DNA from: Corallium rubrum
Taxonomy: Eukaryota > Cnidaria > Anthozoa > Scleralcyonacea > Coralliidae
Assembly: GCA_964035015.1 (NCBI GenBank)
Contig: OZ036005.1
Coordinates: forward strand, 11,696,468 to 11,760,467
Length of the DNA: 64,000 nucleotides
Reading direction: 5' to 3'
Made by a program: the position numbers and the translations under genes. Below the pieces are notes generated by a model. The model was given only the letters and a program-made list of their open reading frames with translations, ran no database searches and had not been told where the DNA came from. Shown in pieces: positions 1-64,000 of the stretch. Within the stretch, counting starts at the first letter, position 1. Every line of letters begins with the position of its first letter.

Positions 1-2204
1 GAAATTGGATCTGTACCACTTGGAGGCTGTTTCAGCACTAGCCGACAATTTATCATACACATCAGTAATGGTACTAGCCATGGTATAGAACTGGTGGTCA
101 TCTGCATACATGTCAAGGCTTGAGTTAACACTATAAGTCAGATCATTTTGAAACATGTTCCATATCAATGGTCCAAATGCAGATCCCTGTGGACACCCTC
201 TAGACACCTTTTCCCATTCACTCACTACAGATCCCAGCTTCACTCTGCTGTACCGGTCAGTGAAATATATGAGTCTAGTAATCTCAGGCTGTTTTCTTCA
301 ACACCATAGCTTTGAATTTAGCAAGTGTGAGTGGATGGTACAGGGAATCAAAAGCCTTAATTGCTCATATCAGTAGAAAGGACACCAATAACTTTATGTT
401 CATCTAAAGCCATCTTTCAGTTCTCCGTCAAAGCCAGTAAGGCCGTTTCACAACTATGATTCTTCCTGTAGGCCGTCAGTTTGTCGCAGAGTTTGTCATT
501 AAAACCATAGTCCAGCTGCTTACTAAGTAATTGCTCGAAGATTTTGTTTATAGTAACTTGGACAGTTATTGGCCGATAGTTCTCTCTCTCTTGGGGGTCA
601 TCCTTCTTAAAAACCGGTGTCCACTCCCCTTTTTTCCACATTGCAGGCCATTCACCAAGTGCTATACATGAATTATATACGGTGTGGTCAAAGGCCTTGA
701 CAATTCTCTAGCTCCAAGCTTAAAAACCTTTGGAGGGATACCATCAAAACCAGTGCTCTTTTTAGGATTAAGGCCTTGTAGTGCAGTTTCCACCTCAGCC
801 ATCCCCAGATTCCAGAATTGAAATTGAAAGTCTTCATATTTGACCATATTCTCCTCTTAATATTCTGAACACTTGTATGAATTATAAAGGTATCATCAAT
901 AATGCCATCCATATCACCAATTCCGTCAGCAATAGTGGAGAAATAGTTACACAGGTAATTTGAGCTCTTACTGTGGTCATGACATATCATCCCGTCAATA
1001 TTTAGGCTGAGCTCATTAGTTGTATCCCTCTTCTTAGTACTCAGGAAAGGTACAAAATGTTTTATAGAACTGATCAGGTTTACGCTTCAATGTAGTAGAT
1101 CGTTCTTTCCAATATTCCCTTATCGCCTTTCTCCTGAGCCTAGTGGCCTCATTCCTTGCTGTACGTTTAGCTTCCCAGTTCTCCCTGGTTTGTTCTTTCA
1201 AGTATTTCTTTGCAGCTCTTTTCTTAGCTCTTATAGCTTTCTTCCATTCTTTAGTCATGTAAGGTACATCCTGGGACCTGACTCTCATTTTCTTTTCTGG
1301 GAGATGTTCATCAACAATACTAGTCAACAACGTTTCCAAGAATCCGGTTTTATCATCAACGGTATCAAAAATTTCACCCACATGCCAGGGAGCCTGCATA
1401 AGATCCTCCTTATATTTATCTGCAACAAAATTGTTTGAAGATCTAAATTTTACAACCTTGCCTTTCTGTGGTTTTACCTTCTCCTTCAAAAAAACATAGA
1501 TTAGTGCATGGTCACTGATCTCTGCGTTGTATACCCCACAGTCAGCAAACATGCAGTTCCGGTTGATTGGTGAGGATGACATCAATCAAGCTGCATGTAG
1601 TAATGGCTCCTTGCATTTGTATCCGTGTAGGTGAGGTTATCAAACAGTCAAATCCCTGTTCCACTTCTAGGTCAAACAATAGTTTGCCCTCAGTGCTGTC
1701 AGGTTTGAGCCTATTCAAATTTAGATCACCAGTCATTACTACAGTTGGGTACTGCAATCCAGCCCAGTTGGAAATATGGCTCAATTCTTCTTCTAACAAT
1801 AATCTGTAACTTCCAGTGATTTTCTTGGGTGGTCTATAGATGACCAAAACTATTGCATTTTTAGATTTAAGTCCAATCTCTAGGGACAGAGGCTCGATTG
1901 TTTTATATCTCCTTTCAATGGTAATTCTCTTTGATTGTATCTTAGACGAGACAAACATGAGAACACCACCTCCACCCTTCTTCCTGTCATTTCGATGTAG
2001 ATAGTAACTTGGTATGAGAAATTGAGAGTCTGGATATGAACCATCTATTTTGGTCTCAATAACAGCCATGATTTGTACCCTTGTTTTATTAATAATATCC
2101 TTCAATTCTTCAAACTTGTTCTGAATGTTGTTAATGTTTAGATGACATAATAGCAAGTCCTTGTCATTTTTCTGTCTGGCAGTTTGAAGTGGATTTATCA
2201 CCAC
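1..2204 (-). mobile_element. CR1/L2-type LINE: endonuclease and reverse transcriptase ORF, frame-broken and cut by the window edge
   Basis: Minus-strand coding sequence of a non-LTR retrotransposon. An APE-type endonuclease lies at about 2204-1545, with the motifs HLNINNIQNK, VIETKIDGSYPDSQF and VVMTGDLNLNRLKP. The linker to the reverse transcriptase continues to about 1034. RT blocks follow: EWTPVFKKDDPQERENYRPI (about 641-560), then the frame 5' of window base 1, where CPQGSAFGPLIWNMFQNDL (about 205-145) and the catalytic YADD (97-108) can be read. The frame changes near 1545, 1000 and 700, so the copy is dead. The C-terminal RT and 3' end lie beyond the window. The clade is inferred from EN/RT style and from the separate PHD-bearing ORF1; L2, CR1 and Rex1 are not separable by eye. 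Confidence 0.9.
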
Positions 2205-2275
2205 AGTTTCATTGAGTATTGTTTCCTCATCCTGTTGAGGATCATTTTCTAATATTTCTGAATTGTTTACCTACA

Positions 2276-2824
2276 TCATGAATTACCTACATCATAAAAC
2301 GGTAGTTTTTCCGCTAGATAGCTCGAAATACACATTGGACAGGTCCATACTTTGTTGTTTACCGACTGCTGCAGACGATTATACTCTTCAGGCTTTACAC
2401 CACCACATTTAATGTGACACTGACTTGTGCACAAGACACAACGTAATGCACGGTGATTACGAGCGATAGTTCTTGAGCACATGGTGCATTTCTCAGGTCC
2501 TGGATTAGTCGAAATATCCCCACTGACCACTAGCTTAGCCAGTTGAAACGTTGACACTGAATTTGGGTAGCGTGTGATCCTTGATGCAAAGTAAGCGGTC
2601 GAAGGTTTGGATAATCCAACATGGCGGATACGAACATAGCAATTGATGTTGATAGCTAAATTCGATAAATTCACCTCAAATGAAGCAGGAAGAGTCGACA
2701 TTCCAAGGCCGCTTGGTCTTCCAGTCACTTTCCCAGAAAAATAGATACCGGGACTGAGTAAATGTATAATAAAAACGCCAAGAAAGTACAAACTTGCTGG
2801 AGCCATCGAAATCATGACCGCCAT
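2276..2824 (-). CDS. LINE ORF1-like N-terminal protein with PHD finger and 2A-like motif
   Basis: First coding block of the LINE, 182 codons from the ATG at 2824. The N-terminus is hydrophobic (SLYFLGVFIIHLLSP) and looks like a signal or anchor segment. A 2A-like motif, GDISTNPGP, lies at 2495-2521. A PHD-type zinc finger follows (CTMCSRTIARNHRALRC, then CxxC..H..C and WTCPMC). The frame stops at 2276 because of a short direct duplication of about 15 bases (ACCTACATCATGAATT then ACCTACATCAT). In the next frame the coding runs on into the endonuclease ORF, so this was probably one polyprotein separated by 2A. PHD fingers in CR1/L2 first ORFs and 2A peptides in APE-type LINEs are known; activity of this copy is not shown. 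Confidence 0.85.
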   Translation of the reverse strand: MAVMISMAPASLYFLGVFIIHLLSPGIYFSGKVTGRPSGLGMSTLPASFEVNLSNLAININCYVRIRHVGLSKPSTAYFASRITRYPNSVSTFQLAKLVVSGDISTNPGPEKCTMCSRTIARNHRALRCVLCTSQCHIKCGGVKPEEYNRLQQSVNNKVWTCPMCISSYLAEKLPFYDVGNS

Positions 2825-2842
2825 GATTCGATCCCAGACCCT

Positions 2843-3575
2843 AGTTTAGTTTAGTTTATATAGTTTAGTTTCCAGTTTAGTTTCTAGTTTAGTTTATAAT
2901 TTGGTTTATAGTTTAGTTTATTGTTTAGTTTATATAGTTTAGTTTATATAATTTAGTTTATGTACTTTAGTTTATATAGTTTAGTTTATATAGTTTAGTT
3001 TCTAGGTTAGTTTCTAGTTTAGTTTAGTTTAGTTTAGTTTAGTTTAGTTTAGTTTAGTTTAGTTTAGTTTAGTTTAGTTTAGTTTAGTTTAGTTTAGTTT
3101 AGTTTAGTTTAGTTTAGTTTAGTTTAGTTTAGTTTAGTTTAGTTTAGTTTAGTTTAGTTTAGTTTAGCTTAGTTTAGTTTAGTTTATAGTTTAGTTTATA
3201 GTTTAGTTTATAGTTTAGTTTATAGTTTAGTTTATAGTTTAGTTTATAGTTTAGTTTATAGTTTAGTTTATAGTTTAGTTTATAGTTTAGTTTATAGTTT
3301 AGTTTATAGTTTAGTTTATAGTTTAGTTTATAGTTTAGTTTATAGTTTAGTTTATAGTTTAGTTTATAGTTTAGTTTATAGTTTAGTTTATAGTTTAGTT
3401 TATAGTTTAGTTTATAGTTTAGTTTATAGTTTAGTTTATAGTTTAGTTTATAGTTTAGTTTATAGTTTAGTTTATAGTTTAGTTTATAGTTTAGTTTATA
3501 GTTTAGTTTATAGTTTAGTTTAGTTTATAATTTAGTTTATAGTTTAGTTGCATTTCTAGATTACTTTAGTTTAGT
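2843..3575. repeat. TTTAG / TTTATAG satellite array
   Basis: Simple tandem array. Irregular TTTAGTTTATA repeats come first, then a pure 5-mer (TTTAG)n at about 3012-3182. A regular 12-mer (TTTAGTTTATAG)n runs from about 3183 to 3530, followed by a degenerate tail. No coding content. Confidence 0.95.
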
Positions 3576-3581
3576 TAAATT

Positions 3582-3712
3582 AGTCCAGTCCAGTCCAGTC
3601 CAGTCCAGTCCAGTCCAGTCCAGTCCAGTCCAGTCCAGTCCAGTCCAGCCCAGTCCAGCAGTCCAGCCCAGTCCAGCCCAGGTCAGCCCAGGCCAGGCCA
3701 GCCCAGCCCAGC
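3582..3712. repeat. (CAGTC)n microsatellite
   Basis: Pentamer CCAGT repeated about 17 times, then decaying into CCAGCC variants. It abuts the TTTAG satellite. Open frames through it are repeat artefacts. Confidence 0.95.
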
Positions 3713-4619
3713 CTAAAAAAGTAGAGTGCTGTGTATAGGCAATGTTTTAATAGATAGAGCAAAGTGAAAATGTGGTGAACTGCCAAGGTTTTTGGTAACG
3801 GAAAACTGACCTTTCGAGCGGAACCCTTCATGAGAGTGAAATGTGATAAAATATAATGAAACACGGCTTATATATCCAAGAAGCCTAAATGCTGACGTAG
3901 ATGAAAATATCCAATCAAGTGTGGGAGCTTAAACAAACTAATAAAAGAATGAAAAAAAATGTTAAGTATTTGCTAGTTGTTACAATCGATCGGCAACCAG
4001 ACTGTGGGAGACGGAGAGGTAACGAGGCTAAATATTCAATGGGCTAGCTATCAGTAGGTGTAAAGCAATTGAAAACAGAAACACAAAAGGAATGTATAAG
4101 AAAAAGAATATATAAGAAAAATAAATAGAAAAAGAATGTTGGAAATTACATAGAAGAATTAAGGCCTGAGGGTGTGTGGGTATGAGGTCATTTCATCACA
4201 TTTCACTCTGATGAAAGGATCCGCTTGAATCGTCAGTTTTCATTTCCTAAAACCTCAGTAGTTAATCACGTCCCAGTCCAGTCAAATCCAGTTTCAGTTG
4301 TCGAGTCGAGTCGGGTTCAATCCAGTCCAGTGGGGTTGAGGCGAGTTAAAAGCTAGTTTCCATTCAGGAAAATTTTCCGCAGGACAGGAATGGACAGGAA
4401 AGTTTTCTCTGTGTTTAAAGTCATTAGTTCCAACCGAGAGCTTATAAGATAAATATAATTTCCCTGTCCGTTTCTGGAGGAACATTTTCCGGAGCTGGAA
4501 CCAACCTTAAAGCTAGTTGCGTTAAGGCAAGTTGAGTTTAGTATGCATTACACTGTAAAAATCTAACGTGGATTAATGTTAGGATTAAGCAACTAGAGAA
4601 AGGTTCTTTGTTTTTGAAG
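3713..4619. other. Unassigned intergenic or intronic DNA
   Basis: AT-rich with no convincing exon. It lies between the satellites and the D8C exon. An upstream exon with the first half of the D8C domain would be expected here or outside the window; none was recognised. Short CCAGT-like runs recur near 4270-4330. Confidence 0.5.
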
Positions 4620-4845
4620 ATGTCGGATAAAGTTCCGAAAAAGAACTCCGTCTGCGGTGGATGGATCAGCGGCAACCACCCAGGTGTTAGTGATGGAGTT
4701 GTAGAACGGGATGTTTGTGTCAAAGAAAATAACGTCAAATGTCAACGGCAATTTACTGTCCTTGTCAGAAACTGTGGTGCATTTTATGTTTATAACTTCC
4801 CACCATCACGCGAGACCTCTGGATTTACGTACTGTTTCAAAACAG
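4620..4845 (+). CDS. Exon: C-terminal half of a UMOD/GP2/OIT3-type D8C domain
   Basis: The translation contains SVCGGWISGNHPGVSDGVV, then a VC, a spaced C, VRNCGAFYVYNFP and FTYCFKT. This is the second half of the eight-cysteine D8C domain of uromodulin, GP2 and OIT3, an extracellular module. The 3' end is at AACAG|GTTTG, phase 1, and joins in frame to the PAN exon (G|AA codon). The 5' boundary is uncertain: AG at 4618-4619 gives phase 0, AG at 4601-4602 gives phase 1. The ATG at 4620 is probably internal, because the first half of the domain is missing. The donor is followed at once by a microsatellite. Confidence 0.75.
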
Positions 4846-5370
4846 GTTTGTTTGTTTGTTTGTTTGCTTGTTCGTTCGTTCGTTCGTTCGTTCGTTCGTT
4901 CGTTCGTTCGTTCGTTCGTTCGTTCGTTCGTTCGTTCGTTCGTTCGTTCGTTCGTTCGTTCGTTCGTTCGTTCGTTCGTTCGTTCGTTCGTTCGTTCGTT
5001 CGTTCGTTCGTTCGTTCGTTCGTTCGTTCGTTCGTTCGTTCGTTCGTTCGTTCGTTCGTTCGTTCGTTCGTTCGTTCGTTCGTTCGTTCGTTCGTTCGTT
5101 CGTTCGTTCGTTCGTTCGTTCGTTCGTTCGTTCGTTCGTTCGTTCGTTCGTTCGTTCGTTCGTTCGTTCGTTCGTTCGTTCGTTCGTTCGTTCGTTCGTT
5201 CGTTCGTTCGTTCGTTCGTTCGTTCGTTCGTTCGTTCGTTCGTTCGTTCGTTCGTTCGTTCGTTCGTTCGTTCGTTCGTTCGTTCGTTCGTTCGTTCGTT
5301 CGTTCGTTCGTTTGTTTGTTTGTTTGTTTGTTTGTTTGTTTGTTTGTTTGTTTGTTTGTTTGTTTGTTTA

Positions 5371-5411
<41 letters not shown>

Positions 5412-5829
5412 TTACTTATCATATTACAGTATAAACAACATAGTCTTTTTATCAGTACGAATAGTTGGTATGAAATAGTTGGCACGACTACTTGAAAAGA
5501 CTAGTAATATTAACTGATATAAAAACAAACAAACAAACAAACAAACAAACAAACAAACAAACAAACAAACAAACAAACAAACAAAAACCGCATACAGTAA
5601 AAACCCGATAACAAGAAGCTACCACTATTAAGAACATCAGGCTGAAATTAAGAATTTATTTATATAAGAATATATAAGAATATAAGAACCTATCCCAGGC
5701 TGATTTGGTAAAATGTAGGTTCTTGTTAGCGGGTTTTTACTGTAGCACGACAGTGTTAATTTCTAATATTTATTTAAGAAGCATTTCTTAAAAATGTTGA
5801 AACAAAAAAACTTCTTAATACTTTTTAAG
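4846..5829. repeat. Microsatellite-filled intron: (GTTC)n, (GTTT)n, (TA)n, (AAAC)n
   Basis: The 984-bp intron between the D8C and PAN exons is mostly simple repeat: (GTTC)n at about 4869-5310 (some 110 units), (GTTT)n to 5368, (TATT) and (TA)n to 5408, and (AAAC)n at 5524-5585 in the opposite sense to the GTTT run. A 148-bp MITE (5595-5742) lies near its 3' end. Long open frames such as FVRSFVRS are repeat artefacts. Confidence 0.9.
5595..5742. mobile_element. Small TA-flanked MITE (Tc1/mariner- or Tigger-like ends)
   Basis: Terminal inverted repeats begin CAGTAAAAACCCG and continue about 20 bp with one or two mismatches. TA dinucleotides lie at both sides (5593-5594, 5743-5744), consistent with a TA target duplication. 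The element is 148 bp with no coding capacity. CAGT ends and TA duplication fit the Tc1/mariner superfamily; the autonomous parent is unknown. Confidence 0.8.
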
Positions 5830-6121
5830 AACACAAATCGAGTGGATCACCTGCTGTGGCTGCAATGGTTGGAGGTCCCAACAACGCTCTGACAAACCAC
5901 GTTTTCCATCGTGAAACAGAAATCAATGATTCCACCTTATGTTTACTGATGTGCTCCCTAACTAGTAACTGTCAGTCGTTCAACTTCAGTCGCAAGGAAA
6001 AAATCTGCGAGTTAAATAGCTCAAGCAAGGCTAAACATCCATCCAGCTTTCTCCCTAGGAGTGGGTATTCTTATTACATGAAAGGAAAAGGCTTGTTGCA
6101 GAGCAGGAAGTTGGGGGAATT
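5830..6121 (+). CDS. Exon: PAN/apple domain
   Basis: The translation reads HKSSGSPAVAAMVGGPNNAL, then HVFHRETEINDSTLCLLMC, a spaced NCQSFNFS, KICELNSSSKA and SGYSYYMK. This is the cysteine and aromatic pattern of a PAN_1 (apple) domain, an extracellular protein- or glycan-binding fold. The 5' end (AAG|AACAC) is phase 1 and matches the D8C exon donor. The 3' donor is uncertain. GTAAGG at 6122 is the best-looking site but is phase 2, while the next recognised exon needs phase 1. Either an exon between about 6.1 and 19.6 kb was missed or another transcript is used. Confidence 0.75.
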
Positions 6122-6923
6122 GTAAGGTGGCACATTTTTTTGCAAATTATTGGTTGCTTCTTTGAGTGGAACACTAAAACAAATTTATCAAATTTTTACG
6201 TTCGTTTTGAGTGGACATTTGTTTCTATAAGGTTAGGGTTATTGGTTGGATAAGGGGTATTGTTATATACCAAAGACTTTCGTTTGCCAAAGATAAAATC
6301 CTATTGATCAAATCATGGTCACGTGTTGTTCAACAAACTCAGTGTTTCTTTCTGCCGAGAGAAACATTGCACTGTTTCCCTCTGACGTCAACAATGAAGA
6401 AGGAAACAGAGCAGTGTTTCCCTCTCTGACGTCAGCTTTAATCATGCGTTGTTCACGTGAATACACAATTACTGTTGCATCAGATCAAGAACTTTGAACT
6501 CTTCGGAGCATGTTGAAAACAAAAAGCTTGTTTGGTATGAAATAATCCATTTTCTAAACCAAAGAATATCTAGGAAGAAATTTAAAGCTGTTTTTTGTAA
6601 ATTGTACTTGTTGGTGTATTTGTTTAGTTGAATTGAAATTACGAAGACGTAATTGAATTGAAGTTACGAAGAAGTGTTTTGGTATTAATTAAGTCTTTTC
6701 GCCTTTTGCAAGTTTCGTGTCAGCTTGATATTTTGTGTTTTAAAAGTCTTTATGACGTAGTCTGTTGTTGTTGTCGATTGTTTCTCCTCAACTTGAGGAA
6801 TCACCAAAGTATCAAAAACATTTTTTTCTTTTTCTCCATTTTTTTTTGTTTATGCGCAAACATATAAACTTAAATGATGTTGAATTTTAAACTATGTAAA
6901 TAGTAAGTAAAGTTATCTTTTTA

Positions 6924-7340
6924 AAGTGCTTAAGGCAAAATTAAGTTTGTCTTATTTTAAAGAACACTTGGAAGGACAAAGTAACATCTTTTCCAGTTTT
7001 CGTTTCCTTGCTTCGTAGTCGAGATATTCATATGCATGATGAGTTATCGAAGAAAGTTTTAAATTTTTGTTATTATTAACCATACTTAATTCGAAGAAGG
7101 CGTGTGAGCTTGTTTCACCTACTAGTGTCACCAATTTCAAGTTGTTTCTTTTAATAGTAGCAAAGATATATAACATTTTCTGATAAGTCATTATGCACAT
7201 GCATACAACATGCGACATTTGCATATCAAACAGACTGAAATATCTCAAAAACGAAGCAAGGAAACGAAAAATTGCAAAATATGTTACTTTGTTATTTTAA
7301 GTGTTCTTTCAAATAATTGTCATAAGCACTTTAAAAGATT
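6924..7340. mobile_element. Fold-back MITE, about 0.42 kb
   Basis: The left arm (6924-7035) is an imperfect reverse complement of the right arm (7215-7340). Shared blocks are AAAGTGCTTA, AAAGAACACTT, ACAAAGTAACAT and CGTTTCCTTGCTTCG. It resembles the 22757-23206 element, which also ends AAAGTGC and carries AAAGAACTC. No coding content. Confidence 0.75.
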
Positions 7341-7387
7341 TTAAACTAATTGTAAATATTAAACAATTATTGAATGAGGTTGAGTAT

Positions 7388-7484
7388 GATATCGAGAATT
7401 ATCAAGGACGAGGTTTGTGTTATCCACCGAAGCCGAAGGCTGAGGTGGATAACACAAACCGAGGCCTTGATAATTCTCGATATC
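7388..7484. repeat. 97-bp near-perfect hairpin
   Basis: Arms GATATCGAGAATTATCAAGG and GTTTGTGTTATCCACC pair with their reverse complements around the loop GAAGCCGAAGGCTGA. The loop motif GCCGAAGGC recurs in the hairpin at 36466-36572. Confidence 0.85.
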
Positions 7485-8312
7485 ATGCGAAAACCGAATC
7501 CAATAATTTTTTTCTTATATATTCAAAAAGAAGAAGCAAAGAACAACACCAGTGGAATAGATAAACATTTAATGCGAAAATAATAAACGACAAGTCAACT
7601 TCATACGACATTTTCTATTTAATTTTGCCATTTTGTTTACTCTTCAAAAATATTTAGTTTTGGCCGGATTTTTAGCAAGCTGCCGACCGCGCTAGGGGCT
7701 TGGGTTTAACAGCGTCAGCAGCTGAAATAACGCGTCAGCTTCTAGATACGGAGAATTAGCGGGGGCGTTTTGGCCAATCACGAACGAGAATAAAGTTTGA
7801 ATATATAATAATAAGTAATATTGGATTCTTAAATGACACTTTATTAAGTAATATTAGATGACATATTTAAAATATTGCAATTGAAAATAAGTCTAACAGC
7901 ATGATGTAGAAATTGTTATTTTGTAAACAATTAGGCAAAAATGCTTGGCTTTTGGGTTGACAACAAATTCATTCCTTGTATCACAATAAAAACTGCTGCA
8001 CTAAAATTGTGTGAAGGTCGCTTTTTTGTGTCACTCTGAATAATCATCACAAAAACTGTATCATACTGTTTCTGAAAATAGTAAGCACGAAACATGTTCA
8101 AATTCAGACCATAACTCTAAATATAACTTTAAACCTAATGCCCTATTTTAATCTCAAATCAGTTTTAATTGAAAGGAATATAATTGTGGCAATTATTTTT
8201 ACGTGATAACATCAATGAGTGCAATATAGTATTGTTAATATATTTTATTTTAATTCGGCGCATTGTCTCAAAATCTGGCACTTTGTCTCAAAATTTGGCA
8301 CTTTTTCTCGAA
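7485..8312. other. Unassigned AT-rich intronic DNA
   Basis: No gene, RNA or clear repeat recognised. It lies inside the large intron of the D8C/PAN/FTP gene. Confidence 0.4.
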
Positions 8313-8764
8313 CCTTAAAGTGTCTATGAAATGAAAAATTCGTTGGCATTTTTGTTATTTTATTGTACAGAGGAGCATGACAGGAGCACTCACTGAAAAT
8401 TTCAAGAGAATCTGATGCGTAGTTTTCGCGCTATCAACTCTCAAAATTTTCCGTGGATAGTTTGTTTTGGGGAAATTTGGGCTTCTTGGCAACAATGCCT
8501 TATGACGTACGCAGATGGATCATTAATAGTGAAATATATTGTTCTTATGCATAGTTGTCCATCTGCGTACGTCATAAGCATTGTTTCCGAAAGTCCAATT
8601 TTTCTCCAAGAACGAACTAGCCATGGCAAACTTTGAGAGTTTATAGCGTGAAAACTACCCATCAGATTCTCTTGAAATTTTCAGTGAGTGCTCCTGCCAT
8701 ACTCCTCTGTACAACAAAACAACCAAAATGCCAACGAATTTTTCATTTCATAGACACTTTAAGG
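8313..8764. mobile_element. Fold-back MITE, 452 bp, copy 1
   Basis: Long inverted repeats run almost to the centre. The ends are CCTTAAAGTGTCTATGAAAT and its complement, followed by AAAATTCGTTGGCATTTTTG and ACAGAGGAGCATGACAGGAG. Because it is palindromic, similar open frames appear on both strands (MRSFRAINSQNFPW / MGSFHAINSQSLPW); these are mirror images, not genes. A shorter relative lies at 20938-21233. Confidence 0.85.
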
Positions 8765-8989
8765 TGGCTCCATACAGTTTCTTGAAAAATGGAAAATACA
8801 AGTTTGAGAATCCAAAGCACGTGCATAAACAATTCGGAAAAAGAATAAATCTAAATCTTATACATTGTTAAAAATTCTGACAATCAAAAACTGTTACCAA
8901 GAAATAGCAACCGTTGTTGCTATGGCAACAATTACGTTTCAAAATGGCTGCCAATTACCCTTCAAACTAATTTAATTTGAAAAAAGCTT

Positions 8990-9205
8990 TGGTGATCCCC
9001 ATTTTTATTTTCATTAAAACTTTTCTTGAAGTATGAGTAATCAATAGGCCGATTTTAAAAAATTCGGCAGATCCAAATTTTTTAAAAATGATTTTTCCGA
9101 AAAAAAAAATTATTCGTTCTACAGAATTTTTTTTAAATTGGCGTATTGATTACTCATACTCCGAGAAAAGTTTTAATGAAAACAAAAAGGAGGGTCGTCA
9201 AAAAA
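8990..9205. repeat. Inverted repeat, about 215 bp
   Basis: Arms share TCATTAAAACTTTTCTTG, GTATGAGTAATCAATA and AAAATT blocks in opposite orientation (8990-9075 and 9125-9205). Probable MITE. Confidence 0.65.
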
Positions 9206-9689
9206 GTGATTTCAAAAGTGATATTCGAAATTTATGCCAAATTGCACTCGCCTGACGGCTAGCGCTCGTGTAATTTTGGCAAAATTTTCAAATATCGCTT
9301 GTAGTGTAAATCCTTAATTGTACTCGCTATCATATGATTACCTATACAAATTTAGCACTTTTCGTCTGAATTTGGGCCTATTCCAGACTGTAAAAAGTCT
9401 CGATCGTCATTGCCGTTTTTGCACGTTTTTGCACGGACAGATCGCCAAAATTGCGTAAAATGCGCAGGAAAATGGCAAAAAAATGGTGAAAAAGACATGT
9501 TTTCAGTCAATTATCGGCAAAATGCGCGGATTTTGCCAAATTTGCGAAAATAATCTGGGAATATAATCCCCGTGAATATTCCCCGCGCAGGAAAAACTTT
9601 ACAGTCTGGAGCCTATTCTTAAAAGTTAGCACTTTTATTCAAAATTACTTCCTTAAACTTTGACACTTGCTCAAAATATTACACTTTTC

Positions 9690-10610
9690 CCCCAATTTGC
9701 CATTTTAGTCCGAATTTGGCAGTTCTCGTCCAAATTTGGTGTTCTTCATCTGAATTTGCCACTTTTCGTTTGAATTTTCCATTTTCGCATGAATTTGGCA
9801 CTTTTCATCTGAATTTTGCACTTTTCGTCGGAATTTGCCATTTTCGCATGAATTTTGCACTTTTCATCTGAATTTGCCACTTTTCGTCTGAATTTGCCAT
9901 TTTCGCCTGAATTTGCCACTTTTCGTCTGAATTTGCCATTTTCGCCTGAATTTCGCACTTTTCGTCTGAATTTTCCATTTTCGTCTGAATTTTCCATTTT
10001 CGTCTGAATTTACCATTTTCCCCAGGCAGTTGTTGCCTCGAACGTTGTCACAGTTTTGCAAGGATGGATAAATTTACCATTTTCATCTGAATTTGCCACT
10101 TTTCGCCTGAATTTGCCACTTTTCGTCTGATTTTGCCATTTTCGTCTGAATTTGCCACTTTTCGTCTGAATTTGCCATTTTCGCCTGAATTTGCCACTTT
10201 TCGTCTGAATTTGCCATTTTCGCCTGAATTTCGCACTTTTCGTCTGAATTTTCCATTTTCGTCGTCTGAATTTACCATTTTCCCCAGGCAGTTGTTGCCT
10301 CGAACGTTGTCACAGTTTTGCAAGGATGGATAAATTTACCATTTTCGTCTGAATTCGTCTGAAATTTACTATTTTCGATACTAAATTTACCATTTTCATC
10401 TGAATTTGCCACTTTTCGCCTGAATTTGCCACTTTTCGTCTGATTTTGCCATTTTCGTCTGAATTTGGCACTTTTCGTCTGAATTTGCCATTTTCGTCTG
10501 AATTTGCAATTTTTCGTCTGAATTTGGCACTTGTCGTCTGAATTTGCCACTTTCGTCTGAATTTACCATTTCCCCCAGGCAGTTCTTGCCTCGAACGTTG
10601 TCACAGTTTT
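9690..10610. repeat. 21-22 bp minisatellite with higher-order structure
   Basis: About 40 units of TTTTCGTCTGAATTTGCCA(C/T) with variants. A unique-looking block containing CCCCAGGCAGTTGTTGCC and TCGAACGTTGTCACAG recurs at about 10021, 10283 and 10575, giving a higher-order period near 260-290 bp. Lysine- and arginine-rich open frames (KFRRKW) are artefacts of the repeat. Confidence 0.9.
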
Positions 10611-11138
10611 GCTAAGATAGATATATAAAAAAAGTTAACCCCAGCAATTTTGTGGCACATGTCTCCAACATGATACAGATTTGTTGGTAAATGGTTTAAC
10701 TATTTCCTTGGCCGTCGGTGGATTCTTTCTTGTGACGAGTAAAATCGTTTGTCGTTAGGACAGGTTTTCTGTGTCTGGTCAGGGCACTGTCCAAAATTGA
10801 CGCGGTGACGCTGAGTATTTTTTATTTTGTATCTTATTTCTTTAAGGAAGACCTTGATTGAACAGACAGGGTGAGCATTCTTCTATATATAAGTAGAACA
10901 CAAACCTTCAGTGGTGATTATAGCCTTCAATCAGTGCCTGCAAACATATCAGCGGTTTTGATAGGAAATATTGGTTGAGACAGATCAAAATGTAAAAAAA
11001 AACCCAAAACAATATCGACGCGCAAGAAAAAACTGACGCGCGCGCTGACCAAAAACAGGAGACTTTCATTTTTTGGCCTTAGCCAGAGTAAAATAGTCGT
11101 ATGTCGCTTATAAAGAGTTACAAACTACACAACGTTAC
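10611..11138. other. Unassigned intronic DNA
   Basis: No gene or clear repeat recognised. Confidence 0.4.
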
Positions 11139-11572
11139 TAATGGACCTTTTCACCGATAGCGGCGCCATCTTGAATTCGCAATGCATTGTGGTCTATCCA
11201 GGGTAATAAGCTCAATTAAAAGGGTGATTGCTTAGTGTTGAGACACAATGCGGTAATTTTTTCTTGATAAACACTTTCATGACAACAATGTCTAGATATG
11301 ATCGTTGTCATATTAGTAAAAGCAATAATTCTCGTACGTATAAGGATACATCTGTCATGAATCTAAACTTACACGTCCCGGAATTGTTGCTTTTACCAAT
11401 ATGACAATTAATAAAATTAGATATTGTTGCCACGAAAGTATTTATAAAGAAAAAATTACCGCATTGTGTCTCAACACTACGCAATCGCCCTTTTAATGGA
11501 GCTTGTTACCCTGGATAGACCATAATGCATTGCAAATTCAAGATGGCGCCACTATTGGTGAAAAGGTCTATT
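11139..11572. mobile_element. Fold-back MITE, about 434 bp
   Basis: The ends TAATGGACCTTTTCACC and GGTGAAAAGGTCTATTA are inverted. The arms continue for about 150 bp (GGCGCCATCTTGAATT, GCATTGTGGTCTATCC, AGTGTTGAGACACAATGCGG) with mismatches. Non-coding. Confidence 0.85.
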
Positions 11573-13375
11573 AGGTCTTAGCTAGCGCTAATGAAATATT
11601 CTAAATATATGCCCCGAAACACCGCTATCGTGTTTCGTTTGAATCGTGTCCATTTATACAGTTACACGCATATTTTTTTATTTCGGCGATTTCCTGATTC
11701 GATTTCTGTTCTTTGCTCCATCCCCCCTGTTTTTGTATGAGATATTAGGAATTACTCTGAAACGCGCCAGGTGTATAGTAGATCTAGTTCTATCCTAATT
11801 CTTAGTTACTCGGGCTATACGCGTGGTAGACCGAGTCTAGGTTTCGACTCCGAGTCTGCTTCTGTTTTTTTTTTGTTTTCTTTTGAGTCAGAAAAACGGT
11901 GGCTTGGGCCTAGACGAGAAATTTTCACAAACATATATCAACATGATTATTGCTTATTTTCAGACATTAGAAGACTAGTGAATAAATCAAACGCAATCTT
12001 ACAGGTACCATGGACACACTTCTCACCGCAACCGTGGGCTGCTTAGCAACATGCTGCCTCCGTTGACTTGTGTTTGCGTCGCGGCTCTAGCTGCTGTTCT
12101 CTGGTAAGGTTTATCACTAAAGGAGTTTTAGATCCAGTTATTATTCAACTAAGCCTACTGACCGACAAGATTCAAGAGACACAGTAGAAGAGTTGGTTAA
12201 ACTTCTACAAACCGAGGCATACCAGCCATGAAATCTGGTACTCAGGTTAGTCGGATGCTAGACGTAGATTTTCAACTTTGTTCGTTTGTTAATGGAAGTC
12301 TTATAACATGGGAGGTGGAACGCGTTATTATAAGCTGGATTGCATTTACACTAATTAAATGTTAAACAAAAGACTTATTTGGTTATTTACCGAGTTTGAG
12401 GCATTGGGCATAAGTGTCACAAACTGTTAGCGCGCTAGCTCCTCTTACCGGTGAAGTTGGGCCCAGTTGAATGGAATTGGTAGTATTCGGATGGGTATTA
12501 GCTTCATGTGAGTGGAGTTATTAACTTGTCGGTTTTCTTCAATGCCGCGAGAGTTTTTCCCACTGGATTCTCTGGTTTTCCTCCTCCTTCTGTTTAAAAT
12601 GAAGGAATTGTTGTAAAAAGCAATTACGGTTGAACTTTGTCAACTTTCGGCCGGAATAATCAACGAAAATGCACTTTAGTCTACCCAGAGACTCTTGGGT
12701 TTATTCTTTTTCGGTTTCCACAACAACTGAAACTTGAATTACGCTACATTATTGCGTACAATTTTACAAAATTAAATCTCATTAATTCTTGGTCAGTTGA
12801 CAGTCTTTGATAGCTAAATAAACACAAAAAACAATAAGAAAAACCTGTACTTTCCTGACCGTCGAATTTGCTTTTGTTCAGCAGATATTTTTCCCTTCAA
12901 TTCCTTTTTGTCGCTAAAAATATTATTGGCAGAAGGTCGGTAATTCGAAAACATATTGGTTTCTTCGTTGTCATGATCTGTAAGAAAGTTTAGACCGAAT
13001 TTCCTGGTGGGTCACAGTGTTAAAAGAACTTGGACGAACGTTTGTCGAACAGCGGCCGGGAAGATTTTGCAGGCCCTCTCAAAACTATCTATCGCCTCTA
13101 GGGCCTAGTCTCGCTGTGCATAATGGGATTAGTCCCTATTTTGTTTACAGCATCTGGCAGGCCCTCTCAAAAGTATGACCTGTCCATCATGCAATGAGGC
13201 CCTGCGAAGGAGGCAGATAAAGGATAAAGGACTGGGGGGTAATCATCCTTACTCGCAGTCAGCGGCTGAATTGCGAAGGACGCGCAGATCAACGTGGCCG
13301 TGTCGAGGCATATCAGAGGCGCTCAAGGCAGCCGCCATACAACACAGTTCAGACCACGGATCACACGGCTAAGAT
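11573..13375. other. Unassigned DNA with short repeats
   Basis: No coding sequence recognised. GGCAGGCCCTCTCAAAA-type sequence occurs at about 13067 and again at 13157, bracketing about 90 bp. A TTTTCCCACTGGATTCTCTG stretch near 12550 resembles the SINE-associated motif at 13376-13480 and 23432-23530, so decayed SINE material is likely. Confidence 0.4.
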
Positions 13376-13480
13376 GTTAGGTGTTGATTTTATACAGGTA
13401 GCTAGGAAAACCGGAGAACCCGGGGAAAAACCCTCGAAGCACAGGAGAGATCAACTACAACTCAACTCAGATAAGTCAAA
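13376..13480 (-). repeat. SINE-like repeat fragment, copy 1
   Basis: Its reverse complement (GTAGTTGATCTCTCCTGTGC, TTCGAGGGTTTTT, CGGGTTCTCCGGTTTTC, then ACAACACC or ATCAACACC) matches 23432-23530 in the plus sense. Dispersed repeat; the family is not identified. Confidence 0.7.
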
Positions 13481-13489
13481 GCTTCATCA

Positions 13490-14545
13490 GAACGTGGCTT
13501 AAAATGTGGTGTTCCACAAGGATCCATTACACTATTTTTCTTAATTTACATAAATGATCTACCGGAATGTTTAAACAAAACTCGAGCTCGATTATTTTCT
13601 GATGATACAAATATAACAGCAACAGGAGAAACGATAAATGAAATTGAGATTGCAGTAAACTCAGATTTAGAAAATCTTCGGAAATGGCTCATAGCCAATA
13701 AACTAAGTCTGAATGTTACAAAAACTGAATTTCATTGATTGGTTCAAAACAGAAGCTACAACGAATCAACGATTGTCAGCTAAATATTAATATTGAAGGC
13801 AAACAAATTAAGCAAATATCTGAAAGTAAAACCCTGGGGTTATAATCGATCAGCACTTAAATTGGAAAAGTAACACTGAAAACAAAGAAACTTACTTCAG
13901 GATTAGGCGTCCTTCGACGTCTAAAAGAATTTGTTGACAAAAACCACTTTTATCAGTATATAATGCTATAATACAGCCATATTTTAATTACTGTTGTGAA
14001 GTTTGGAATGTGTTTTGTGAAACCCAGTCTACGCGTTTACAAAAACTTCATAACAGAGCTGCTCGTATTAATATAGCAAATATACCCAATGAAGTAAGGC
14101 AAGAAACGGCTTTAAGTGAATTAGGTTGGGAACCACTAAAACAAAAAGCTGAAATCATGTTTAAAATACTTAACAATATGGGGTCAGATGTCTGAACAAA
14201 CTATTTACGTTCAGACAAGACGTTTTAAGTCACAATGTTCGGGACAGTTTTTCTAAAGTGTGTTTGCCACAACCACGAACAAACAACATAAAAAAAGTGT
14301 TATGTTTGATGGCGCCTCAGTGTGGAATTCGCTACCATCAGACATAAGAGAGAGTAAATCCTTTTCAAGTTTTAAACGAAAAATTGCTACTTATGTTGAT
14401 ACACACTACGATTTTCCCTATATATCTTTGTAAATGTATGTAATATAGCTAAGTACTGTTCTTTTATTTTCCTGTTTGTAAATAATGTAATTTTGCTTCT
14501 ATTGTTTTACATGCCCATCGTGGTTAAATAAATAAATGTATCTAT
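13490..14545 (+). mobile_element. CR1/L2-like LINE, 3' fragment
   Basis: The translation across frames gives CGVPQGSITLFFLIYINDLP, the catalytic block RLFSDDTNITATGE (FSDD in place of YADD), NKLSLNVTKTEF, and a C-terminal region with RLQKLHNRAARI (14010-14195) and WNSLPSDIR-like sequence. Several frame breaks are present. The 3' end is a short tandem tail, (TATC)n, after TAAATAAATAAATG, typical of L2/CR1. It abuts 5S-like sequence. Confidence 0.85.
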
Positions 14546-14569
14546 CTATCTAGCTCGAAAACGGGGTGT

Positions 14570-14632
14570 TCCCAAGAGGTCACCCATCCAAGTATACTAA
14601 CCCCGCGTCTAACCGGGCCCACCAAGGCTTGT
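14570..14632 (-). pseudogene. 5S rRNA-like 3'-half remnant
   Basis: The reverse complement reads GGTTAGTATACTTGGATGGG, TGACCTCTTGGGAACACC and CCG. This closely matches the 3' half of metazoan 5S rRNA (GGUUAGUACUUGGAUGGG, UGACCGCCUGGGAAUACC). The 5' half is not recognisable, so it is a remnant or part of a 5S-derived SINE, not a functional gene. Confidence 0.65.
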
Positions 14633-14754
14633 TCAATAAAACCAAGCGGAAATACTTTCCCGTACAGACCAAGGAAACGAGGTTATAATAACCAATTTAT
14701 TATATGGCTATTGGTTCATGTTATTTTAAAGTTTTGAATTCATGTCTTTGGACA

Positions 14755-15060
14755 TAAGGGGTGTTGGTGGCATAGTGCATGGTTAGTGCACGTGCCTTTC
14801 ACCTCTGCGACCCGGGTCCGATTCCTACACGGTACAGTTATCTGATTAAAAAAAATAAATTTCACCTTGGCCGCATGTGAGAAGAGTGCTTCCAGTTTGA
14901 CTCTACCAAACACCACAGGTTTCCTCCGGGTACTCCGGTTTCCTCCTGTAGTAACACTGGACCAATGAGGGTGGGCCCTTATTGGATCTCTGAGGATAAC
15001 AGTTTAGATATAACTGATAGAGTCGTTATCCAGTATAAATAAAGTTAGTTTAGTTTTTTA
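14755..15060 (+). mobile_element. tRNA-derived SINE
   Basis: The head carries an A-box-like TGGCATAGTGCATGG and a B-box-like GGGTCCGATTCC about 40 bp apart, as in a tRNA promoter. A body with TTTCCTCCGGGTACTCCGG, a motif found in many animal SINEs, follows. The tail is AT-rich and ends TAGTTTAG. The SINE class is inferred; the tRNA of origin is not assigned. Confidence 0.65.
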
Positions 15061-17859
15061 GTTTAGAGTTTGCCGTTACCTTACCTGTTAACTTTTTTGT
15101 GTCGCTTCTTGTTTACACTAGTTTGGCTTTTATTTGTCGTGTAATTTAGGCAAACAACTTTAGCAAATTTAATTGTTTAGCAAATATTTGAATAAAAGTA
15201 CCTATAGTTTTCTTTTATTTGTTTTGAAATTCGTATACTAGCTTTCCCGACAAAATTAACCGGTCCAAGAAAAAGCGTTTGACCGGTCGGTCACAATATT
15301 GTATATAGGATTTCGAACGCTCAATCCGCATGTGAATAAATCAATCAATCAATCAGCATGTGACGTTTTGCGTACGGACCAGGAAAAGAACTCCGTCAAT
15401 ATTAATAGTGAACCTGCACTGCACAATCCAATGAGAACGAACGAATAACCTTATTAACTGAAGGACTCAGTCGTCCAGAGTCGTACCAGGTGATTTCTGT
15501 GCCGGTATGATTCAAATGGTCTTACGAATAGCATGATATGTATGCCGCGTTTCTCGATCGGGTTCCAGCGTGAAGGTATACGGCTATACGCGTTTTGGTC
15601 GTTCTTATATACTGAATGTTGACGACTATTGACTACATTCCGGCAACAGTCAGTCAATGAAATCTAAGATTTTGCTTGCCATATAATTAGCATAACTACA
15701 TATTCGTCCATTCTCGTTGGATTGTGCAGGTTCACTAATGACAAGACGCCTGGGTCAGGCGTCTGGATCCGGCGTTCACTCGGGCACTGGCAAAGTGTGG
15801 CGGTCTCACTCTCCTCGGCAGAGGTTCTATACCGGCGTGAGAGGTTCTATGGGCCGAGGAATTAGAGCAGATCGAAGGGTGAAAGTGGTGCATACCGCTT
15901 CACACTGGTGAACCTATTTACGATCAAGACAGTTGTCAGCCACATCCGATCACTGTTAAACTACAAAGTCAGTCAGTTACTTTCGAAATCTACCAACAAT
16001 GTGCAAGAACACCATGATTAAAAGGCAAAGCTGTTCAACTTTTTGTCCAACTCCAAAAGCAAATTAAGGAGCAAAGAACTTTCAACATGCCTCAGTCACG
16101 GCCTCATTCCATCACATGGCTAACAACTCACCAGTAGTATGAATAGTAGGGGAAGTAAAATGTGCAAAAATGCAAAATCGCGAAGAAACAAACAACCCAA
16201 AAACCGAGCCAAAACCTAGACTCGGCCTCCACAGGTACTGGCAACAAAACACACTGTTTCTCTTGGTGCCCCGAGACCGCGGCGCAGGAAGCAAAGCCGG
16301 TTGGGCGACAACGAGCGGTCGAGGGGCAACAAAACACACTGGTTTCCCTAGGTTTACCAGTAAAAAGTGTTTTGTTATATAATTATCAAGTGTTAAATGA
16401 CAACAAAAATGTTGAGCAAAACTCCTTCAGACATTGTTTTAAATAAAGAAAAACTCGAACAAACCAAGACGAACCGAACCCAACAATCTACTTCCAGTTT
16501 TCATATTTTTTCCTGGGGAAGAATAAGTAATGTTGTCCATCATGGTTACACGGAAAACATCACGCTTTTCGGACCGCAACGACCGCAACGTGAGGACCGC
16601 TCGCCTAGAATCTAGAATCACAAAGCTAGAAAAACGGACTTTGACATATACTGATAATTATATAAGACATATTGTGAGGTCTGTACGTACGGAAAAGTAT
16701 TTGCCTTGGTTTTCGTACACCACATATTTGACTACAAATTTAGGAGAGACAATTTAGACAATATCTTCACTTCGCTTAGGCAATTTCATGTTTTTGAAAA
16801 CTAACTCGGGTTATTTATCTCAAATTGCCCTCAAAAACATGTAATTACTAGTACTAATTATCTCATAAAGACCATATAATAAACTACTTATTCACTTCGC
16901 TTGTTCAGTCCGTACCAGTAAAATATCGGTCCTCTCTTTTTCGCGCAGACCTTGACTCGCTGCATGTGCTCGTCTTGATCTGTGCTAAAAATTAAAACCG
17001 TTAATTGGTCCGATATATAACAAGACGCCTGCTTAGGCGTACATTCGGGCTACTGAGTGATTGCTGCAACCTGCTGAACTTTGGCATGCCATAGCCCTTG
17101 CACGGAGCAGTGTGCACAAACGTTTGTTTAAATGTACATAAATTTCAGACGCAATGAAGTTATGCAATGTAGAACTGCACTGAGACTCTGAAAGCTATTT
17201 TGATTGTGCGGTTAGAGGTACTTTTAATTATCGATTTGCGAGTATTAAAATTAAAAATTACGACAATAGACCTTATTCCAAAATGGTTAACATTTTATAA
17301 TTCTTTTATGTGCATATCAATTAGCTCTTATCACCTTGTTTTAAAGTAAAAATTCTTTTGAATTTTTGTATTCATATTTATATTTTGATCAGTGATGTGC
17401 TTGACACAACCACAGAATAGGAACATGACTGCCGGTCAATTTTCGAAGTGATATAAGACTCGAAGTCTAGGCTCCATATATGTGAAGTATTGCGCAATTT
17501 TGACATTTTGTGGAACCCGGTGATACGTGCAACAACGCTATTCAACTTGCAACGCAACAATGTTGCAGCAATTTTCTGCTCGTGTTACTTCACCTTCACG
17601 CTCGATCAAATAATAGTACCTTATAATTAAGTGTTTGGAAACGCGCCCAAAGTCTTTGACTTTGTTCTTTGTTTTTGTTCACGTTTGTATACCTTCACGC
17701 TTGCTGAACACATTGTATTTTGGTATAATGAAGCGATCAGCCAATAAGAGCGTTGCTGTATAAATATTAAATGAACGGAAAAAAAAAGATTTGCGCACTT
17801 TCAGATCACTCTCAACATAAATTAAAAACTAATCGAAACAAACCTACTTCCTCTAACCC
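15061..17859. other. Unassigned DNA with repeat traces
   Basis: No gene recognised. Contents include a GACAAGACGCCTGGGTCAGG-type block near 15740 with a relative near 17024, and a duplicated GCAACAAAACACACTG near 16241 and 16327. A GCAACAATGTTGCAGCAA block near 17545 is shared with 21385-21640. An internal piece (GAACACATTGTATTTTGGTA, about 17706) resembles the MITEs at 31847 and 34193. Confidence 0.45.
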
Positions 17860-18475
17860 ACTGGCACGAATATCTGGACATGGTATTCTTTTTCAAAATA
17901 ATCAATCAATATATTTCATTTGACAAAACTACAATTCCTGAAAAATGCAAACCTACCAACGTACCTACAAGATCTCAGAATAAAACAGATGGCAGCGCTT
18001 TCCAACAGCGATCGTATAGAACATCGATCGATGTACGGTAAATTATACCTAATAAGAGCTCCAAGAATATCTGAATATGGAACGTGCTGCCTCAAGAAAT
18101 AACCCGGACTACTAATCTTTCAAATTTCAAAAACAAACTAAAAGAATACTACCACTCTGCTATTATCTCTATACATACCATTCTGAAGACCCACGCACCT
18201 GGAAATCAATTTGTATTAAATGCAACTCTGTCCGTAGTCTATGTGTTTCCTCTACTTGTTGTTTTTAGACCTCCTTCAGCTAGCTTCATCTTAAATGTTT
18301 TTACTTGTTATGTTTATATCATATAATTATATTTGTATCACATATTATTTAATGTAAATAGTAGACAATCAGGACCCACAGTAATCGGCCTCAGCTGTTG
18401 CGGTGTTCCTATCCTTGTATTTATTTAGTCAAGGTAAAGTTAAATAAAATAAAATAAAAATAAAAAAGAATAAAT
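17860..18475 (+). mobile_element. LINE 3' fragment (RT C-terminus and 3' UTR)
   Basis: The translation has NSDRIEHRSMYGKLY, then WNVLPQEITRTTNLSNFKNK and LKEYY after a frame change. This is the usual extreme C-terminus of CR1/L2-type RT proteins (LWNxLPxxIRxxxxLxxFKxxLKxYY). The 3' end is an AAATAAAATAAAATAAAA tail. Confidence 0.75.
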
Positions 18476-18965
18476 TGCAGTTCATTGTCAGCTGCTTTGT
18501 TGTTCACTGCGTCTCCAGACAATTTAATTCTAGGGATTATGGTCAATAAGTATAGTTATTATTATGGGTACATATGCCCTAATTCTATATATTTATAGTG
18601 TAATTTAGACGAATTCTTGCTATTTTTGAACAATTAATTTAGGGAGCGTTTGCCATCATGTTGCTTTATGGGGTAGTGCGTGTAACCCTCTCGAGTAAAG
18701 GTGAGTGAAACGTCAAAACAGGTTTAATTACGTGTTCTATACTGTATTCCAATAGACGCCCTGAGCGTTTATTAAAGGCTCTACAGAGAGGGGCGTTGGT
18801 TAGAGAGAGGCGTCTATTTATCACACAATCTATTAAATCGTCATCATATATTATATGCGGTCCTCATCGGACTTGCTAACTACAATCATGGAATAATTAC
18901 ATTGGGACAACTTGCAACAATGTCACTTCTAAGTAAAGATGCATTTTGCACAGTTAAGTTATCCT

Positions 18966-19065
18966 CCCTACCCCTCCCCCACCATACAACGTTGGTTCAC
19001 AAACATGGTAGAGGTGCGGGTAAGGCCTACCCCCAGGGACCAACATTGCATGGTGGGGGTAAGGG
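18966..19065. repeat. Imperfect inverted repeat
   Basis: CCCCTCCCCCACCATACAAC and GTTGGT pair with ACCAAC and ATTGCATGGTGGGGGTAAGG. Short GC-rich fold-back of unknown origin. Confidence 0.6.
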
Positions 19066-19185
19066 GGGAGAGTAGACTTGTGGGGGTAGAGGAAGACCTG
19101 TGATGGTGGTTTGGAGCAGGCGACTTATTTTTTTTAAAGAGTTTACGATGCCGTCAGAAATCGCGCTCCCACGGAAAATGTCTCA

Positions 19186-19500
19186 ATTAATTATTCTATG
19201 ATATTGTAGCTCGCCGACGTCTGCAATCCAGTATCTCTCTTCAAGACATCCACGTATATCTGCCCCTGCGCCCGTGCCTCGGCTCCCACTTGATAGTGCG
19301 ATGGGCAGAAATACTGGGTGTCGATGACAGTAAGCCGCTAGTTTCATCCTCCGTGATGCGATCTTGTCACCTACTCGTGGGAGCTCGGATCGTGATTCTT
19401 CCAAGAGATGTTGAGTGCCGCTCTCAACATACGCGCGTGCAGCACGCATTCAGTGACTTCTCCAGCTCAGGAGTTAGGGTCCATGTCCTGTAGCCATAGA
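19186..19500 (-). mobile_element. LINE C-terminal RT remnant
   Basis: The minus strand reads, across frames, TWTLTPELEKSLNACCTR, MLRAALNISW, ELPRVGDKIASRRMKLAAYC and HRHPV. This tract (LPRVSDKIAxRRxxLAGHCxRHP) is typical of the region after the RT domain in RTE- and jockey-related animal LINEs. It has at least two frame breaks and ends about 100 bp upstream of the host exon at 19599. Confidence 0.7.
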
Positions 19501-19598
19501 GTAAGTTAGTTATTAAAGCATGCTCTGTACCTGTGTGCGCTTTAATGGAAAGGTTTGTTTTCCAACAATTGATTTCATATATTATTCACTTTTTAAAG

Positions 19599-19856
19599 AT
19601 CCTTATCGTTGGATATTATCACGTGGTAAACCAGCTATTCAATCATCAACTGAAGGAAGTCACGTGGCATCCTACGCAACTGATGGCGACTACAACAACT
19701 ACGATCTTCCAATAAACTACAGTCAAACCACTGTTTCGGACGATCCTTATTTACAAGTTGACCTAGGAAAAACGGTCTCAGTTGACTTTGTCGTACTCAA
19801 CCTTCCAATGCTTACAGATCCACCAAAAGTCTACGGTTCCATTCGACTTTTACTCG
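19599..19856 (+). CDS. Exon: F5/8C (FTP-type lectin) domain 1, first half
   Basis: The translation begins DPYRWILSRGKPAIQSSTEG and includes ASYATDGDYNN, DDPYLQVDLGKTVSVDF and VYGSIRLLL. The pattern Q-S-S, then A-x-D-G, then Y-L-Q-V-D-L-G is that of the discoidin / F5/8 type C fold, most like the fucolectin-tachylectin-pentraxin (FTP) group. It is 258 nt and phase 1 at both ends (TTTAAAG|AT, CTCG|GTAAGG), and joins in frame to 22472-22645. Confidence 0.85.
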
Positions 19857-19871
19857 GTAAGGGAAAATGAA

Positions 19872-20008
19872 TGTTTATCAGGTCTGACGTCACGTACGTC
19901 ATGTCTTCTTCTGATTAGCCAATAAATTAAATTGTTGTCTCCCAAAAAATTATTGGCCAATCAGAAAAGGGGTGTGACGTTCGTGACGTCAAACCTGATA
20001 AAACCTCA
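19872..20008. repeat. Hairpin, about 137 bp
   Basis: TTTATCAGGTCTGACGTCAC and CTGATTAGCCAATAA pair with TTATTGGCCAATCAG and GTGACGTCAAACCTGATAAA. Directly downstream of the exon donor. Confidence 0.75.
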
Positions 20009-20407
20009 TTTTGAGTATTAGAAATACACTTAATTAAGTGATTCCTCATTTTTTGTTGCGCAGCCTTTCTGCGCATAATTCTGCAATATTAATTCAAGAT
20101 GTATCCGATATCCAAGTGTTAGTGGCGAAAACACACCTCAGTCTCGGTGAATAGTGTAGGTTTATAATATAGAATATCCAGCACTATTCACCTCACTTCA
20201 GTGAATAATTGTTAATTAACACCCCTTTATGTGATTCCTCAGTTTTTTTATTGCGCAGCCTTTCTGCACATACTTATGCAATACTAATGCAAGATGTATC
20301 CAAGTGTTAGTGATATTTTTATACTTAATTTTGTTGTAAAATTCGCGAAGGATCGGACTTTGTGATATTGGTCATATCAGATTAGGCAATGGTGTATATT
20401 AGTATCT

Positions 20408-20503
20408 AATATGTTTCATGTTGAATTTATAATTAAGAAATGTGGTAATAAACGGAGTCTTTGTTTGTGCCGTTTATTATCTGATTTCTTAATTATAAAT
20501 TCA
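20408..20503. repeat. Hairpin, about 96 bp
   Basis: TGAATTTATAATTAAGAAAT and AATAAACGG pair with CCGTTTATT and ATTTCTTAATTATAAATTCA. Confidence 0.75.
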
Positions 20504-20571
20504 GTTAGCGCGACCTTTGCCGGGTTTGAAAACTCATACACATGACCAAATATTTTCCCCCGATTGGCTAG

Positions 20572-20672
20572 CCTGCGTCGCATCCGGCCTTATTTGAAAT
20601 CCGAGATTGAAACCCGAGAAAAGATGGACATTTCTCGGTTTCAAATAAGGCCGGATGCGACGCAAGCTACCG
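20572..20672. repeat. Hairpin, about 100 bp
   Basis: GCCTGCGTCGCATCCGGCCT and TATTTGAAA pair with TTTCAAATA and AGGCCGGATGCGACGCAAGC. Confidence 0.8.
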
Positions 20673-20937
20673 ATTGGCTAATTAGCTTATGAATTATAAT
20701 ATTAAGTCTCCTATCCAGTTCCCCTTCCATTATCTGTAGTATTTGCAATGCTGTCTGCTGGCATTCATCTCAGAAAAAAATTAAATTAAAATTTAATTGA
20801 AATTTAATTTAAATTAATTTTTTTAATTATTATTTAATTAAATTCGTCTGAATTAAATTTGTCGCACCAAACGAAGTTGCATTGATGTCGACTAAAAATA
20901 ATCAACGAAGATAATATGAATTAAATTTGTCTGAATT

Positions 20938-21233
20938 AAAGTGTCTATGAAATGAAAAATTCGTTGGCATTTTTGTTGTTTTATTGTACAGAGGAGCATG
21001 ACAGGAACACTCACTGATAACAGATGGATCATTAATAGTGAAATCTATTGTTCTTATGCATAGTTGTCCATCTGCGTACGTCATAAGCATTGTTTCCGAA
21101 AGCCCATTTTTTCTCCAAGAACGACCAGCCATGGCAAACTTTGAGAGCTGATAGCGCGAAAACTACGCATCAGATTCTCTTGAAATTTTCAGTGAGTGCT
21201 CCTGCCATGCTCCTCTGTACAATAAAACAACAA
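20938..21233. mobile_element. Fold-back MITE, copy 2 (shortened)
   Basis: It begins AAAGTGTCTATGAAATGAAA like 8313-8764 and has the same ACAGAGGAGCATGACAGGA block. About 100 bp is missing from the left arm and the right end is lost after CTCCTCTGTACAATAAAACA. Confidence 0.8.
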
Positions 21234-21278
21234 TTTAAATGTGACGATTGTGCGACGTATAAACCTTGGAACATGTAG

Positions 21279-21330
21279 AAACGTTCTCTCTGACGAAGTG
21301 CCTTCGCTCGAAACGTTAGAAACTACGTTT
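21279..21330 (+). ncRNA. Hammerhead-ribozyme-like motif (Penelope-type terminal repeat remnant)
   Basis: Core order: CTGACGA (21290-21296), a stem-II hairpin region (21297-21309), GAAAC (21310-21314) and cleavage triplet GTT (21315-21317). Stem I is TCT/AGA next to the core plus AAACGT (21279-21284) with ACGTTT (21325-21330), separated by an internal loop as in type I hammerheads. Stem III is minimal (AC/GT). Stem II has one extra A and one mismatch. Hammerheads in Penelope-like terminal repeats are established; catalysis here is not shown. Confidence 0.55.
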
Positions 21331-21384
21331 AATAATTTCGGCAGTACTCAAACCTGAAAGTGAAGTAATACGAGCAACCAATTG

Positions 21385-21640
21385 CTGCAACATTGTTGCG
21401 TTGCAAGTTGAATAACGTTGTTGCACGTATTACCACCCACCTTAAACATTAATTGTCACGCAACAATGATTTTGTTGCAAGTTGAATCAGCATGTTGCAC
21501 AAGCAGAACTGGATCCTACTTAATTTTTCAACAAATTTTTTCAGCTTGCAACAAAATCATTGTTGCGTGACAATGTTTAAGGTGAGTGGTAATACGTGCA
21601 ACAACGCTTTTCAAGTTGAAGAAAAATGTTGCCCGTTTTA
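21385..21640. repeat. Inverted repeat rich in GCAACA/TGTTGC
   Basis: TTGTCACGCAACAATGATTT and CACGTATTACCAC occur again in inverse orientation near 21545-21605. A related block is at about 17512-17590. Probable fold-back element. Confidence 0.65.
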
Positions 21641-21689
21641 CCTCACCTTTACAATATTTCGATTTGTATTTTAACACTGCCTACGAAGC

Positions 21690-22330
21690 TGGGGCAATAC
21701 CTATTCCACTACAACTAATCCTTTATATATATTGCAAAAAAAGGCTATTCGTATTATAACTTTCTCTGATTTCTATGATCATACTGATCCATTATTTATA
21801 AAACTAAAAATGATAAAATTTTCCGATCTAGCTTATTTTTATACTGCTGTTTTTATGTTTGACTTTCATGCAGATGATCTTCCCTCTTCATTTCAAAATT
21901 ACTTTACTGCTGTTAGCAATATACACCATCATAACACAAGACTAGCTTATCGATCTACCTACTCTTTACCAAAGGTTAGGACTAACTATGGCAAATTTAA
22001 TATTAGATATATTGGTGCAAGTATATGGAACTCAATTGATGAACAAACAAAGAGTTTAAATAAAACAAATTTCAAGAAAAAACTGAAAAGCAATATTCTT
22101 GATAAATATATTCATATTTGTTAAATATGGATATATTCATAATTAACACCACTTATTTTACCTTTTCTCCAAACGGTTAATTTCTTAATTAGTTGTTATT
22201 AATATAGAAAGCCAACTAACCAGGCTAGTCTTTTGACTATTTTAGTTGGCTTTTTACCAAAAAAACGCGTACAATATTCTTCTTGTTAATTAATTAATTT
22301 AAATTTATGGTAATAAAGATTCTTCTTCTT
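21690..22330 (+). mobile_element. LINE 3' fragment with intact RT C-terminus
   Basis: A 130-codon open frame (21732-22124) contains MQKKAIRIITFSDFYDHTDP, LAYFYTAVFMF, NTRLAYRSTYSLPKVRTNYG and IGASIWNSIDEQ. This is the C-terminal region of CR1/L2/jockey-type LINE proteins. The RT core is missing (5' truncation). The 3' UTR carries a short TAGTTGGC/GCCAACTA hairpin near 22205-22255 and ends near GATTCTTCTTCTT. Confidence 0.85.
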
Positions 22331-22471
22331 AGAAGCACCCTACTTTTATTTCACTGCTTAGAACATGTAGTTTAATTGGTAAAATGCCAAATATTACCTA
22401 TAATATACCCATTCTTTTTTATCTTATTTGGTCAAACTCATGAATATAATGCATGTTTGCTTATATTTTAG

Positions 22472-22645
22472 GTCAGACTTCATCGCTCTCTGATTCGTCA
22501 ACTGTGTCGTTTAATGGGCCTCACAATAGACACAGATATACCTTAATTCACTGCTCCAGGTGGGGAAGGTACCTGACAGTTCAAAGTAAGCTGAACGCTG
22601 TCGAGCTCAGTGTGGTCGAGGTGGCCGTGCATAGAAGACCCATAG
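22472..22645 (+). CDS. Exon: F5/8C (FTP-type lectin) domain 1, second half
   Basis: The translation includes SSLSDSSTVSFNG, then CSRWGRYLTVQSKLNA and VELSVVEVAVHRRP. The block W-G-R-Y-L-T-V-Q followed by E-L-S-V-x-E-V closes the F5/8C/FTP fold. It is 174 nt and phase 1 on both sides (TTTTAG|GT, CATAG|GTTAGT). With 19599-19856 it makes a domain of about 144 residues. Confidence 0.85.
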
Positions 22646-22756
22646 GTTAGTACAATGGGGCATAACCTACGGGCCTGCTCTTCTACAAAGGGACCATTAT
22701 CACTCAGACGTTTAACAAGTTGTTCAATGTTTCTTGGAGCTTAAATTTGCCAAATG

Positions 22757-23206
22757 CTTTAAAAGTGCGCATTAAAGGGCATTTATAATTTGAAAGAACT
22801 CGTGAAATTGTAATAGAAGATCTTTACAACTTTTTCGTGTCTTCGTTTGCAAGATATTTCAATTTGTTCAATATGTAAATGAGATGGGCCCTGACGTCAG
22901 GAGCAGAGTAGAATATTTCTCTACACAAAGCAACATCAGTTACGAAATGTTCAGTGTCCCAAGGCGTTTTTATGTGCACAGCTTCAAGTGATTTCGTTGA
23001 ACAAATTTAGAGAAAACTGATTTTGCTACGTGTGAAAATACTGTACCCTGCTCCTGACGTGCAGAGACCATCTCATTTATATATTAAACAAATTGAAATA
23101 TCTTGAAAACAAAGAAAGATACGAAAAAATTGTAAAAGATCTTCGATTACAATTTAATGAGTTCTTTCAACTTAATTTTTGTTGCCAATGTCCTTTAAGA
23201 CGTAAC
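22757..23206. mobile_element. Fold-back MITE, about 0.45 kb
   Basis: Arms carry AAAGGGCATTTATAATTTGA, GAAGATCTTTACAACTTTTT, AAGATATTTCAATTTGTT and AAATGAGATGG and their complements at 23050-23206. Related to 6924-7340. Confidence 0.75.
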
Positions 23207-23431
23207 ATTTTCTTGTGCGATGGCCATGGTAGGCTTGATTTCCAGTAATCTCCCAGGGTCGCCCAGGTATATATACTTAGTTCTTCCCGAAAGAGACGGT
23301 GAACGCGTCAGGCACTGAACTTGCTGTGACGTATTGCATAGGTCAATTTTACGATATCAAGAACTATAGAAGCTGACTAAAATATAAGTGAATTTGCCGA
23401 TCCCGTTGTCGAGCATGAGCTTGGAACTCAT

Positions 23432-23530
23432 ATAAGTAGAGTTGTAGTTGATCTCTCCTGTGCTTCGAGGGTTTTTCGCCGGGTTCTCCGGTTTTCATTC
23501 CTCCGTAAAAACAACACCTACATCATGGAA
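23432..23530 (+). repeat. SINE-like repeat fragment, copy 2
   Basis: Plus-strand counterpart of 13376-13480: GTAGTTGATCTCTCCTGTGC, TTCGAGGG and CGGGTTCTCCGGTTTTC. Confidence 0.7.
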
Positions 23531-24221
23531 GTTCAATTGCGGTATTTCGCTCTGTTTAACCACCGGTTGCTATAAGCAATACATTGAAGCTATTAAATCA
23601 AACTACTGCAATATTTTCCTTCAATCTATGTTAATTATTTCATTGAAATAAGATAAATCTTTATGAGAAAAGAAAAGATTTGAATATCATCAGGAATAAG
23701 ACCATGCAGGTCAAAAATATTTGACACCTTACAAAGTTCGGTAGATAAAGAAAAATAATGTCCGAGGATTACCCCTTGAGTGACATCGCACTTAATACCA
23801 TTATACTTACGGGCTGTTTACATGGGAGACGGGACAAGTAAGCGGGAAGGGGGCGTTTTTCATCCCGGGTTTATGTGAGAATGTTTTCAGACGGGGACGT
23901 TTCACAACACAGCTAGAAAGTTGTAAAAACCACAGAATAACAGAGAAATATAGAATTTGACGTATTATAAAGAGCTGCTGTCCTCCCTACTAGCCATTAT
24001 TACTCATTTGTATCGAATAAATAACTTAAGAATCAAAATAAATACTCGAAACGGTATCCGTCATATAGTCCCGGTTAGGCGGGACAGAGCTTTTATATGG
24101 CGAAAATTGCCTCTCTCAAGCCAGGATCCCGGTTAGGCGGGACGGGACAAAAACGTCCTGGTAAACACATTCTTCATATAAACGAAATGAGATAAATAAA
24201 GGGAAAATATAGTAGCGATGC

Positions 24222-24798
24222 GATCCCAGTAGTTTATCCCATCCAACCAGCGGAAATATGTGAAGAATGTTGACGTCATAGGGGTGTGCGCACAGGTGTG
24301 CGCACAGGCTGACGTCACAGGGGTGTGCGCACAGGCTGACGTCACAGGGGTGTGCGCACAAAGAATGCTGACGTGATAAAAATTATGCGGTGTATATCAT
24401 TAACGTATCGCGGGCTACTTTTCGACAGCTATTTCGGAACGCACTCGGGTTTCCTTCGGTCATCGTCGTATTATTTCAAGATGGGTGAAGACTGAAGATC
24501 GATAAATAAAAACAGTATTGGAACAGTTTGGCTTGCTTTTTTTCCTTTCTTTTTTAGTGAATATTAGGAAAAAGATGGATTTGAGACAGAGTTCAGGTTT
24601 TTCTGATTACCAAGCCATTTTAAATTATCTTTCTTTTTGGATTAATGATCACAGTGACAATGTGCATTAGACACTTTTATAAGTTTATGTACACTGAATT
24701 ACTTACACCGATGTTTTATAAGTTTATGTACACTGAATTATTTAGACTGATGTTTTATAAGTCTACGTGAGAATTTTCTACCATAACTAAACACTTAA
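24222..24798. repeat. Outer inverted-repeat arm, left
   Basis: Reverse complement of 31235-31799 with a few indels. It includes a short cluster of GTGTGCGCACAGG / TGACGTCA repeats (24270-24375), then CGTATTATTTCAAGATGGGT, and ends CCATAACTAAACACTTA. Together the arms bracket about 6.4 kb holding two further inverted-repeat elements. No coding content was recognised in the arm. Confidence 0.8.
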
Positions 24799-27358
24799 TA
24801 AGTATACTGTTCAGGTTTTTACGTTGTTTGTTTATGTAAATGGTTACACGAGAAAGAAACGTCATGTGGTTATTTTCAATGGGTACCTGAACCAGCAAAG
24901 TCGTCCCACGTTGAAGAGCCGTTCATTTTTGTGAGATGAGAAGATGAGCACATGCTCATAACTGCTCTGAGCATCTGCTCATTTGCTCATAACTGCTCTG
25001 AGCACCTGCTCATTTGCTCATAACTGCTCTGAGCACCTGCTCATTTGCTCATAACTGCTCATGAGCACTTGCTCATTTGCTCATAACTGCTCTGAGCACC
25101 TGCTCATTTGCTCATAACTGCTCATGAGCACTTACTCATTGGCTCATAACTGCTCTGAGCACATGCTCATTTGCTCATAACTGCTCTGAGCACCTGCTCA
25201 TTTGCTCATAACTGCTCATGAGCACTTGCTCATTTGCTCATAACTGCTCTGAGCACCTGCTCATTTGCTCATAACTGCTCATGAGCACTTACTCATTGGC
25301 TCATAACTGCTCTGAGCACATGCTCATTTGCTCATAACTGCTCTGAGCACCTGCTCATTTGCTCATAACTGCTCTGAGCACTTGCTCATTGGCTCATAAC
25401 TGCTCTGAGCACTTGCTCATTGGCTCATAAGTGCTCTGAGCACTTGCTCATTTGCTCATAACTGCTCTGAGCACTTGCTCATTGGCTCATAACTGCTCTG
25501 AGCACTTGCTCATTGGCTCATAAGTGCTCTGAGCACTTGCTCATTGGCTCATAAGTGCTCTGAGCACTTGCTCATTGGCTCATAACTGCTCTGAGCACTT
25601 GCTCATATGGCCCGATCAGGCCCGTTTTGGCCCGATGAGGCACTATACGGCCCGATGGCCCGTTTGCTGACAAGACGTCCTAACCTGGGCAAGCCCAGGC
25701 TTGTCATGCTCCAGGACTTATTATTGCTTAAAAAATGAAACAAGACACAATACAATTTTGATAAATTTTAATTTCACGAAAGAAATTCCTAGTCCAAAAA
25801 TCAAGTGGTGTTTATTAATAAGGACTTTCCGTCCCTACTCGTCATTTACAGGTTGTCTGAGCTGAAAGAATGAACTGCCAATATTGTGGGAAAATGTTTA
25901 GTAAAGGCTATAATCTAAGACGGCACGAAAACGATTGTCCGTCAAGGGAATACACTGACACTGAGGAGCATGATATGGAATCTGATGAAGAAATGTCAAG
26001 CTCGTCGTATGATGAAAACAGTCAGAGTTCCGAAGATGATGGTGAAATAAAGGAAGAGATTGATCCTTGGGCAGCCATGATTGACGATGCAAAAGTGACG
26101 GTTCGGCCAGAATATGATGAACTATTAAAAACGTTGCAAATGGAAGGGCAAGAAGAAAGTGTAGCTAAGCAGAAAGCCTTTGAAAAAATTCTCCCTGAAC
26201 TTCAGAAAGAATTCGCTGACGTTTACGTGGATAATTTACGTTGGATGAAAGCACTCAAAAAGGATCCTGTGCATGGAAAGATCCGGAAACGAAGCAGACA
26301 CTTGTGAACGAAGACTCGTTTGATCCTGATGAAGCTTTATCTGCAGCGGTTGACAAAAGAAAGTTTCTTTTGAAACTGCTTTTAGAAGATCAAGGACGTT
26401 TTTCAGATAGTGGTGATGATCTGTGAATCGATGTAATGCTTATGTGAAATAAAAATTTATCAAAATTGTATTGTGTCTTGTTTCATTTTTTAAGCAATAA
26501 TAAGTCCTGGAGCATGACAAGCCTGGGCTTGCCCAGGTTAGGACGTCTAGTCAGCAAACGGGCCATCGGGCCGTATAGTGCCTCATCGGGCCAAAACGGG
26601 CCTGATTGGGCCATATGAGCAAGTGCTCAGAGCAGTTATGAGCCAATGAGCAAGTGCTCAGAGCACCTATGAGCCAATGAGCAAGTGCTCAGAGCACTTA
26701 TGAGCCAATGAGCAAGTGCTCAGAGCACTTATGAGCCAATGAGCAAGTGCTCAGAGCAGTTATGGGCCAATGAGCAAGTGCTGAGAGCACTTATGAGCCA
26801 ATGAGCAAGTGCTCAGAGCAGTTATGAGCCAATGAGCAAGTGCTCAGAGCAGTTATGAGCAAGTGCTCAGAGCAGTTATGAGCAAATGAGCAGGTGCTCA
26901 GAGCAGTTATGAGCAAATGAGCAAATGAGCAAGTGCTCATGAGCAGTTATGAGCAAATGAGCAGGTGCTCAGAGCAGTTATGAGCAAATGAGCAAGTGCT
27001 CAGAGCAGTTATGAGCAAATGAGCAAGTGCTCAGATCAGTTATGAGCAAATGAGCAGGTGCTCAGAGCAGTTATGAGCCAATGAGCAAGTGCTCATGAGC
27101 AGTTATGAGCAAATGAGCAGGTGCTCAGAGCAGTTATGAGCAAATGAGCAGGTGCTCAGAGCAGTTATGAGCAAATGAGCAGGTGCTCAGAGCAGTTATG
27201 AGCATGTGCTCATCTTCTCATCTCACAAAAATGAACGGCTCTTCAACGTGGGACGACTTTGCTGGTTCAGGTACCCATTGAAAATAACCACATGACGTTT
27301 CTTTCTCGTGTAACCATTTACGTAAACAAACAACGTAAAAACCTGAACAGTATACTTA
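24799..27358. mobile_element. 2.56-kb element with long tandem-repeat TIRs and a C2H2 ORF
   Basis: The left TIR (24799-25769) and right TIR (26452-27358) are reverse complements with indels. Both start TAAGTATACTGTTCAGG and include AACCACATGACGTTTCTTTC (or complement). Each has an array of about 20 units of a 31-bp repeat (TGCTCATTTGCTCATAACTG, CTCTGAGCACC) and a block of GGCCCGAT repeats. The unique core (25770-26451) has one broken ORF. No transposase, integrase or polymerase is present. It may be a non-autonomous relative of large TIR elements such as Polintons, on the strength of the ORF type only. No clear target duplication was found. Confidence 0.8.
25870..26426 (+). CDS. C2H2 zinc-finger protein, one frameshift
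   Basis: The ATG at 25870 opens a 145-codon frame: one C2H2-type finger (NCQYCGKMFSKGYNLRRHEN, next ligand C), an acidic serine-rich stretch (residues about 35-60), then a helical region ending KKDPVHGKI. The frame is lost near 26280. An overlapping frame (26241-26426) carries the rest, DEALSAAVDKRKFLLKLLL to SDSGDD. Read through the break it is about 185 residues. This is the only gene of the TIR element. Similar single-finger acidic proteins occur in cnidarian virus-like elements as far as I recall, unverified. Function unknown; DNA binding is plausible. Confidence 0.65.
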
Positions 27359-28542
27359 CTAGAAATACATGAACGCAATAACCCCTCGCCCGCTTTTGCA
27401 TGTATTTTTGTAAATAGCTCCTGATATTCCCCTTGCGCTCTTTTTTATTGGGGGACTGGAAATAGCCACTCCTGTTGATTAAAATGTAGTTTTAATTCTA
27501 GTAGAATATTTGAAATAAAAAAAACTGCAGTTTTAATAAATCTATTTTTTGAAGGAAAAAGTAACGAGGAACAAAGAAAAATTTAAGGATGATATTTCGT
27601 GAAAAATATTGAGATAAAGGAAATTGCACGTCGCTTCCAGGGTTTGAACTCGACCATATTACCGTGCAAGTCGACTATGTTAACCACCAGACTACCGAGG
27701 CAGGTGGCAAAATTTTGTCAAAATATTAGGGTTATATTGTACACTTCTTTCTCTCCATGTTTACAAAAAACATCGCTACAGCATCTGAAAAAATTTTTGC
27801 CTGCCACGGCAATATTCTTTTATGACATTTCAAAGTGCTGAAATTGTTTTCACCTACATGTTAATAAATATTTCAACAGCATTTGTGCGTTTTACAGAAG
27901 AAAAAATGCTCCTTTTCCGATTTTTATGCCAAATTATGGACAAGCTACGTTAGTCACAAGTGGTTTTGACAATAAGAAAACTATTTGAAAAACGATATTA
28001 AGACGGCAGCCACAGATAAAATTTTAAGGACACACAAAAGAGAAAACAAAATTAACAGTGATAGGATATACGTAAGGAAAGTGGGAAACTCGAACAGTTT
28101 TGCTACTAAATGTTCGTGATTACTGAGAGCGGCTGCTCTATATTTTTACCGTAAACTTAAACCGTTTCGCCGGCCTTTATTTCTTCGTCGGTTTTCAAGT
28201 TTCACTCTTGCTTTCTCCTCCTTTTGAGTTTCGGTTTTACAGGTTTCCTTCTACTCAAGACGTTGTTTTACTTTATACGTAGACGTTGATTTGTTTCTGT
28301 TCTTTCAAAAGTGATATACGTTTCCCAAAAACTCCTTTCTCAAATCTTTTTGTCAAGAACTATATTGTCCCCAGTGCCCCACAATCTTAACCGCGCATGG
28401 TCCGTCCACACATATATACAAATAAATAAATAAATAAATATTCAGATCACAGAAATTCGTTCGCATATCACGTTTGTCCACGCGTGTAAAATGGCTCCAC
28501 GCGTGTCGAGATTAGCACCGTCGCCCGGCTCGGGGATTAAGA
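27359..28542. other. Intervening DNA with a tRNA-like tract
   Basis: No ORF of note. The minus strand at about 27640-27712 reads CCTCGGTAGTCTGGTGGTTA then GAGTTCAAACCC, resembling the A and B boxes of a tRNA; a SINE head is the likely explanation. Confidence 0.4.
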
Positions 28543-31237
28543 GGCTATCTCCCTAAAAACCGACCAACGGTTTTTGAAGGCAAAAATGAATTTCCTTTGT
28601 TTTTCGCCCATTATTTACCTTTACCTCACTTACTATTAAACCGCTATAAAAATTGCCACTTGATAATTTGTTCTTCATTTTTGACACATTTTTTATGCTT
28701 CGGCTGGAACGGCTAAGATTCGAGCGGAAATGAGAGCTGACAATACCTCGAAATGATCTTGTTATTTCTCCACCAATTTAGATTTGAATTTCAAATTTTT
28801 TTCTTGCAGTGCAATATATAGAACTTGTATTTCATCTGGGTTGAAGGATACAAGCTCTTTGTTTTGTTTTGTATCAGATATGGTCTCTTTCTTTTGACTT
28901 ACTTTTTAAATTCGCTTACGGCACCTGATTAGTCAAGTTTTATAAATTAAGATTTCTCTGAAGTGGCACCTAGCCTGGAAATGTCGTGTGTATTTCGTCG
29001 TAATATAATACCGTAAGTTTAGTAATCTTTAAAAACAGTTGTCGGCAAACGTATTTTGTAAGCGCACGAACCGCTCAAAGTTAAGCTATTGTTTCACTTT
29101 GTTTACATTGTCAGAACCGGAAATGCCTTACGCTTTGCAGATAAGGCCGTTCTCGTTTCTCAATTATTACATAAAAACAACTTCTTTTTATTTGAACTTA
29201 TCCCTAGAAAGCGAACGGGGCATAATTTATAGGTCTATTCGGTTTTTAGGGTAAAAATGATTAAATATTCTATAGCCGATTCTTCATATATACTCATATA
29301 CAATAGGAGCAGACATGTCGCAACCTCCTAAAGTGACACTTAAATAATTATAATTCATGAGCAACTGAAAGTTTATCATTTTCTCTGTTTATTTCGGTGT
29401 ACTGTTCATATTTTTGTAGCATGAAAAGGTGGCAGCATCTTATACTCTGGAAGAATCGATTAAACGTCTTAAGAATTTTTTAGACTTCACGAACAAATTA
29501 AATCGCTTTTAAGGCCTGGTTCATACGTCGCATTTAATTCAGACGAATTTAATTCATAGTTAAAGTCGACGTAAACTCGAATTTGTTTCATGCGACGAAT
29601 TTAATTCAGTGACGAGCAAGAAAAATCCCGCTAGATCGCGCCAAAAACGTCCAATACGCATGTGAAGTAAACAAAAATCTGATCACTGCCTCAAAAAATA
29701 TGTTATCATAATTTATGCGTTTAATTCGATGCGACGATACAGCGACGTCTGAAACGAACACGTATTTCAGACGTTGTATCCTTCTCACCGTGACGGATAC
29801 AACGTCTCAGACGAATTTAACTCTTCAGTCGAATTTAATTCGTTTCATACGTCGCTGTATCGTCGCATTTAATTAATTAATTGATTGAGTTAAATTCGTC
29901 TGAATTAAATGCGACGATACAGCGACGTATGAAACGAATTAAATTCGACTGAAGAGTTGAATTCGTCTGAGACGTTGTATCCGTCACGGTGAGAAGGATA
30001 CAACGTCTGAAATACGTGTTCGTTTCAGACGTCGCTGTATCGTCGCATCGAATTGAACGCATAAATTATGATAACATATTTTTTGAGGCAGTGATCAGAT
30101 TTTTGTTTACTTCACATGCGTATTGGACGTTTTTGGCGCGATCTAGCGGGATTTTTCTTGCTCGTCACTGAATTAAATTCGTCGCATGAAACAAATTCGA
30201 GTTTACGTCGACTTTAACTATGAATTAAATTCGTCTGAATTAAATGCGACGTATGAACCAGGCCTTAAAAGCGATTTAATTTGTTCGTGAAGTCTAAAAA
30301 ATTCTTAAGACGTTTAATCGTTCTTCCAGCGTATAAGATGCTGCCACCTTTTCATGCTATAAAAATATGAACAGTACACCGAAATAAACAGAGAAAATGA
30401 TAAACTTTCAGTTGCTCATGAATTATAATTATTTAAGTGTCACTTAGGAGGCTGCGACATGTCTGCTCCTATTGTATATGAGTATATATGAAGAATCGGC
30501 TATAGAATATTTAATCATTTTTACCCTAAAAACCGAATAGACCTATAAATTATGCCCCGTTCGCTTTCTAGGGATAAGTTCAAATAAAAAGAAGTTGTTT
30601 TTATGTAATAATTGAGAAACGAGAACGGACTTATCTGCAAAGCGTAAGGCATTTCCGGTTGACAATGTAAACAAAGTGAAACAATAGCTTAACTTTGAGC
30701 GGTTCGTGCGCTTACAAAATACGTTTGCCGACAACTGTTTTTAAAGATTACTAAACTTACGGTATTATATTACGACGAAATACACACGACATTTCCAGGC
30801 TAGGTGCCACTTCAGAGAAATCTTAATTTATAAAACTTGACTAATCAGGTGCCGTAAGCGAATTTAAAAAGTAAGTCAACAGAAAGAGACCATATCTGAT
30901 ACAAAACAAAACAAAGAGCTTGTATCCTTCAACCCAGATGAAACACAAGGTCTATATATTGCATTGCAAGAAAAAAATTTGAAATTCAAATCTAAATTGG
31001 TGGAGAAATAACAAGATCATTTCGAGGTATTGTCAGCTCTCATTTCCGCTCGAATCTTAGCCGTTCCAGCCGAAGCATAAAAAATGTGTCAAAAATGAAG
31101 AACAAATTATCAAGTGGCAATTTTTATAGCGGTTTAATAGTAAGTGAGGTAAAGGTAAATAATGGGCGAAAAACAAAGGAAATTCATTTTTGCCTTCAAA
31201 AACCGTTGGTCGGTTTTTAGGGAGATAGCCTCTTAAG
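28543..31237. mobile_element. 2.7-kb palindromic fold-back element
   Basis: Left arm 28543-29872 and right arm about 29903-31237 are reverse complements over some 1.33 kb with small indels. The ends are TTAAGAGGCTATCTCCC / GGGAGATAGCCTCTTAA and the spacer is only about 30 bp. Near the centre are sub-repeats built on TTAAATTCGTCTGAATTAAA and GCGACG. Mirror-image short ORFs on both strands (e.g. 29039-29254 and 30543-30734) have no recognisable domain. No transposase. Confidence 0.85.
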
Positions 31238-31799
31238 TGTTTAGTTATGGTAGAAAATTCTCACGTAGACTTATAAAACATCAGTCTAAATAATTCAGTG
31301 TACATAAACTTATAAAACATCGGTGTAAGTAATTCAGTGTACATAAACTTATAAAAGTGTCTAATGCACATTGTCACTGTGATCATTAATCCAAAAAGAA
31401 AGATAATTTAAAATGGCTTGGTAATCAGAAAAACCTGAACTCTGTCTCAAATCCATCTTTTTCCTCATATTCACTAAAAAAGAAAGGAAAAAAAGCAAGC
31501 CAAACTGTTCCAATACTGTTTTTATTTATCGATCTTCACCCATCTTGAAATAATACGACGATGACCGAAGGAAACCCGAGTGCGTTCCGAAATAGCTGTC
31601 GAAAAGTAGCCCGCGATACGTTAATGATATACACCGCATAATTTTTATCACGTCAGCATTCTTTGTGCGCACACCCCTGTGACGTCACCTGTGCGCACAC
31701 CCCTGTGACGTCAGCCTGTGCGCACACCTGTGCGCACACCCCTATGACGTCAACATTCTTCACATATTTCCGCTGGTTGTATGGGATAAACTACTGATC
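31235..31799. repeat. Outer inverted-repeat arm, right
   Basis: Counterpart of 24222-24798. It overlaps the right end of the palindromic element by a few bases (CTTAAGTG). It carries the GTGCGCACACCCCTGTGACG cluster at about 31665-31750. Confidence 0.8.
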
Positions 31800-31846
31800 C
31801 CGCTTAACGTCCTATCCCGCCTTCCATGTCCCGCCTTCCATGTCAT

Positions 31847-32144
31847 CATAGTCAATCGAGATATGGTCTGGAAACTCAGCTAAAGTCTTTGGTCTATCTT
31901 TTTGTTCGCCTTTATGCATTTTTGTGCACGGTGCACGGTCACTGAACACATTGTATTTTAGTATAATGAACGAATTGTCCAATAGCAACGTTTCAGTTCA
32001 ATCACTCAACCGTGCTATTTAAATATTAATAAACCAAAAACAAAGGATGTGCACGGTGTAAGGTACGGTTCAACATAAAATCACAGCTCATTATAGGCGC
32101 TTTGAAGTTTGCCGAGTTTCCAGACCATATCTCGATTGACTATG
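31847..32144. mobile_element. 298-bp MITE, copy 1
   Basis: Terminal inverted repeats of about 31 bp beginning CATAGTCAATCGAGATATGG. The internal sequence is nearly identical to 34193-34490, including GTGCACGGTGCACGGTCACT and GTATAATGAACGAATTGTCC. Confidence 0.9.
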
Positions 32145-33525
32145 GCTAGAACGAAGCGAGCAATCTGAATTACGACATTTAACCCTTTATCGCCCAAAGA
32201 TGTCTGTAGTATTTTACTCTGGCTAACGCCAGACGATTTTACTCGACAATGGAGTGGCTATTGGGCGAAAAAAGGGTTAGATATCGATTTTTAAGTCGTA
32301 TTTTTTCAGCCTTAGCTGAACGTATGAATTTTTCTTGAACATAGCAAAACATGTCAAAATTGCCCAAAATTTCTAGCAGAAAGTGCCCGAATCAGTTCTT
32401 TTTTTCAAATACTTTGGGAGGGCAATTGCATTCCCCCTGTCCCCCGCCTACTACGCCTATAGGGACCTTTAGCAAATACAACGGGTACAGAAGAAATTTA
32501 CATCTTAAACAAAGACAGTGAACAATTTGAAGTCCCAAGAGTAATCGCTGCACCGTCCTCGTTGTGGATACAACGTCAACTGATGTATCTTCACGTATTC
32601 AGGACGACCTCGACACATTGAACAGTGAAAACTGTTGCGCGATATATATCAAGCCCATAAAATTGCAGTGTCAGTGATGCAGGATTTCTTTTAACCCTAA
32701 ATTATTCGGGCAAATTAAATCCCTGCCTCCCAAACAAAATTGGGCTGATACGCCTATGGTAATGTAAATAGCAGTATTATATATTGTAATCTATTATTTT
32801 CTAAAGAAATTTTACTGACCCTTTTTACGGAACTATTTACATTACAAAGTTATTAAAATATCTAAAATACCTCATATAAATAAAGTGACAAGTTTTGCAT
32901 TTTCATATTTTTCGGTACGTTCATGCCACGGCCCAAAGACACGACCCCTAGCAACTTGGTATACTATGGTGTACTCGATATTTGTCGTCAAAACAGTTAA
33001 CAGTAATACCACCCAAGATATTTAATTCTTAAGATCTCAATTATCTATGCAAGATAAACAAGTTGCTGTATGAATAAATTTTACACACACTCATGATAAA
33101 ATCTCACGAGGGTTTATTTTAATTGCATTTTCCAACAGCGAAGCGCACAGATGACGTCTAATAATTCATGTTTGCACTTCGCTATAGAAATCGATCGATT
33201 GAAGATGATATATCAAAAAATATATAATAATTTTATAATTTATAATATATATATATAAGCAGTAAAACGTGTTAATCAGTGTAGTTTTTACTTTGCCGGT
33301 AATCGATAGAATTGTCTATATCACAAAACTCGTTAAAACCCAACAAAAACCGTGGAGTCAATAACTTCTTGATGAAACTATTTATATATCTTTGGTAGTA
33401 AAACATGTCTTTCGAAAGCCTTGAAGTAATTTTATTGAATTTTACCACAAATATAGTTAATAAATTAACTGTCGTATATTTGATGTTTAATTCTGCTAAT
33501 ATTATTCCTATTTTATTCATTCTAG
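32145..33525. other. Unassigned intronic DNA
   Basis: No gene recognised. It ends in a polypyrimidine-poor but usable acceptor (TTCATTCTAG|AA) for the next exon. Confidence 0.4.
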
Positions 33526-33753
33526 AAAGTTTGGCTTACCGAAAGCCCGCTCAGCATAGTTCATCTTACGGTGGTCATTATGTTGCTGCACTAACAACGG
33601 ACATGAATTTTAAGACTTTCTTTATCCCCAACCACCAGAAAGATAACTGGGTGAAAGTAGATCTAGGAGATGTATACTTTGTTCACGAAGTTTTCTTATG
33701 GGGCAGAATAGATTGTTGTACGAGACCTCAAACCAATTTAGAAGTCCGAGCAG
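33526..33753 (+). CDS. Exon: F5/8C (FTP-type lectin) domain 2, first half
   Basis: The translation includes SLAYRKPAQHSSSYGGHYVA, NWVKVDLGDVYFVHEVFLWG, RIDCCTRPQTNLEVRAG. These are the hallmark FTP blocks (KPAxQSS, W-V-K-V-D-L-G, R-x-D-C-C-x-R, L-E-V-R). It is 228 nt and phase 1 at both ends (CTAG|AAAG, GCAG|GTAAAT), joining in frame to 40766-40942. FTP lectins bind fucosylated glycans and act outside the cell, often in recognition; that role is inferred from the family. Confidence 0.9.
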
Positions 33754-33778
33754 GTAAATAGCAGGCCCCAGTTCTCGG

Positions 33779-33799
33779 GGGGGGGGGGGGGGGGGGGGG
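33779..33799. repeat. Poly-G run
   Basis: About 21 consecutive G just inside the intron, 25 bp after the exon donor. The exact length is likely unreliable in any assembly. Confidence 0.9.
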
Positions 33800-34192
33800 A
33801 GATACTCTCGTATATAAGGGATACGGGTTCCTGCCGCCCTACAGGGTATCGTTTTCAAACTCCGGGGTCTGGGATAGGGTATACAAATTGTCTAGTTTAG
33901 TCGAATACCCAATTTGGTCTGAGATAACACCGCTGCCAAACGTTTTGCGCCTGTGCGACATCAGATCTCGTATCTCAAAAAAGAGCGGGAAAACACTGAA
34001 ATATTTGGATTGGTCCGAAAGTCCAACACAAAAGTTACAATTATAAGCATACTAGCAAAAAGATAAGGTAGGTAATTTGTGCATGGCTTCTTTGTCAATA
34101 TTGTAACATATTCTGACCCCTTCGTAATTTTCATTACCCTTTTTTTAAAACACTATTGAATAGTCGAATCTTTACTTAGTCTTCACTGTCTG

Positions 34193-34490
34193 CATAGTCA
34201 ATCGAGATATGGTCTGGAAACTCGGCTAAAGTCTTTGGTCTATCTTTTTGTTTGCCTTTATGCATTTTTGTGCACGGTGCACGGTCACTGAACACATTGT
34301 ATTTTAGTATAATGAACGAATTGTCCAATAGCAATGTCTCAGTTCAATCACTCAACCGTGCTATTTAAATATTAATAAACCTAAAACAAAGGATGTGCAC
34401 GGTGTAAGGTACGGTTCAACATAAAATCACAGCTCATTATAGGCGCTTTGAAGTTTGCCGAGTTTCCAGACCATATCTCGATTGACTATG
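34193..34490. mobile_element. 298-bp MITE, copy 2, with flanking duplication
   Basis: Same length and TIRs as 31847-32144. Here CTGTCTG directly precedes and follows the element, consistent with a 7-bp target duplication. Confidence 0.9.
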
Positions 34491-34909
34491 CTGTCTGGTT
34501 GTTGTTGCCATGGCTAGTTCCCGCTTCTCTTGCAATGTTTACTCTAGCAACTTCACGCAGGCGCAAACGTTTGGCAGCGGTGTTGTCTGAGATATCCACA
34601 ACAGGACAGACTACGACTTTTTAAAGTCCATGTGTCGTTCAGCTGAAGCTAGTAAATAACTGCAACAACTCAGTCCGGATAGGGTATTGATTTTTGATCT
34701 TAAGGTCTTGGATAGCTAGGTATAGAAAATCGGCTTTTTAAGTATGGGATAGGGTCAGGATTTTGAGGTCACGGCAGCACAACCCTACTACCCCAAAATT
34801 GCCAGATTGTTGTATAACACAGATAACTTCCCGTTAAATCGCCTGCTGTGAATAGTTTGTGACATGGCAAGATTTTCCCGCAATACATTCAGTTTTGTTT
34901 TTTTACCAT

Positions 34910-35905
34910 TGCATTTGGAAGAACACTTAAGATAATGAGAAACACGCCTTTCAAAGTTATTTTATCTCATTCTTGAGTTATTGAATATTGGCTATGCAAT
35001 TTGAGCAACGACGTCAATTATAACATAAATCTCGTAAATATTAATTCTTAAAATAATGAATGTTTAAATATTTAAGTATTGTTTCAGACGGTTTTTAAAC
35101 ATGCTAATATTATCAGCTTCTACAACATTAGTAGGTAGATTATTCCAGAGTCTTATAATTTTAACAAAAAAAGAAAATTTATAGGAGTTCACCCTAGCCA
35201 ATTTTACATAAAGCTTATATCTATGATTGGCTCTAGTGCGAGATGATTTTGACATTTCAAAAAAATCACTAAAATTTAAATTATCAGAAATACCAATCAC
35301 TATGTTATAACATTCAATTAGACTAAGATAATCGCAGCGTACGGAAAGAATCGGCCAGCCAAGCTAGCTTTTACACCTGTCTTCATCCGACATTTCCCCT
35401 CGTCCTTGATTTAAAGCGAGTCTTGAAGCTCTTCTTTGGACTTTTTCAAGAGCATGAATATTCTTTGCAAGAGGAGGACTCCATACAGGAACAGCATACT
35501 CAAGAATAGGTCGAACAAGCGATTTGTACAACATGGAGAAACTTGCTGGTTTGAAGTACCGACAGTCCTTTTAATAGTTGCTGGTTAGAAGTACCGATAG
35601 TCCTTTTGTATGTGGGAGAAAACGGAAAATCAGCCATATCTTTGGATTGGTTTGACTAAACTGAATCAAACGTTGGAAATTTTCCTTGGGTATGGTCTGA
35701 TTACATCTGCAATGTGTGGTTTTGTGCAGTCAAACCAATCCAAAGATATGACTGATTTTCCGTTTTCTCCCACACACAACGTGTGACGTCATTGCTCAAA
35801 TTGCATAGCCAACTACTCAAGAATGGGATAAGATTTGAAAGGCGTATAAAAGCCATTTTTCATTATCTTAGGCGTTCTTCCAAAAGTGAAATTTCATTTC
35901 ATAGG
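34910..35905. mobile_element. Inverted-repeat element carrying a LINE fragment
   Basis: Left arm 34910-35016 and right arm 35788-35905 are imperfect reverse complements (GCATTTGGAAGAACACTTAA, AATGAGAAACACGCCTTTCA, GCTATGCAATTTGAGCAACG with complements). They enclose a minus-strand LINE fragment and an inner inverted repeat (about 35600-35780, GTGGGAGAAAACGGAAAATC). Confidence 0.7.
35050..35560 (-). mobile_element. L2/CR1-like LINE C-terminal fragment
   Basis: The minus strand reads LYKSLVRPILEYAVPVWSPP, ALEKVQRRASRLAL, then (35300-35064) NHRYKLYVKLARVNSYKFSF, FVKIIRLWNNLPTNVV and FKNRLKQYL. This is the conserved region after the RT catalytic core of L2/CR1 LINEs. Frame breaks are present and the catalytic core is absent. 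Confidence 0.85.
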
Positions 35906-35990
35906 CACTTTAAGACGACGAATATAATTGACATAATAAAACTAAACTGTTCATGATCAACGTGAATTTAAAACTTTATTAGAATATATA

Positions 35991-36057
35991 CAGGACTTCG
36001 TTTCGTTCCTTTTTTTGACCTGAGGATGATCCGTAGACGGGTCGAAAAGTAGTCCTG
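35991..36057 (+). ncRNA. Hammerhead-like motif, degenerate
   Basis: Order: CTGAGGA (36020-36026), stem II GATCCG-TAGA-CGGGTC (36028-36043), GAAA (36044-36047), a GTA triplet, then GTCCTG, which pairs with GAC just before the core and CAGGAC at 35991. Stem III is nearly absent. It looks like a Penelope-type terminal-repeat remnant. Confidence 0.4.
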
Positions 36058-36254
36058 TATATATTTTAAAAATTTGAAATTTTGGCAAACATGATATTAC
36101 AAACGAACGTGATCACGTGATCAGTGGCCCGATTGGAGTGGTAAGACAATGCAAAAATATTTGAATAAGAATAAACAAAAAAGAGCTAAATTCCCATAAG
36201 ATAAAGATTGTACACCAATATGACCGCCATTTCATTTTTTTGGTACAGTGTCTG

Positions 36255-36460
<206 letters not shown>

Positions 36461-36465
36461 TAATG

Positions 36466-36572
36466 TTTACAACACGAGCGGCCGTGTTGTATTGAATTAT
36501 ACAATCACGAGCCGAAGGCGAGTGCATGATTGTATATTCAATACAACAAGGACGCGAGTGTTGTAAACAACT
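36466..36572. repeat. 107-bp hairpin
   Basis: GTTTACAACAC and GTGTTGTATTGAATTATACA pair with TGTATATTCAATACAAC and GTGTTGTAAAC around GAGCCGAAGGCGAG. Confidence 0.8.
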
Positions 36573-36745
36573 TGTGAAATGAATAAATAGTAAAAATCCC
36601 TTTGGGATAATCATATTGAGATGCTAATTAGTTACAAGCACTAGTGGTTTGTATGGGGTTTACAGGGGTATACATGTGACGTAATTTCTGAAATTGGATT
36701 GGCTGCAAAACTCATGAATTATTAATGAATTTCACAAATATATAT

Positions 36746-36757
<12 letters not shown>

Positions 36758-36832
<75 letters not shown>

Positions 36833-36852
36833 ATTATATATATATATATATA
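36758..36852. repeat. (TA)n microsatellite
   Basis: TA run with a CACACACA start, directly upstream of the Penelope-like element. Confidence 0.95.
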
Positions 36853-37012
36853 ATTATTCAGGCAACTTGAAGATCGCCCCGCGTGAAACCGACAGTTGCG
36901 ACACTCAACATTTTGAAGTAAGACCACTTAAACTATACTATATATATTCGCTCTACCTTCACGGTATTGAGCACTTTCCGACATTCCGTGAACAAAATCA
37001 CACGTGCTCGTT

Positions 37013-37074
<62 letters not shown>

Positions 37075-37201
37075 AACGAGCAGGGTCATTCCCTACGGCT
37101 TTAAATCTTCCTTCAACCTCTTGCATTTTAATTTACCGACCATTCATCGCCATTTCTCTGACTCCATCTCGGCGGCTTGTTCGAATCACTCTCGTCGTTT
37201 G

Positions 37202-39597
37202 ATGCGTATGACCATTCAATCGATGTCCATCTACATACAGCAAACTGATGACAATATTTCGCATTGTAAAACTTTTCTTTCTCAGGTTTGTCCACCAATT
37301 TTGGTCACCGATATTATCACTAAAATTCGCTTTTTAAATTCTAAACTTTATTCGTTTCTTAAAGACGTTAAGGCGTCCAAATTGTCTAAATTATTAGGAC
37401 CTCGCTCTGTTTCTCCTGACTGTACTAGTTCTGTCAACGAAGATAATCTAGTTTTTACCATTCCATCTGATTTACCATTGTCCGACCCAGAGAGATCTGT
37501 TCTTGCGAAAGGTCTCAAATTCGTTCCCAACTCCGGGCCCATTGATTTATTTTCAGTCAAAGAAGACACTGAAGCTTTTTTCCGCCGTTTACGCCTAAAA
37601 GCCCATTTTCATAATCAGTCCTCCACCTTTAATAAGGATGTCTTTGAGGAAATCAACCCTAAAAAGTCTTCTTGGTCTCCACCTGAAGGCCAATTTTCGT
37701 CTCTTGATCTTTTTGTTCGACAGTGCCGCCATGGAATTGACAAATTAAACCATTCACGCCCCAAAACGGCTTCCAACCTCAATAAAGAGGAACTTCTACC
37801 TTTCCAATCATTGCGTTGTCGTAATGACGTTGTCATCAAACCTGCGGACAAAGGTGGTGCCGTTGTTGACTGGAGATCTGACTTGTACCGACAAGAAGCT
37901 CTTTGTCAACTCAGCGATGCCTCCTTTTACACTAAGTTAAGTTCCGATTCCACCATTAACAATCTTATTCAAGCCGGTGAATTGCCTGCCTCTGCCTCCA
38001 ACCTGATAATCACCACTCCTAGAACACCAGTTACCTATTTTTTACCTAAAATTCATAAACCTATGGCAGGCCGATCGTCCCGGCTTGCAGCTGTCCTACT
38101 GAACTCATTTCCAGCTTTTTAGACAATGTTATATCACCTTTGGCAAAGAAGTTGCTTTCCTATATCAAAGATACAAAACATGCCCTACAGATTTTTGACC
38201 AAATACATTTCAGCGGTTCTAGTAAACTCATTTTCACCATGGATGTTAAGTCTCTCTACACCGTCATTCCTCACCGTGATGGTCTGGAAGCTTTGAAGTT
38301 TTTCTTTAATCAACGCACCCTTTTGGAACCATCCACCACTACATTACTTCGCTTGGCAGAACTTGTACTCACCCTCAACAATTTTTCATTTGATGTTGAA
38401 CATTACCAACAGATTAGTGGAGCAGCAATGGGTACCAAAATGGGCCCTAGCTACGCAAACTTATTTGTTGGTTATGTTGAAAAACAAATCTTTGAACGAT
38501 ACACTGGACCCTTTCCTGATCTCTTTAAGAGATACATAGATGATTATTTCGGAACAGCATCGTGCTCGCGTGTGAATTTAGAGAGATTTATTAATTATGT
38601 TAACGATTTCCACCCAGCACTCAAATTCACATGGGAAATCAGTGAAACCTGTGTGTCGTTCCTGGATATCTTGGTATTGATTAGTGATCATTCGCTCATG
38701 ACTTCTGTATCTTATAAGCCGACCGATTCACATAGTTACCTTTTACTTTCATCCTCTCAACCCAAACACACTAAGCAATCCATTCCATACTCTCAATTTC
38801 TGCGACTTCGCCGCCTATGCAGTGATGACAAAGACTTTGAGACCAAATGTTTGGAAATGAGATCCTTTTTTGTCCAGCGTGGCTATCCCACCCACCTGTT
38901 AGACACTGCTATTAACAAAGCATCTAGTATTCCTCGTCCTGACACTTTAAAACAACCTTTAGAGAGAGTTTCTGATACTAAAATACCATTAGTTCTCACA
39001 TTTCATCCTTTCAACTACAAAGTTAAGGATATCATTAGCCACAATTTCCATATCCTAAAGAATGATCCTGAAACGTCAGTTATTTTCACCGACAACCCTT
39101 TAATCTCTTTTCGGCGTAATAAAAATATTCGCGATGGTTTAGTGCGTAGTGTCCTTAGAAAAAATCTATTGGCACCAGCGAGTACTTTTTCTTGCTCCCG
39201 TACCCGTTGTTACACGTGTTCCTTTCTTAACTCCGCTACATGTATTTTGGGACCTAAATCTAATTTTGTTATTCAGCATAATTTTACTTGCATCTCTTCC
39301 AACATCATTTACTGTATTTCTTGCAATAAATGTTGCATGATTTACATCGATGAAACTGGCAGACGTTTATCTGACAGGTTTGCTGAACATCTTCGTTCTG
39401 TGAGGAACAATGATGTTGACAAGCCTGTTGCCCGACGTTTTAATAGTGCCAACCATTGTATTTCGGACATGCAAGTTTGTGCCATCTCACCCATTTCCGG
39501 CGGTAATGTCAGCCGCAAAAGACTAGAAAAGCGTCTCATTTTCAAAATTGGTACAATTCATCCTCACGGACTCAACGAACGTTTTTCTTTTATTTAA
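37202..39597 (+). CDS. Penelope-type reverse transcriptase with GIY-YIG endonuclease, one frameshift
   Basis: The coding frame is continuous from the (TA)n run. 37202 is the first Met after it and is chosen as the start. Blocks in order: LPLSDPERSVLAKGLKFVP, VIKPADKGGAVV, YFLPKIHKP, then a one-base frame slip at about 38068-38075. After it come IPHRDGLEAL with MDVKSLYT (motif A), ISGAAMGTKMGPSYANLF (motif B), RYIDDYFG (catalytic YIDD, 38533-38544) and a C-terminal zinc-finger/GIY-YIG region (RCYTCSFLNS, IIYCISCNKCCMIYIDETGR, then RFAEHL). The usual Y-I-G is Y-I-D here, and the frame slip also makes the copy defective. Ends HPHGLNERFSFI at a TAA. Confidence 0.92.
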
Positions 39598-39853
39598 CAC
39601 CTCTGAAGACATTGTTTCTGTTCAGCAAGGACGGACACAAACAGCGTTTTCACTTTATATATTTATTTATTTATTTATTTTTACTCTCGCTCATTCTTTT
39701 TACACCCCCTCCTTCTTGCTCATCGACGGTATGAATAGCAAATGTCTTTCGCATCTCATTATCAGTTTGTTATTGTCATTTTCATCTGATTGGCTTATTT
39801 TTGGTCACATGATTACCTTTCGTATATAAGCTCGTTGTTTGTTTACACTCTTT

Positions 39854-39888
39854 ACGTTTCTCTCTGACGAAACGTTAGACTCCTACGT
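39854..39888 (+). ncRNA. Decayed hammerhead-like motif lacking stem II
   Basis: TCTCTGACGA is followed at once by AACGTTAGA, so the stem-II hairpin present in the 21279-21330 relative is missing. The missing 15 nt are bounded by CGAA in the relative. ACGT/ACGT and TCT/AGA stem-I pairings are kept. Confidence 0.4.
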
Positions 39889-39924
39889 TCTCTGTTTCGG
39901 CAGTATATCTAACCTTACTATATT

Positions 39925-40016
<92 letters not shown>

Positions 40017-40017
40017 C

Positions 40018-40061
<44 letters not shown>

Positions 40062-40070
40062 TATTTATAC
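39925..40070. repeat. (TA)n microsatellite
   Basis: TA run with CATATACATATAC interruptions in the 3' region of the PLE. Confidence 0.95.
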
Positions 40071-40231
40071 AATACCCTGGTTTCTATGCGTGTTTTCATT
40101 GGTTGTTGCCCATGATCTATTAGAGAACAGACACATAGATCACGTCAGATCACGTCAGCTGACTTGCTTTTTTCTTTCTTCATGCCCCAAAATCTGGCAA
40201 GAAGTATTGTGTAATTTTTATACTGTATAAA

Positions 40232-40416
40232 ACAAATAGATTCCATTTTTTTGTTGTCTGTTCAGTTATAGATGCACAGAAGAAGTCACAACGTGGTAAG
40301 AACATCAGTGACCCACTCGACTGCGTCTCGTGGGCCACTTTTTTGTTCTTACCAACGTTGTGACGTCATCTGTGCATCTATAACTGAACAGACAACGGCA
40401 AAATGGAATCTATTTG
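40232..40416. repeat. 185-bp palindrome
   Basis: CAAATAGATTCCATTTT, TGTCTGTTCAGTTATAGATG and CACAACGTGGTAAGAAC pair with their complements at the right end (GGAATCTATTTG at 40416); a few mismatches. Confidence 0.85.
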
Positions 40417-40417
40417 T

Positions 40418-40483
<66 letters not shown>

Positions 40484-40487
<4 letters not shown>

Positions 40488-40615
40488 GAAGTATAGTTAC
40501 CTTAAAGTCTTCGCTACCGGAGGTTTCACCCTAAACGGGATCATCAGGCGACTGATGATCCTGTTTAGGGCGAAACCTCTGGTAGCGAAGACATTAAGGT
40601 AACTATACTTCATGC
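40484..40615. repeat. 132-bp palindrome carrying a hammerhead-like core on both strands
   Basis: Arms GCATGAAGTATAGTTACCTT, GTCTTCGCTACC and GGTTTC pair with their complements. The plus strand has CTGATGATCC, then GGGCGAAACC, TCTGGTA, GCGAAGAC. The minus strand has TCGC directly before CTGATGA and GCGA directly after GGTA, giving a 4-bp stem I. Confidence 0.7.
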
Positions 40616-40765
40616 TTCATATTTTGCTCTATCTATATGGTATTGAGCACTCTCTAACATTTCGTGAACCAAAACTCACTTATATATATATATATACGAT
40701 AAATACCGTCAGTTTCCCACTTTCTCTCAAATGACATATTAAAAGTACTTTTCTTTTTTGTCCAG

Positions 40766-40942
40766 GAAGGAATCGTCAAGGCTTGGGTGATTCAAATCAT
40801 TGGTGTGGAACCGCCACTTTATACACATTGGAAATCAGATCTTACTACTGCGACGTGATTGGTCGATACATTAATCTCATTCGTAGAGTTGAGGTGGGAT
40901 TTCTCGAAATAGGTGAAATTGTTGTGAATCCTGAAAAAACAG
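40766..40942 (+). CDS. Exon: F5/8C (FTP-type lectin) domain 2, second half
   Basis: The translation reads GRNRQGLGDSNHWCGTATLY, then SYYCDVIGRYINLIRRVEVG and FLEIGEIVV. The C..C..G-R-Y-I-N-x-x-R pattern closes the FTP domain. It is 177 nt, phase 1 at both ends (CCAG|GA, AACAG|GTCAGT). It may be the last recognisable exon of the gene in this window; the open phase-1 donor means at least one more exon follows downstream, not identified. Confidence 0.88.
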
Positions 40943-42227
40943 GTCAGTTTTCTTTTGTTTTTAGTCACCTGAGTGGCTTGAGGCTTCTGGAAGGTACTTG
41001 AAAAGTCCAGGGGGAGGGGAGTGATTGACACCAAGAGTGGTGGGTTAACAGACGCTGTCTATATAGGCAAAATGTTTATCTTTGATAATCGCCCACCAAG
41101 GGCATTTTTCCGTTGGGAGGTCAGTGAACTACCCATTGACCGGCATATAACTGGACTGTGAGTGCATGCTGCCCAATAACCGGTGTATCCATTTTCAATT
41201 TCAAAATGGCGGCATCTATAGGTCCATAGATACATAGGAGATCTAGATCGCGGAGTTGGCTCAGGAGGCATGACTACAATGGGGGATCCAAGATGGCGGC
41301 TCAACCGGACAAAAGCTCAAGTAACCGTCACAGGACAAGTCACTTTGAGTGACTCTCAAGAAAAAACTAACTGTAAAGAACGATTTAATTTAAGCTTGCC
41401 GGGAACCTTAACAACATCAGTACGTTAGGAAAAATTATGAGTCTCTATTCGTAATGTCCAAATTTTGGATTGGTTCAATTTATTTTCATTGATGGAACTT
41501 CTTGCTTTTATTTCACTCGTTTTCAAACCTAAATGTTTTGTAGAAATACTTTTGTTAAGATATTTTTTGTTTATCGTTGACGTAGATTGCCAAAATAAAC
41601 AAAACACTGCCCCATGGCTGGTGAATGGCTTTAATTGCCAACCAAAACTATCAAGAACACTTCTGTCTTGAATGTATTCTCCTTTTCTGTTAATTCAAAG
41701 CAGTAATTTTCTCAAAGAAGTTCTCTTTTGGCGGCTTTCGCCAGCTTGGTCACTTCAGCCGCCATCTTGGTTTTGCCTGGTTGGGCCGCCATTTTGGAGA
41801 TCAAAAGTGGGGCCTCGAAACAGTGATCCTGTTGTGGGTCCGCAATCTATAGCTCCTATATCAATGTATAGGTCATTTTGCTAATGGTAACCACCACTGC
41901 AATTTATTACAGGACTGTCGGCGACTAAATATAAGTCTTTCAATTTTGTAAATATATTAAAATATTTACATATGACGATACGTATTCAACAAAAGCTTAA
42001 TTCAGTGTGCGCTTGTTTCCACAACTGTTTTCGGCACACGGTTGTTCATTGTTGTGCAAGAAAGGGGCTTTAGTTGGTGGTTTACAATCAAATGAATCAA
42101 TTCCTTGAGATTTAGAAGACGAAGAAACGGCGCCCATGTTGGAGGAAAACATACTCCAAATACTGCTGCAATGAGATTCTTTTGTGCTAATTAGACGGCC
42201 GGCCAAGGCTTCAAAATATTACTTTTG
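40943..42227. other. Unassigned DNA
   Basis: No convincing exon. It contains CAAGATGGCGGC / GCCGCCATCTTG motifs in opposite orientation near 41290 and 41760, suggesting another fold-back element. Confidence 0.4.
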
Positions 42228-43315
42228 ATGGCATTTCAGTTTGTTACAAGCAAGCAACCATGCCAAATCGTATCGGATAGTGCATACTTTGAAGGTGAGG
42301 GGGGTTGCCATCTGTAAGTATTGATTTATATACTAAAATATAGAGCTTTTTGAAAGTACAATGTGATGGGTGGGATATCTGTAAAGAGCTGTCTAATACA
42401 CGTTTGTGTTTTATTTGAATTGCTAAATTCAGAATGCATCCAATCAGCGTGCGTGAAGTTCTGATTATTCTAATTCACGTAACTCACAATGATAAACAAA
42501 CAAGAAACATGGCGCAAATTCACCTAAATATAACACTTAGAAGAACAGCCATAACAAGCAGCCAACTTTTTGTTACAAGTAGGCAACAACCATAGAAATG
42601 TAGCTTAGATATTGATCAAGATGAGTAGACCGTTTGCCTTTGCCCTTTGGTGTATCACAATTGCAAGATAGCACTGTTGAACGGCATGAACCGGTGAGTT
42701 AAATGTCTACGGAACAATAGATCTCTTGCAGATGACGTCAAAACGGTGCATCTGGAGGACAACTTCAAAGTTCCGACGTTCAACAAGCAAATAATGAATG
42801 AAAATTCTATAGTTTATAAGCATTTTTCCTCCACCAAGGGAATAAGTGCAAGTGGTCTATATAAGACAAAAGTTCAGCTTTATAACAGTAGATACATGGC
42901 GGTATCGGCAAATTATCAAAATAAAACGAGGTAATTTACGAATATGAGACTTTCCTGTAGCTACCAGTTCTAATAAATTTCTGATTCTTTGCAAGCTTAT
43001 GTTGTTGTAGCTTTTCTTCGAAGTGTTATATTTAGGTGTATTTACGCCATATTTCTTGTTTGTTTATCATTGTGAGTTATGCGAATTAGGTTAATCATAA
43101 CTTCACGTACGCTGATTGGATGCATCCTGAAGTGAGCCATTCAAAATAGAACACCAACGTAGTTAGCATGACTCCACAGAAATCCCATCCATTCCAATAT
43201 GTTTTTAAAAAGCCATAAATTTTAGTAGGCAACCCTCCTCACATTCAAAGTATATACTATCCGATACGATCTGGCACGGTTGGCTGCTTGTAACAGAACA
43301 TGCCATCAACGGTAT
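42228..43315. mobile_element. 1.09-kb element with about 0.35-kb TIRs
   Basis: Left arm about 42228-42590 and right arm about 43000-43315 are imperfect reverse complements. They share GATGGCAT, TACAAGCAAGCAACCATGCC, TATCGGATAGT, ATGCATCCAATCAGCGT and CACAATGATAAACAAACAAG. The core has one short ORF (42746-42934) with no recognised domain. Confidence 0.75.
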
Positions 43316-43344
43316 TTTTGAGACACTTTTATCGAGGTTGACCG

Positions 43345-43640
43345 TCCGTTAGATAATGGAAGGGGAACTGGATAGGAAACTTCAAACGAGGTTAAAGAAC
43401 CGGAAACGTTGTTTGCACAACTTGCTATGGTAATTACACACTTAAAAGCAGCTAATGCACCTATTGCTGAAATTAGACAAAAGTGTTATATCACTTAAGT
43501 TCAGCAGTGTCTGATTTTAGCCATGTGGGACCACCCGTTAGGTGCATTGCCCGCTTATAAGTGTATAATTACCATAGCAAGTTGTGCAAACATCGTTTCC
43601 AGTTTCGTATGTTTCCTATCCAGTTCCCCTTTCATTATCT
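43345..43640. repeat. Inverted repeat, about 0.3 kb
   Basis: ATAATGGAAGGGGAACTGGA, TAGGAAAC and GTTTGCACAACTTGCTATGG pair with complements at 43560-43640. Confidence 0.7.
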
Positions 43641-43642
43641 AT

Positions 43643-43995
43643 GCTGATCTCAAATAGTAGACTCCTCTCATTATACTGGATAGAGCATCTATTGTTTCGC
43701 GCGTGGCAAAAATTGAAGTCGGAAGTGAGGCTAAAAATCTCGCGGCGGCCATATCCGGTGGGACCCACAATATTGCTGAATCATAGTTTTCGCCTCTGGT
43801 TTTCGCTTTTAATTATCGGATTTTTAACGAAAACCAGCTAAATTTTTGTGACATGTATTTGTCGCTGTGGGAGAACTTAAAAGTAGCTGTATGAAAACCA
43901 AGTGGGTCCCACCTGAAATGGCCGCCGCTAATTTATTCCGACTTCACAGCGAGCACCGGATGCTCTATCCAGTATAATGGTCTATTATTTGAGAT
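43643..43995. mobile_element. Fold-back MITE, about 0.35 kb
   Basis: GATCTCAAATAGTAGAC, ATTATACTGGATAGAGCAT and GAAGTCGGAA pair with TTCCGACTTC, ATGCTCTATCCAGTATAAT and GTCTATTATTTGAGATC. Confidence 0.8.
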
Positions 43996-44339
43996 CAGTG
44001 GTCTAAATGTTGTAATGTGCAAATAGCTGTTAATGAGATTCTTTTGTTAAAGTTCCTCCAACATGGCCGCCGTGACGTGAATGCAAACCAAGAATACATT
44101 AGGCGCATGTAAAGTTCGACGTCTAAATGAAATAGCTACGGCAAAATGAATGAGATCGACAAGGAATTACGTTCGAAATGCAGTTAGTTGCCGCTATATT
44201 AAAGGATTTCGATTCCGCTAATTCGTGTTCCAAATATAAATGCTCCATTGCTGTTGAGCGTGCTAGATTGGATCACTGTCAATTTTCAAGTAATCATTGA
44301 TTTCATAAACGAGAGCGAGCGTTTTACTACTTAACAATT

Positions 44340-44695
44340 AGATTATGAGCTGGAAATTTCTATGAGTGAATAGTTGACGAGAGCGGAGCTCGAATCAACT
44401 ATCATCACATAGAAATTGAGAGCGAGTAATTTAATTGTTTTAGTAGAAACTAACTTGCCAATTGAAGGATTCTGTAGGTTTTCGTTAAGTTTTTTGTAGT
44501 ATTTTAATTTGTTATTTACGAATGAGACTTGTCGTAAAGTTTCTTTGCACACACAATATTTTTCTCAGGGAGTCCGCAATGATCGTAGAGTGTGGATCTT
44601 GTTTCCTGATTTCTCTTCTAAAAGAGGTATTCATCCACGGTTTATCATTTGGGCGAATTGTAACGGTTTCAGTATGTGGAATGTAACATAATATA
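44340..44695 (-). mobile_element. CR1/L2-like LINE fragment (EN-RT linker)
   Basis: The minus strand reads TETVTIRPNDKPWMNTSFRR, EIRKQD, then after a frame change LRKKYCVCKETLRQVSFVNN and KLKYYKKLNENLQNPS. This matches the linker between endonuclease and RT of CR1/L2 LINEs (VTIRPNDKPWMNxxIRxxIRxRDRxxxxA). Short and broken. Confidence 0.7.
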
Positions 44696-44764
44696 GGAAC
44701 TCTTCAGAAAAATGATCTTTTCACTCTCGGAGATGACACAAATTGACAAGTCCAAGACTCTAGA

Positions 44765-45640
44765 TTATTTAACTTCTCTTCCCCTTTCCTCTCTACCCCT
44801 TTCCTTTCTTTCCGTTTCCTTTCTTCCCTTTCCCTCTCTTCCTCATTTCTTTCTTTCCCTTTTCGTCTCTTCCTCTCTTCCTCTCTTCCTATTTTCCCTC
44901 TACTCCTTTCCTTTCCTTTCTTTCCCTTTCCTCTCTGACCCTTTCCTTTATTTTCCTTTCCCCTCTTCCCTTTTCCTCTCTTCATCTTTTCTCTCTACCC
45001 CTTTCCTTCCCTTTCCTCTCTTCCCTTTCCCTCTTTCCTCTCTTCCTCTTTCCTTTCTTTACCTTTTCCTCTCTTCCTATTTTCTCTCTACCCCTTTCCT
45101 TTCCTTTCTTTCCTTTTCCTCTCTAACCCTTTCCTTTATTTCCTTTTCCCCTCTTCTTTCCTCTCTTCCTCTTTTCTCTCTACCCCTTTACGTTCTTTCC
45201 CTTTCCTCTCTTCCCTTTTCCTCTCTTCCTCTTTTCTCTCTTCCCTTTTCCTCTCTTCCTCTTTCCTTTCTTTCCAGTTCCTCTCTCCCTCTTTTCTCTC
45301 TACCCCTTTCCTTTCTTTCCCGTCTTCCCTTTTCCTCTCTTCCTCTTTTCTCTCTACCCCTTTCCTTTCTTTCCCTTTCCTCTCTTCCCTTTTCCTCGCT
45401 TCCTCTTTTCTCTCTTTTCTTTTCCTCTCTTCCCATTTCTAACTCTTCCCATATGTAACTCTTCAGAAAAATTATCTTTCACTCTCTTAGATGACACAAA
45501 TTGAAAAGTCCAAGACTCTAGATATTTAACCTCTCTTCCTCTTTCCTCTCTTTTCCTTCCCTCTTCTTTCTCTTTTCTCTCTGCCCATTTCCTCTCTTCC
45601 TCTTTTCTGTACCCATTTCTTCTCTTCCTCTTTCTTTTCA
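44765..45640. repeat. Long polypyrimidine (CTCTTCC)n-like tract
   Basis: About 0.85 kb of C/T-only sequence in imperfect CTCTTCCCTTTTC units. A non-repeat block (CTCTTCAGAAAAATGATC, CAAGTCCAAGACTCTAGAT) occurs at 44699 and again at 45452, so the whole unit is duplicated. FLSLPLSS and KRGREEK open frames are artefacts. Confidence 0.92.
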
Positions 45641-46777
45641 ATGTAACTGTTGCACATTTGGTGGTTAGCCAATGTTCTGGGCATCTGAGATTTTTCTCCC
45701 GCTGTGATATATGTAATACTAGAATTACTATCGCAAGTGAAGTGCTGCCTCAAATGGCAGGAATTTCCTGATTTATAGTTTCTGATGTTTTACAAAATTG
45801 CCCCAAAAAAACCCTAGGCTGATATTATTAATTGCAACAGACACCAGAGTATTTACAGATCTACTGTATTTTTAATTTTCTAATTATAACATTTAAAATT
45901 ACATATTTATACTAAAACTTATTTCTTGATATAATTGGCAAGGGTTTTGACAGGATATACAAGGCTTATACACTATTATAGTATAGAAATAATAAATAAC
46001 CATGCCTCTTGCTCTGGGCAAGCTGTAAATGCAATTCAAAGTGTCTCGTGTTATGACAAATCTACAGCTGAAAAATTATACAGCAATATACCATCGAGTA
46101 CATCAGACTATTTTGCATAATTTTTATAAGTAAAATAATTACGTTCGAAGATGTGGGCTAGCATTTTGGAGTTGCCCATTGTTTATAATCTCTGACTTTT
46201 GTTAGTCCTTGGTAACAATCCATTACTTTCAAGATGTCTGCACATAATTATTGTGTAGTAATCCATCATTAAAACATAGTTTATTTTCTAAGAGAACATA
46301 AATACTGTATTTACTGTATAGCAAACATGGTTATCCAGGATACACTAATACTTCTGTTGGAAGTAGATCACATCAGTAAGAGTGCTTTTAGTGAAATGAT
46401 AATCCATTTCTTCTCAGGTTTCAATGTATCTTTCTGTAATAAACTAATACAGTACTGTGCAGATGCTGTGTATCCATATACGTCTTTGTGTGGAAATCCA
46501 TCATTGAAACCAAATGTGTAGTTTATATTCATTACTGTATGCAATTACTTCTTGTAGATATACTGTACAGCAGTCAAAGAGATGGTATTTTGTATATAGT
46601 TCAATCCATGGTGATTGATATTTAACAGATCCATTGTCTTTAGTGAATCAAGGACTTTTCTTAGTTTCCCTTGAAGAAGAACAGTTTGATAATTCCTTTC
46701 TTTTGAGGATACTTTGTAGTTACTTGTAGCCAGTAGACATTGCACTACTTGTATTGTATATCACAAATTATAAAAAT
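45641..46777. other. AT-rich DNA, no recognised gene
   Basis: Short open frames (45935-46120, 46327-46521) have no recognisable domain. It lies downstream of the Helitron-type ORF in its reading direction, where a helicase would be expected, and none is seen. Confidence 0.4.
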
Positions 46778-47614
46778 CTATAAAAAGACAAAATTAATAC
46801 AATGCCCTGAGTAACCTCTTTGTCCACCTGGTTTAATATAAACTCTCATAATAGGGAGAGCTCGAGCAATCAACATTTCCTCAACTTGAGTCAAACCATG
46901 TAACTCATGTGGTACTGGTGAAGGAATCATTGAATTTTCAAATGAGAACTTTTTAGGAAACTTGGTATCTCTAGAACATCGTGAGCATACATAATTATTG
47001 GGTGAACGTGGTTTAGATTTCAGTGGCCATGCCTCTTGACAAATTGTGCATTGACTGATGGAATATTCAACAGATTTATGAAATTTAGCAATGTTGGATT
47101 TTGCCCATTTTTGTTCTTGAATACTACCATTTTCTTTAATGTCAAATTCTTTCAAATAATCCTTCTGATTGATAACTTTATTGGTATTACTTTGTTTAGG
47201 TCTGGCACATCTTCTAATTTCAGATTTGTCTGAACACTTTTCGTTCAGCTTAACATTTGCAAGTTGAGCTTGCTTTTCAATAGTAGTCTCCTCTGCCCGT
47301 TTTCTTTTTCTATATTTTCTAGCATTTTCAAGTCTAGTTTGTGTTTCATTTTCAGTTTCTGCTGCTCGTTTAGTTTTCTGAAAATTTCTAGCATTTTCAA
47401 GTCTAGTTTGTTTCTCATGTTCAGTTTCTACTGCTTGTTTAGTTTTCTGATATTTTCTATCATTTTCAAGTCTAGTTTGTTTCTCATTTTCAGTTTCTAC
47501 CACTCGTTTGGTTTTCTGATATTTTCTAGCATTTTCCAAAATTCTAGTTTGTTTCTCACTATGAGTACTTGTACTTTGGACTAATGAAGGATTAGAGCCT
47601 TCTTGCATTATCAA
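46778..47614 (-). CDS. Helitron-associated N-terminal protein (DUF6570-like), truncated
   Basis: 278 codons from the ATG at 47614. Residues about 20-115 are four imperfect repeats of about 24 residues ([20 protein letters not shown]), predicted coiled and highly charged. A cysteine region follows: [22 protein letters not shown]. Then comes [40 protein letters not shown] and GHCINF. The last part matches the DUF6570-type domain found before Helitron_like_N and PIF1-type helicase in Helitron proteins. It ends HCINFVFL with no Rep or helicase, so it is truncated or has an unseen intron. It diverges from the KDZ-associated gene with 167 bp between starts. Confidence 0.75.
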
Positions 47615-47781
47615 ATGAAGCTTATATTATACCATCGTTTTGTAAAAGAATTCGGTGGCACGCGTGCCAGCGTGCCAGCACCAGTCCCCAACAGTATGTA
47701 AGCGCTCTGCTTTGTGTGTGTATTTGCGTTCGCCTTTTGACATTATTATTGTTCGACTTTCCTTCTTGCATTTGTGTTGAA

Positions 47782-48656
47782 ATGGCGGGTAGACAACCCA
47801 AAAAAAAGAGAACATCGGGGCTAGTATTCAACTTTGATGAAGTAAAAGCAAGAGTGGAGTCAAAAAACGACTATGTTCGTGATGTTCGCCAACGGCTTAA
47901 TGCACTAAAAGAAGTGGATTTATGTCGCCTCATTTCAGATACGTGCAATTTGACCGAAGACGAAGCTTTACAATTGCTAGCAAGTAAGCTTTCAGTCAAC
48001 GGTCTTTATAATCTGCGAAGAGCGATAAATCATGTGCCAGATAACATTACTCGCGTGGTCGATGGAACCTCCATGCGTTCGACACTGATATTCAAACTCT
48101 TTGAGAGTTTGTCTTCACCTAACAGCGAAAACATCACAATACAGGACCTCTCGCTGTACACACAGTTTGCTGAAATGTATTGCTCTTCGCTCCTTTCTGT
48201 AAAAGAAAACGACAACCACTTATGGAAGCTAACAGAGAAGGAGAACTTATCTTTTAACAAGTTCTTGACGCCACCAGTTTCGTTGTGCATGCATTGCAAC
48301 AAGAAGCTTTCGATGCGCAACAACCCTTGCAAAGCCAAACTGTTCACGCTTAATGGGCCAATTCCTTGCACGAAAGTGACACTGGAGTGCAGAGACTGCG
48401 GTCATATTTATGGGATCTGCAATTACAGTGATGCAATGGGAACGCACTTTTATCCCCGTGCTATCAATAATGGCGTTGAGTTGGTGGAAGTAAGCGGTGT
48501 CGCTTACTTTGAGCAGAAATTGTATGAATGGTTTCCATCTCTCAGGTTAGTAAGATCGTTATTCCAATCATGCCTAACATTTAATTACAGATTAAACTGC
48601 TTGTTTACAACTTTAAAAATAATTATTTATATATAATAATTATATAACATAATATA

Positions 48657-48697
<41 letters not shown>

Positions 48698-48745
48698 TAT
48701 TTATATATTATATATGTATAATGTATTATATATTATATTATTATG

Positions 48746-48829
<84 letters not shown>

Positions 48830-48976
48830 CATATATAACACATATATAACAACAACGAACACAACAAACTGAGTCAATTACATACAGTTGCCTGAAGTTT
48901 GTCTCAAGACGTGAGGTGTGAAACTCAGAGTAGCAACGACTATATTTTAGGATTTAAACTGTTAAACTGTTTTATA

Positions 48977-49023
<47 letters not shown>

Positions 49024-51934
49024 AATCTGAGCAATTTGTTGATCTAAATTACTGTACCGGGTATTTGCCTTTTTAGTAATCACAGTTGGGTGTCATTTAG
49101 CGGTTTTGCTGAGTCCTACAATAGTGTGTGTGAGAAGGAAATTGAGCAGTATGGATGTATTTTAGAAGGTTTGTTCTTTTTTAACTATTATTAATGAAAT
49201 TATAAATCATGTCTTCTGATTGGTTGAGTTATTGTTCTCACTACTCACTAGTAAAGGAAGAAATTGATTTTCAACTTCAAACCAGTGGTAGAAAAGTTGC
49301 ATTTCCCCATAGTTTCAGTTTGTTTCTTAAAATAATATTTTGTTTGACTAGTTAGTTTATATTAAAACATTTAGAAAACTCCCTGTTGTCTGTGATAGTG
49401 ATTTTAATATTATTCAATTTTCCAACACTGATGTATTTTGCACTCTTGTCATGTACATGAGTCATCATAAGCTTCATAGCCAACTTGGTGCTTTGAGCCT
49501 TGTTGCCTATGAGCTCATTATGCATACTGCATGTATGTGTATCTGCACAGACAACCCAGGCAAATGATTTGATTGTTGAAACTGAATATTAATTGCAATA
49601 AAACTATATCTCGTGTTGTTTTCTACTCACATTACTGTGTTTCTTTTTTACTAAATAAATGTTGTTTGGAGCTATTTCAGCTTAGACTATAGCGTTGAGC
49701 AAGAATGTGTCAAGGCTCTGAAGGGTTAGAATTCCTGTACATTTTTTTTTTTTGTGTGTTTGCTATTAAGATGACTCAACAATGGAAGATAATGAAACAA
49801 ATGAGAAGAATATTGGTTAGTATGAATTTACAGTAATAACCAAAAGTTGTTAACCAACTAAATGAGAAACAGTTCTGAATTTAAATAAAAATGTTGAGTT
49901 ACTGTACATACATGTATTTGTACAGAGATTAGGATGTAATACTTTTTCTAAATTGATATATACACTAGTACAGTAACACTAAAATCCTGAATGTGATAAA
50001 AAAGTAATAATTTGTATTAATATTACTGTTATGAAAAATCATTGTTAAAGGTTTATTGCCTGGTGAAATGTCTGCTAAGGCCATAGCAAGCCTGAGTATG
50101 CTGTAAACTGTTCTAATCATATTATTCTATTTTATAGGAAGACTAATTAATTATTACTTTTAAATTTATTTAATGTCTGTCTTGTCTTTACTATATGTAT
50201 AGGTTGTGGCCAGTTTTATGTTGCGGATGGGAACTGGAAACTTCGGTACGCCCACTGCATGTGGAAAGTACCAGTGTCAATACCTGGATTTGGAAAGGTA
50301 AACTACCCCAGCATTTGTCCTCTGTCACCAAAGCGAGGACATGCCTTCTGTTCAGCACATTGTGAAAAAACAGAGGCACTTGGCTATCCAACAGAATTAA
50401 GGCAGTTTTTCAAGAGATGTGGTGTTGCTGACAAAGATATTGACGAAGGTTTGTTATTTTGGTACTGTACATGTTTTGGTCCATGTCCCTCAGTAATATT
50501 TTTGTTGTGATTCACTCAGCAGGGATGTACTGGATCTGGATAACGGAATCCTGTATCCAGTAAAATTCCACTATCCGATAGTATCCAGTATCTGGTAAAC
50601 TTTACTGGATATTTAGTGGATGTTGTGTTTACCAGGAAGTACTTCTGCTTAGCACCTAGGTCTGTTTCCCTGGGTAGGACAGAAAATATCTGACAAATTA
50701 TTTTCAATTTCATGTCAATGGTGTAAATGGACTATTAGACTCCATGACTATACATGTCTGGCCATTCTGAAAAAAAAGTCCTCCCTTGTATGGAATTTTT
50801 TTAAGAGGACTATCCGGGATCTGGTAAAGTGGTATCCGGCACATTCCTATGATTCAGTTCTAACAACTCAGTAAAATATGTATTGAAATAATTACATTAA
50901 TTTTGTAGTTGTGGAGGAACTATCATCAGAAACATTGCTGAATGGTATGGAGATGTAGAAAGTTAGAGTGTAATGGCTTAACTGTTCAAATTAATTCATC
51001 TTTTTCTACAATCATTTGGGTTGGGTTAGGGTTAGGGTTAGGGTTGGGGCTAGAATTAAGCATTATTGTGAAGTTATTAAGGGCATTTTAAAATTAAAGG
51101 TTATTGTCAATTATAGGTGAGAGTATATGCTGATATTTACATTGTTCAATCATTATTTGTAAGCCAAATAAATACCAGTATCCACATGTATGCAATGCAT
51201 ACCTATTACCTATTTTTTACTTTATTTTCTAATGCCAGACAAGTTTACTTGTCAAAAGGAGTCCTCCTGGCATGGTGAGAGTTAAAGGGTTAACAGTGAT
51301 TAAAAATACTACCTAAATAGCCCAGTATTGAATGTAATATTCGAATATTTGTACTTTGCATGTACAGTATCAGTATTCAGCATTTGTGTAATTTGCTAAT
51401 TAAGAATTTTTAGAGCATTATGTTATTTCTTTGGTTCATTTCAGATGCTTGTCAATCTGTCAGCAACTGTCTGGATGAATTTGCCAGCATGAGCCAGGAT
51501 GAAACTGAAAGCCAATCGAATGCTTCTACATTTCAAGGTACTTGTAAATTCTATAATCTATAGTGAGAATTTAACTTGTACTGTACGTAAATTATTTAGA
51601 AGTAATGTTTTTTGGTTTTTTTGTTGATTTTTTTTGACAAGTTTCTTTTGTACATGATTGCTTTATATGTACACCGATCCTATTACCATATTTTGTTTTC
51701 CCTTGGTTTTTAAACTTACAAAACGTGCACCACTACATGTATGTCTAATGTATATATGGTTTCTTTTTCAAAAACGATGTAGGTACATCTGATTTCATCC
51801 ACAATAATCCGGGATTTGTTGAAAATCAGACAACCGTGGATGATATTATCTGCAACAAAGACACAGGAGGCTTAAAGGCTTTCCACTCCTGGTCTAGAGG
51901 GTTATTTTTTATTGTTAGTGGTATTATAAAATAA
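47782..51934 (+). CDS. KDZ-transposase-associated cysteine-cluster (CxC5/CxC6-like) gene, seven exons, 3' truncated
   Basis: Exons 47782-48545, 49077-49168, 49771-49815, 50203-50448, 50909-50944, 51445-51537, 51783-51934, all with matching phases (first junction phase 2, the rest phase 1). It starts MAGRQPKKKRTSGLVFNFDE (basic, NLS-like). Exon 1 holds LCMHCNKKLSMRNNPC, then LECRDCGHIYGIC and GTHFYP, then VSGVAYFEQKLYEWFPSL. Exon 2 gives NHSWVSFSGFAESYNSV. Exon 4 has GCGQFYVADGNWKLRYAHC and CPLSPKRGHAFCSAHCEK. This resembles the CxC5/CxC6 clusters that precede KDZ (Kyakuja-Dileera-Zisupton) transposases. Exon 7 ends CNKDTGGLKAF, SWSRGLFFIVSG, IIK and stop, exactly where the transposase should begin, so the gene is cut there. 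A splice-out before 51934 cannot be excluded. Confidence 0.75.
48655..48840. repeat. (TA)n microsatellite in intron 1
   Basis: Nearly pure AT, starting just after the exon 1 donor region. A second run lies at 48975-49020. Confidence 0.95.
48887..48937 (+). ncRNA. Hammerhead-like motif between (TA)n runs
   Basis: GTTGC (48887-48891) directly precedes CTGAAGT (48892-48898). A stem-II hairpin (CTC/GAG plus G-U pairs) follows, then GAAA. Stem III is ACT-CAG-AGT (48923-48931), then A48932 (GTA triplet), then GCAAC (48933-48937), which pairs with GTTGC as stem I. The last A of the CUGANGA core is T, so activity is doubtful. The downstream CGACTATATTTTAGGATTTA resembles PLE terminal sequence. Confidence 0.5.
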
Positions 51935-51974
51935 GGTGCCCTCCAGAGCCTGAAATAACGGCCGGCGGCCGGCG

Positions 51975-52090
51975 GTTTTCCGACCAAATTCCAGTTTTTC
52001 CGACCAAATTCCAGTTTTTCCGACCAAATTCCAGTTTTTCCGACCAAATTCCAGTTTTTCCGACCAAATTCCAGTTTTTCCGACCAAATG
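51975..52090. repeat. 20-bp minisatellite
   Basis: Six tandem copies of CCGACCAAATTCCAGTTTTT directly after the KDZ-gene breakpoint and a GGCCGGCGGCCGGCGG run. Confidence 0.95.
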
Positions 52091-52632
52091 CTGAAATGAT
52101 CGGAAATTTTGTCCGGACAAATTTTGAAAAAAAAAAAAAATCTGTTTTTTTAAATGATCGGGTCGGCGCTCAGCACAGTGAGTGCTATCTATAATCTTAG
52201 ATTATCTATATTAGGCTTATATAAAGTAATCAACTGGAAAGAATACGGGCTCAATAAACAAGATGGCGGCGTGCCGTGTAGTCGAGAAAATGTGAGGTGA
52301 GTCTTAATTATTTGCAATTTAAATCATCACACTTATGTTTCATTAGAACACCCGTCGGCCCATGACCATTTTGAAACCTTACAGTTACACGAATTACCTT
52401 ACACATATGCATTAACAATTGCTCAAAATATGTCATAATATAACTGCTTCGTTTTTCAAAAGACAGTGTTAAATATGATAAAAAAATAAGATATTCTGGC
52501 AATTTCATCCTTAAACTTTGTCTAAGCTGTTCGAAATTGATCCCTTTATTTTTTTGTATGTTTAAACAGAACTATTTAACGTGGCCGGGTATTCTTAATC
52601 TATAGATTATATTGGCAAGAAAATATTGTGCT

Positions 52633-53200
52633 ATGATGTCGGACCGTGTCAATGACGTTAATGAAGGAACAACATCATGTTCAAAGAAAAGTAGCGTGAA
52701 ACCTGAGACTGTTCAAAAGTGGGTCACCCGGTTTGATAAAGAGTTTCAAACTTTTTCATGGTTGGACTACTCAACAGAAAAAGAAAAAGGCATAAACGTT
52801 GTCACACAGTTGAAGTGTAAAGTTTGTAAGAAATACAAGAAGAGAATAACAGGCTGCAGAAATTTTAGCGATAAATGGGTAGTAGGAGCTAACAGTGTTA
52901 AAACATCAAATGTTAGAGAACATGCTATGTCAGACCAGCATGTCCATGCCATGAATCTGCAAAATAAAGAATTTGCCCGATCTGAAGGGAAGTCCCTTGT
53001 TCCTAGAGAAGCCCCTATTATACAAGCTCTGGAAAACCTTTCAAACGAAGAGCAGGAGAGAATGAAGATAAAATTTGACGTGGCATATTTTGTGGCAGCA
53101 GAGTAAATGCTTTTTTCAAAGTACCCCAGTATCTGTGTTCTGGAGAAACGACATGGTGTAAGTAGTGATACCCCCCCATATAGGGACCAAAGGGATGCCG
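52633..53200 (+). pseudogene. hAT-type transposase/ZNF862-like N-terminus, premature stop
   Basis: From the ATG at 52633 the frame reads KPETVQKWVTRFDKEFQTF, SWLDYSTE, LKCKVCKKYKKRI, NSVKTSNVREHAMSDQHVHA and LENLSNEEQERMKIKFDVAY. This is the TTF/C17orf113-type zinc finger and following region of hAT-derived proteins such as ZNF862. A TAA at 53104-53106 interrupts; the same frame then continues MLFSKYPSICVLEKRHGVSS to about 53200 and homology is lost. The dimerisation and catalytic domains are missing. An upstream exon is possible (CTATAG|ATTATATTGG). Confidence 0.75.
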
Positions 53201-53542
53201 CCTCATTAAATATTCAATTTTTAATTATTCATTCTCATGCTCCTTTGCGACCCTCTAACCCTAATCTCATTACGTCATTATTTCTCATGCTCCTTTGGGA
53301 CGTCGTAACCCTAACTTTCCCCCCTAAACCCTAGTTGTTACTCAACCCCCTGGTATTCATACGTCATAACCGATAGCTCTCCGACTGATTTCCGAAGTTA
53401 CGCCATTATCAAAAGGTACTCGGCTTATATCCTTATAAGTAATAGTAATCACCTTTTCATTTAAACACTTTACCCTACTGACAGTCGACAGTTGTGGGAC
53501 ACGTAGACGTACAGAGCATGCGTACACTAAACTTTAACAAAA
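53201..53542. other. Unassigned DNA with CCCTAA-like bits
   Basis: CTCATGCTCCTTTGCGACC and CTCATGCTCCTTTGGGACG are direct repeats (about 53237 and 53286), each followed by TAACCCTAA. No gene. Confidence 0.5.
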
Positions 53543-53700
53543 TAGACGCTCTTTACAAGGAACTAAAGAGAAATAGTCATGTGGATTAGCGAAATGATCG
53601 TGACAGAAGTGACAAAAGCACCAAAATTGGCACAAATGCACGTTATAGCGTCCTTATCAATATTTGAGTAGGAGCCCAAGCTAACTCCCCCCTGAACTCT
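53543..53700. repeat. Left flanking inverted repeat of the FEN-like gene
   Basis: AGACGCTCTTTACAAGGAAC, GTCATGTGGATTAGCG, AGTGACAAAAGCACCAAAAT and GAGTAGGAGCCCA match, in opposite orientation, 63974-64000 (first block) and 59330-59459 (the rest). Confidence 0.75.
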
Positions 53701-54156
53701 TTATATGATAAATAAAAGTTTATCCAAATATACGAATTGGGGTACCTGTGGTGATATAAATGATGTTTTTAATACTAAGCTGGAAATTGTAAATGATACT
53801 TACTGTAAGTGTATTTTGCTATATTTATTGATTATATATTGTTTTAAGTACAAACGATGGATTTTAGGACGTTTCTTATGTACACTAAATAGATGTTTGA
53901 AGTATCGCTCCCAGCCCTCGCTCGGCCATGGTCAGTTTCAAAATGGCTGCCAACATGCAAACTTGCAAGAACTGTAAGTATTTAGAGCAATTTTACTCTT
54001 CTTTCGTGTTGATACGGTATTTTATCATAACAATAATAGTCTTATTTGTAAGCAAACCACATTTGCCAAACTTAATGATAAAATTTGATTAAATTATAGA
54101 TGAATTTTGTGTCAGCCATAAGTAAAAAGTAAAGTCGGACAGCCTATCTTTTTTCC
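53701..54156. other. Upstream region of the FEN-like gene
   Basis: AT-rich with no clear core promoter element. It contains GCCATGGTCAGTTTCAAAAT, GGCTGCCAACATGC near 53925-53960, possibly a 5' exon followed by GTAAGT at 53971. This is speculative. Confidence 0.35.
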
Positions 54157-57100
54157 ATGTCATTCAACTGGGATAATTGTATCATATGCCAGGAAACTAA
54201 AGCCGATGCTTTAAAATGTCCGTTAAATGACCTACGGCATCTTGCCAATGGTAGTGATGTCTATGCTACATTTTTGAACAACGTAAAGGAGCTGCGCTCA
54301 ATTGATGCTCTGCCGTGTCAGCTTCAACTTGACGAAGATACAATCGTCGATGATCTAATACAAAATCGTGCTTCATGGCATAAGTTGTGCAATTTAAAAT
54401 TCACCAAATCTAAGGTTATCAGAGCAAAAGAGGCTATAGAGCGAAGAAAAAGGGCAAACGAACCCGAAGCTGAACCAGAAGAAGTAAAAAAAGGGACATC
54501 TAAACGTAAAAAAACCTCGGACAGTATCTGGAATTGTATCTTCTGCACCACTGACTCTAACGACAAGCTTCACAATTTTACCACCCTTGAGGCCGATAGA
54601 AGTCTTCGTCAGATAGCGTCAGAAGTTGGAGATTTTGAGTTACTGTCTCGTATTTCTGGCGGAGACCTTGTAGCAATAGAAGCCAAGTATCACTTATCCT
54701 GTCTTACATCATTCAGGAACAACTATAGATCTTTCTTGTCGAAAAAGAGCAAGATTTCTGAGACAGATGACGAAAAGATCAATGAGTGTCGAGCTTTTAT
54801 AGAGTTAGTTAATTTTATTGAGAAATCTGTTGAAGAAGGAACTCAGTTTTTCAAACTGTCTGAGCTTCATTCCTTGTTTGAAGGTCGACTTAAAGATTTA
54901 GGAGTTACTAAAACGGTGAACAAAACAAGGTTAAAGAAAGCTCTCCTAGAACACTTAGAAGATGCTCAAGAGCAGCATGACGGAAAGAACATGGTGTATG
55001 TATTCAAGGAAGGAATGCGCAATATACTTAAAGAAGCACTTAAAACGAGAGACTTTTCCGATGACGCTGCTGTTCTAGCAAAAGCAGCAACGATTGTTAG
55101 AGATGATTTGTTTGCTCACAAAGGATTTAATTTCTCTGGTTGTTTCCAAATCGAGTGCCAGCAAAACTCGGTACCCTCTAGTCTTAAGTCACTTGTCGCT
55201 ATGATACTTAATGGACTTAACCTTAAAGAGCAAGAGAAAAATGAATCTCAGGCATGTCTTACCATATGTCAAACAATCATGTTCAACACGAAGAAGAGAA
55301 CCTACAGTTCTAAGACGTCCGAGACACGCCACTCCTTATTGCGCGAGCCGCCTCTTCCATTGTATCTTGGATTGAACATTCACGCAATGACAAGAAGTAA
55401 GACACTTGTAACCAAGCTTTTTCAGATGGGGATTAGTGTGTCCTATGACCGCATAAGAGAAATAGAGGATTGGCTGGCTACCTCTGTCAGTGAGCGTTTC
55501 AAGGAAGATGGATGTGTTACGCCTGCTTGTTTGAGAAAGGGCATATTCTCTGTTGGTGCCCTTGACAACATCGACCATAACCCGAGCTCAACAACTTCAG
55601 CCTCGTCATTTCATGGAACTGGGATAAGTATATTTCAGTTTCCGACAAAGGAAGTTCTGGGTCAAGAAAGAGAACCACTAACTATTCCACCTACTGGAAC
55701 TGAACAGCACGCTCTCCCAGACGAATATTGCATTGTACCTCCTACCGAGCTAAAGACAAATACTGTATCAGTACCAGAACGTCAGATGACCACAGTACAA
55801 GCCACCTTGACCGATGCAATAACACAAGAAGATCGATGGGTTACACATGCGATGTCAAAACTGAGCAAAGACCCCGTGGATGCTGAGGACACCATAACAT
55901 GGGCAGCTTACCACTCATCGCTGCAGCCTCCTCCCAACGAACCTCATGCAATCACTTCTCTTCTGCCGCTTTTTTATGAAAAAGCCGCTACGCCAGCTAT
56001 GGTGAAGCATGGTATGGACGTGCTACGTCAATCCATAACATTTCTTAACCCTGGGCAAATACCAGTCATGGCAGTCGACCAGCCTTTATTTGCTTTGGCA
56101 AAACTTGTCCAGTGGAGGTATCCTACAACTCACGGTGAGAACAATTACGTTGTGATGTTTGGCGGGTTGCACATGGAAATGGCATTATGGAATACTCTCG
56201 GCGATTTGCTAGAAAAATCAGGATGGACTACAGCCCTTGCTGATGCAGATGTTGCTTCATCTGGCACTGCAGACGCTTTTTTGAAAGTGTCCCATCTTAC
56301 GCGAACAAGGTATGCAGTAAATTCATATAATCATATTCCCCTATAGTGACAACTTTGCGCTAGTTAATCTAGACTTTTTATTCAGTTACATCTGTTAAAA
56401 CGTATCTTTTTGGCAGACATGCTCATCAGGTAACTCTTCTTGTACTTCACAAACTGAAGAAAGATGCCTTTCACTATCAAGCTGAACATGACGACGACAG
56501 CACCTTTGCGTCGTGGGAAAATAACATGAGGCAACGAAGTCCCACCTTCAAGTATTGGGATATAATCATGCGATATGAGACTCTCATACTCTTGTTTGTA
56601 CGAGCCTGCAGAGAAAGGAACTTTACATTATATGTTGAAGTTCTGGACGAGCTGATCCCTCTTTTCTTTGCCCTGGATCACGTGAATTATGCTCGATGGG
56701 CACCTATTCATGTCAGGGACATGAAGTCCCTACCAACTGCAATCAAGAGTGAGTTTCAAGAAAAAGGACACTGGGTGCTCTCAAAAACAAACAGAAAGTT
56801 CTCAGCGATCCCTCTAGACCAGGCACATGAGCAAGAGAACAAGTTTGTTAAAGGCGACGGTGGTGCAGTAGGACTCACCGAAAATCCTACTGCGTTAAGG
56901 TGCATACTATTGCTTTTTGTTATTCTAAACCTAGAAATTCTTACGCAACTAATTCCTTGTATAATTTATTTTAAAAAGCTGTTCCCATCTCAATAATGAT
57001 ATATTCTGCATCTTTTTTCAGACGATGGATGCTTTCTGGTCCCGAACTCTCTAGAACGTTGCGGCAATTTGAAGAAGAGTACCTCGGCAATGATGATCCA

Positions 57101-59015
57101 GATGACCACCAGAATCATCTAAACCATGAAACTGGAAGAGCAGCTCAAGTGAGGTTTCAAAAGCAAGTGAGCAGTCTCTCTGAAGTGATCATCAAGATGG
57201 GAAACCCTTTCATGGACGATTTTCCAGAGCTGTTGACTCTTGACTGTAGAGACTGTGCCAAGGAAGCAGTAGCTGAGACGTTACTCAATCTTGAAGCGAC
57301 TGGGAAGCAGCAATACCAGAATTATATGCAAAATGTAATAATCGACCGCACGAAGTCAATCCATGAGACCATCAAGAAAAACAACTTTCCACTGTTTGGA
57401 AAGCCACGCACAAAGACCCTGTCCAAACAAGGGAAACAAATTGTAACTCTGAAAAACAACGTTGCTCTCTTCGCTCAGTTGTACGTTGCGATGCAGAATA
57501 GAGATAGTGATATGGAAGAGTTCTTTGCGCACGAGGTACAGTCGTTTCCACCCTCAATTTCAGATTGTGGAAATCTCAGATTGCCAAGTGCGAAGTCAGA
57601 TGTCTTGAAGTTTTTGCAGCCAGCCGACCAGCCCGAGCCTGGCAAAGAGTTTGATTGCAGAATCCTGGATGGTGCAGTAGTTGTGCATTCTCTCCCCATC
57701 AACGGAGTTTCCACCTTTAACCAATACGCTGATGAGGTTTTTCTCCCTCATATCCTGCATCAAGCATCACAGAGTGGTAGAACCGATATCGTGTGGGACG
57801 CATACCGTCCCGAAAGCTTAAAAGAGGCTACGAGAGAGAAGAGAGGCAAAGGAGTGAGAAGAAAGGTTTCTGCTCAAACGAAGATGCCACATAAATGGAT
57901 GGAGTTTCTACGCGACCCTGCAAACAAGGCGGAGCTGTTTGACTTCTTGACAGCCAAAGTTAAAGCATACAAATGGCCAGCCGGGAAAGCAATTTATATC
58001 ACTTCAGGTAACTAACTTACCTATAATAAATCAAGTGATTGCAATAGTTGTGATAATTGTGTATTATGCCTTATAGGTACATCTGTGATATCAATCGGTC
58101 CAAGTATTCCAATGCCGCCATGTAATCACGAGGAGGCGGACACGCGAATCGTAATTCATGTATTACACGCCCTCAGGTCCCATGAAGCAAAGTCTGTTGT
58201 GGTGAGAACCGTCGACAGTGATGTTGTAGTCATCCTCATCGGTAAGCTCTATGACATTCAGCATCAGCATCCTGAAACTGATATTTGGGTCGCCTTTGGA
58301 ATGGGCCGTCACTTCAACTTCCTCAGCATCAATGCCATATGTGTTTGCCTTGGAGAACCAAAGTCAAAATCCCTACCGGTGTTTCACGCACTGACTGGCT
58401 GTGACACCACCTCTTGCTTCTATGGTAAGAGCAAGCAGTCTGCCTGGAAGGCATGGGAGATGTACCCTGAAGTAACTAACACCTTTGTCGCCTTAGCATC
58501 TCTACCTTTCCAGTCAGTCATCGTCGGGTCTGAAACCTTCGCGAAGATAGAGCGTTTCATCGTCATCATGTATGACAAGCTGAGTCCTTTGTCCTCTGTC
58601 AACGCAGCTCGAATGGAAATATTCTGTAAGAACAATAGGGCGATAGAAAGGCTACCCCCGACACAGGTATGTACACAGTAAACATCATACATAATTCATA
58701 TATTATAAGTTATAATAATATTGTTTTCTTCTTTCCGTCCAGGATGCGCTCCTTCAACACGTTCTAAGAGCTGTCTACCAGGCGAGCATTTGGACAACCA
58801 GTGACCAGCCACAGCCCGATGTGCCAACTCCTGAACAATTCGGATGGAAGAAAGTGGAAAGCACTTGGTCACCAGTGTGGATGCTTCTCCCAGAAGTCTC
58901 AAGAGCCTGCAGAGAGCTCATCAAGTGTTCGTGCCGAGGACGCTGTGATAGGTGCAAGTGTTTCAAAGCGCATCTGAAATGCACACCTCTCTGCAAATGC
59001 AAATGCAGTAGATAG
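54157..59015 (+). CDS. Multi-domain FEN/XPG-like nuclease family protein, five exons, 1494 residues
   Basis: Exons 54157-56309, 56417-56899, 57022-58007, 58077-58666, 58743-59015, all GT-AG with agreeing phases (2, 2, 1, 0) and no internal stop. N-terminus: two CxxC...HxxxC motifs (C8/C11 with H75/C78; C127/C130 with H179/C182), with a basic KKGTSKRKK between them. Middle: GIFSVGALDNIDHNPSSTTS, FHGTGISIFQFPT, PVMAVDQPLFALAK, VVMFGGLHMEMALWNTLGD. The later region carries, in FEN1 order and similar spacing, LDGAVVVHSL (D1095), VWDAYRPESLK..R (D1138), HEEADTRIVIH (E1226/E1227), VRTVDSDVVVIL (D1254/D1256) and LTGCDTTSC (D1317), then GKSKQSAWKAW like the helix-two-turn-helix. C-terminus: CXC-like CSCRGRCDRCKCFKAHLKC, CKCKC. 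Nuclease fold is inferred; the function and whole-family role are unknown. Intact structure suggests recent activity or selection. Confidence 0.85.
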
Positions 59016-59309
59016 CGAATAGGAACAGTTTTTGTCTCTAATAGAATCAGAATGTTTCTAAGGTGGGGAATGATTCGTTGGTTGTTCACTGGTTAAAAGT
59101 AATTGCGAGCCTTTGTAAATGGCACTGTGCATGCTGGGTAGAGGACATTATGCATATGACACTAAAGAATGACTCGTTGCTATTAAAGTTCATTCATTAT
59201 GAAAATTTTCCATGAAATCATATATTCCCGTGGTCGAAAGATTTGTTTTTATTTCCTTTTATATCTGGCTTGGTAACCAGGCTTTCAATCAAGGTAGCCA
59301 TTTCCTTTA
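59016..59309. other. 3' flank of the FEN-like gene
   Basis: Short 3' UTR-like sequence. A poly(A) signal-like ATTAAA is near 59180. No other feature. Confidence 0.4.
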
Positions 59310-59459
59310 CCCCTTAATTTAGGACAAAGACGCCCCAATTTCGCTGGGCTCCTACTCTAACTTTTATCAGTAGGCCATAAGGAACATCTGGACCAAGTTT
59401 GTTGCTTTTGTCACTCTTGTAACGATCCGGTGAAAATTTGACGCTAATCCACATGACTA
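59310..59459. repeat. Right flanking inverted repeat of the FEN-like gene (inner part)
   Basis: The reverse complement reads TAGTCATGTGGATTAGCG, GAGTGACAAAAGCAACAAAC, TTCCTTATGGCC and AGAGTAGGAGCCCAG, matching 53575-53690 with gaps. The outer part (AGACGCTCTTTACAAGGAAC) is displaced to 63974-64000 by the palindromic insertion. Confidence 0.75.
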
Positions 59460-60774
59460 AAATTGATAGAGGCACTTTATATTTTTTTATCTGAAACCTT
59501 GTCTCGATGAGCATAGAGAGTTTTGAGCCAGAGCTCGTATAGACTTAGATTAATAGCATATGATGAATATTATATTAGGTTTAGAACCTAAATATTCAAT
59601 CACCCTAGAATCATTGCTAGCTAAACCCTTGTTTATAAGTGAAGAAATCATAAGAAGATAGAATGAGGAGTCAATTCAAAAGCCATAAGAACGTTTTTAA
59701 GTGTCAATATATAAACGAAATATTATTTGGCTGTGGGACGGCTGGAGTATCGACTTGAATTAATAGCATATCGTGACTATTATATTCAAACAGAGTAAGT
59801 CTTCACAGAATTATTACTAAACCTCGTTTATAAGCGAAGAAATCGTAAGAATATGGGGTGAGGAATCACTTTGGGAAGTCAAACTTAAGATATTATGAGG
59901 AGTCGATTCGAAAAACTAAGGAGTTTCAAACGTATTGGCACATGGCAACGTAAATCTTGTATAGAGAACGCTTAGCAACGTCAATATGATTATATTAAGA
60001 CACTTGGAAACAAATCAAGCACAGAATTATTACTAGGTTAACCTTAGTTTATAAGTGAGGAAATCGTAAGAAGATAGAATGGGGAATCACTTCGAGAAGC
60101 CGTAAGAAGACACAAATCAATTCGAAAAGCGAAGAGCAAAGACTTGTCGATATATAACTGAGATACATCATGGTTACTAGGCTTTCTGCTAATAAGAACG
60201 ATATAAACAATAAGATTCTCGCACGTGCAGGACACAAAAGAGAAAACTCGTTAAAGTTACTAATGACCAAAACATAACAGGATTTGCATATAAGTAGAAT
60301 ATTTAATTCATTTTAGGGGTAATCATGACTTTTGGGGGGATAATAAGGGGCATAGAGAGGTTTTAATGCATGGGCAAGTTCAGGCGAGAAAGTCATTAGC
60401 GTGTATTTTGCATAAGACAGAATTCACAACAATCAGTTTAAAATATTTATTTAGGCTTTGGTTTAAACATATACATATAAAAAGTTTTAGTAAGGTCTGC
60501 TTCTTAGATTATATTTAGGTGTTTTTATTTTAAAAGTAGCATGATAATCTTTCTTGTCCTCTGATGATAATTGGGACACGTCTTCTTTTGTCATGGGTAA
60601 ATATTTTATCAATAGATTGGTGTTCATACTCTTCTCTTTCATCCGGAGTCATCTTTGCCAAGTCTTTCTCTGTCGGGTCGCCCAAACTTTCCCAGTTATG
60701 AAAGAAATTATGTTTAAGCGTCGGTTGTTCAACGGTAGGAGGCGGTGTTACAAAATAGGTTTTAGGTGTAGCAG

Positions 60775-61262
60775 GGAAACCCCACGGAGTACCCCTGGGG
60801 TAACCCTAAACACCCCCTGGGATACCCCCAATCACCCCTGGGGTAGCCCCAAATACCCCAGGGGTAACCTCCAAACACCCCTGGGGTAACCCCAAACACC
60901 CCAAGGGTAACCCCCAAACACCATCGGGATACCTCAATCACCCCTGGGGTAACCCCCAAACACCAGCGGGGTACCCCCAATCACCCCTGGGGTAACCCCC
61001 AAACACCCCCGGGGTACCCCAAATCACCCCAGGGGTAACCCCCAAACACCCCGGGGGTAACCCCAAACACCCCAGGGGTAACCCCCAAACACCACCGGGA
61101 TACCCCAATCACCCCTGGGGTAACCCCCAAACACCCCCGGGGTACCCCCAATCACCCCAGGGGTAACCCCCAAACACCCCCGGGGTACCCCCAATCACCC
61201 CAGGGGTAACCCCCAAACCCCCCCGGGATACCCCAATCACCCCTGGGGTAACCCCAAACACC
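60775..61262. repeat. C-rich minisatellite, left arm
   Basis: About 22 units of GGGGTAACCCCCAAACACC / GGGGTACCCCCAATCACCCC. Mirror of 62170-62658. Open frames such as GVPRWCLGVTPG are artefacts. Confidence 0.95.
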
Positions 61263-61407
61263 CCTGCTGCAGAACGGAGCTATTTTTTTCAGGTAAAACA
61301 TTGGTCTTGAGGCGATGATCGTCATCCGTAGTCGGTTTCAGATCAAGCATTAAATAACCATGAGGGCGACTTGTGGCTTCCTCGTAGCTCTTCATAAACT
61401 CTTGAAC

Positions 61408-62196
61408 ATGTCCTACGTTCGTGAAGTTTGTGGAAAATCTTTCGCTAATTCAGGTAATCTCCTCCGTCACATGAAGATGGTTCATAGATCATCGACAAAA
61501 CAAATACGACAAGTATTTCCTCTCGTCAATGGATCCACAGTCCTGCAGCATCCATTTACGTGCATTGTTGCAGGGTGTACTCAGAGTGGTAAAACCGTAT
61601 GGGTAAAAACTCTTCTGGAAAACGCCAAAACTACGATTAATCCTCCTCCTGAACGTATCATTTGGTGTTATGGCCAGTGGCAACCCATGTATCTTGAGAT
61701 GATCAAAACTATACCGGGCATTGAACTGAATGAAGGAATACCTACTAACATCGACTCGGAAGATTTTCTTGATGTTTCGAGGCGAAACCTTATTGTCCTA
61801 GATGATCTTATGGATCGATCAGGGGGAGATAAACGTATTGCTAGTTTATTTACAAGGGGCAGTCATCACAGGAATCTCTCCGTGATCTATATTGTTCAGA
61901 ATATATTTCATCAAGGAAAGGAAACCAGAAACATCAGCCTCAACGCACACTATATCGTACTCTTCAAGTCTCCAAGGGATAAGCAGCAAATTTCTATTTT
62001 GGCACGACAAGTGAATCCTGGACATGTTCAAGAGTTTATGAAGAGCTACGAGGAAGCCACAAGTCGCCCTCATGGTTATTTAATGCTTGATCTGAAACCG
62101 ACTACGGATGACGATCATCGCCTCAAGACCAATGTTTTACCTGAAAAAAATAGCTCCGTTCTGCAGCAGGGGTGTTTGGGGTTACCCCAGGGGTGA
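61408..62196 (+). CDS. A32/FtsK-HerA-type packaging ATPase with degenerate N-terminal C2H2 finger
   Basis: The frame runs from ATG 61408, whose bases lie in the last bases of the left arm. An earlier in-frame ATG at 61360 reads only antisense copy of the gene's own tail, so it is not used. Order: a finger-like VREVCGKSFANSGNLLRHMK (first Cys replaced by R), then HPFTCIVAGCTQSGKTVWV (Walker A, about 61573-61597), RRNLIVLDDLMDRSG (Walker B, about 61795-61818) and GSHHRNLSVIYIVQNIF (sensor-like). The C-terminal PHGYLMLDLKPTT lies in the right arm. The end, past KNSSVLQQ, runs into the minisatellite (stop 62194-62196). In Polintons, adintoviruses and NCLDV relatives this enzyme packages DNA into capsids. 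N-terminus probably lost in the fold-back. Confidence 0.82.
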   Translation: MSYVREVCGKSFANSGNLLRHMKMVHRSSTKQIRQVFPLVNGSTVLQHPFTCIVAGCTQSGKTVWVKTLLENAKTTINPPPERIIWCYGQWQPMYLEMIKTIPGIELNEGIPTNIDSEDFLDVSRRNLIVLDDLMDRSGGDKRIASLFTRGSHHRNLSVIYIVQNIFHQGKETRNISLNAHYIVLFKSPRDKQQISILARQVNPGHVQEFMKSYEEATSRPHGYLMLDLKPTTDDDHRLKTNVLPEKNSSVLQQGCLGLPQG

Positions 62197-62658
62197 TTGG
62201 GGTATCCCGGGGGGGTTTGGGGGTTACCCCTGGGGTGATTGGGGGTACCCCGGGGGTGTTGGGGGGTTACCCCTGGGGTGATTGGGGGTACCCCGGGGGT
62301 GTTTGGGGGTTACCCCAGGGGTGATTGGGGTATCCCGGTGGTGTTTGGGGGTTACCCCTGGGGTGTTTGGGGTTACCCCCGGGGTGTTTGGGGGTTACCC
62401 CTGGGGTGATTGGGGGTACCCCGGGGGTGTTTGGGGGTTACCCCAGGGGTGATTGGGGGTACCCCGCTGGTGTTTGGGGGTTACCCCAGGGGTGATTGAG
62501 GTATCCCGATGGTGTTTGGGGGTTACCCTTGGGGTGTTTGGGGTTACCCCAGGGGTGTTTGGAGGTTACCCCTGGGGTATTTGGGGCTACCCCAGGGGTG
62601 ATTGGGGGTATCCCAGGGGGTGTTTAGGGTTACCCCAGGGGTACTCCGTGGGGTTTCC
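62170..62658. repeat. G-rich minisatellite, right arm
   Basis: Units of GGGGTTACCCCAGGGGTGTTTG / GTGATTGG, mirror of the left array, with at least one substitution between them. Runs of four or five G every 6-10 bases are compatible with G-quadruplex. Confidence 0.95.
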
Positions 62659-62660
62659 CT

Positions 62661-62903
62661 GCTACACCTAAAACCTATTTTGTAACACCGCCTCCTACCG
62701 TTGAACAACCGACGCTTAAACATAATTTCTTTCATAACTGGGAAAGTTTGGGCGACCCGACAGAGAAAGACTTGGCAAAGATGACTCCGGATGAAAGAGA
62801 AGAGTATGAACACCAATCTATTGATAAAATATTTACCCATGACAAAAGAAGACGTGTCCCAATTATCATCAGAGGACAAGAAAGATTATCATGCTACTTT
62901 TAA
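62661..62903 (+). CDS. Possible small ORF remnant in the right arm (mirrored in the left arm)
   Basis: An open frame with codon-like composition, VTPPPTVEQPTLKHNFFHNW, DPTEKDLAKMTPDEREEYEH. A second overlapping frame from about 62832 continues MTKEDVSQLSSEDKKDYHA, PKYNLRSRPY and stop (about 62937). It could be the shifted end of one former gene. No family recognised. Confidence 0.3.
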   Translation, partial: ATPKTYFVTPPPTVEQPTLKHNFFHNWESLGDPTEKDLAKMTPDEREEYEHQSIDKIFTHDKRRRVPIIIRGQERLSCYF

Positions 62904-63973
62904 AATAAAAACACCTAAATATAATCTAAGAAGCAGACCTTACTAAAACTTTTTATATGTATATGTTTAAACCAAAGCCTAAATAAATATTTTAAACTGA
63001 TTGTTGTGAATTCTGTCTTATGCAAAATACACGCTAATGACTTTCTCGCCTGAACTTGCCCATGCATTAAAACCTCTCTATGCCCCTTATTATCCCCCCA
63101 AAAGTCATGATTACCCCTAAAATGAATTAAATATTCTACTTATATGCAAATCCTGTTATGTTTTGGTCATTAGTAACTTTAACGAGTTTTCTCTTTTGTG
63201 TCCTGCACGTGCGAGAATCTTATTGTTTATATCGTTCTTATTAGCAGAAAGCCTAGTAACCATGATGTATCTCAGTTATATATCGACAAGTCTTTGCTCT
63301 TCGCTTTTCGAATTGATTTGTGTCTTCTTACGGCTTCTCGAAGTGATTCCCCATTCTATCTTCTTACGATTTCCTCACTTATAAACTAAGGTTAACCTAG
63401 TAATAATTCTGTGCTTGATTTGTTTCCAAGTGTCTTAATATAATCATATTGACGTTGCTAAGCGTTCTCTATACAAGATTTACGTTGCCATGTGCCAATA
63501 CGTTTGAAACTCCTTAGTTTTTCGAATCGACTCCTCATAATATCTTAAGTTTGACTTCCCAAAGTGATTCCTCACCCCATATTCTTACGATTTCTTCGCT
63601 TATAAACGAGGTTTAGTAATAATTCTGTGAAGACTTACTCTGTTTGAATATAATAGTCACGATATGCTATTAATTCAAGTCGATACTCCAGCCGTCCCAC
63701 AGCCAAATAATATTTCGTTTATATATTGACACTTAAAAACGTTCTTATGGCTTTTGAATTGACTCCTCATTTTATCTTCTTATGATTTCTTCACTTATAA
63801 ACAAGGGTTTAGCTAGCAATGATTCTAGGGTGATTGAATATTTAGGTTCTAAACCTAATATAATATTCATCATATGCTATTAATCTAAGTCTATACGAGC
63901 TCTGGCTCAAAACTCTCTATGCTCATCGAGACAAGGTTTCAGATAAAAAAATATAAAGTGCCTCTATCAATTT

Positions 63974-64000
63974 CTCTTTAGTTCCTTGTAAAGAGCGTCT
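63974..64000. repeat. Displaced outer part of the right flanking repeat
   Basis: The reverse complement AGACGCTCTTTACAAGGAAC, TAAAGAG equals 53543-53570. It continues beyond the window. Confidence 0.75.

Follow-up and report, generated by a model that had tools for sequence, protein, structure and literature searches.

A probable AcademX-type transposon of Corallium rubrum with DDE-like and FEN/XPG-like domains in one protein

A transposon fitting the AcademX lineage of Academ elements was delimited in a 64,000-nucleotide stretch of the Corallium rubrum genome (C23:11696468-11760467, the window). We consider it likely to be an autonomous-type copy of a young cut-and-paste AcademX transposon in which a FEN-like domain carries out 5'-strand processing alongside a DDE-like core. 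The element is an unusually clean member of the Academ-type transposons, and because its family is young, includes one copy with an open frame, and offers an empty site and well-defined ends, a direct transposition assay is possible.

Limits of the element and its empty site

The two terminal inverted repeats (Table 1) are 75% identical across 115 columns, with the 18 outermost bp matching perfectly. A host inverted repeat lies just outside the transposon, and its other arm, which represents the empty site, was compared with the joined flanks. When the junction was compared with this site, a duplication length of 3 bp gave 90/90 identities and the other lengths from 0 to 6 gave 43-57/90; because only the 3-bp duplication matches the empty site perfectly, the limits in Table 1 were adopted. 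Most simply, the transposon inserted after the host inverted repeat had formed. A previous sequence-only reading had suggested that the encoded protein might be the enzyme of a mobile element, and the inverted ends, duplications, empty site and ten genomic copies support this. The terminal inverted repeats, the target duplication and the DDE-like middle domain were absent as such from that reading.

Table 1 Features of the C. rubrum transposon and its surroundings (window positions; residues numbered on the encoded protein)
Feature	Position	Strand	Basis or details
Left 3-bp target-site duplication AAA	53571..53573	.	Comparison with empty site
Whole transposon, 5,886 bp	53574..59459	+	Inverted ends, duplication, empty site
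Left terminal inverted repeat, 105 bp	53574..53678	+	Outer end TAGTCATGTGGATTAGCG; arm-to-arm comparison
Exon 1	54157..56309	+	Residues 1-717
First zinc-like motif C8-C11-H75-C78	54157..54390	+	Conserved in 62/62, 64/65, 67/67 and 68/68 of covering rows
Second zinc-like motif C127-C130-H179-C182	54535..54702	+	Conserved in 69/69, 70/70, 71/71 and 70/70
Winged-helix-like region	54757..55026	+	Residues ~201-290
DDE-transposase-like domain, exon 1 part	55447..56309	+	D470/D473, D641; on through exon 2 (E856) to about 57040
Exon 2	56417..56899	+	Residues 718-879; carries on DDE-like domain
Exon 3	57022..58007	+	Residues 879-1208
FEN/XPG-like domain, exon 3 part	57590..58007	+	D1095, D1134, D1138, K/R-rich segment; predicted fold, conservation
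Exon 4	58077..58666	+	Residues 1208-1404; remaining FEN/XPG-like acids E1226, E1227, D1229, D1254, D1256, D1317
Exon 5	58743..59015	+	Residues 1405-1494, then stop codon; EXO1 match of the FEN-like domain runs to near 58832
CXC tail	58926..59006	+	Nine cysteines within 1466-1492, with 95-99% conservation at each
Right terminal inverted repeat, 115 bp	59345..59459	-	Arm-to-arm comparison
Right 3-bp target-site duplication AAA	59460..59462	.	Comparison with empty site
Other arm of host inverted repeat	62020..64000	-	1978/1981 identical to flanks joined with AAA counted once; uninterrupted site near 63971-63973

Gene model and predicted domains

The previously proposed five-exon gene of 1494 codons was borne out, followed by a stop codon, with zero internal stops and four GT-AG introns. 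An earlier acceptor for exon 2 was dropped on account of a break in the frame; the acceptor before 56417 yields an open frame with no base altered. Based on indels counted in the 19 residues around each junction of the homologue alignment, indel-free rows comprised 182/182, 183/183, 69/174 and 136/154 of the spanning rows at junctions 1 to 4, respectively, and the third junction clearly appears to have the weakest homologue support of the four.

Both N-terminal motifs are putative zinc-binding sites. The structure matches listed gave no clear known fold for these zinc parts, the further comparison covering mainly residues 202-289. The middle domain is tentatively interpreted as a DDE transposase core with D470/D473, D641 and then either E856 or E674. 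These acids are all conserved, E674 (175/179) nearly as well as E856, and the order of strands and helices is taken from the structure model. The likeness to Transib and RAG1 consists of weak Foldseek similarity (probability 0.47 for Transib and 0.15 or less for RAG1) and of acids in the order D, D, E, the E being preceded by a long helical insert in our reading of the model; the differences are these low match probabilities and a target duplication of 3 bp in the window element versus 5 bp in Transib. Neither Transib nor RAG1 was present among the 50 VIA-align rows listed, which were taken up by the FEN part.

Structure prediction, using a model of a homologue 60% identical to the window protein, supports a PIN-like fold of the FEN/XPG type for the region where the sequence-only reading had placed a nuclease. 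EXO1 and FEN1 were the two folds closest to the predicted structure, with ~260 aligned residues at 12-13% identity, and the best Foldseek E-values against the PDB reached just 5e-3. Nine of the 34 aspartates and glutamates in residues 1080-1400 are at least 95% conserved among 183 homologues, namely the seven highlighted earlier (D1095, D1138, E1226, E1227, D1254, D1256 and D1317, all found at the expected positions) together with D1134 and D1229. Counts over the homologue rows were 183/183 for D1095, 182/182 for D1138, 171/173 for E1227, 173/173 for D1229, 169/172 for D1254, 170/172 for D1256 and 166/167 for D1317. The carboxylates are thus conserved in an unchanged order, and their putative equivalence to those of FEN1 is drawn from that order and from the strand ends of the model. 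The acidic blocks do follow the FEN1 order, as had been claimed, but the pairing of E1226/E1227 with E158/E160 was revised: the latter form an E-A-E pattern in human FEN1, and E1227/D1229 (E-A-D) fits better. In an 84-row sequence alignment, a K at +8 from the second acid and an R at each of +12 and +15 form invariant columns and are candidate counterparts of the basic residues in the FEN helical gateway.

Sequence searches gave no profile support for the FEN-like domain. Pfam XPG (XPG_N/XPG_I) matched neither the window protein nor 30 homologues at E-values up to 1, a PDB sequence search returned no FEN match, and hhalign against the T5 FEN family gave a probability of 0.4%, at which its pairing of D1095 and D1138 with T5 D26 and D68 is not evidence. 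The absence of FEN/XPG profile matches would suit an unrelated fold in which the acidic residues are arranged by chance. Such searches are insensitive at ~13% identity. The conservation of nine of the 34 acidic residues, the seven predicted ones among them, is more than chance would give; we regard a chance arrangement as very improbable. Overall, the domain resembles FEN1, EXO1, XPG, GEN1 and XRN in its predicted fold, in the order and conservation of its acids and in having invariant K/R residues, putatively equivalent, after the second acid, and differs from them by its location in a transposase-like protein, its low sequence identity and the lack of a profile match. Its putative activity is that of a structure-specific 5' nuclease.

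Genomic copies, age and a FEN-CXC-only derivative

The 474-Mb assembly was scanned for relatives of the element, giving at least 162 matches to the FEN part and at least 101 to the DDE part, counted as exon pieces. Ten copies were recovered including that of the window, which the other nine match at 98.4-99.3%, one of them (L089) being interrupted by an insert. All ten left ends were recovered at 98-100% identity, and the 3-bp duplications are AAA, ATT, TTT, TAA, TCA, TAA, ATA, AAC, TGA and GTT. Seven diverged elements (L098, L102, L103, L104, L106, L107 and L108), whose outer ends were placed at a shared TAGT terminus within or beside their inverted repeats, have 3-bp duplications too (7/7). 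A pair of ends was not found for L099, L100 and L101, three of the 20 elements examined; the duplication is 3 bp in 17/17 elements with both ends found.

Read with the exon boundaries of the window gene, the frame is open in only one of the ten copies, that of the window, and copy L097 has one stop. The mean synonymous difference between copies is 0.012 and the family is therefore young. An overall pN/pS of 0.50 was obtained from 45 non-independent copy pairs with too few changes to lean on; with the same limits, values by block were 0.57 (residues 1-200), 1.21 (201-430), 0.50 (431-880), 0.61 (881-1079), 0.30 (FEN) and 0.78 (1401-1494).

Two of the diverged elements represent a shorter derivative. 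L098 and L104 (3,683 and 3,676 bp, identical at 3643/3685 columns and flanked by TTT and AAG, respectively) align only to the part of the window protein that starts at residue 862, and both keep an open FEN-CXC frame of 633 codons, with the first Met at codon 22. Leaving aside two codons with several changes, nine codons differ between them by a single change, and 4/9 of these are nonsynonymous, for which P is 0.03 under neutrality. The next-best genome rows are at most 60% identical to the derivative. These comparisons are suggestive, though not strong, regarding a usefulness of FEN-CXC alone.

Placement among known transposons

The nuclease of Academ elements is reportedly of the XPG type, according to Kapitonov and Jurka and to Kojima in 2020. 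The window element combines a 3-bp duplication, inverted ends of 105 and 115 bp, a length of 5,886 bp and a predicted nuclease in the same protein as the transposase-like core, which fits the AcademX lineage of Academ; this filing draws on the structure and size of the element, the length of its duplication and what has been published on the lineage, rather than on reference sequences. Duplications are 3 or 4 bp in AcademX and 9 or 10 in AcademH, a difference linked to the nuclease and helicase that they encode (PMC10045372), curated bivalve Academ elements average 5,565 bp (PMC10294476), and 'Academ-1' repeats are tabulated for corals (PMC11370458). The sequence-only reading had proposed a new architecture, which does not hold, as AcademX is already described as combining a transposase, a nuclease and duplications of 3-4 bp (PMC10045372). 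The window element shares with Academ and AcademX a putative transposase and a predicted nuclease, the inverted ends, a size of ~5.5-6 kb and the short duplication (3 bp here, 3-4 published), and the FEN-CXC-only derivative in the C. rubrum genome is the difference. Likewise eukaryotic DDD/E transposons with their own nucleases, KolobokD, KolobokE and KolobokP carry DnaQ, lambda-exonuclease-like and His-Me enzymes, which are not of the FEN/XPG type (PMC9587614). Academ elements themselves are already known, and among open-licence papers, with most subscription ones outside the search, none was found on the role of the Academ nuclease in transposition, which appears untested in published work.

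Proposed mechanism and alternatives

Because DDE transposases work on 3' ends and FEN-type enzymes on 5' strands, the FEN domain would most simply serve 5' strands, and there is good reason to regard such processing as its job. In the proposed mechanism, the zinc-like and winged-helix-like N-terminal parts would bind DNA, the DDE core would cut and join the 3' ends with a 3-bp stagger, and the FEN/XPG-type domain would either cut the non-transferred strand at the element ends or trim 5' flaps after joining. Processing of the 5' strands would allow the gaps to be filled, giving the 3-bp duplication.

Two variants are nested in this explanation. Trimming of 5' flaps after joining, or repair of the gapped insertion or donor break, is quite possible, though short of an even chance; it suits what FEN1 and EXO1, whose folds are the closest, are known to act on, but host FEN1 could do the same, leaving unexplained why the element keeps its own enzyme. 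A TnsA-like role, in which the FEN part would cut the donor 5' strand and together with the DDE part produce a double-strand cut, is possible but somewhat doubtful. Enzymes of the FEN/XPG type cleave 5' strands at junctions but favour flaps over intact duplex. The window protein contains both the DDE-like and the FEN-like part, as do long homologues (at least 1350 aa; 62/120 listed rows), but in L107 and L108 the two parts occupy separate reading frames. In Tn7, TnsA is a separate nuclease beside the DDE transposase, and with a fold differing from that of the FEN-like domain it offers a functional analogy only. The TnsA-like variant would also agree with the tie between duplication length and the nuclease or helicase of each Academ lineage made in PMC10045372.

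A broader reading, which we think unlikely as a whole, places two metal-dependent active sites in one polypeptide, a DDE site for 3' ends and, for cutting or trimming 5' strands, a FEN site owned by the transposon, as a fused eukaryotic counterpart of the TnsA/TnsB division, with FEN-CXC acting in trans alone; L098 and L104 would then keep their frame without a transposase because FEN-CXC can act in trans. A host gene or domesticated protein could account for the intact five-exon gene and for a frame open in only 1/10 copies, but not for the inverted ends, the 3-bp duplication, the empty site and ten dispersed near-identical copies. Because of the copies and the empty site this reading is set aside as highly improbable, with the exception of a very recent recruitment of the single copy.

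Homologues and DUF6589

The homologue rows listed include the cnidarians Nematostella, Oculina, Paramuricea and Actinostola, as well as two fishes, a hagfish, a sea spider, a crab, a limpet, two sea urchins, a sea cucumber and a leaf beetle. One row labelled as a bacterial MAG (Sedimenticola) is probably host DNA. Searches with two short peptide patterns gave 21 matches on bacterial or archaeal contigs and 18 on viral contigs, of which 0/21 and 0/18 were confirmed as relatives. NCBIfam gave nothing near its cut-offs for three homologues. Pfam DUF6589 (PF20231), a family of unknown function, matches 11/30 homologues in the C-terminal half of their DDE-like domain, with the window protein itself unmatched and three scores below the curated cut-off among six proteins scored. 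These weak matches suggest that DUF6589 may be the transposase core of Academ-type elements, which would help in naming many 'uncharacterized' animal proteins.

A candidate mobile element as host of the insertion

The inverted-repeat DNA into which the Academ-like transposon inserted itself looks like a mobile element. Its inverted arms measure 2,364 bp, its termini read AGTAGTGATACC and it is flanked by a 6-bp duplication (GGTGTA). Its central open frame matches Pox_A32 (E 1.1e-6) and contains a C2H2 finger scoring slightly below its cut-off. Based on these features together, the host is therefore probably a short derivative of the Polinton/Maverick type.

Features in the window and in related loci of the Corallium rubrum assembly
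Feature	Location	Strand	Match
Insertion host, mobile-element-like	window 53161-64000, on to about 64383 (L105)		
FEN-CXC derivative, copy in L098	L098:4062-7744		
FEN-CXC derivative, copy in L104	L104:4204-7879		
CxC5 open frame	window 47596-48633	+	Pfam CxC5, E 5.2e-9
DUF6570 open frame	window 46781-47626	-	Pfam DUF6570, E 8.1e-12
Two overlapping frames	window 36992-39597	+	second: RVT_1 (reverse transcriptase), below the Pfam cut-off
Smaller self-palindromes	window 8312-8765, 11138-11574, 22786-23174, 43350-43641		

Diverged relatives and viral structural matches

Two more diverged relatives of the window element, L098 and L104, are copies of a derivative that has lost the zinc and DDE parts, both retaining an open frame of 633 codons for the FEN/XPG-like domain and the CXC tail. 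The copies have TAGTC ends and 3-bp target duplications (TTT and AAG). A search of the assembly found no close full-length progenitor, as the next-best rows were at most 60% identical. Within the L098 ends TTTCCAAGATGGCGGCCA is repeated, around 4183 and 4344, and a similar sequence, AAAATGGCTGCCAACATG, lies inside the window element at 53940-53957; both look like the YY1 site, AAGATGGCGGC.

In two further relatives, L107 and L108, the DDE part occupies frames of 972 and 970 codons, respectively, and the FEN part lies in another reading frame, so the two parts may form separate proteins or may be linked through a frameshift or an intron. Comparison of the structure model m732ffb0f859b with viral predicted structures matched alloherpesvirus Allo54 and ranid herpesvirus proteins as well as viral XRN and FEN proteins (probability 0.97-1.00), which suggests that the herpesvirus proteins may adopt a FEN/XPG-type fold.

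Other features of the window

The CxC5 domain is a cysteine cluster associated with KDZ transposases, and its frame adjoins the DUF6570 frame. The second of the two overlapping frames matches RVT_1 under the Pfam cut-off (E 5.6e-6) and by eye resembles GIY-YIG at its end; this region is perhaps a Penelope-like element. A 2.7-kb stretch (28537-31236) matches its reverse complement at 98% identity.
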